Shown in pieces: positions 1 to 34,197 of a DNA stretch of 34,197 nt (positions are counted from its first letter, which is position 1; each line of letters starts with the position of its first letter). A program made the position numbers and the translations under genes. The stretch is taken from contig JAFUHF010000039.1 of the NCBI GenBank assembly GCA_017468985.1, forward strand, positions 1 to 34,197, read 5' to 3'. This DNA comes from Bacteroidaceae bacterium (GTDB taxonomy: Bacteria > Bacteroidota > Bacteroidia > Bacteroidales > Bacteroidaceae). The notes under the pieces were generated by a model that had not been told where the DNA came from, searched no databases, and saw nothing but the letters and a program-made list of their open reading frames with translations.

Positions 1-1506
1 GCAAAGGAATTGTTGGTGAGCAAGGGTGAAGTGAAAGGGATAAAAACCATCTGGAATGTTACATTCATAGCAAAGTGCGTGATAGTAACAGCAGGTAGTA
101 TTCTGAATGGCCTTATTCACATCGGTAGAAATAAGGTGGAAGGCGGCAGAATCTCTGAGCCAGCTGTTCATTGTTTTTCCGAATCCATTTCTGCTCAAGG
201 TGTTTTGGTACAGAGAATGAAAACAGGAACACCTGTGCGCATTGATGGTAGGACCGTACATTTAGATGAATTGCAAGAGCAACCAGGAGAAAATGATTTT
301 CATCGTTTTTCTTTCCGAACAAAGAAACGTTTGTTGCCTCAAATACATTGTTGGTTGTGTAACACCAATGAGGAGGTTCACGAAGTTCTTCGCAGTGGAT
401 TGGAAGACTCTCCTCTTTACAATGGCCAGATACAATCCATTGGTCCGAGATATTGTCCGAGCATAGAAACAAAGTTGCATACTTTCCCTGACCGAGATCA
501 GCATCCTTTGTTTCTTGAACCAGAAGGAACTGATACGCACGAAATGTATTTGAATGGGTTTTCTTCCAGTTTGCCATTTGATGTTCAGCTAAAGGCTATT
601 CGCAAAATGCCAGCATTCCGCGATGTGGAGATCTATCGCCCTGGATATGCCATTGAATACGATTTCTTTGATCCAACACAACTTCATGCCAGTTTAGAAT
701 CTAAGATTATTTCTGGTTTGTTCCTGGCAGGTCAAGTTAACGGAACCACAGGCTATGAAGAGGCCGCAGGACAAGGTATCTTTGCAGGTATAAATGCTGC
801 TAACAGGTGTTTTGGAACCGAACCTTTTATTATGAAACGAGATGAAGGATACATTGGAGTCTTGATTGACGATCTGGTGACAAAGGGAGTGGATGAACCT
901 TATCGAATGTTTACTTCTCGTGCTGAATACCGCATACTTCTTCGTCAGGACAATGCGGATATTCGTTTAACGCCATTTGCTATTCATTATGGATTAATAA
1001 ATGAAGATCATCAACGTCATTTCGAAGCAAAAAAGAAAAGTATTGATGAAATCGTTTCCTTTTGTAATACCTATGTGGTCAAACCCAAACAAATCAACGA
1101 TCACCTACTATCTGTGTCTTCTGCCCCATTGCGTGAAGCTGCAAGGTTAAGCGAGTTGATCTGTCGCCCAGAACTTTCAGTTGACCGTATGCGGATGATG
1201 ATACCTGCTTTTAATGAATTGTTCGAACATCTTTCCGTATGTAATGAAGAAATTATTGAAGCCGCAGAAATCGAGATTAAATACTCTGGATATATCGAAC
1301 GCGAAAAACTAATGGCTCAAAAAATGCGTCGGTTTGAAGATATTAAAATTCAAGGTCATTTTGATTATCACCAGATCACGCAATTGTCTACAGAGGCTCG
1401 ACAGAAGTTGTCTCGTCTCAATCCTGCTACGATTGCTCAAGCGCAACGAATACCAGGGGTTTCACCGAGCGATATTAATGTTTTATTGGTTTTACTGCAT
1501 CGATAG
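1..1506 (+). CDS. mnmG: tRNA uridine-34 carboxymethylaminomethyl modification enzyme MnmG (GidA), 5' truncated by window edge
   Basis: FAD-dependent subunit of the MnmEG complex, which installs the carboxymethylaminomethyl group on U34 of tRNAs reading split codon boxes; cytoplasmic. The frame is open from base 1, so the gene starts upstream; the TTG at 10 is only an internal codon. About 500 of the usual roughly 620 residues are present, and the N-terminal FAD-binding GxGxxG motif is outside the window. Visible family blocks are TAGSILNGLIHIG, GGRISEP, RMKTGTPVRIDGRT, the YCPSIETK and FPDRDQHPLFLEPEG stretch, and AGQVNGTTGYEEAAGQG, followed by the helical C-terminal domain that binds MnmE and tRNA. 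The stop codon TAG (1504-1506) is followed directly by a parS palindrome, and uvrC begins 35 bases downstream on the same strand. Nothing appears broken. Confidence 0.96.
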   Translation, partial: AKELLVSKGEVKGIKTIWNVTFIAKCVIVTAGSILNGLIHIGRNKVEGGRISEPAVHCFSESISAQGVLVQRMKTGTPVRIDGRTVHLDELQEQPGENDFHRFSFRTKKRLLPQIHCWLCNTNEEVHEVLRSGLEDSPLYNGQIQSIGPRYCPSIETKLHTFPDRDQHPLFLEPEGTDTHEMYLNGFSSSLPFDVQLKAIRKMPAFRDVEIYRPGYAIEYDFFDPTQLHASLESKIISGLFLAGQVNGTTGYEEAAGQGIFAGINAANRCFGTEPFIMKRDEGYIGVLIDDLVTKGVDEPYRMFTSRAEYRILLRQDNADIRLTPFAIHYGLINEDHQRHFEAKKKSIDEIVSFCNTYVVKPKQINDHLLSVSSAPLREAARLSELICRPELSVDRMRMMIPAFNELFEHLSVCNEEIIEAAEIEIKYSGYIEREKLMAQKMRRFEDIKIQGHFDYHQITQLSTEARQKLSRLNPATIAQAQRIPGVSPSDINVLLVLLHR

Positions 1507-1522
1507 TGTTTCACGTGAAACA
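1507..1522. other. parS: parS centromere-like site (ParB binding site)
   Basis: The 16 bases TGTTTCACGTGAAACA form a perfect palindrome and match the canonical chromosomal parS consensus TGTTNCACGTGNAACA at every position. The site starts at the base immediately after the mnmG stop codon and lies in the 35-base gap before uvrC. Known role of the family: ParB binds parS, loads as a CTP-dependent clamp, spreads, and recruits SMC and ParA for origin segregation. This implies that the window is probably in the origin-proximal part of the chromosome (inference). parA and parB are not in the window. Confidence 0.88.
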
Positions 1523-1541
1523 TTTTAACTGATTTGTATAA

Positions 1542-3398
1542 ATGTCGATTGAATCGAATAACAAAAAAAGATTAGATCGTTTAAAGCAGATTGTTTATAG
1601 TCTTCCTGAAAAACCGGGTAGTTATCAATATTATGATAAAGATAACACGATTATTTACGTTGGAAAGGCAAAAAACTTGAAGCATCGTGTTTCCTCTTAT
1701 TTTAACAAAAATCTACAAAGTCGTAAGACGGCTATGCTTGTGAGTAAGATAGAAAATATCACCTTTTCTGTCGTAAAAACCGAAGAAGATGCGTTACTGT
1801 TGGAGAATAACTTAATTAAAAAGTATCAACCCCGATACAATGTGTTGCTGAAGGATGATAAAACATATCCTTCTATATGTATCACGAAAGAAGATTATCC
1901 CCGAATCTATAAGACGAGGCAGATCGATCTGAAAAAAGGACAATACTTTGGGCCTTATTCCCACGTGGGAACAATGTATGCGCTATTAGAACTGATGAAA
2001 ACAATGTATTTCCCAAGGCCCTGTGCTATGCCAATGAAAAAGGATGCTGTTGATGAGGGGAAATATTCTATTTGTATGAATTATCAAATTCGTAAGTGTA
2101 AGGGTCCTTGTGTGGGGAAACAAAGTCAAGAGGAGTATTTGAGCAATATTGATGAATGCCGTGAGATACTAAAAGGAAATACGGATGACGTGAAGCGTAA
2201 GATAAAGGCACGCATGCAAGAATTGGCAATGGAAATGCGCTTTGAAGAAGCTCAGGAGCTCAAAGACCGTTATAGTTTATTAAGTACATTCCAGGCTAAG
2301 AGTGAGGTGGTGAGTCCTACGAATACTAATCTTGATGTGTTTAATATAGAAATGGATCAAGATGTTGCTTATATCAATTACTTACATATTGTTAAAGGCA
2401 GCGTAACGCAGTCTTTTACCATTGAGTTTAAGAAGCGTCTGGATGAAAGCTGTGAAGAACTTCTCACATTAGGTATAGTGGAATTAAGAAGTCGCTTTGG
2501 TTCTTCTTCGAAAGAAATAGTGATCCCCTTTGCTATTGACCTGCATTTAGAAAACGTTTCCATTACAATACCTCAGCGAGGTGATAAACTGAAGCTACTC
2601 AAACTTTCGGAGTTGAATGTCAAGGAATACAAGATAGAACAGCTCAAGCAGCAGGACAAACTCAATCCAGAGCAGAAGAGAGTCCGTTTGATGAAAGAGA
2701 TTCAGGAACATCTGCATTTACCCAAGCTCCCTTATACCATAGAATTGTTCGATAATTCCAATATTCAGGGAAGTGATGCTGTAGCGGCATGCGTGGTATT
2801 TCAGAAACTTAAACCTGCAAAGAGCGAATATAGAAAGTACAATATTAAAACAGTGGTAGGTCCCAATGATTATGCATCCATGCAGGAGGTAGTTCGTCGC
2901 AGGTATTCCCGACTGATTGAAGAACAAAGCCCCCTACCCGATCTTATTATTACCGATGGTGGAAAGGGGCAGATGGAATGTGTGCGTAAGGTAATAGAGG
3001 ATGAACTTCATATAGAGATTCCCATAGCAGGATTGGCTAAAGACAATAGACATAGAACCAATGAGTTGCTCTATGGTTTTCCGCCTGTGGTTGTCGGAAT
3101 GAAGCAAAGTAGTGAATTATTTAAGGTATTGACACAAATGCAAGATGAGGTACATCGTTTTGCCATCACGTTTCATAAGCAGAAACGTTCTAAAAGCCAG
3201 TTACATTCTGCACTTGATGATATAAATGGTGTTGGTGACGTAACCAAAAGCATGTTGATCAAACAGTTCAAGAGTTACAAGAGAATAAGAGAAGCATCGA
3301 GAGACGAGCTGATACATCTTTTTGGTAATAAGCGAGGAAGCCTTCTTTACGACAATCTTCATCCTTTTATTGAAATTAAAAAACAAGAAATAGAGTAA
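1542..3398 (+). CDS. uvrC: UvrABC excinuclease subunit C
   Basis: Nuclease subunit of nucleotide excision repair that cuts on both sides of a lesion after UvrA and UvrB have located it. It is 618 residues long, normal for the family. In order: GIY-YIG nuclease domain (about 22-100, PGSYQYY and YVGKAKNL), a four-cysteine cluster C161, C178, C186, C190 spaced like the iron-sulfur ligands described for UvrC, a UVR domain that contacts UvrB (about 213-248), an RNase H-like second nuclease with D404 (LFDNSN), D472 (IITDGGKGQ) and H538 (DEVHRF), and a helix-hairpin-helix end (from about 555). ATG at 1542 is the first good start after the parS site. dtd follows after 8 bases, suggesting an operon. 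Confidence 0.97.
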   Translation: MSIESNNKKRLDRLKQIVYSLPEKPGSYQYYDKDNTIIYVGKAKNLKHRVSSYFNKNLQSRKTAMLVSKIENITFSVVKTEEDALLLENNLIKKYQPRYNVLLKDDKTYPSICITKEDYPRIYKTRQIDLKKGQYFGPYSHVGTMYALLELMKTMYFPRPCAMPMKKDAVDEGKYSICMNYQIRKCKGPCVGKQSQEEYLSNIDECREILKGNTDDVKRKIKARMQELAMEMRFEEAQELKDRYSLLSTFQAKSEVVSPTNTNLDVFNIEMDQDVAYINYLHIVKGSVTQSFTIEFKKRLDESCEELLTLGIVELRSRFGSSSKEIVIPFAIDLHLENVSITIPQRGDKLKLLKLSELNVKEYKIEQLKQQDKLNPEQKRVRLMKEIQEHLHLPKLPYTIELFDNSNIQGSDAVAACVVFQKLKPAKSEYRKYNIKTVVGPNDYASMQEVVRRRYSRLIEEQSPLPDLIITDGGKGQMECVRKVIEDELHIEIPIAGLAKDNRHRTNELLYGFPPVVVGMKQSSELFKVLTQMQDEVHRFAITFHKQKRSKSQLHSALDDINGVGDVTKSMLIKQFKSYKRIREASRDELIHLFGNKRGSLLYDNLHPFIEIKKQEIE

Positions 3399-3406
3399 AT
3401 CACATT

Positions 3407-3859
3407 ATGCGAGCAGTTATTCAAAGAGTTACCCATGCATCTGTTACCATAGATGGGAAAGAAAAATCACGTATTTCCCAAGGTTTCCTGATCCTATTGG
3501 GCGTAGAGGCAGCAGATTCTCCAGACGATGTGGAGTGGCTGGTACGAAAGATAGCTGCACTTAGAGTTTTCAATGATAGTAATGGGGTTATGAATCTGTC
3601 CATTAAAGAGGTAGACGGAGAAGTTTTAGTGATTAGCCAGTTTACATTGATGGCGTCTTACAAAAAAGGCAATCGCCCTTCTTGGATTCGAGCAGCTTCC
3701 CATGCCATTGCCATACCTCTTTATGAATCATTCTGCCAACGTTTGTCGGATTTGTTGGGACACCCTGTTGCAACGGGAGTTTTCGGTGCTGACATGAAAG
3801 TGAAACTGCTTAATGATGGTCCTGTTACCATCTGTATGGATACCAAGAATAAAGAATAA
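3407..3859 (+). CDS. dtd: D-aminoacyl-tRNA deacylase
   Basis: Hydrolyses D-amino acids mischarged onto tRNA, a chirality checkpoint in the cytoplasm. The protein has 150 residues, the full family length. The start MRAVIQRV, the SQFTL motif near residue 77, the block KKGNRPSW and the C-terminal NDGPVTI loop with the Gly-Pro pair that reads chirality are all present. It lies 8 bases after uvrC and 12 bases before the MazG-like gene, so co-transcription is likely. Confidence 0.95.
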   Translation: MRAVIQRVTHASVTIDGKEKSRISQGFLILLGVEAADSPDDVEWLVRKIAALRVFNDSNGVMNLSIKEVDGEVLVISQFTLMASYKKGNRPSWIRAASHAIAIPLYESFCQRLSDLLGHPVATGVFGADMKVKLLNDGPVTICMDTKNKE

Positions 3860-3871
3860 TTCATAACGATA

Positions 3872-4210
3872 ATGCAAATGCAAGAACTCACTATTCATCA
3901 GGCGCAGCAACTTGTAGATCAATGGATAAAACAGTATGGAGTGCGTTATTTCAGTGAACTTACCAATATGGCCTGTCTCGCCGAGGAGGTAGGCGAATTG
4001 GCGCGTATCATGGCTCGACGTTATGGTGACCAGAGCTTTAAGGTGGGAGAAAATCATGATCCTTCTGAAGAAATGGCCGATGTATTGTGGGTGCTCATTT
4101 GCCTGGCCAATCAGACGGGCGTAGACCTTAATAAAGCATTACAACAATCAATTGACAAAAAGACGAAAAGAGATAGCAATAGACATATTAACAATCCAAA
4201 ATTACGATAA
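3872..4210 (+). CDS. MazG-like nucleotide pyrophosphohydrolase
   Basis: Small all-alpha NTP pyrophosphohydrolase of the MazG/dUTPase superfamily, 112 residues, a single domain. The magnesium-binding signature is visible as AEEVGELAR near residues 33-41 and EEMADVLW near 69-76, the paired ExxE and ExxD helices of the family. Members convert (d)NTPs to monophosphates; the substrate here cannot be told from sequence, though housecleaning of abnormal nucleotides fits the neighbouring repair and proofreading genes. An ATG two codons in is an alternative start. The stop codon is separated from the deoC ATG by one base, so translational coupling is probable. Confidence 0.88.
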   Translation: MQMQELTIHQAQQLVDQWIKQYGVRYFSELTNMACLAEEVGELARIMARRYGDQSFKVGENHDPSEEMADVLWVLICLANQTGVDLNKALQQSIDKKTKRDSNRHINNPKLR

Positions 4211-4211
4211 A

Positions 4212-5159
4212 ATGGAAGAAAATCATCATCATCACGAAGACCATTGTACCCATCATGATCATCATGGGCATCATCTTTCAAAATATGAACAAATGTTTGA
4301 GCAGTATGATCTCCATCTTCATGATGAGGAGGTTCAAGCCCAAGCTCGTATCATCGTTTCCAACGGACAGAAAGAACATGATCAGCAAGATGTGCGAAAG
4401 TTTTTATTTTCCACATTAGAACTTACATCACTCAAAGTGACTGACAGTGAGGATACAATCCTTCAGCTTACTGAAAAGGTAAATCGTTTCTCTGATTCAA
4501 ATCCAGATTTCCCTCACCTTGCGGCAATCTGTGTTTATCCGCGATTTGTTTCCGTGGTAAGCAATGCCCTTGAGGCTGATGGTGTTGAACTGAGTACCGT
4601 ATGTGGAGGCTTCCCTTCTTCACAGACTTTTCCTGAGCTCAAAACCATTGAGACTGCACTGGCTTTAAAAGACGGTGCCACAGAAATAGATACAGTGATG
4701 CCAGTGGGGTACTTTCTTGCAGGAGATTATGAGCAAGTGTTTGATGAAGTCAGCGAAATTAAGGCTACATGCGGTGAAGAAATAACCCTGAAGGTGATTC
4801 TTGAAGCTGGTGCGCTTCAGTCTGCGGTCAATATTAAAAAGGCTGCCCTTATGGCCATGTATAGTGGAGCTGATTTTATTAAAACCTCAACAGGGAAGAT
4901 TGAACCAGGAGCTCGTCCAGATGCTGTATTGACTATGTGTCAGACCATTAAAGAGTATTACGAAAAGACCGGTCGCAAGATTGGCATCAAGATTGCTGGT
5001 GGTGTGAAGACCACAGAACAAGCCCTCTCCTATTATTCTATTGTCCATGAGATTCTTGGAGAGGAATGGCTGACCCCTAAATGGTTTCGGATTGGTGCCA
5101 GTGATCTGGCAAATGCATTACTTTCGGATATTACTGGAGAAAAGGTCAATGTATTATAG
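4212..5159 (+). CDS. deoC: Deoxyribose-phosphate aldolase with histidine-rich N-terminus
   Basis: Class I aldolase that cleaves 2-deoxyribose 5-phosphate to acetaldehyde and glyceraldehyde 3-phosphate in deoxynucleoside catabolism. The TIM-barrel active site is intact: the Schiff-base lysine is K224 in DFIKTSTGK, the second lysine is K260 in IKIAGGVKT, and the catalytic aspartate is D160 in TEIDTV. The chosen start is the ATG at 4212, one base past the stop of the preceding gene; an in-frame ATG at 4152 would lie inside that gene and is less likely. The first 21 residues contain eleven histidines and one cysteine, followed by a roughly 70-residue region before the barrel core. The length of 315 exceeds the roughly 250 residues of the E. 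coli enzyme. The function of the histidine stretch is unknown; metal binding is a guess. Confidence 0.95.
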   Translation: MEENHHHHEDHCTHHDHHGHHLSKYEQMFEQYDLHLHDEEVQAQARIIVSNGQKEHDQQDVRKFLFSTLELTSLKVTDSEDTILQLTEKVNRFSDSNPDFPHLAAICVYPRFVSVVSNALEADGVELSTVCGGFPSSQTFPELKTIETALALKDGATEIDTVMPVGYFLAGDYEQVFDEVSEIKATCGEEITLKVILEAGALQSAVNIKKAALMAMYSGADFIKTSTGKIEPGARPDAVLTMCQTIKEYYEKTGRKIGIKIAGGVKTTEQALSYYSIVHEILGEEWLTPKWFRIGASDLANALLSDITGEKVNVL

Positions 5160-5434
5160 ACCATCCCAATCTGTATAGTCAAATTAGCACGTGTAAATCC
5201 GCCTCCACTATACCAGTGTTGCCTGATTGGAACGTGGAAATCTGCTTATACAATATTTGTAAATCTTAAAAGTAACGGAGTATTCGAACTGGCTATATCT
5301 TGTTTCATAACAAAATCATATGTTTATAAATGAAGATGTTACTCTGAGAGTAATGTTAACACCAGCGAGGCCTTAGGCTATCTGATCCTATAACCTTTAT
5401 GATGACAGTAGATCAATAAAGAAATGTTAGAGAA
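5160..5434. other. Convergent intergenic region without a recognised gene
   Basis: 275 AT-rich bases between the ends of deoC (plus) and the polyprenyl synthase (minus). I see no credible open frame. A perfect inverted repeat TTACTC-TGA-GAGTAA lies at 5339-5353 but has no following T-run, so I do not call it a terminator. Confidence 0.5.
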
Positions 5435-6409
5435 TCAGTGCTTTCGGTATGATACGTAATGAACGTATTCTTCTAATGAATTGCGAATTGCGGAATTGCG
5501 GAATGATGTGATAAGTTCGAGGGCTTTTCCAACGTATTCATTCATTCGTTTTTCTGCGTATTCGATGCCGCCGTTTTGTTTTGCATATGTGATGAGGTGG
5601 TTTATTTCCTCTTTCGATGCTTCTCCTTTTCGTATTCGGTGTGCCATGTTGATGATCTCGGTATCAGTTGTTTGGCGAAGCACGTGTAGCACTGGTAATG
5701 TGAGTTTTCCTTCCAGCATGTCGTTTCCCGTGGGTTTTCCGATGTTGGCATCTGAGAAATAGTCAAAGATATCGTCGCGAATTTGAAAACTCATGCCTAT
5801 GGCATCTCCGAACAGACGCATCTTTTCTATGTCTTCTTCTTCTGCAGCAACAGAAATAGCGCCTATCTCGGCTGATTCTGCAAATAGTGCTGCCGTTTTT
5901 TGCCGAATTATGGCGTAGTAGTCTTCTTCTGAAAATTCCTGTTGGTAGCTGTTGGATAGTTGCATCAGTTCTCCAGCCGAAAGTTGTTTACCCAAGATTG
6001 AAATGTGTTTAATAATGCGAAGGTTTTGGGTTTGCGCTACTTTTTCAAGCGATGATGAAAGCAAGTAGTCTCCTACCAAAACAGCTATTTTATTTCCATA
6101 ACCGGCATTGACCGATGGCTGACCTCTGCGTTCATTGCTTTCATCAACTACATCATCGTGGACAAGGCTTGCCGTGTGGAGCAATTCTACCATTACGGCT
6201 GAAAGATAGGTAACATCGTTGGGTTGACCATATTCCTTGGCTACAAGTAGTAACAATGTGGGGCGCATCAGTTTTCCTATACGTTGTTTGATATGTCGCA
6301 ATACGGTATCAAGCAACTCGTTGGGATGATGGAGCGTTTCGTCAAATATTTTGTCGAAACATGCCAAATCCTCAATAATGGGAGCTTTTATGCACTGTAG
6401 TTTATCCAC
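5435..6409 (-). CDS. All-trans polyprenyl diphosphate synthase
   Basis: Class I isoprenoid synthase that condenses isopentenyl diphosphate onto an allylic diphosphate, probably making the long side chain of menaquinone (octaprenyl/solanesyl type; exact chain length not readable). Both aspartate-rich motifs are present: DDVVD (about residues 85-89) and DDIFD (about 212-216), with GKLMRPTL and the GQ/KTAALF blocks of the family. The frame can be extended to a TTG at 6430, but I choose the GTG at 6409, giving MDKLQCIKAPI, because this resembles family N-termini and because a promoter-like TATTTTTG lies at 6434-6427, overlapping the TTG. The product is 324 residues. It is divergent from polA with a short shared spacer. 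Confidence 0.9.
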   Translation of the reverse strand: MDKLQCIKAPIIEDLACFDKIFDETLHHPNELLDTVLRHIKQRIGKLMRPTLLLLVAKEYGQPNDVTYLSAVMVELLHTASLVHDDVVDESNERRGQPSVNAGYGNKIAVLVGDYLLSSSLEKVAQTQNLRIIKHISILGKQLSAGELMQLSNSYQQEFSEEDYYAIIRQKTAALFAESAEIGAISVAAEEEDIEKMRLFGDAIGMSFQIRDDIFDYFSDANIGKPTGNDMLEGKLTLPVLHVLRQTTDTEIINMAHRIRKGEASKEEINHLITYAKQNGGIEYAEKRMNEYVGKALELITSFRNSAIRNSLEEYVHYVSYRKH

Positions 6410-6426
6410 TATTTGAAAATTACGGC

Positions 6427-6434
6427 GCAAAAAT
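6427..6434 (-). promoter_or_regulatory. Candidate Bacteroidetes -7 element for the polyprenyl synthase gene
   Basis: On the minus strand the octamer TATTTTTG matches the Bacteroidetes -7 consensus TAnnTTTG and ends 17 bases upstream of the chosen GTG start. No clear TTTG -33 element is found at 19-21 bases upstream, so the call is tentative. Confidence 0.35.
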
Positions 6435-6497
6435 ACGAATTAATCATCCAACACGTCGTTTATTTTCCTTATTTTTACATCAAAAATTGGAAAAGTG

Positions 6498-9260
6498 ATG
6501 CAAAAACTATTTTTACTTGACGCGTATGCTCTTATTTATAGGGCTTATTACGCTTTGATAGCTGCTCCACGGATTAATTCCAAAGGCTTCAATACCTCGG
6601 CTATTTTTGGTTTTGTAAATACCTTAGAAGAACTGCTTCATAAGGAACGGCCTACGCACATTGGTGTTGCATTCGATCCTTCCGGGCCCACCTTCCGACA
6701 TGAGGCCTATGCCCCCTATAAGGCACAACGAGAATCCACTCCCGAAGATATCAAGAAGTCTGTTCCCATTATTAAGGATATTATTCGTGCTTACCACATT
6801 CCCATATTGGAAGTTTCCGGCTTTGAGGCTGACGATGTGATTGGGACCTTGGCTACTCAGGCTGAACATCAAGGAGTACAAACTGTTATGGTGACACCGG
6901 ACAAGGATTATGGTCAGTTGGTCAGTTCTTCTATTTTGCAGCTTCGGCCAGGTAGGGGTGGTTATACCCTTTTGGGACCAGATGATATAAAAGAAAAATA
7001 CGGCATTACAGAAACTGGCCAAGTCATCGATATTTTAGGACTTATGGGCGATGCTGTTGACAATGTTCCCGGTTGCCCAGGCGTAGGCGAGAAAACTGCC
7101 ATAACGCTTGTCAAGAACTTCGGAACCATCGAAGGTATTTATGATAGGATAGATGAGGTAAAAGGAAAACTGCGAGAAAAATTATCTGACAATAAAGAAC
7201 ATGTGCTTTTCTCAAAATATCTGGTTACCATCAAGCGTGATGTTCCCATAGAACTTGACTTAGAAAAATTAAAAGTGAATGAGATTGACAAGTCTGCTCT
7301 TCGATCCATTTTTGAGGAATTGGAATTTCGTAGTTTAATCAACAAAATTTGCGGAGATGTTAAAAAAACGGAAGCACCAAAGGTGGTTCAGGGCGATTTG
7401 TTTGGTTTAAATCCGTCCGAATCATCGAATGATGTGATTTGCGCGAATTTTGAACCGGTTGATTTGGCGAGGTCTGACTATGAAATGATTGATAATGAAA
7501 TGAAACGGAAGGATTTTTGTGAAAAAATCTTGACAGAGCAAAAGGTGGCGATTAGCATTGCAACCACTACCATGGTGGGTATAGATGCCGAAATCATAGG
7601 TTTAGCTTTTGCGCTGAGCTCGGGCCAGGCATTTTATGTTCCATGTGAAGGTTACGATCTTAGCCCACGGTTGGTATTAGAAGTTTTTCGGAAAGTGTTC
7701 GAATCAGAAAAGGTGTTGAAGATAGGCCACGATCTGAAATGGATGCAGCTTGCCTTATCCCACTACAACATAGAGCTTCGAGGCGAGTTGTTTGATACCA
7801 TGATTGCACATTATGTGATACAACCTGAATTGCGACATCACTTGAGTTATATTTCAGAAATCTATCTTCATCATACCGGTCTCTCTCTTGAGGGCTACTT
7901 CGGTGTACGATGGATGGAAGAACGTAACATGCGTCTTCTTCCAGAGGAGATGAAGGTTCGTTTCCAGTGTGAGCAGGCCGACATGGCTTTACGGCTCCAT
8001 CCGCGCTTAGTAAGCGAATTAGAGCATTACAATGCCTTGACACTCTTCCGCCAGATTGAGATGCCATTAATGAATGTGCTGGCCGGTATGGAGAGAAGCG
8101 GAGTTTTGATTGACCAACCCACTTTGCGCGAAACATCACGTCTGTTTACCAAACGAATGAACGACTACGAACAGGAGGTCTATCAGCTCAGCGGCCAGCA
8201 GTTTAATCTTTCTTCGCCCAAACAGGTGGGGGACGTCTTGTTCGGACAAATGCATCTCATAGAAAAGCCAAAGAAAACCAAAAGTGGGCAATATGTTACC
8301 TCAGAGGCTGTGTTGGAGGAACTCCGCACGCAGGCCCCAGTGGTGGACTATCTGTTGAAATATCGTGGAATGAAGAAACTGCTCAGTACTTATGTTGACG
8401 CTTTGCCACAGCTGGTCAATCCTCGTACGGGCCACATCCACACAACCTTCAACCAAGCCGTAACAGCGACGGGGCGGCTTAGCTCCAGTAATCCCAATTT
8501 GCAGAACATTCCAGTTAGAGGTGATGATGGCAAGGAAATACGCAAAGCATTCATACCCGAACCTTGTAGCCTGTTCTTCTCGGCCGACTATTCCCAGATA
8601 GAATTGCGCATTATGGCCCATCTTTCGGGTGATCCTCACATGATAGATGCTTTCCGCAAGGGTTATGACATTCATGCAGCAACGGCAGCTAAAGTTTATC
8701 ACAAAAGTATAGAAAACATTACGGGCGATGAACGCCGAAAGGCCAAAACGGCCAATTTTGGCATCATTTATGGCATTACCGTGTTCGGATTGGCCCAGCG
8801 TATAGGCATTTCACGCACAGAGGCCAAGGAACTTATTGACAACTATTTTGCCATGTTCCCCGGCGTACAGCAATTCATGCAGCAAAGCATAGAAACGGCT
8901 CGCAATAAGGGTTACATCGAAACCCTCTTCCATCGTCGTCGTTATCTTCCTGACATCAATTCAGGTAACTCTGTGGTGCGTGGCTATGCTGAACGCAACG
9001 CCATCAATGCACCCATTCAAGGCTCTGCGGCTGATATTATAAAGGTGGCCATGGTGCGCATTGCCAAAAGATTCAAGGAAGAACAGTTGCGCTCCAAGAT
9101 GATTCTGCAGGTTCACGACGAACTGAACTTCAGCGTTGTGCCAGAGGAAAGGGAACAAGTGGAGCAACTCGTAAAATACGAAATGGAACACGCATGCCAA
9201 TTGAGTGTACCCCTTCTTGCTGATTGTGGATGGGGAAACAACTGGCTTGAAGCGCATTGA
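6498..9260 (+). CDS. polA: DNA polymerase I, with an apparently inactive 3'-5' exonuclease domain
   Basis: Replicates short gaps and removes primers in repair and Okazaki maturation. I use ATG 6498; a GTG lies one codon upstream. 920 residues. The 5'-nuclease domain (about 1-300) keeps its acidic residues (GFEADDVIG, TPDKDYGQL, GLMGDAVDNVPG). The polymerase domain (about 520-920) keeps motif A SADYSQIELR (D697), motif B RRKAKTANFGIIYG, and motif C VHDE (D874). In the middle exonuclease domain the fold is recognisable (IIGLAFAL, KIGHDLKW, ADMALRLH), but E. coli D355/E357 align with S353/A355, D424 with M416, Y497 with F489 and D501 with Q493. Proofreading should therefore be absent, as in Taq polymerase. 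Four glycosidase genes follow 27 bases downstream on the same strand. Confidence 0.97.
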   Translation: MQKLFLLDAYALIYRAYYALIAAPRINSKGFNTSAIFGFVNTLEELLHKERPTHIGVAFDPSGPTFRHEAYAPYKAQRESTPEDIKKSVPIIKDIIRAYHIPILEVSGFEADDVIGTLATQAEHQGVQTVMVTPDKDYGQLVSSSILQLRPGRGGYTLLGPDDIKEKYGITETGQVIDILGLMGDAVDNVPGCPGVGEKTAITLVKNFGTIEGIYDRIDEVKGKLREKLSDNKEHVLFSKYLVTIKRDVPIELDLEKLKVNEIDKSALRSIFEELEFRSLINKICGDVKKTEAPKVVQGDLFGLNPSESSNDVICANFEPVDLARSDYEMIDNEMKRKDFCEKILTEQKVAISIATTTMVGIDAEIIGLAFALSSGQAFYVPCEGYDLSPRLVLEVFRKVFESEKVLKIGHDLKWMQLALSHYNIELRGELFDTMIAHYVIQPELRHHLSYISEIYLHHTGLSLEGYFGVRWMEERNMRLLPEEMKVRFQCEQADMALRLHPRLVSELEHYNALTLFRQIEMPLMNVLAGMERSGVLIDQPTLRETSRLFTKRMNDYEQEVYQLSGQQFNLSSPKQVGDVLFGQMHLIEKPKKTKSGQYVTSEAVLEELRTQAPVVDYLLKYRGMKKLLSTYVDALPQLVNPRTGHIHTTFNQAVTATGRLSSSNPNLQNIPVRGDDGKEIRKAFIPEPCSLFFSADYSQIELRIMAHLSGDPHMIDAFRKGYDIHAATAAKVYHKSIENITGDERRKAKTANFGIIYGITVFGLAQRIGISRTEAKELIDNYFAMFPGVQQFMQQSIETARNKGYIETLFHRRRYLPDINSGNSVVRGYAERNAINAPIQGSAADIIKVAMVRIAKRFKEEQLRSKMILQVHDELNFSVVPEEREQVEQLVKYEMEHACQLSVPLLADCGWGNNWLEAH

Positions 9261-9287
9261 AACCTCTATTTTTATTACACATATATC

Positions 9288-11321
9288 ATGAAAAAGACAT
9301 TCATCTTCATTCTTTTGTTACTCTCCCCCACTCTGCTTCTTGCTCAGAGTGTGGACAAGATGAACGCGCGACCCATTCAGGTGGAAAAATGGATAGACAA
9401 TCATTTTGGTAAAGGAAAAAGGCCACCATTTTCCTTTGTTTATGATGGGAAGCCATCCTCCAGTTTCATTACTCGTTGGAACCATTCCATCCAGAAGCAA
9501 AAAGCTGCAGATGAGGGACAAGTTTCGTATCTTGTAAGTTATGCTGACCCTCAGACGGGGCTTCGCGTGGATTGCACGGTAAACGGCTATGCCGACTACG
9601 GTGCCATTGACTGGGTGCTTCGATTCACCAATACGGGAACCTCCAATACACCCCAGATTTCGCAAGTGCGCACAGCTGATCTCAGTTTGCAATATGCCCA
9701 GAAGGGGTCATTCTTGCTTCATTATGCCAGCGGAAGCACGGCTGCGCGTTCCGACTTTGCTCCACGCTTGAAGGAATTCTTCTCTGGTGACAGTCTCAAG
9801 ATGCGTCCTGCCGGAGGCCGTTCATCCGATACGGCTTTTCCTTTCTTTAATATAGAATCGCCAGCTTCTCAGGGTGTGCTTGTGGCCATTGGATGGTCGG
9901 GAACATGGAATAGCGTCATTCGCCAAACCAACGAACAAACCGTAAGCCTAACGGCTGCTTTAGACCATTTTAACTCCTATCTTACCGCTGGTGAAAGCAT
10001 TCGTGGGCTAAGTGTATGCCTATTGTTCTGGCAGGGAGACGATCGTATGGTAGGACACAATAAATTCCGTCGTTTCATGCTAAATCACCATTCGCGGAAA
10101 ATCAACGGTCAGCCCGTTTACTATCCCATCTTTGGTGGTCTCAATTGGGGCGATCCTTCGCCTTGCAACGAATATACCTGCATGACTACTGAGTATGCCA
10201 TCGCCCTCATTCAGCGTATGAAGTTATTCAAACTCAATCCCGAAGCCTATTGGCTCGATGCCGGTTGGTATAAGGGTGCAGCAGAGTACTATGATGGTAA
10301 GAACTGGTATAATACGGCTGGAAACTGGCTCGTTGACTCTACCCGTTTTTCTACAGGTTTGAAACCTATTTCGGACTATACCCACAAGGCTCAGAATGCA
10401 GACTTCATGGTGTGGTTCGAACCAGAGCGTGTATATAAGGACACCTATTGGGCCCAACTCCATCCTGAATGGATGCTTCGTGCCGATGGTGATAACTATC
10501 TTTTCAATCTGGCCGATCCTGAAGCTTGCTGCTGGATGTCGAAAACCATTGGTGATCTCATGGAGCAAAACGGCATAGACATCTACCGTCAGGACTTCAA
10601 TATCGCTCCCGAAGCCATCTGGAAGGCGCAGGACAAGCCCGGCAGGCAAGGCATTACTGAGGTGAAATACATTGAAGGTCTTTATCAGTTTTGGGACTAT
10701 TTGCTTCAGCGTTTCCCCCACTCTCTCATTGACAATTGTGCCAGCGGCGGCCGTCGCATCGACTATGAAACAATGCTCCGCAGTGCCCCAATGTGGCGTA
10801 CGGACTATCGTTACGGTGAACCCATTGGTTATCAATGTCATACCTACGGGCTGGAGTTCTACCTGCCTCAACATGCTACGGGTTCTTACAAGGTAGATCG
10901 CTTCGATGCCCGTTCCTCAATGGGAAGCGCCGTGGTTTTCAATTATAAGCTTACGCAGCAGGGACAGTCCTACTTAGAGATGCAGAAATGCTACGAAGAA
11001 TTTCGCGAAGTACGTCCTTATTATTATGAGGATTTCTATCCATTAAGCGGTGTCGGTGATCTCACGAAAGACGACATTTGGTTGGCCTACCAGCTTCATC
11101 GTCCTGCTGATCAGTCGGGTTATATCGTTGCATTCCGCCGTCAGGACTGCCCACAGCGAGACTACGTGGTGCGCCTTTCTGGTCTTGACCCCGAGCATGT
11201 ATATACATTGAAGAATAAAGACAGTGGTGCCGAAATACGCAAGACCGGTCGTCAGCTGTCCGAAGGCTTCACTCTTACGCTTGACAATCCTCGCACCAGT
11301 CTGCTCATCAAGTATCAGTAA
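9288..11321 (+). CDS. Exported GH36-type alpha-galactosidase
   Basis: Retaining alpha-galactosidase (clan GH-D), 677 residues, with a clear signal peptide (MKK, hydrophobic stretch, cleavage after LLLAQ near residue 20). An N-terminal beta-sandwich (about 25-270) precedes the TIM barrel. Catalytic features: YWLDAGWY near 321-328, nucleophile D436 in YRQDFN, the CASGGRRID block near 484-492, and acid/base D506 in MWRTD. The family removes terminal alpha-linked galactose, or in some subgroups alpha-GalNAc, from oligosaccharides, polysaccharides or glycoconjugates; the substrate cannot be fixed from sequence. It starts 27 bases after polA with no promoter or terminator that I can recognise between them, and leads a four-gene glycosidase run. 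Confidence 0.9.
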   Translation: MKKTFIFILLLLSPTLLLAQSVDKMNARPIQVEKWIDNHFGKGKRPPFSFVYDGKPSSSFITRWNHSIQKQKAADEGQVSYLVSYADPQTGLRVDCTVNGYADYGAIDWVLRFTNTGTSNTPQISQVRTADLSLQYAQKGSFLLHYASGSTAARSDFAPRLKEFFSGDSLKMRPAGGRSSDTAFPFFNIESPASQGVLVAIGWSGTWNSVIRQTNEQTVSLTAALDHFNSYLTAGESIRGLSVCLLFWQGDDRMVGHNKFRRFMLNHHSRKINGQPVYYPIFGGLNWGDPSPCNEYTCMTTEYAIALIQRMKLFKLNPEAYWLDAGWYKGAAEYYDGKNWYNTAGNWLVDSTRFSTGLKPISDYTHKAQNADFMVWFEPERVYKDTYWAQLHPEWMLRADGDNYLFNLADPEACCWMSKTIGDLMEQNGIDIYRQDFNIAPEAIWKAQDKPGRQGITEVKYIEGLYQFWDYLLQRFPHSLIDNCASGGRRIDYETMLRSAPMWRTDYRYGEPIGYQCHTYGLEFYLPQHATGSYKVDRFDARSSMGSAVVFNYKLTQQGQSYLEMQKCYEEFREVRPYYYEDFYPLSGVGDLTKDDIWLAYQLHRPADQSGYIVAFRRQDCPQRDYVVRLSGLDPEHVYTLKNKDSGAEIRKTGRQLSEGFTLTLDNPRTSLLIKYQ

Positions 11322-11344
11322 CTTTTCAATAATGTCGTTATACA

Positions 11345-13510
11345 ATGATGAAACATAGCTCATTTGTGCTCTTTATACTGTTCGCGGTAGGCTTTCTGTC
11401 GGGCTTTGGGCAGGTGTTGCCATATCAGAATCCGGAACTTTCTCATGAAGAGCGCGCACGCGACTTGTGTTCACGGCTGACTCTGGATGAGAAGGTGAAG
11501 TTGATGGAACACAGCTCGCCGGCAGTGGAGAAGTTGGGTGTGCCCTATTTCAATTGGTGGAGTGAGGCTTTGCATGGAGTGGGACGCAATGGATTGGCTA
11601 CCGTTTTCCCGATTACTATGGGCTTGGCGGCCACTTGGAACGATGAGTTTGTCGAGCAGTGTTTCAACGCCATAAGCTTGGAAGCTCGTGCTAAAAACAA
11701 CATTGCGCGTCGTCAAAATCAGCAGACTTCTCAAAACAAGTGCCTATCTTTCTGGACTCCAAATATCAACATCTTTCGCGATCCTCGCTGGGGCCGCGGC
11801 CAAGAAACCTATGGTGAGGATCCATATCTCACTACGCGTATGGGTTTGGCTGTTGTAAATGGCTTGCAAGGAACGGAAGATGCAAAGTATCAAAAGTTGC
11901 TGGCTTGTGCGAAGCATTTTGCCGTCCACAGTGGGCCGGAATGGAACCGTCACAGTTTCAATGTAGAGGGTCTGCCACTAAGGGATCTTTGGGAGACCTA
12001 TCTGCCAGCCTTTGAAGCTTTGGTAAAGAGGGGACACGTTGCTGAAGTGATGTGTGCTTATCAGCGCTTTGATGGAAAGCCGTGCTGTGGCAGTGATCGA
12101 TTGCTGCAGCAGATACTGCGTGTGGATTGGGGTTTTGATGGGCTGGTGACAAGCGACTGCTGGGCAATTGATGATTTTTGGGTAAAAGGACGCCATGGTT
12201 ATACTGATAGTCGCGAGAAAGCTATTTCTGAGGCTGTGCTCACAGGAACTGACTTGGAATGCGGTAATACGTATCACTATCTGGCAGACGCTGTAAAACA
12301 GGGACTCATTACGGAAGAACAAATTGACGTGAGTCTCATTCGCCTGCTCCGTGCGCGTTTTGCCTTGGGCGACTTTGACGATGAAAACTTAGTGCCATGG
12401 AAGCGAATAGGTTCAGAGGTGTTAGATTCAGATGAGCATCGTGCCTTAGCACTTCAAGCAGGATTGCAAAGCATTGTACTGCTACAAAACAATGGTGGCA
12501 TCTTGCCGCTTAGTAAGGACATGAAGATATTGGTGATGGGCCAGAATGCTCAGGATGAGGAGATGCAGTGGGGTAACTATAACGGTGTACCTTGGCATAC
12601 GGTAACGATTCTGGAAGGCATACGTTCACGTGCAGCTCATACTACTTTTTTAGACAGCATTCCTCTTGTTTTGGCTGAAGGTGAAAGCCTAAAAGTATCG
12701 GATCAGGAGATTCTGGACGCTGCAAAGAACGTGGACATTGTGGTCTTCGCTGGTGGCATCTCGCCGCGACTTGAAGGAGAGCAGATGAAGGTAACGTATG
12801 AAGGCTTCAAGGGTGGTGACCGCACGGATATTGAATTACCTGCTGTTCAACGTAGGGTGTTGAAATTGCTGGCAGGAGCTGGCAAACGCATTGTGTACGT
12901 GAACTGTTCCGGCAGTGCTATTGCCCTGAAGCCTGAAACGCAGTCGTGCCAAGCCATCGTACAGGCATGGTATGGCGGGCAGGCTGGCGGCGAGGCCTTG
13001 GCTCAGGTGTTGTTTGGAGAATATAATCCCAGCGGAAAGTTGCCCGTTACGTTCTATGCTGACAATTCGCAGCTTCCCGACTACGAGGACTACAATATGG
13101 CTGGACGTACATATCGCTATTTTCGTGGCGAACCGCTTTGGGCCTTCGGCTATGGTTTGTCGTATACGGATTTCCAGATTGACAAAGTGACGTACAAAAA
13201 CCATAAGGTGCGTGCACGTGTCATCAACCGTGGCACGATGGATGGTGACGAGGTTGTGCAGGTTTACCTTAGGCGTGATGATGACACCAATGGACCGCGT
13301 ATGACACTGCGTGGCTTCCGTCGTGTAAGTGTAAAGGCTGGTCATTCCGTTATGGTGGAGATTCCTCTCTCCGACGAAAGTTTCAGCTGGTGGGATGAGA
13401 CTACGAATACCATACATCCACGTGCAGGAGAATATCAGCTCATGGTGGGCAGCAGTAGCCGTGCACAAGATCTCACAGTGCTTAATATCAGCTATCAGCT
13501 CCAATCCTAA
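11345..13510 (+). CDS. Exported GH3 beta-glucosidase/beta-xylosidase
   Basis: Family 3 retaining glycosidase, 721 residues, with an N-terminal signal peptide (hydrophobic residues 6-21). Visible blocks: NWWSEALHG (about 70-78), NIFRDPRWGRGQETYGEDPYL (about 142-162), AKHFAVHSG, and the nucleophile region VTSDCWAIDDF with D271. The second alpha/beta domain (about 375-560) contains LLQNNGGILPL and QAWYGGQAGGEALA, and a fibronectin-III-like domain closes the protein (about 610-721, GEPLWAFGYGLSYT then the beta strands). The SDC context and the NWWSEALHG block are more like xylosidase-type members than classical beta-glucosidases, but specificity is uncertain. It begins 23 bases after the GH36 stop and ends 22 bases before the GH2 start. 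Confidence 0.9.
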   Translation: MMKHSSFVLFILFAVGFLSGFGQVLPYQNPELSHEERARDLCSRLTLDEKVKLMEHSSPAVEKLGVPYFNWWSEALHGVGRNGLATVFPITMGLAATWNDEFVEQCFNAISLEARAKNNIARRQNQQTSQNKCLSFWTPNINIFRDPRWGRGQETYGEDPYLTTRMGLAVVNGLQGTEDAKYQKLLACAKHFAVHSGPEWNRHSFNVEGLPLRDLWETYLPAFEALVKRGHVAEVMCAYQRFDGKPCCGSDRLLQQILRVDWGFDGLVTSDCWAIDDFWVKGRHGYTDSREKAISEAVLTGTDLECGNTYHYLADAVKQGLITEEQIDVSLIRLLRARFALGDFDDENLVPWKRIGSEVLDSDEHRALALQAGLQSIVLLQNNGGILPLSKDMKILVMGQNAQDEEMQWGNYNGVPWHTVTILEGIRSRAAHTTFLDSIPLVLAEGESLKVSDQEILDAAKNVDIVVFAGGISPRLEGEQMKVTYEGFKGGDRTDIELPAVQRRVLKLLAGAGKRIVYVNCSGSAIALKPETQSCQAIVQAWYGGQAGGEALAQVLFGEYNPSGKLPVTFYADNSQLPDYEDYNMAGRTYRYFRGEPLWAFGYGLSYTDFQIDKVTYKNHKVRARVINRGTMDGDEVVQVYLRRDDDTNGPRMTLRGFRRVSVKAGHSVMVEIPLSDESFSWWDETTNTIHPRAGEYQLMVGSSSRAQDLTVLNISYQLQS

Positions 13511-13532
13511 TCAAGACAAAAACAATATATTT

Positions 13533-16262
13533 ATGAAAAAGTGTTTCATTTCTCTTTGTGCCCTTGGCTTAATGTTTCTGGGCGCATGTATAGGAGGCAG
13601 TGGGTCCTCCGAGTCTATTCCACTGCCGGAACATCCGCGTCCCGACTTCGAGCGCACGGCGTGGCAGAATCTTAATGGCTATTGGTCGTTCACGTTCGAC
13701 GAGGCTAAGGGCACAAAAGCCCTTGTTGAAAACAGTCTGGCAGAATTCGACGAGCGAATCCTCGTTCCATACCCTTGGGGTTCCAAGCTTTCGGAGGTAG
13801 AGAACAAGGGCGACACGGCGTGGTACGGACGCGAGGTTGTAGTGCCAAAGACGTGGAAGGGTAAGCGCGTCTTCCTTGTTGTCGGAGCTTCCGACTGGGA
13901 CACGCAGGTTTGGTTCGACGGAAAGGACGTTGGCCGTCATCAGGGTGGCTACACACCGTTCGAATGCGAACTCACCGATGTTAAGTTTGGCGAAGGTCAG
14001 AAACTGATCATCAGAGCCGACGACAGAGATAGTAAGGCCCATCTGTACGGCAAGCAGGGCTATGGCAATGTGAGGGGCATATGGCAGACCGTATATCTTG
14101 AGGCTCGCGGTGAGAATTTCATCCGTTCGTTGCACTTCACGCCAGATATCGACGCTTCGACAGTGAAAGTAGACGTTGTTCTCGTTGCTCCAGCTGCCGA
14201 CGGCGAGAAGTTCACGCTCAAGTTCAAGACCGGTGGACAGAACACGTTTACGGAAGACATCAGTGGCAAGGATCAGGCCAGTTTTACGGTGCCCATCAAA
14301 GGTCAGCATCTCTGGGATATTGACGATCCTTTCCTCTATGAAGTTACGGCATCGCTTGGAAAGCAAGATGAGGTGAACAGCTACTTCGGACAGCGCAAGA
14401 TTAGCGTAATGCCGTTCCCTGGAGCCGACTATAACTATGTTGCCCTGAACAATAAACCCATCTATTTGCAACTCTGTCTCGACCAAAGCTATCATCCCGA
14501 AGGCTTTTATACTTTCCCGAGCGACGAATTTATGAAGAACGAAATCCTGTTGTCGAAGCGTTTCGGACTCAATGGAAACCGCATACACATCAAGGTAGAA
14601 GTGCCGCGCAAGCTCTATTGGGCCGACAAACTGGGGCTGCTCATCATGGCCGATACCCCCAACTTCTGGGGAGAACCTATTCCCGAAGCTCGTAAGGATT
14701 GGGAGCACTGTCTGCGTGGACAAGTAGAGCGCGACTACAACCATCCCAGCATCTTCACATGGGTGAACTTCAATGAAACTTGGGGACTCCGCACCAATGG
14801 CGTTTATGAAGAGGAGACGCAGGAGTGGGTGCGCCAAATGTACCATCTTACGAAGGATCTTGACCCTTCTCGTCTTGTTGAAGACCAGTCAGCTTGCAAC
14901 CGTGACCATGTAGAGTCCGACATCAACTCATGGCATGCTTATCGTCCAGGATACGTATGGGAATCCGAAATAAAACTCTATGTCGACAGCACCTACCCGG
15001 GTGGTCATTTCAATTATATTGGAAAGAATGCCCAGGCCGACGCTCCAATGATTAACAGTGAATGTGGAAACGTTTGGGGATATGAAGGCAGTGCCGGCGA
15101 CTGCGACTTCACGTGGGACTACCACATCATGATCGATGCCTTCCGCCGTTATCCGAAATGTGCAGGATGGCTCTACACGGAGCATCACGACGTGATCAAC
15201 GAATGGAATGGCTACGTGAAGTACGACCGCTCGCCGAAGATTGACGGACTGGACGACCTTGTGCCGGGCATGACGATTGCCGACTTCCAGAGCCTTTACT
15301 ACATCAGCTCCGAGCGCTATCTGTACACCGAGGTGAAGGGTGGCGAGGCTGTTGAGGTGCCCTTCTATGCATCGTTTATGACGGATAAGGATCCGGGTGC
15401 TCTCACCATCGAGACGGAACTGGTAGGCTGGAATGAACTGGGTGAGTTCAATACTTACCAAAGTGGTACGGTGGCCGTAGATTTCGTTCCTTATAAGAGT
15501 GCTCCGGCTGGCAGCACAATTGTGGATATTCCTAATGAAAAGGGACTTTATCTGCTCCGTTTTGTTCTGAAAGCTGGCGACGAGGTGCTGCACCACAATT
15601 TCCGCACATTCCGCGTTAAGGAAGGCGGTGATGCTACTGTGGATGGTGGCCGTTTACTCACGTTTGCTCCGGCCTCGTTCGCAGCTCAGGAGTGGTCTGT
15701 GAAACAGACTTCCATCTACGACGGACTGAAGGTGGACGGCTTCGGTCACGGCTACTTCGAATACAGCGTAGCTCTTCCAAAGGATGTTGACGTTAAGAAC
15801 CTAACGTCTGTTGAACTCCTGTTCGAAGCATCGTCCAAGCAGCCATTCGGCAAGGACCTTGACCAGAGCGAGATTCAGGATAACTTCATGCTGGGTGGCG
15901 GAACGTTCGACCACTGTAAGTCGGCGAATGCCTATGCCATGACTGACGAGGAGCTGTGGCCCTCGAAGGTTGAGGTGACCGTTAACGGAGAGTCTATAGG
16001 CGAATATGCTTTGGCCGACGACCCAGCCGACCATCGTGGCATCTTGTCGTGGGGCTCGCAGCCATTGAACCGTCGTATGTCCGAGGGAGGTTCCTATGGC
16101 GAACTCATAAAGATGGAAATCCCCGTGGAAGTGCTCACGAAGAGCGTGGTTCCGGTAATTCGCTTCACCGTGCCTGAAGATACGAATGGCGGTCTTGCCA
16201 TCTACGGTAAGGACTTCGGTCGCTATCCGCTCGATCCGACATTGATATTGAAAACAAAATAA
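13533..16262 (+). CDS. GH2-family beta-glycosidase lipoprotein (beta-galactosidase-like)
   Basis: Retaining beta-glycosidase of 909 residues. The ATG at 13533 is chosen because it gives a lipoprotein signal with lipobox LGAC (C19); the frame extends upstream into the GH3 gene without such a signal. After the lipid cysteine: sugar-binding jelly-roll (about 35-200, AWQNLNGYWSFTFD, VFLVVGASDWDTQVWFDG), immunoglobulin-like domain (about 205-310), TIM barrel with acid/base E415 in NFNET and nucleophile E510 in NSECG, then about 340 residues of C-terminal beta-rich sequence I cannot assign. It may act on beta-galactosides or related sugars. Residues after the cysteine (IGGSGSS) lack an acidic export signal, so a periplasm-facing position is possible. 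The GH20 gene starts 11 bases downstream. Confidence 0.88.
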   Translation: MKKCFISLCALGLMFLGACIGGSGSSESIPLPEHPRPDFERTAWQNLNGYWSFTFDEAKGTKALVENSLAEFDERILVPYPWGSKLSEVENKGDTAWYGREVVVPKTWKGKRVFLVVGASDWDTQVWFDGKDVGRHQGGYTPFECELTDVKFGEGQKLIIRADDRDSKAHLYGKQGYGNVRGIWQTVYLEARGENFIRSLHFTPDIDASTVKVDVVLVAPAADGEKFTLKFKTGGQNTFTEDISGKDQASFTVPIKGQHLWDIDDPFLYEVTASLGKQDEVNSYFGQRKISVMPFPGADYNYVALNNKPIYLQLCLDQSYHPEGFYTFPSDEFMKNEILLSKRFGLNGNRIHIKVEVPRKLYWADKLGLLIMADTPNFWGEPIPEARKDWEHCLRGQVERDYNHPSIFTWVNFNETWGLRTNGVYEEETQEWVRQMYHLTKDLDPSRLVEDQSACNRDHVESDINSWHAYRPGYVWESEIKLYVDSTYPGGHFNYIGKNAQADAPMINSECGNVWGYEGSAGDCDFTWDYHIMIDAFRRYPKCAGWLYTEHHDVINEWNGYVKYDRSPKIDGLDDLVPGMTIADFQSLYYISSERYLYTEVKGGEAVEVPFYASFMTDKDPGALTIETELVGWNELGEFNTYQSGTVAVDFVPYKSAPAGSTIVDIPNEKGLYLLRFVLKAGDEVLHHNFRTFRVKEGGDATVDGGRLLTFAPASFAAQEWSVKQTSIYDGLKVDGFGHGYFEYSVALPKDVDVKNLTSVELLFEASSKQPFGKDLDQSEIQDNFMLGGGTFDHCKSANAYAMTDEELWPSKVEVTVNGESIGEYALADDPADHRGILSWGSQPLNRRMSEGGSYGELIKMEIPVEVLTKSVVPVIRFTVPEDTNGGLAIYGKDFGRYPLDPTLILKTK

Positions 16263-16273
16263 CACACATTTTT

Positions 16274-17881
16274 ATGAAATACAGTTTTAATATTCTTCTT
16301 GTCCTGCTGCTTTCGGTAAGCAGTAGAGTAGGGGCTGCGGTTAACATCGTTCCCCAGCCCACACATGTTGATGAAAACATTGGTGTTTTCACGCTCAAGA
16401 GTGGCCAGTCCATAGGCTACAACTCTGCCCAAATTGCTTCTGCGGCAACCTATCTGCGTACAGCCTTGACGCGAGCCACGGGATTCAATATCTCCACCCG
16501 TCAAGGAAAGGGGACTATCAGTCTGGAGCTGCTCACTCCTGGTGATAATCGTGATGAAAGCTACACGCTACAGGTAACGCCACAAGGCGTGACCATCTCT
16601 GCTTTTTGTTATAGTGGCATTGTGAATGGTATTGCGTCCCTGCGTCAGCTTTTTCCACCCGAGTTGGAGAGTCAGACCATCCAGAAGGGAATCACTTGGA
16701 CGGCACCTGCTGTGGAAATTCAAGACCAGCCGGTCTATCATTGGCGCGGCCTGATGCTCGACCCCGTACGCCATTTCTACAGTGTTGAGGAAACAAAGCG
16801 TTTTCTTGACCACATGGCTCTATACAAATTTAATAAGTTTCATTGGCATCTCACCGATGGCCAGGCTTGGCGCATACATATTAACAAATATCCCAAGCTC
16901 ACCAGTTTCGGTGCATGGCGCAAACCTTTGCCAGACATTGACCAGCAAACCGAATCCAGAGCAAAAAGTGAGAATAACCCCACGTTGCTGTTGCCGCGTA
17001 AATATTTCCGAACCATAGATGGTGAAGAAAAGTATGGTGGTTTCTATACGCAGCAGGAGGTTCGCGAAGTGGTTCGCTATGCTGCTCAGCGTGGTATTGA
17101 CGTGGTCCCCGAAATAGATATGCCTGGACACAATTGGATTACTACGCAGTGCTATCCTTGGCTTTCTTGTGGTGGTGATGGCAACGATCCGCTCTGTTTA
17201 GGCAAGCAGTCTACCTTTGATTTTGCAGAAAACGTATGGTCTGAAGTGTTCCGTCTCTTTCCTTACGAATATGTCCACATTGGTGGTGATGAGGTCTATC
17301 GCAACCGTTGGCAGCGTTGCGCGGATTGCCAGAAGCGCATCAAGGAGGAAGGCTTGAAGGATGTCAATGAATATCAGGCCTGGTTTACCAAGAAAATGGA
17401 ACAATTCTTCAACAAGAACGGACGCAAGTTGATGGGATGGGACGAAATCCTTGAAGGTGGTGTTTCGCAGACGGCTACCGTATATTGGTGGCGTGGCGAT
17501 CATCCCGACGTGGCCCAGAAGTCTACGGCAATGGGCAATGAAGTGGTGGTTTGCCCCACGACCTATTGTTATTTTGACTATGGTCAGGACAACCAAACCT
17601 TAGAACGCTTGTATACGGCTAACATCGTTCCAACCGATCTTACATCAGAGCAACATTGCCTCATCAAAGGCATTCAGGCCAACATTTGGTGCGAATGGAT
17701 TCCTACGGAGGCCCGTATGCAGTTCATGGTGTTTCCCCGAGCATTGGCATTGGCCGAAAAGGCATGGACGCCTACGCAGCAGCAATCGTGGAGCAACTTC
17801 AAACAGCGCCTAAGTGACCAGCTGCTACGCCTTTCTGCAGCCGGCATCAATTACCGCCCGTTAGAGACGGACATTAAGTAA
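16274..17881 (+). CDS. Exported GH20 beta-N-acetylhexosaminidase
   Basis: Removes terminal beta-linked GlcNAc or GalNAc by substrate-assisted catalysis. 535 residues with a signal peptide (hydrophobic residues 6-20, cleavage near GAA). The N-terminal alpha/beta domain (about 22-150) is followed by the barrel: RGLMLDPVRHFYSV, KFHWHLTDGQAWRI, DVVPEIDMPGH, and the catalytic Asp-Glu pair D339-E340 in HIGGDEV, then WWRGD and ANIWCEW. It is the last gene of the glycosidase run and is followed by a strong hairpin terminator. Together with GH36, GH2 and GH3 it could strip terminal sugars from host or plant glycans; which glycan is not determinable here. Confidence 0.93.
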   Translation: MKYSFNILLVLLLSVSSRVGAAVNIVPQPTHVDENIGVFTLKSGQSIGYNSAQIASAATYLRTALTRATGFNISTRQGKGTISLELLTPGDNRDESYTLQVTPQGVTISAFCYSGIVNGIASLRQLFPPELESQTIQKGITWTAPAVEIQDQPVYHWRGLMLDPVRHFYSVEETKRFLDHMALYKFNKFHWHLTDGQAWRIHINKYPKLTSFGAWRKPLPDIDQQTESRAKSENNPTLLLPRKYFRTIDGEEKYGGFYTQQEVREVVRYAAQRGIDVVPEIDMPGHNWITTQCYPWLSCGGDGNDPLCLGKQSTFDFAENVWSEVFRLFPYEYVHIGGDEVYRNRWQRCADCQKRIKEEGLKDVNEYQAWFTKKMEQFFNKNGRKLMGWDEILEGGVSQTATVYWWRGDHPDVAQKSTAMGNEVVVCPTTYCYFDYGQDNQTLERLYTANIVPTDLTSEQHCLIKGIQANIWCEWIPTEARMQFMVFPRALALAEKAWTPTQQQSWSNFKQRLSDQLLRLSAAGINYRPLETDIK

Positions 17882-17886
17882 TCAAA

Positions 17887-17922
17887 GGGCACACGATGAA
17901 TAAGTGTGCCCTCTGCTTTTTT
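17887..17922 (+). terminator. Rho-independent terminator after the GH20 gene
   Basis: A perfect 8-bp stem GGGCACAC / GTGTGCCC with a 9-base loop (17887-17911) is followed by T6 at 17917-17922. It starts 5 bases after the GH20 stop codon. The T-run overlaps the stop codon of the convergent copA gene (17921-17923), so the two transcription units end on top of each other. Confidence 0.85.
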
Positions 17923-20356
17923 ATTCCGTCAGTTTGTAGTCTCCTGCTTGTTCGGTGATGACTTTCTGAAGTTGGCTGAGAGGAAGTTCCTCTGCTGAGA
18001 AGGTGACAGTAGCCGTTTGTTGTTCCAAACTGATGACAGCCGTAATGCCGTTCAGACTGTTAAGGGCGAACTCTACGTGAGCGCGGCAATGCTGGCACAT
18101 CATGCCTTCTACTTTGTAGGTTTTTGTCATGGTAGATGGGGTTATGTGGTGGGATGTAGGTTTATCAACAGAGATCTTTCTTTTGCGCAGACGGAGGCTG
18201 TTCATCACTACGCTAACACTGCTCAAAGCCATGGCTGCGCTTCCTATCATGGGAGAAAGCTGTATGCCCCATATTGGGAACAACAATCCTGCAGCGATAG
18301 GTACAGCGATGAGGTTGTATGCAAAAGCCCAAAAGAGGTTTTGGTGAATAGTACTGACCGTAAGTGATGACAGGCGGATAGCTTGAGGCACTTTGCGCAG
18401 GTCACCGCCAAGAATGGTGATCATGGCGGTTTCCATTGCTACGTCGCTTCCTTCACCCATGGCCATACTAACGTCTGCTTGGGCCAATGCGGCACTGTCG
18501 TTAATACCGTCGCCAATCATGGCCACACGATGTCCTTCTCTTTGAAGCTGGGCTATGCGGTGGGCTTTGTCTTCTGGCATCATGCTCCATAGGCATTCTA
18601 TACCTACGGTAGAGGCAATGGTTTGGGCTACGCCTTTCTGGTCTCCAGTGAGCATCAGGGGGTGGATGTCCATACCTTTCAGGGTGCTTATGGCTGGCTT
18701 TGCAGAAGGGCGAGGTTCGTCCGAAATAGCAAGCAGGCCTATGGCTTCATTGCTTTTTGCCAGCCAAACGACGGTGTGAGCCGAGGCTTCCCATTCGTGA
18801 GCTTTCTGCAAGAATGGGGCAGGGCAGTGGATGTGGTTTTTCTTGAGCAGCTCTGCATTTCCTGCCCAGTATTTCTCGTGATGACATTCACCCTTCACGC
18901 CCATTCCAGGAATGGCCGTGACCGTGAGGGAATAAGGAGTGGATAATGTGGAGATCTTTTCGGAAAGATAGTTTACGATGGCATGGGCCAAGGGGTGCTC
19001 GCTGCTTTGTTCCATTTTCAGAAAAACGGGCAACATGCTTTCTGCTTCTGGCAGCATGCATGTCTCACTTACTATGGGTTTTCCTATAGTGAGTGTACCT
19101 GTTTTATCCATGACAATGGTGTCAATGCTTTGTGCCGTTTCCAGACTGTCAGCGTCGCGAATGAGGATTCCCAGTTCTGCTCCTCGGCCGATGCCTACCA
19201 TGATGGCTGTGGGTGTGGCGAGTCCCAAAGCACAGGGACAGGCTATGATAAGCACGGTACAAAGGGCTACAATTCCGCGTACTAACCCTTGGTCAGGACT
19301 GAGCCATAGCCATAGTATCAGTGAAAAAACGGCAATGGCAATGATGATAGGTACGAATATGCCAGCTACTTTGTCCACCATGAGTTGAATGGATGGTCGG
19401 GAAGCCTGAGCTTCGCGTACCATCTGGATGATATGGTTCAAATGGGTTTGTTCGCCTACTTGCCGTGCGATCATATTGAAAGCCATATTGCCACAGAGGG
19501 TACCGGCATATACCTTATCGCCAGCTTTTTTTGTTATGGGCATAGATTCGCCCGTGAGCATGCTTTCGTCTATGTAGGCATATCCCTCATTGACTGTTCC
19601 ATCCACGGCGATGCGTTCACCGGGATGTACTCTGATGATTTGTCCAGGCTGTATGAATTGGATGTCTATCATACGTTCTTCGCCATTTTCAACGATGGTG
19701 GCTGTTTGTGCTTGCAGTCCAATGAGTCGGCGTATAGCCATTCCAGTGTTTTGTTTGGCCTTGTTTTCAAGCAGTCGTCCTAAAAGAATAAAAGCCACTA
19801 TGCCTCCTGCAGATTCAAAGTAGTATTGCGGCTCAACTCCGTGGGCAGTCCAGAATGAAGGGAATAACAAGTTTGATAAGCTGAACAGATACGAAATGGC
19901 AGTGCTCAGGGCCACCAGAGCATCCATGCCGAGACCTCCGTGCTGTAATTGCTTTGCCGCACGAATGTAGAATGGTTTGCCCAGATAGAAGACCACGATT
20001 GTGGCCAATCCTCCCATTATCCACGGGGCCCATGCTTCATGCACTAATCCCAGTATGCACAACGGAAGCAGCAAGAGAAATGCAGCTATGACTTTCCATT
20101 TCTGTTTCCGATAGGCTTCTTCTTCTCTTTGATCTATATTGGGGGCTTCTAATATTAAGTCGTAACCGGCGCTTTGAACGGCCGCTTGAAGCGTGAGAGG
20201 CGTACATTGCGTTTCATCATATTCTGCGTTAGCCATGCCGTCGGCATAGTTTACTGTGGCTGCGTTTACGCCTGGCTGTTGTTCCAATGCTTTCTGTACA
20301 CGCAGTGCGCAGCTTGCACAGCTCATTCCCGTAACGTGAAATGTTAGTTTTGTCAT
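17921..20356 (-). CDS. copA: Cu(I)-exporting P1B-type ATPase with N- and C-terminal HMA domains
   Basis: Inner-membrane copper efflux pump, 811 residues. An N-terminal heavy-metal-associated domain carries GMSCASC (C13, C16). The membrane part follows with actuator motif TGES (268-271), the CPC translocation motif (373-375), phosphorylation site DKTGT (417-421), SEHPLA (His454), GDGINDSAALAQAD (616-629), and the last membrane segment with MALSS. The CPC, YN and MxxSS residues together indicate Cu(I) specificity. An extra HMA domain with GMMCQHC (C754, C757) is fused at the C-terminus after a linker at about 725-742, and resembles a CopZ-type chaperone. The gene is 11 bases downstream of dprA in the same direction, with no copper-regulator gene or promoter that I can see. 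Confidence 0.94.
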   Translation of the reverse strand: MTKLTFHVTGMSCASCALRVQKALEQQPGVNAATVNYADGMANAEYDETQCTPLTLQAAVQSAGYDLILEAPNIDQREEEAYRKQKWKVIAAFLLLLPLCILGLVHEAWAPWIMGGLATIVVFYLGKPFYIRAAKQLQHGGLGMDALVALSTAISYLFSLSNLLFPSFWTAHGVEPQYYFESAGGIVAFILLGRLLENKAKQNTGMAIRRLIGLQAQTATIVENGEERMIDIQFIQPGQIIRVHPGERIAVDGTVNEGYAYIDESMLTGESMPITKKAGDKVYAGTLCGNMAFNMIARQVGEQTHLNHIIQMVREAQASRPSIQLMVDKVAGIFVPIIIAIAVFSLILWLWLSPDQGLVRGIVALCTVLIIACPCALGLATPTAIMVGIGRGAELGILIRDADSLETAQSIDTIVMDKTGTLTIGKPIVSETCMLPEAESMLPVFLKMEQSSEHPLAHAIVNYLSEKISTLSTPYSLTVTAIPGMGVKGECHHEKYWAGNAELLKKNHIHCPAPFLQKAHEWEASAHTVVWLAKSNEAIGLLAISDEPRPSAKPAISTLKGMDIHPLMLTGDQKGVAQTIASTVGIECLWSMMPEDKAHRIAQLQREGHRVAMIGDGINDSAALAQADVSMAMGEGSDVAMETAMITILGGDLRKVPQAIRLSSLTVSTIHQNLFWAFAYNLIAVPIAAGLLFPIWGIQLSPMIGSAAMALSSVSVVMNSLRLRKRKISVDKPTSHHITPSTMTKTYKVEGMMCQHCRAHVEFALNSLNGITAVISLEQQTATVTFSAEELPLSQLQKVITEQAGDYKLTE

Positions 20357-20367
20357 GTGGGGTGATG

Positions 20368-21531
20368 TTATGCGTTAGTCAGTTTGTATACGCTGCCTGG
20401 CAGCAGGCGTACAATGCCTTTCATTTCCATCTCGAATAGCAACGCCGTAGCTTGATGGATGGGTAGCCCTGACTGTTGTGCGATGAGGTTCACCTGCATG
20501 CCGTCGGTGGGGCGGATCAGGTCGGCCAGTATGCGTTCTTCAGCCGATAGCTGGGGGAAAAGATCGGTTTGTATGCCTTGGGTGAGTGATTGCCTGCGCT
20601 TTTCTTCAGTGATCCATCCCAGTTCCGTTGCCATGTCGGTGGCTGAGATAAAAGGCGTGGCCGTATTGTTACGAATCAGCATGTTGCAGCCCTCGGAATA
20701 TTTGTCGCTGATCCTTCCCGGGCAAGCGAACACCTGACGGTTGTAGTCGAAGGCAAGGTGAGCTGTGATGATGGCACCACCCTTGATGGCACTTTCTACG
20801 ATGATGCATGCATCACTCAGGGCGGCTATAATTCGGTTGCGTCTTACGAAGTTCCCTTTGTCGGGCGACGTGCCTGTGGTGTATTCGGTAATCAAACCTC
20901 CTTTGCCTATCATGGCTTTAGCCGTATCGCGGTGGCTATAAGGATAGATGCGGTCCAATCCGTGGGCCAGTACAGCCACCGTGGGCAGTCCTGCCTCCAA
21001 AGCGCCGCGATGGGCTTGAATGTCAATGCCGTAGGCCAATCCGCTTACTACGAGTGTATCTGGACAGCATCGGCTTAGTTCTGAGGTCAGCCGGTGACAC
21101 ATCTCTCGGCCATATTCCGTACATTTTCTGGTGCCTACCACGGAAACGGCGTGAGCCGCGTTGAGTGAAGTGTTGCCTTTATAATACAGCACGAGTGGTG
21201 CATCGTCGCATTGTGCCAATCGTTGGGGGTATATTGCATCGTTGAGACACATCACCTCTATCTGATGTTCATGGCAAAAGCGCAATTCTTCCTCCGCTTT
21301 TCGAATGGCCTGTGTAGCTCCTTCGTCCAAGGCTTGGAGTACGCGTTGCTTGAGGGTGGGGTAGCGTTGCTTGAGTTTTCCTATGCCATTGAAGATGTCG
21401 GCCGCATTCCCCATGGTCTTGTAGAGTGTCAAGGCTCCCTGCAGTCCCAGTCCGTGAATCTTGGTCAGAGCAATGGTGAACAGTTGCTCGTCATAGGGCA
21501 AAGGATTAGAAATACTTTCCAAAGGCTTCAT
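20368..21531 (-). CDS. dprA: DNA-processing protein DprA
   Basis: Loads RecA onto incoming single-stranded DNA during natural transformation; many non-competent bacteria keep it. 387 residues: N-terminal helical region (about 15-100), Rossmann-like core with SVVGTRKCTEYG (about 129-140), VSGLAYGIDIQAH, AHGLDRIYP, FVRRNRIIAALSDA and KGGAIITA, and a winged-helix C-terminal domain (about 325-387). The ATG at 21531 overlaps the end of the thioesterase gene by 26 bases; I see no better start. It is followed after 11 bases by copA. Confidence 0.93.
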   Translation of the reverse strand: MKPLESISNPLPYDEQLFTIALTKIHGLGLQGALTLYKTMGNAADIFNGIGKLKQRYPTLKQRVLQALDEGATQAIRKAEEELRFCHEHQIEVMCLNDAIYPQRLAQCDDAPLVLYYKGNTSLNAAHAVSVVGTRKCTEYGREMCHRLTSELSRCCPDTLVVSGLAYGIDIQAHRGALEAGLPTVAVLAHGLDRIYPYSHRDTAKAMIGKGGLITEYTTGTSPDKGNFVRRNRIIAALSDACIIVESAIKGGAIITAHLAFDYNRQVFACPGRISDKYSEGCNMLIRNNTATPFISATDMATELGWITEEKRRQSLTQGIQTDLFPQLSAEERILADLIRPTDGMQVNLIAQQSGLPIHQATALLFEMEMKGIVRLLPGSVYKLTNA

Positions 21532-21910
21532 TGAGTTCTTGGCATTCGGCTAATTTTCCATGAACGATGCAAACTGTGTCCACCTTGGCGCGTATGCATA
21601 GCTGGTGGTCTGCTTTTCTGTAGATGTCTTGTTCGAACACATACCTCACCCCCTCTTTTCGAAGGTTCAGGCAGCTCAGAAATGCGTCATCGCTGCGTAG
21701 AGGGGTCTTGAACGACACGGTGATTCTGGCCACCACGCAGTCTATACCCTGATCATGGAGTTTGATAAAGCTGATGCCTTCTGTGAGCAGAAACTGGTGA
21801 CGTGTATGTTCCAGATAGTGCAGGTAGTTGGCATTGTTGACAATGCCCTGAATGTCGCACTCATAGTCGCGTACATTCATTTCGAGCTGAAAGATGTAGT
21901 CTTTGTTCAT
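21506..21910 (-). CDS. Hotdog-fold acyl-CoA thioesterase (4HBT family)
   Basis: 134-residue protein of the 4-hydroxybenzoyl-CoA thioesterase/YbgC group. The diagnostic block is YECDIQGIVNNANYLHYLEH near residues 15-34, with the catalytic-region Asp and the conserved VNNxxYLxYLE pattern. The substrate is unknown; members hydrolyse short- to long-chain acyl-CoAs. I choose the ATG at 21910 because it overlaps the stop codon of the upstream DUF2851 gene in an ATGA arrangement, indicating translational coupling; longer in-frame starts lie inside that gene. It overlaps the dprA start by 26 bases. Confidence 0.87.
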   Translation of the reverse strand: MNKDYIFQLEMNVRDYECDIQGIVNNANYLHYLEHTRHQFLLTEGISFIKLHDQGIDCVVARITVSFKTPLRSDDAFLSCLNLRKEGVRYVFEQDIYRKADHQLCIRAKVDTVCIVHGKLAECQELNEAFGKYF

Positions 21911-23229
21911 AGGTCTGATTCTTGAAGTACGTGATAAACCTTGGTCTGTTCTAAATAGGCCATGCCGAATGCACATCTCAGGCAGTCCTTCCTGTTGCAA
22001 TAGCGGTGGTGCAGCTGGATGAGGGCTTGGCTTTCGGCCGCATTCCTTGCCGTAAATCCTGCTTCTTTCCACAAGCGGATGATGTGGTTCTGCTCGGCTT
22101 TCATTTCGAGAAGGAATTCCATGGCCCGTAGCCCATATTCTGGATGGGTGCGGTGTGCGCCGTAGGCAAAGAGCAGGGGCACGGCGGCATTGATAACGAT
22201 GGAATCAATGGCGGCTTTGCGTATGGCTTTGGTTGCTTTCGGACTTTCTTTGCCAAAGGTGTAGTGAGTTTCCCAATAGGGAGAAACCTCTGATTGAAAC
22301 AACTGGCGAACTTGATTCAGATTCTCGGCTTCTATCACTTTCGACAAGCTCACGTTTCGCGAAACATAAAGTCGCGCCATCTGTGCTATGCGAATATGGG
22401 GAAAGTTCTGTGGCCGAAGTCTCAGAAAACGCCATAGCGAGCTGTCCATGGGTTGCAAACCGAACTTATGGGCCAGAAACCGGTATTCTGCCTGTAATTT
22501 CCTGAAATAGTCGTCGGCCGTAGTGCTACGGGCTCCTGTTGCTGCGTCTTCTTGCAGCAATCCTGCCTGGCCGAGAAAGAGTGCTTCTATCTGGAAGAGG
22601 TCATCGCGATGTTTTCCGGCGGCCATGGGAGGAATGTGGGTAGCCCATTCCTCAAAGGCTTCGCCATTGATGCCAAATCCGAAACTTCTGGCCAGTGCAA
22701 TGAAGAAGGCATGCTCCCAGTCGCCGCCCAGAGTTTCTGCCCTGAGTTGTATGCGCTCGGTCTTTTCTCTTAGCCGTTCAGTTGCGAGTCGGTCCATCCA
22801 TGCCTGTACCTTGACGGATGGCATGCTGGTGGCTTCCTGATGGCAAGGAGGAATGCGTTCTGCTCGCAACAGCTCATTGTAGTGGGTTTCTACGTAGGGT
22901 GGTATGGCAATGGTTACTTGGGGCACTTTTCTTCCCATGGCGGTCACGGCTGGTTGGTCTCTCAGTTCCACCACGTGGAGAATGACGTTGTTGTAAGCTT
23001 CGTCGCTATCGTGGTGATGGGCATACCATTCGCTGCTCTTGTGGTGAATCTCCACATTGCCCACCCACATCTGCTGACCGATCTTCAGTTTAGCTTCCAG
23101 AAAGTCCGGACCGGCATTCGTGTTGCGAATGCCCGGGTCTATCACTTCCACCTCCTGTCCTTCTTCCGTAAGCAGGGAATCATAGGGGTAGAGGCGATGT
23201 TGCCATACGTAGTGCAGCAAGCGTTCCAT
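21907..23229 (-). CDS. DUF2851 family protein of unknown function
   Basis: A 440-residue protein typical of Bacteroidetes, recognised from MERLLHYVWQHRLYP at the start, the FLEAKLKIGQQMWVGNVEIH region near residues 42-61, and a C-terminal cysteine-containing segment (HHRYCNRKDCLRCAFG, near 407-422). The early stretch with VIDPG, AGPDF and VGNVEIHHKSSEW is reminiscent of nuclease-like folds, but I cannot assign an activity. I choose ATG 23229 over a GTG two codons upstream, which lies within a promoter-like octamer. It is the first gene of the minus-strand run DUF2851, thioesterase, dprA, copA, and is divergent from dapB. Confidence 0.88.
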   Translation of the reverse strand: MERLLHYVWQHRLYPYDSLLTEEGQEVEVIDPGIRNTNAGPDFLEAKLKIGQQMWVGNVEIHHKSSEWYAHHHDSDEAYNNVILHVVELRDQPAVTAMGRKVPQVTIAIPPYVETHYNELLRAERIPPCHQEATSMPSVKVQAWMDRLATERLREKTERIQLRAETLGGDWEHAFFIALARSFGFGINGEAFEEWATHIPPMAAGKHRDDLFQIEALFLGQAGLLQEDAATGARSTTADDYFRKLQAEYRFLAHKFGLQPMDSSLWRFLRLRPQNFPHIRIAQMARLYVSRNVSLSKVIEAENLNQVRQLFQSEVSPYWETHYTFGKESPKATKAIRKAAIDSIVINAAVPLLFAYGAHRTHPEYGLRAMEFLLEMKAEQNHIIRLWKEAGFTARNAAESQALIQLHHRYCNRKDCLRCAFGMAYLEQTKVYHVLQESDL

Positions 23230-23234
23230 AGGCA

Positions 23235-23242
23235 CAAAAGTA
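23235..23242 (-). promoter_or_regulatory. Candidate -7 element for the DUF2851-dprA-copA unit
   Basis: On the minus strand TACTTTTG matches TAnnTTTG and ends 6 bases upstream of the ATG at 23229. If used, the transcript would be leaderless or nearly so. A clear -33 TTTG at the usual distance is not seen. Confidence 0.4.
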
Positions 23243-23348
23243 ATGTTTTTTGCTTACGTAAACCGCCAAAGTCTGCTATTTTTATTTTAGGCTATGGTTT
23301 GGAAAATGAAAATTTTATCCAAAAACAACATACATCAGGCGATTTGTT

Positions 23349-23356
23349 TAACTTTG
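23349..23356 (+). promoter_or_regulatory. Candidate -7 element for the dapB operon
   Basis: TAACTTTG matches the Bacteroidetes TAnnTTTG consensus exactly, 25 bases upstream of the dapB ATG. That places transcription start near 23362 and leaves a leader of about 20 bases. The -33 element is not obvious. Confidence 0.5.
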
Positions 23357-23381
23357 CACGACAATTAATGATTTATTCGTG

Positions 23382-24137
23382 ATGAAGATAGCACTTATCG
23401 GATATGGCAAAATGGGCCATATGATTGAGGAAGTAGCCCTGAAACGTGGACACGAAATAGCTTGTATCGTAGACGTAGACAATCAGGAAGATTTCAATTC
23501 TAAAGCCTTCAGCAGTGCCGATGTGGCCATTGAGTTTACTACGCCTGCGGCTGCATATGGCAACATCTGCAAGGCCTTTGCCCATGATGTAAAGGTGGTT
23601 ACCGGTTCTACGGGGTGGCAGGCCGAGCATGCCGACGATATTCGCCGCTTCTGTGAGCGCGAGGGGCAGACGCTGTTCTGGAGCAGCAATTTCAGCTTGG
23701 GGGTCTATCTCTTTAATCAAGTGAATGAATATTTGGCCCAACTGATGGACGGCTATCCCGACTACGATGTGGAGATGGAGGAGGTTCACCACGTTCATAA
23801 GCTGGATGCTCCCAGCGGAACAGCTATCACCTTGGCGGAGCATCTGCTGGCTCAGCTCCATCGCAAAACGGAATGGGTAAAAGGTCGGCTGATCGATCCT
23901 CAAGGGCATGCTTCGGGAAGTAGCGAGGGCAAACCGCAGCAACTCGTGATCAACAGCATCCGCCGTGACGAGGTGCCCGGCATTCATACCATTCGTTACA
24001 ATAGTCCTTTCGACGAAATCACGATTACGCACAGTGCGCACAATCGTGGAGGCTTTGCCTTGGGAGCTGTTTTGGCTGCCGAGTTTACGGCAAAGCATGA
24101 AGGTCTGCTCACTATGGACGACCTTTTTAAAGCCTGA
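23382..24137 (+). CDS. dapB: 4-hydroxy-tetrahydrodipicolinate reductase
   Basis: NAD(P)H-dependent reductase of the lysine/diaminopimelate pathway, needed for peptidoglycan. 251 residues from the ATG at 23382; a GTG immediately upstream is an alternative. The nucleotide-binding motif GYGKMG is near residues 7-12, the FTTPAA and TGSTGW loops follow, and the catalytic block EVHHVHKLDAPSGTA contains the conserved His and Lys. The family's C-terminal block is present as HSAHNRGGFALGA. It is first in an apparent operon with lepB (17 bases downstream). Confidence 0.96.
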   Translation: MKIALIGYGKMGHMIEEVALKRGHEIACIVDVDNQEDFNSKAFSSADVAIEFTTPAAAYGNICKAFAHDVKVVTGSTGWQAEHADDIRRFCEREGQTLFWSSNFSLGVYLFNQVNEYLAQLMDGYPDYDVEMEEVHHVHKLDAPSGTAITLAEHLLAQLHRKTEWVKGRLIDPQGHASGSSEGKPQQLVINSIRRDEVPGIHTIRYNSPFDEITITHSAHNRGGFALGAVLAAEFTAKHEGLLTMDDLFKA

Positions 24138-24154
24138 ATCAAATCTTTTTCTAC

Positions 24155-25627
24155 ATGACTGAACAACGTTCCATTTCCGATCCCAAAACGGATCAACCCG
24201 AAGAAATACATCCCAACCGCAAAGACTGGATCAAGTGCATCATCGCTATTGTGCTCTATTTGGCTTTTCTGGCGTGGTTAGGCAGCTGGTGGGGCCTCAT
24301 CTTTGTTCCGTTCATCTTCGATGCCTACATAACGCGGAAGATCCCCTGGTACTGGTGGAGAAAGAGCAAAAACAAGGCGCTCAGAAGCCTCATGAGCTGG
24401 GTGGATGCCTTGGTGTTCGCCTTGGTGGCGGTCTATTTTGTGAATCTCTATTTCTTCCAGAATTACGTCATTCCCTCCTCCTCGTTGGAGAAAAGCCTGC
24501 TCACGGGCGACTATCTCTTTGTGAGCAAAATGAGCTATGGGCCGCGCACGCCCATCACGCCGCTCCACATGCCGCTTACGGCCCACACCATTCCGGTACT
24601 CAACATCCGTTCCTTTCTGCCATGGCCGCAGTGGGACTATAAGCGCGTGAAGGGTTTCGGACCGGTAAAGCAGGGCGACATCGTGGTTTTCAACTATCCT
24701 GCCGGCGACACCGTGGCGGCCAAGGTGCAGGAAGGAGACTATTATTCCATTTGCTATCAGCTTGGCGAAGAGGTCTTGCCCTACCGTCATCAGGGGTTGT
24801 CGGCCGAGCAGGATCTGGCGCTGTTCCAGGCGCAGTATGAGGCAGGTCGTAACGTCATTTTGAGCCATCCCGAACGGTTTGGGAAACTTCTTGCCCGTCC
24901 GGTCGACATGAGGGAAAACTATGTAAAGCGTTGCGTGGGTCTTCCTGGCCAATGGTTGGAGATCAAGGACGGCATTATCTATACCGACGGACAGGCGCAG
25001 AAGCAGCCCGACAATTATCAGGAGGCCTATCTCGTGACGCTCAACTATGAATTGCCGGAGGAATTCTGCAAGAAGCATCGCATCACGATGGAAGACCGTT
25101 TCGAGAATGGCTATAATCCGGGCTCCAATGTGCGTAGGATGCCGCTCACTCAGGAAGCCAAGGAGGCTTTGCTCAGTTCAGGGCTGGCTTCGTCCATTAC
25201 GCCGGCTCCTCCTACGGGCGGCGTAGCGCTCTATCCGCACAACAAGGTGACGGGATGGACCTGCCACGACTATGGCCCCATCTGGATTCCCAAGAAGGGC
25301 AAAACCGTGAAACTCACTTTGGGCGCACTGCCTCTCTATGAACGACCCATTCAGGTGTACGAGGGCAATACGCTTCAGGTGCGCGATGGTAAGATCTTTA
25401 TCAATGGCAAGGAAACGGATCGCTATACTTTCAAGATGGATTATTATTGGATGATGGGCGACAACCGCGATAATTCTGCTGATTCACGTTTCTGGGGATT
25501 TGTTCCCGAAGACCACATTGTGGGTAAACCCATCATGATCTGGCTCTCGCTCAATAAGGATTATAGCTGGTTCGACGGCAAATTGCGTGTGAACCGCATG
25601 TTCCGCTTTGTGGATAACATTCATTGA
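24155..25627 (+). CDS. lepB: Signal peptidase I
   Basis: Inner-membrane serine-lysine protease that removes signal peptides. 490 residues, long like other Bacteroidetes forms. Two to three membrane segments lie within about 27-55 and 83-101. The nucleophile is S110 in the IPSSSLEKSL block (the usual Met after the Ser is Leu), the general-base lysine is K258 in NYVKRCVGLPG, and box E is GDNRDNSADSRFWGFVP near 433-449. A large insert between boxes C and D (about 125-165 and 185-250) accounts for much of the extra length. It probably supplies the peptidase for the many exported proteins in this window. The paralogue follows 13 bases downstream. Confidence 0.95.
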   Translation: MTEQRSISDPKTDQPEEIHPNRKDWIKCIIAIVLYLAFLAWLGSWWGLIFVPFIFDAYITRKIPWYWWRKSKNKALRSLMSWVDALVFALVAVYFVNLYFFQNYVIPSSSLEKSLLTGDYLFVSKMSYGPRTPITPLHMPLTAHTIPVLNIRSFLPWPQWDYKRVKGFGPVKQGDIVVFNYPAGDTVAAKVQEGDYYSICYQLGEEVLPYRHQGLSAEQDLALFQAQYEAGRNVILSHPERFGKLLARPVDMRENYVKRCVGLPGQWLEIKDGIIYTDGQAQKQPDNYQEAYLVTLNYELPEEFCKKHRITMEDRFENGYNPGSNVRRMPLTQEAKEALLSSGLASSITPAPPTGGVALYPHNKVTGWTCHDYGPIWIPKKGKTVKLTLGALPLYERPIQVYEGNTLQVRDGKIFINGKETDRYTFKMDYYWMMGDNRDNSADSRFWGFVPEDHIVGKPIMIWLSLNKDYSWFDGKLRVNRMFRFVDNIH

Positions 25628-25640
25628 AACCGTCCGTCGG

Positions 25641-26339
25641 ATGAAACGGTTTCTGAAGTTCTTCCTGTCCCTACTTGCTGCCCTGCTTGTTGCCGGGTTG
25701 GTGTGGAGCATGGCGTTCTTTCAGATCACGGTGACCAACGGCTCGCAAGAACCGCCCCTCATAGAGGGCGACCGCGTGGTAGTGAGCCGCTTAGGATATG
25801 GCATTCGTCTGCCTTTTGGTAAAGAATGGTCTTTTGTTCGTGGCTTGCCTGAGCTTGAGCAGATGCTGGCTTTTCATGATCCGTTGATGCAGAAAGGAAG
25901 CTCTGCTTCCATATACGTTGGGACATGTCAGGCCTTGCCGGGTGACACCGTTCTTTTATCTTCGGCCGATGGCGAGAGGCATCCCTTTGTGGTGCCGCAC
26001 AAAGGGGAACCCGTAGCGGTGCTTCCTTGGAATGCACTCCTTTTGGCTCATGCCCTTCACTTGCACGAAGGCCACAACGTTTGTTGGCAGTGCGACAGCC
26101 TTTTGCTCGTTGATGGTCAGAGGTGCAAGGAAGTCACGTTTTCGTCCGATTATCTTTGGGTTCGTTCCGCTTCGCCCGAGGCTTACGATTCCCGTAAGTT
26201 TGGCTTGCTGCCGGTTTCGTGCGTCATGGGCCGCTTGCTTTTCGTCAGTTGGTCAAAGGAGAGTGCTTCGCCGTTGTTCTCCGGTTTCCGCACCGATCGC
26301 TTTTTTCTTCCCGTTTCATCCATTTCCTCCTCCTTATGA
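25641..26339 (+). CDS. S26-family signal peptidase paralogue lacking the catalytic lysine
   Basis: 232-residue membrane-anchored homologue of LepB. One hydrophobic segment (about 5-27) is followed by TNGSQEPPL (S35 at the nucleophile position) and EGDRVVVSR. At the position of the general-base lysine the sequence reads YVGTCQALPGDTV, with G94 instead of Lys. Box E is partly kept as DSRKFGLLP. It is therefore probably not a conventional Ser-Lys peptidase; it could be a pseudoenzyme, a partner of LepB, or use another base. The ATG at 25641 is chosen because longer starts overlap lepB. Its stop overlaps the start of the next gene (ATGA). Confidence 0.8.
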   Translation: MKRFLKFFLSLLAALLVAGLVWSMAFFQITVTNGSQEPPLIEGDRVVVSRLGYGIRLPFGKEWSFVRGLPELEQMLAFHDPLMQKGSSASIYVGTCQALPGDTVLLSSADGERHPFVVPHKGEPVAVLPWNALLLAHALHLHEGHNVCWQCDSLLLVDGQRCKEVTFSSDYLWVRSASPEAYDSRKFGLLPVSCVMGRLLFVSWSKESASPLFSGFRTDRFFLPVSSISSSL

Positions 26340-27508
26340 GCATTTCTCGGTTCGGATTGCTTCCCCGTTTGTTGGTTGCCATAGTGCTAGGCATCGTTTT
26401 AGGGCCCTTTCTGCCCCTTCCTGTGGTACGTCTGTTTGCTACGGTGAGTAGCCTGTTCAGTCAGTTGCTGCAGTTTCTCATTCCGCTCATCATTATAGGT
26501 CTCGTAACGCCGGCCATTGCGCAGATAGGCCGTGGGGCAGGGCGCTTGGTGCTGCTCACGGCGGCCATTGCCTATGGGTCCACCGTGTGCGCCGGTTTGC
26601 TGTCCTACGCCACGGGTAGCACCGTTTTTCCATTGATCATCCGACCGGGCGAAGGCCTGTCAGCTGTGTCCACGGAGGCGCAGGTCACGCCGTTTTTCAC
26701 CATCTCCATTCCTCCTATGGTCGATGTCATGTCGGCCCTGGTGTTCTCCTTCATGCTCGGACTGGGCATTGCTTTTTTCAACCCATCGGGCTTGAAGGGC
26801 ATTTTTCAGGAATTCAAGGACATTGTGGTTAAAACCATCGAAACCGTAATCCTTCCGCTGCTTCCGCTCTATGTTTTTGGCCTCCTGTTGGGCATGGCCC
26901 ATACCGGCCAGACCATTCGCATCCTCAACACCTTCCTTGGCATCATTTGCGTCATCTTTGTACTTCATGTGGTGTTGCTGCTGTTGCAGTTTTCGGTGGC
27001 CGGTATCGTCACGCGCCGCAATCCGTTGCGCTTGTCGGCAGGCATGATGCCGGCATATGTCACGGCTTTAGGCACATCATCCTCAGCGGCCACCATTCCC
27101 GTAACATTGCGCTGTGCGTTGCGCAATGGTGTGAGCCAAGGTATAGCAGGATTTGTGATCCCCCTGTGTGCCACCATTCATCTTTCGGGCAGCACGCTTA
27201 AAATCGTGGCTTGTGCCCTTGCCCTCTTGCTCATGCAGGGCCACCACCCTTCGTTCTCCCTTTTCTTAGGCTTCATCTTGATGCTGGGCATCATGATGGT
27301 AGCGGCTCCTGGTGTCCCCGGCGGCGCCATCATGGCTGCCCTTGGCTTGCTCGGCTCCATGTTGGGTATGGGCGAAGAGGAACAGGCTCTGATGATAGCG
27401 CTCTATATCACGATGGACAATTTTGGCACTGCTTGCAACGTAACAGGCGACGGAGCCATCGCCTTAGTGGTAGACAGAATAAGGAAGGGAGTAGTGAATG
27501 GAGAATGA
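26336..27508 (+). CDS. DAACS-family sodium/proton:amino acid (dicarboxylate) symporter
   Basis: 390-residue, all-membrane protein of the glutamate transporter fold. Starting at ATG 26336, in a 4-base overlap with the preceding stop. HP1 serine-rich tip is TSSSAATIPVTL near residues 246-257. The TM7 region reads IPLCATIHLSGSTL where the archetype has NMDGT, and TM8 reads MDNFGTACNVTGDG where the archetype has D-M-G-R-T-M-V-N. The Arg that binds an acidic side chain (R397 of GltPh) is thus Gly. The transporter fold is secure, but acidic amino acids are unlikely substrates. It closes the dapB-lepB unit. Confidence 0.85.
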   Translation: MSISRFGLLPRLLVAIVLGIVLGPFLPLPVVRLFATVSSLFSQLLQFLIPLIIIGLVTPAIAQIGRGAGRLVLLTAAIAYGSTVCAGLLSYATGSTVFPLIIRPGEGLSAVSTEAQVTPFFTISIPPMVDVMSALVFSFMLGLGIAFFNPSGLKGIFQEFKDIVVKTIETVILPLLPLYVFGLLLGMAHTGQTIRILNTFLGIICVIFVLHVVLLLLQFSVAGIVTRRNPLRLSAGMMPAYVTALGTSSSAATIPVTLRCALRNGVSQGIAGFVIPLCATIHLSGSTLKIVACALALLLMQGHHPSFSLFLGFILMLGIMMVAAPGVPGGAIMAALGLLGSMLGMGEEEQALMIALYITMDNFGTACNVTGDGAIALVVDRIRKGVVNGE

Positions 27509-27734
27509 TGTAGCTCTGAGGCCTCCGGAGTGCAGGTGCGGCGATCGTAATCCTGTTTTAAGTTTTCTCCCTTTGTAAGATGTTAAGTGTTGATGAAACC
27601 TGAAAGCTGGTTGGTATCTGATGTATGTCGTGTTTTTAATGCTAATATAAAGACTTTTTGTGTCCTTACGCCATCAAAACATTTATCCCTGAGTTTGTCT
27701 GCGGTGTAGTCTGTCTTATAGGAATAAGATACGA

Positions 27735-27938
27735 GGGATTTGGCCTGTTCGGTTTAGAAACATGAAAAACTTTCGAGGTAAAAACGCTGCGCAATTTAGA
27801 ATCATGAAAATTCCACGGGGATTTGGCCTGTTTGGTTTAGAAACATGAAAATCTCTCGAGGTAAAAACGCTGCGCAGTTTGGAAATATGAAAATTCCACA
27901 GGGAAAATGGTTCGCGCAGTTTGGGAAAGAAGATTTGG
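27735..27938. repeat. Tandem array of 41/42-base repeats (two 83-base units plus a degenerate copy)
   Basis: Unit 27735-27817 and unit 27818-27900 are each 83 bases and match at 75 of 83 positions by my count. Each unit is itself a duplication: the half-repeat core TTTAGAAnCATGAAAA recurs every 41-42 bases (cores near 27752, 27794, 27835, 27877). A fifth degenerate copy runs from about 27901 to 27938. The period is not a multiple of three and there are no unique spacers, so it is neither a coding repeat nor a CRISPR array. Confidence 0.9.
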
Positions 27939-28232
27939 AACGGTCTGTTTAGCTGATCCGCTTCTGCTTAGTCTCCTTTGCCATGTTGTGCAGGGCTATG
28001 CTCGGGCGTTTATCAACAAAGTTTCGATGCTGAAATCTGAACAGCATTCGGCCAGCGTTTTTTATAATTATGCATTGTTTCTTTTGAATTGTTCATGGAT
28101 TGGTGGCAAGGGCTGTTGCAAACCGTTCTTCCTTGAATGCCTCAAAACCATTTTGTGGCGTTTAAAACGACTTAAAGAATGATAAAAAAGATTAATTCGG
28201 GGGGGTAAAATGCAAATTATGAACGATTTTGT

Positions 28233-28263
28233 TTTGGTGATTCCGTGTAAAATGGTAATTTTG
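28233..28263 (+). promoter_or_regulatory. Bacteroidetes-type promoter of the DUF3575-fimbrillin operon
   Basis: TTTG at 28233-28236 is the -33 element, a 19-base spacer follows, and TAATTTTG at 28256-28263 is the -7 element. Both match the Bacteroidetes primary sigma consensus (TTTG, 19-21, TAnnTTTG) exactly. The predicted start of transcription is near 28269, giving a leader of about 33 bases to the ATG at 28302. Confidence 0.8.
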
Positions 28264-28301
28264 CACCTCGATTGTACCATGCAGTCAGCCAGAGTAGAGT
28301 A

Positions 28302-28937
28302 ATGTGTAGATTATTGACATATTCGTTTCGTTGGTTGTTGCTTATCGTCATGATGATTGTTAGCATGAATATTCGTGCGCAACACGTGGCTGTGAAGAAT
28401 AATCTGGCCTATGATGCCACATTGACACCCAACATTGGTTTGGAGTTCGGTGTGGCTCCTCGCTGGACGCTTGGGCTGAATGCCGGTTACAATCCCTGGT
28501 GGCACCATGCCACTTCCAATCCCTTCCCCTTTGCTCTTGGTACGGCTCGCGGAGAGAGCGACCGTTCGCAGTGGCGCCATCTGCTGGTGGCTCCCGAGGC
28601 GCGCTATTGGTTCTGCTCCACGTTTGCAGGCCACTTCATAGGTTTCCGTGCGCTCTATATGCACTACAACATCGGTAACGTGAAGCTCCCCATGGGCCTT
28701 TATTCCTCGCTCAGGGAGAAGCGTCGCCAGGGCGATGCCGTGGCTGGTGGAGTGTTTTACGGCTATTCGTGGCTGCTCTCCACGCGCTGGAGCCTGGAAG
28801 CCGAGGCCGGAGTCGACGTGGGTTATACGTGGTACAAGGAGTACGACTGCACCCATTGCGGTACTTATTATGGCAAGGACGACAAACCGTTCCTGAAGCC
28901 CAAAATAGGGTTGAACATTATATATAATATAAAATAA
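28302..28937 (+). CDS. DUF3575 family outer-membrane protein
   Basis: 211-residue exported protein. The signal peptide is hydrophobic at about residues 12-24 with cleavage near IRAQ. The mature part begins VAVKNNLAYDATLTPNIGLE, the hallmark of DUF3575, followed by alternating amphipathic strands rich in aromatic residues, consistent with a small beta-barrel. Two cysteines close together (YDCTHCG, near 185-191) lie in what may be a surface loop. I choose ATG 28302; a TTG ten codons upstream overlaps the predicted transcription start. In Bacteroidetes this family is commonly found beside DUF3868/OmpA proteins and fimbrillin-like genes. The next gene overlaps by one base (TAATG). Confidence 0.85.
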   Translation: MCRLLTYSFRWLLLIVMMIVSMNIRAQHVAVKNNLAYDATLTPNIGLEFGVAPRWTLGLNAGYNPWWHHATSNPFPFALGTARGESDRSQWRHLLVAPEARYWFCSTFAGHFIGFRALYMHYNIGNVKLPMGLYSSLREKRRQGDAVAGGVFYGYSWLLSTRWSLEAEAGVDVGYTWYKEYDCTHCGTYYGKDDKPFLKPKIGLNIIYNIK

Positions 28938-30313
28938 TGTATAGCATAAAAGAACAGATGACGAAGATGCTCACGATTTCCACACTGCGTTGCGGTGGGG
29001 GCATGATGGTGTTTGTTCTTTTCTTCATGGCGCTTCCGGCCTTGGCCCAGAGCGTACAGACGGAATGCCGCAAGGACGGCATGACGGTGAGCTATACCGT
29101 GCCCCTGCTCCGTCCCGTCTCCAACTATGCCACCATCGTAACGCCGCTGCTCTGTGGCCCTAATGATACCATCGCGCTGGAACCCATTACGGTGCGCGGT
29201 GCCAAGAATGCGCGTCTGTTGAAGCGCAGCCTGCGGCTGAACCACAAGGGCCAGCCCCTTCAGCCATACATCAAGGCCGACGAGATGCCTGCCACCGTGA
29301 GCGGCACCTACGAACTCTCGCTCGCTGCCCATCCATGGGCCAAGGGAGCTCCACTCACGCTCTGTACCCTCGTAGAGCGCGAAGGCTGCTGCAAGGTGGA
29401 GACCGTTGACCGTCAGTGCAGCAATCCCTTCCAGTATGCGTGGAAGCCGCCGTTCAGCCCCATCATCTCCATGGTGGACGACAACACCGGCCGCGCCGGA
29501 GCCTTGCAGCAGGACAACCCCGTGCTGGAACACATCTCGCGCTACCGTCCCTATGACCATACGCGCATTCTGCGCAAGGAGAAGGGAGCACTCTACGTAC
29601 ACTTCTCTCTCGACAAGATTGACCTGCGCCGCGACTTCCGCGACAATGCCTCCACGCTCGACCGCATCATCGACATTACGCGCCAGATCATGGCCGACAC
29701 CACCAGCAGCGTGAAGAAAATCCAGATCATCGGTTTCGCCTCCATCGAGGGTAGCGTGAAACACAACGAATATCTGGGTCAGGGCCGTGCCGAGGCCCTC
29801 CGCAACTATGTGGTGCGCGAGCTCCATCTGCCCGATGAGATGTTCGACGTCTACAATGGTGCCGAGGCATGGACCGAGTTCCGCGACCAGCTCATCGACG
29901 AGCCCTACTTCGAGGGTCGCGACGAGGCCATCCGCATTATTGACACCGAGCCCAATCTCGACCGCCGCGAACTGCGTCTGAAGCAGCTCAATGGTGGCCG
30001 CACCTATCGCTACATCAAGCAAAATATTCTGGCCGATCAGCGTAACTCCGGTTACATCCGCATCTACTGGGACTACGTGCCCGACGAGGCCGCTCGCACC
30101 ATCAACGCCGCTTCGCAGCTGCTCGCGCAGCAGAAATTTGACGAGGCCTTGCAGCAGCTTCGCACTGTGCAGAGCGACTCGCGCGCGTGGAATGCCCTCG
30201 CCGTGGCGCTTTACGAAACCGGCCACGAATCCGAGGCCCTGGAGTATTTCCGCCGTTCTGCCCAGCAGGGCAACAAGCAGGCGGCAGAAAACCTTCAACA
30301 GTTAGAGCAATGA
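28937..30313 (+). CDS. DUF3868 / OmpA-like C-terminal domain protein with TPR-like tail
   Basis: 458-residue exported protein. The signal peptide covers about residues 1-38 (FVLFFMALPALAQS); the ATG at 28937 overlaps the preceding stop in TAATG, and Met8 or Met11 are alternatives. An N-terminal DUF3868-like beta domain (about 40-170) carries several cysteines. An OmpA-type segment follows at about 235-345 with KIQIIGFASIEGS and the RAEALRNYV helix, which in this family bind peptidoglycan. The end (about 390-458) has TPR-like helices (ASQLLAQQKFDEALQQL, AWNALAVALYETGHESEAL). It probably anchors a surface structure to the cell wall. This gene is clearly GC-rich, with 63% in the 60 bases from 29221 by direct count. 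Confidence 0.85.
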   Translation: MYSIKEQMTKMLTISTLRCGGGMMVFVLFFMALPALAQSVQTECRKDGMTVSYTVPLLRPVSNYATIVTPLLCGPNDTIALEPITVRGAKNARLLKRSLRLNHKGQPLQPYIKADEMPATVSGTYELSLAAHPWAKGAPLTLCTLVEREGCCKVETVDRQCSNPFQYAWKPPFSPIISMVDDNTGRAGALQQDNPVLEHISRYRPYDHTRILRKEKGALYVHFSLDKIDLRRDFRDNASTLDRIIDITRQIMADTTSSVKKIQIIGFASIEGSVKHNEYLGQGRAEALRNYVVRELHLPDEMFDVYNGAEAWTEFRDQLIDEPYFEGRDEAIRIIDTEPNLDRRELRLKQLNGGRTYRYIKQNILADQRNSGYIRIYWDYVPDEAARTINAASQLLAQQKFDEALQQLRTVQSDSRAWNALAVALYETGHESEALEYFRRSAQQGNKQAAENLQQLEQ

Positions 30314-30478
30314 AGAAGGAGCGAAATCATAGAAAACCTTTTCGGCGACGAAATGCAGGTTACAGACTCTGAAACCGAAATAGAGTTCAATTTTGCATAG
30401 CTCAAGGTGAAGCACAAAGTAAAGCGGAAGAAGGAATAAGCTGATATAGGTAAACCGTAAAGCAGAAAATAGATAAAA
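30314..30478. other. Intergenic spacer between DUF3868 gene and first fimbrillin-like gene
   Basis: 165 AT-rich bases without a gene. CAATTTTG at 30388-30395 is one base short of a -7 element and has no -33 partner, so no promoter is called. Confidence 0.5.
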
Positions 30479-32479
30479 ATGAGTGAGAAAATGAGTTTGA
30501 AAGGACGGCTCTCTAACCGCATGATGCGTGAGGTTGGAGGAAGTCTCTGCGTGGCGCTCCTCTTTGCAGGATGCAGCACGCTGGACGACGAGCCCGATCC
30601 TTCAATTCAGGATATTGGGGTGGTGAGAACAGCCCTCAATATCTCCATCCCTACGTCATACAATGGCCCCGTTACCAAGATGACGGATGCCATCACGCAG
30701 GCACAGACCACCCCCGTATTTCGCGGCATCAATGAGATCACGCTGATACCGTTCGATGTGGCCTTTAATAATAAGGGAACGGATACGCCATTCGATGACG
30801 ACCGTATCAAGAAGACCTCCACGCGCATCGGTGTAAACGTAGATCTGCGATCGAACAATAGCAATTCTCCGCTGACAAGTGTAAACAATTCCATTACCAC
30901 GTTAAACAATAATGGCAACAACTCGCAACTCTACGTTGATGTAGAGCTCCATACCGGCACGCGCTCATTCTTGTTCTACGGAAAGGCAACGGATGAGAAT
31001 GCCACTGCTACGGCCACTGCCAAGCAAATCAACGGTGTGCTCAATGCCGCAGGCCTCTCGGCCGATACTCCGGGGGACATACAGTTTTCTTTGGAGAGTA
31101 TCTACGTCAGTGCTGATGATATGGCTGACAACTTGGCCGATTTTCTTACCCAGATTGGCACTGCTACTTACGATGCCGGCGGCGTAGCAACTTCCTGTTG
31201 GGAAGGCCTGACGGAATTGTACACGAAGTTCAAGCAGATTCAGACGGGTTCGTCGGCCAATGTGCAGGCTGCCGTTCAGGATCTTTACGAAACGCTGGTC
31301 AGTTTGGCCAATGTAGGCACGGCAGCCGAACAGCTTTCGGCCGGAAAGCTGAAGGCCGCCATCGATGGCTTGGAGAATGCCGATGGCACGAAATACATCT
31401 CGTCTGTTTCCAGTGAAAATGTGCTGACGTTCAACACCACATTGCTGGGCGACGTAACGGATGCAAAGCAATGCTATCCTTCCAACATCGGCTTGCCCGA
31501 CGGTGCAGCAGTGGTGAAGTGGTACGATGCAGACCAGAAGTTTAAGGTAGAAACGGGTGACAATAGCGGTGCTAATGTCAACAATTATGCCAAGATCGCA
31601 GACTATGTCTATCCGCCTTCGCTCTACTATCGCGCCAATAGCGACATTCTGACCTCGCCCGTTTCGAAGAAAACGGCTTATGAGGAGAAAACCACCTGGC
31701 CGTTAGTGCTCAAGGAATACAGTTCCACGTTTGCGGCCGGCGTGGTGGAATCGTCCACGTCGTCCTTCGCCATTCGCGACCAGATTGAATATGCCGTGGG
31801 GCGTTTCGACGTTCAGGTGAAGGCCCTCACAACGAGTCTTGAAGACTCTAAGGGCAAGTCTGTGGTCTTAAATGCCACCAGTATTCCCGTAACGGGTATC
31901 CTCATTGGCGGTCAGAAAACCGTGGACTTCGAATTCAAACCCACGATTGCAGGTGCTGATGACCAGACCATCTACGACAATCAGGCTCCCGAAGGCATGT
32001 ATCTCCTCAATGCCACACCCGACAAGACCTTCCGCACTCTCGTGCTCGAAACAAAAGAGCAAAGCGAAGACGTAATCACTCCGCCTTCGGGCGATCCTTC
32101 GGACGAGCCGGTGCGCTTCGCCATAGAGTTTAGAAACAATACGGGTTCCGACTTTACGGGATTGGACGGCATCGTGCCCGATGGCTGCAAGTTCTATCTG
32201 ATAGGGGAGCTGCGCGTAAGCACCGTCAAGGGCGACGACCGCAGGAAGTATGTCTATAACAGGATCAAGGAAGATGGCACCTACGAACTGGTGACCACCA
32301 CCACTCCCATCACTCAGGTCTTCTTACAGGACTACGTCACGGAGCTCTTGGCAAGCGTAAAGAGCCTGAAGAAGGCCTACAACGTCATTCCTGACCTTCG
32401 TACGCCGAAGCTGGAGCTGGGACTCTCCATCGATATGAATTGGCAATCTGGAAATAAGTTTACGCACGTAATAGAGTAA
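30479..32479 (+). CDS. Fimbrillin-like surface lipoprotein 1
   Basis: 666-residue lipoprotein. The lipobox is LFAGC with C32, followed by the acidic stretch STLDDEPD, which resembles the Bacteroidetes surface-export signal. The start could also be Met15 or Met16. The body is beta-rich with low Cys content and ends PDLRTPKLELGLSIDMNW, a C-terminal pattern seen in Bacteroidetes fimbrillin-family proteins. Blocks shared with the next gene are FLFYGKAT / FLFYATAT, IQFSLESI / IQFNLESI, and GILIGGQ in both. Function as a pilus subunit or tip/anchor adhesin is inference from this resemblance and from the DUF3575-DUF3868 context. I cannot place it in a named Fim or Mfa subfamily. Confidence 0.75.
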   Translation: MSEKMSLKGRLSNRMMREVGGSLCVALLFAGCSTLDDEPDPSIQDIGVVRTALNISIPTSYNGPVTKMTDAITQAQTTPVFRGINEITLIPFDVAFNNKGTDTPFDDDRIKKTSTRIGVNVDLRSNNSNSPLTSVNNSITTLNNNGNNSQLYVDVELHTGTRSFLFYGKATDENATATATAKQINGVLNAAGLSADTPGDIQFSLESIYVSADDMADNLADFLTQIGTATYDAGGVATSCWEGLTELYTKFKQIQTGSSANVQAAVQDLYETLVSLANVGTAAEQLSAGKLKAAIDGLENADGTKYISSVSSENVLTFNTTLLGDVTDAKQCYPSNIGLPDGAAVVKWYDADQKFKVETGDNSGANVNNYAKIADYVYPPSLYYRANSDILTSPVSKKTAYEEKTTWPLVLKEYSSTFAAGVVESSTSSFAIRDQIEYAVGRFDVQVKALTTSLEDSKGKSVVLNATSIPVTGILIGGQKTVDFEFKPTIAGADDQTIYDNQAPEGMYLLNATPDKTFRTLVLETKEQSEDVITPPSGDPSDEPVRFAIEFRNNTGSDFTGLDGIVPDGCKFYLIGELRVSTVKGDDRRKYVYNRIKEDGTYELVTTTTPITQVFLQDYVTELLASVKSLKKAYNVIPDLRTPKLELGLSIDMNWQSGNKFTHVIE

Positions 32480-32509
32480 AATTAATAATTAACATTCAAT
32501 ACAAAAACG

Positions 32510-34197
32510 ATGAAAAAAGTATTTAGAATTATGACCCTTGGTGCCATAGCGCTTTTGGGTGCCGTTGGGTTCTCCGCATGTTCTTCCGACGAAAACGTGG
32601 TAGAAGATAACCCGACATTCGATGGTGAGACCGTTCGCACCGACTTTGCGTTCAACATCGCTACCCCGAAGACCAAGATGACTGCAGCCAATACGCAGCA
32701 GGATGGAATCTTCAAAGGTATGCAAGATATGTACCTGCTTCCATTCAAGGGAGCGCCTGCAGCTGGTGCTACCACCAACAATGCGATTAATTACGGCCTC
32801 GGAAGTTTGGCAAGTGGTGATATTACAGATGCACAATCAAGCCGAGTATATGCATTGAGCATTCCAGTTGGAACAACAGACTTCTTGTTTTATGCTACAG
32901 CTACAAAAAAGGAAACTGACACTGACAGCGAAAAAGGTAAGATCAGTAAGACCATTGATGCCACGTCTGTAGATGCAATTCAGTTCAATCTGGAGTCTAT
33001 TGCCACCTCTTTAGGTAGTGATGCCACGAATCTTGCAGCATATCTGACGGCTGTTGCTCAGGCAGAGGATGAAAACAGTAATAAATGGTCGGATGCTGCA
33101 TCACTTGCAAACGCCGGTGGTGCATTCAGCTCTCTCGCAAGTTTATACGAAAAGTTTACAACTATCGGATCAGGCGAAGCTCGATCTGGTTCAATGGAAT
33201 CCGTGCAGCGCTTGATGTTAGACTTGTATAAGAGTGCAAAGAAGATTGATGAAGAGGCTACAGATCCAGACGTGAAGAAGGTGGCTCAGGCCATTTATAC
33301 TGCTATTACAACAGGAGTTTCAGGTATTAGCGTAACTGTTGATGAAACGGGTGCAGCTGATAACTGGACACTGGCTATCAATGGTCCTGATGCAAACTTC
33401 CCTGCAAATTTAGAATTGCCTATGGGTGCTGCTCAGCTCAAGTATGATAATGCTTCAAGATCATTCAGCTATATTGAAAGCGACGATGAACTGATTGTTA
33501 CTCCAGGTACAACCCAAGTACTGAGTGAGCCAAATGTTTCTTTGAGTAAGATCGTTTATCCTTCAGAGTTGGTTTATTATTGTAATTCTCCGCTTTGGGC
33601 TTCGGAGGTATATAAAACAGCTGCAGATTATCCAATTACCACTGGAGATTGGGATCAGACTCCAGGTACTTCTCCTTCTGGCAGCGAAGTGCTTTTTAGT
33701 AGTGATTGGAATAAAGAAGTTGTAAGCTCCAAGACACGTGCTGTGGCTATGAGAAACAATGTGAACTATGGCGTAGCATTGTTACAGTCCACTGTGAAGT
33801 TGGCTGCTGATGCAACGACAATGGAGGATAACAGAAATGCTATCATCGGTGATGACGATCAAACGTTTACTGTTGCGAAGTTGGCTGATGATGATCCTGA
33901 TCCTGATAACGTTATGCAGGTAACTGGTATTCTGATTGGTGGTCAGCCTAATAAGGTGGGTTGGAAGATGATTCAGGAAGGTTCTGATGCAAGTTTCTCT
34001 GATGTAATCTATGATAAAGATGTTCAGTACGGTTCTGCTTTAACGACATCTTCATCAGCCGCTAACTATACCATGGTATTTGATAATTATACCAACAAAC
34101 CAGATCAGCCTGATGTGCTGTTCGCTTTGGAGATTAAGAACGGTGACAAAGACTTCTACGGAGCAAAGAATATGATTCCTAAGAACAGCACGTTCTA
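32510..34197 (+). CDS. Fimbrillin-like surface lipoprotein 2, 3' truncated by window edge
   Basis: The frame from ATG 32510 stays open to the window end (562 codons plus two bases). The signal sequence MKKVFRIMTLGAIALLGAV precedes lipobox FSAC with C24 and an acidic SSDENVVED stretch. It is a paralogue of the previous gene, sharing FLFYATAT, IQFNLESIAT, the YPSELVYYCNSPLW region (compare YPPSLYYRANSDIL), GILIGGQ, and IPKNSTF (compare VPDGCKFYLIG). By comparison about 90-110 residues are missing at the end. Base composition drops after about 32780 relative to the first 90 codons. It lies 30 bases after its paralogue and is probably a second subunit of the same pilus-like structure. Confidence 0.78.
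   Translation, partial: MKKVFRIMTLGAIALLGAVGFSACSSDENVVEDNPTFDGETVRTDFAFNIATPKTKMTAANTQQDGIFKGMQDMYLLPFKGAPAAGATTNNAINYGLGSLASGDITDAQSSRVYALSIPVGTTDFLFYATATKKETDTDSEKGKISKTIDATSVDAIQFNLESIATSLGSDATNLAAYLTAVAQAEDENSNKWSDAASLANAGGAFSSLASLYEKFTTIGSGEARSGSMESVQRLMLDLYKSAKKIDEEATDPDVKKVAQAIYTAITTGVSGISVTVDETGAADNWTLAINGPDANFPANLELPMGAAQLKYDNASRSFSYIESDDELIVTPGTTQVLSEPNVSLSKIVYPSELVYYCNSPLWASEVYKTAADYPITTGDWDQTPGTSPSGSEVLFSSDWNKEVVSSKTRAVAMRNNVNYGVALLQSTVKLAADATTMEDNRNAIIGDDDQTFTVAKLADDDPDPDNVMQVTGILIGGQPNKVGWKMIQEGSDASFSDVIYDKDVQYGSALTTSSSAANYTMVFDNYTNKPDQPDVLFALEIKNGDKDFYGAKNMIPKNSTF

Follow-up and report, generated by a model that had tools for sequence, protein, structure and literature searches.

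In the ParABS system, a CTP-bound ParB dimer reads a palindrome by its helix-turn-helix, closes into a clamp and slides to the adjoining DNA. ParA carries the ParB cluster, and newly copied origin regions are the first to part. The chromosomal parS consensus of this system is TGTTNCACGTGNAACA, as in Bacillus subtilis, Caulobacter and Pseudomonas. In other phyla, gidA (mnmG) is found in an origin neighbourhood of the form gidA-gidB-parAB. For the phylum Bacteroidota, parS clusters of the same consensus were described by Hi-C in the OMM12 members Bacteroides caecimuris and Muribaculum intestinale (PMC10197239); origin calls made there from parS and skew were backed by read coverage, and no homologue of known bacterial condensins was reported for the two species. 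Unlike the present analysis, the accessible part of that study names no gene at parS and gives no distance to parAB.

The window analysed here, the whole stretch of 34,197 nucleotides from the draft genome of a Bacteroidaceae bacterium, carries between mnmG and uvrC a 16-base palindrome which, with a probability of about 93%, we take to be a chromosomal parS, the predicted loading site of a ParB encoded elsewhere in the genome. It resembles the chromosomal parS of ParABS in sequence, in palindromy, in its two free positions and in the small number of copies per genome, as well as in its place near the origin in the relatives sampled and in the domains of the ParB; unlike it, the Bacteroidota sites are tied to mnmG, with parB far off (by more than 10% of the chromosome in 24 of 25 cases). 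Likewise, the gidA-gidB-parAB neighbourhood is matched in that mnmG lies near the origin and parS, whereas here mnmG and parS stand without parAB, and uvrC rather than gidB comes after mnmG. No account of an mnmG-linked parS in Bacteroidota was found in the literature, an earlier mention in Livny et al. 2007 being possible; the accessible parts of PMC2768785, PMC13342612 and PMC5771137 do not treat it. As a site, the window parS is ordinary, and the conserved arrangement with mnmG appears to be the new part: so far as the searched literature goes, a phylum-wide tie of parS to mnmG without parAB would be new.

A parS match behind mnmG and its conservation

Positions 1507-1522 of the window read TGTTTCACGTGAAACA, a perfect palindrome with 0 mismatches to the parS consensus, as the sequence-only reading had stated for all 16 bases. 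The first base directly follows the TAG stop (1504-1506) of mnmG (1-1506, plus strand; Pfam GIDA, 1.4e-91), the gene that parS accompanies across the phylum and whose 5' part is lost here as the contig starts inside it. The gap to uvrC (1542-3398, plus strand; Pfam UvrC_RNaseH_dom, 5.9e-55) is 35 bases, the uvrC ATG at 1542 standing 19 bases past the end of the site. Within the window, the search with up to 3 mismatches gave just two other matches, each with 3, which is the chance level. From the base composition of the window, 0.00014 perfect matches are expected per window and 0.009 per genome. The assembly (2,171,813 bases in 87 contigs, a draft 78.65% complete) was searched as a whole, as had been proposed, and its 2.17 Mb hold a single perfect parS, the window site, which bears out the earlier view that the match is unlikely to be due to chance. 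When up to 2 mismatches were allowed, 9 sites were obtained (1 perfect, 1 with one mismatch and 7 with two) against 12 for a reversed control pattern; because the two-mismatch sites are at the level of this control, it takes a match with 0 or 1 mismatch to stand out on the scale of the genome. Perfect matches to the reversed pattern were found in 0 of 61 genomes of the order sample and in 2 of 148 of the phylum sample.

The order sample comprised the genome of the window, 18 others of its genus, 18 of the family and 24 of the order. Perfect sites were present in 38 of these 61 genomes, 46 sites altogether, and 45 of them lie within 1 kb of an mnmG match, 43 at the 3' side and 2 at the 5' side; the remaining one is on a contig without mnmG. 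An MnmG match was obtained in 55 genomes, including all 38 with a perfect site, and in 53 of the 55 a site with at most 2 mismatches adjoins mnmG. Thus 15 of the 17 genomes that have MnmG and no perfect site carry a site with 1-2 mismatches at mnmG. No site with at most 2 mismatches was found at mnmG in G037, where the contig stops about 300 bases past the mnmG 3' end, or in G053, where it stops within mnmG. The 6 genomes without an MnmG match are also without a perfect site and are uninformative; two of the order, G028 and G054, have neither at a completeness of 100 and 99, which may reflect a loss, a gap in the assembly or a missed match.

In the genus, all 17 sites with at most one mismatch adjoin mnmG (18 genomes, 15 with a site). 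When 16 sequences from the 19 genus genomes were aligned on the site (G001, G008 and G015 gave no locus), the parS columns were 0.88-1.0 identical apart from positions 5, 7 and 12. Positions 5 (0.69) and 12 (0.5) are both free in parS, and the value at position 7 (0.69) is owing to a group of variants. Over the 20 bases to the right of parS, identity is 0.31-0.69. Conservation of the 16 bases against diverged flanks is a selection footprint on the site, as read from this alignment. The variants belong to five genus members without a perfect site, which carry, just after mnmG, TGTTCCTCGTGGAACA in four cases (G002, G004, G005 and G017; loci L064, L069, L072 and L068) and TGTTCCTTGTGGAACA in G014 (L075); no further site within one mismatch was found in these five genomes. 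Six columns in the compared stretch of ParB separate the five from the other 12 sequences. A change of ParB specificity in the five was not adopted and is kept as a lead; the group may be one clade. Four other loci (L066 of G011, L073 of G013, L070 of G016 and L071 of G006) have a half-parS heptamer, GTTTCAC, exactly 8 bases past parS; binding of ParB to half-sites has been described in the accessible text of PMC7022226. In a Rikenellaceae metagenome-assembled genome (L056, 11518-11653), three sites come after mnmG, each off at one central base, TGTTCCACGGGGAACA twice and TGTTCCACGAGGAACA once, a deviation which possibly reflects a shifted ParB specificity.

The sole one-mismatch site of the assembly lies on another contig (C69, locus L041, 1100-1115), upstream of mnmG, between the mnmG start and a divergent sdhC-like gene. 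This contig shares 515 bases of mnmG with the window at 96.9% identity, and judging by this overlap it is probably the stretch adjoining the window, split from it by strain variation. In that case, mnmG of this genome is flanked by a perfect parS on the 3' side and a near-parS on the 5' side. Read in the sense of mnmG, the upstream copy is TGTTTCACGGGAAACA both here and in G018, and similar forms in the opposite orientation occur in G003 and G010 (with loci L060, L061 and L062). We take TGTTTCACGGGAAACA to be a form intermediate between parS and the Bacillus Noc site, although the genome yielded just one ParB_N protein.

The phylum sample consisted of 148 genomes, that of the window and 147 drawn evenly. 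A perfect site was found in 111 of them and MnmG in 147. Among the matches listed (74 sites in 43 genomes besides that of the window), 71, from 40 genomes, are no more than 2 kb away from mnmG. Sites were on the 5' side only in 16 of these 40 listed genomes, on the 3' side only in 7 and on both sides in 16; one has a site on the 5' side plus one just within the edge of the match. As the MnmG match lacks the first ~120 residues, the 5' distances are too large by about 360 bases. The listed exceptions are G125 and G086, with the perfect site on another contig, and G133, with the perfect site 25.5 kb from mnmG; at mnmG itself G086 has four sites with 1-2 mismatches and G133 has one with 2 mismatches, while in G125 no site with up to 3 mismatches was found near mnmG. 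Of the 29 phylum mnmG loci that were read, 28 hold one or more sites with at most 2 mismatches, and in G098 none was found near mnmG at up to 3 mismatches. Outside the class, these readings showed sites at mnmG in four of 24 families, and one genome was read from each of the other 20. Of these 20, 18 carry a site with at most 2 mismatches no further than about 1.2 kb from mnmG; it is perfect in 13, has one mismatch in 3 and two in 2, against 1 match for the reversed control in all 20 loci. In G074 and G170 (L344 and L356), no site with at most 2 mismatches was found out to about 1.5 kb from mnmG, yet they have 2 and 3 perfect sites, respectively, somewhere in the genome, so that in their families the centromere may have been relocated. 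As a background level, 1.18 Mb of other sequence from three Bacteroidales chromosomes contains 5 sites with at most 2 mismatches, 0 of them perfect.

Two further loci can be recorded here. In G082 (L139, 751-3069), seven parS-like sites flank mnmG, 3 perfect and 4 with 1-2 mismatches, and six of the seven stand in a row upstream of the gene. In a Chitinivibrionales metagenome-assembled genome (L058), a perfect parS at 405-420 is near the inferred mnmG start and a two-mismatch site at 2270-2285 comes just after mnmG, a hint that the link of mnmG to parS may extend past Bacteroidota.

ParA, ParB and the replication origin

The one ParB_N protein of the genome is encoded on contig C15, with a ParA-type ATPase (AAA_31) directly upstream. 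Both genes are open frames with the expected domains. The ParB carries ParB_N, HTH_ParB and ParB_C, the C-terminal dimerisation domain, together with a GERRWRA motif. It matches solved ParB/Spo0J chains (1vz0, 6t1f and 6sdk) at about 3e-49 and Noc chains nearly as well, at about 5e-47; because the Noc match is almost equal, naming it ParB rests on the neighbouring ParA. Hence the consensus match, a ParB with a helix-turn-helix and CTP-binding motif, an adjoining ParA and conservation are all found, as for a chromosomal parS, whereas the nearness of parS to parAB that belongs to the canonical ParABS is not, the parAB pair being on another contig. With conservation at mnmG, this intact pair and the skew in four relatives described below, the earlier proposal of a functional parS is well supported. 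At the window site, a ParB dimer with CTP would recognise parS through its helix-turn-helix and then clamp; the clamp would slide from parS over mnmG, uvrC and beyond, and ParA would carry the ParB cluster, the copied origin regions separating first. It is by analogy with the described systems that we infer ParB occupancy of the site, spreading and a role in segregation.

Distances between parB and mnmG were obtained for 25 single-contig chromosomes: 22 of 26 genomes, G069, G086, G125 and G133 being dropped for extra contigs, plus G023, G027 and Segatella baroniae. The smallest amounts to 7.7% of the chromosome and the largest to 49.8%, with a median of 23%, and in bases the range is 0.30-2.26 Mb; none is within 5%, one is within 10% and 24 exceed 10%. 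A KS test did not set the distances apart from random placement (p 0.27, with genome sizes rounded for 22). For 19 of the 25 chromosomes the sites at mnmG were recorded, and these are perfect in 15 and have 1-2 mismatches in 4. The sequence-only reading had named a position far from the skew minimum and from parAB as grounds for refuting it. The site is literally far from parAB, yet its reading as parS stands, because such a distance is normal in the phylum.

GC skew was sampled at 20 places each, more densely near parS, in G023, G027 and S. baroniae. Near parS, the cumulative G-C curve reaches its local minimum at a distance of 2.2 kb from the site in G027, 3.4 kb in G023 and, on chromosome 1 of S. 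baroniae, 15 kb. The figure for G023 is the local minimum within a stretch chosen around parS, and its coarse profile is shallow (minimum -0.021 at 2.47 Mb vs -0.007 at 1.81 Mb), the second low being nearly as deep as that next to parS; this genome gives weak support for an origin at parS. In G179, under thin sampling (20 x 4 kb), the skew minimum falls within a 204-kb interval that holds mnmG and parS. The genus contigs agree less: within the limits of the contig, the minimum falls 13 kb away from parS in G010 and 64 kb away in G009, no skew switch coincides with parS in the G013 fragment, and the 17-kb contig of G018 is too short for skew. On the sdh side of C69, in window orientation, the skew is weakly positive (+0.03), where a negative value is expected left of the origin. 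The window contig itself begins inside mnmG in a fragmented draft, and its skew cannot place the origin. The earlier claim that the window is probably origin-proximal is favoured by the four single-contig relatives, in which parS is at or near the skew minimum (weakly so in G023), and less by the genus contigs. It is the origin region that parS marks; the exact switch point need not coincide with the site. The window parS is genuine and probably origin-proximal.

DnaA lies at position 609 in G023, 441 in G027 and 1,741,016 in S. baroniae, which on the circle is about 0.66, 0.39 and 0.34 Mb from parS, respectively; no DnaA match was obtained in the 78.65%-complete draft of the window. E. coli-type DnaA boxes formed no cluster near mnmG in the 12 loci scanned, two of which are the same region, and oriC was not located this way. 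The box TTATNCACA has 0-1 copies in 11 of the 12 loci and 3 in that of S. baroniae; elsewhere its frequency is 1.1 per 20 kb. Such clusters were dropped as a marker of oriC.

Taken over the Bacteroidota, it is fairly probable that mnmG is the fixed address of centromere and origin, that parAB (and dnaA where checked) have moved, and that mnmG with parS can serve as an origin marker. parS would then flank mnmG on one or both sides, and ParB would act unlinked to its own gene. A reasonable history, inferred by analogy, is that mnmG, parS and the origin were kept together while parAB moved off; this history rests on the gidA-gidB-parAB neighbourhood of other phyla described above. The rule is not universal, because the reduced endosymbiont Blattabacterium Bge, also of the Bacteroidota, is without dnaA, gidA and parA and has its skew origin in dapB, according to the accessible text of PMC2768785. 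Where it holds, it would offer a simple and testable way of locating the origin and centromere in Bacteroidota, metagenome assemblies included, where dnaA can mislead. It also suggests that parAB need not be linked to parS even over very long spans of evolution, a point that matters for whether the linkage seen in other phyla is functional or historical, and the natural parS variants are on offer for studies of ParB specificity.

Other readings of the palindrome

A self-complementary sequence that stands directly after a stop codon, is followed by TTTT and folds into a predicted hairpin of 8 pairs might instead be an intrinsic terminator or RNA hairpin ending the mnmG transcript. The sites of the five variant genus members and of L056, in which the centre varies and the outer arms are kept, could be read in the same way. 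A scan for terminators found none, and the hairpin does not stand out in folding energy (z -0.73; 44 of 200 shuffled sequences do as well). Among 55 distinct perfect sites read in the sense of mnmG, the letters at positions 5 and 12 do not pair in 15 (C..A in 13, T..T in 1 and A..G in 1). Moreover, among the matches listed, at least one site is on the 5' side of mnmG in 33 of 40 genomes. Judged by a G+C-rich stem with a T-run and by conserved pairing, the site does not qualify as an intrinsic terminator. With no scan match, ordinary energy and non-pairing letters, a hairpin or terminator is disfavoured and seems very improbable.

Slightly less probable still is an operator for a transcription factor that recognises a CACGTG core and controls mnmG or uvrC. 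The intergenic gap does adjoin both genes; the site, however, is kept whatever gene comes next and on either side of mnmG, in G082 six sites stand in a row upstream, and the letters are those of parS, the two free positions included. An operator of a regulon is disfavoured in that sites with at most one mismatch are confined to the vicinity of mnmG in the genus (17 of 17), as are 45 of the 46 perfect sites in the order. Equally improbable is a true parS that has gone out of use in this lineage. Degenerate versions in some genus members and the single mismatch of the upstream copy on C69 would suit such a relic, whereas the window copy is perfect while the neighbouring bases have freely diverged, and the ParA and ParB genes are open frames with the expected domains.

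Gene order around the site

After uvrC, the window continues with the block dtd-mazG-deoC-(polyprenyl synthase)-polA (3407-9260, assigned by Pfam), in which the polyprenyl synthase gene, idsA, is on the minus strand. The order mnmG-uvrC-dtd-mazG-deoC-idsA-polA is found, in the same orientation, in G027, G023, Prevotella falsenii, Prevotella SUG711 and Segatella baroniae, and idsA-polA is inverted in the genus members G009 and G013. Several relatives outside the genus have about 600 extra bases between mnmG and uvrC, which in G023 and G027 hold apt; in G027 a perfect parS is on either side of it. That apt is absent from this gap in the window was correctly noted before. Its best match in this genome is on contig C30, slightly under the family cut-off, and each of the 7 genus genomes tested has mnmG and its best apt match on separate contigs. 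By these positions, apt would have left the gap and parS stayed with mnmG.

The distance of about 22 kb between parS and dapB with two signal-peptidase genes (23379-26339, plus strand; Pfam and synteny) had been taken as a sign of rearrangement. It is ordinary, since in relatives the distance from mnmG to dapB-lepB is 14 kb (G013) or 16 kb (G027) on one side of the gene and 26 kb on the opposite side (G009). Nor does a placement of dapB-lepB near parAB, as in Flavobacteriia, apply to this genome, in which the genes after parAB encode DUF5683, SLT/LysM and RelA/SpoT proteins. The REARRANGEMENT idea of the sequence-only reading, a rearranged local order, thus finds little support: apt is gone and the wider neighbourhood varies, but apart from the loss of apt from the gap the order mnmG-polA is conserved and shows no trace of rearrangement. 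As compared among these genomes, the mnmG block is far more stable than its fluid wider neighbourhood.

Between polA and a heavy-metal P-type ATPase, four glycoside hydrolase genes (Melibiase/GH36-like, GH3, GH2 and GH20) follow one another at 9288-17881. At the far end of the window, 28272-34195, are genes for a DUF3575 protein, a weakly OmpA/TPR-like protein and two large proteins without a Pfam match, a group which we take to resemble the fimbria gene clusters of Bacteroidales.
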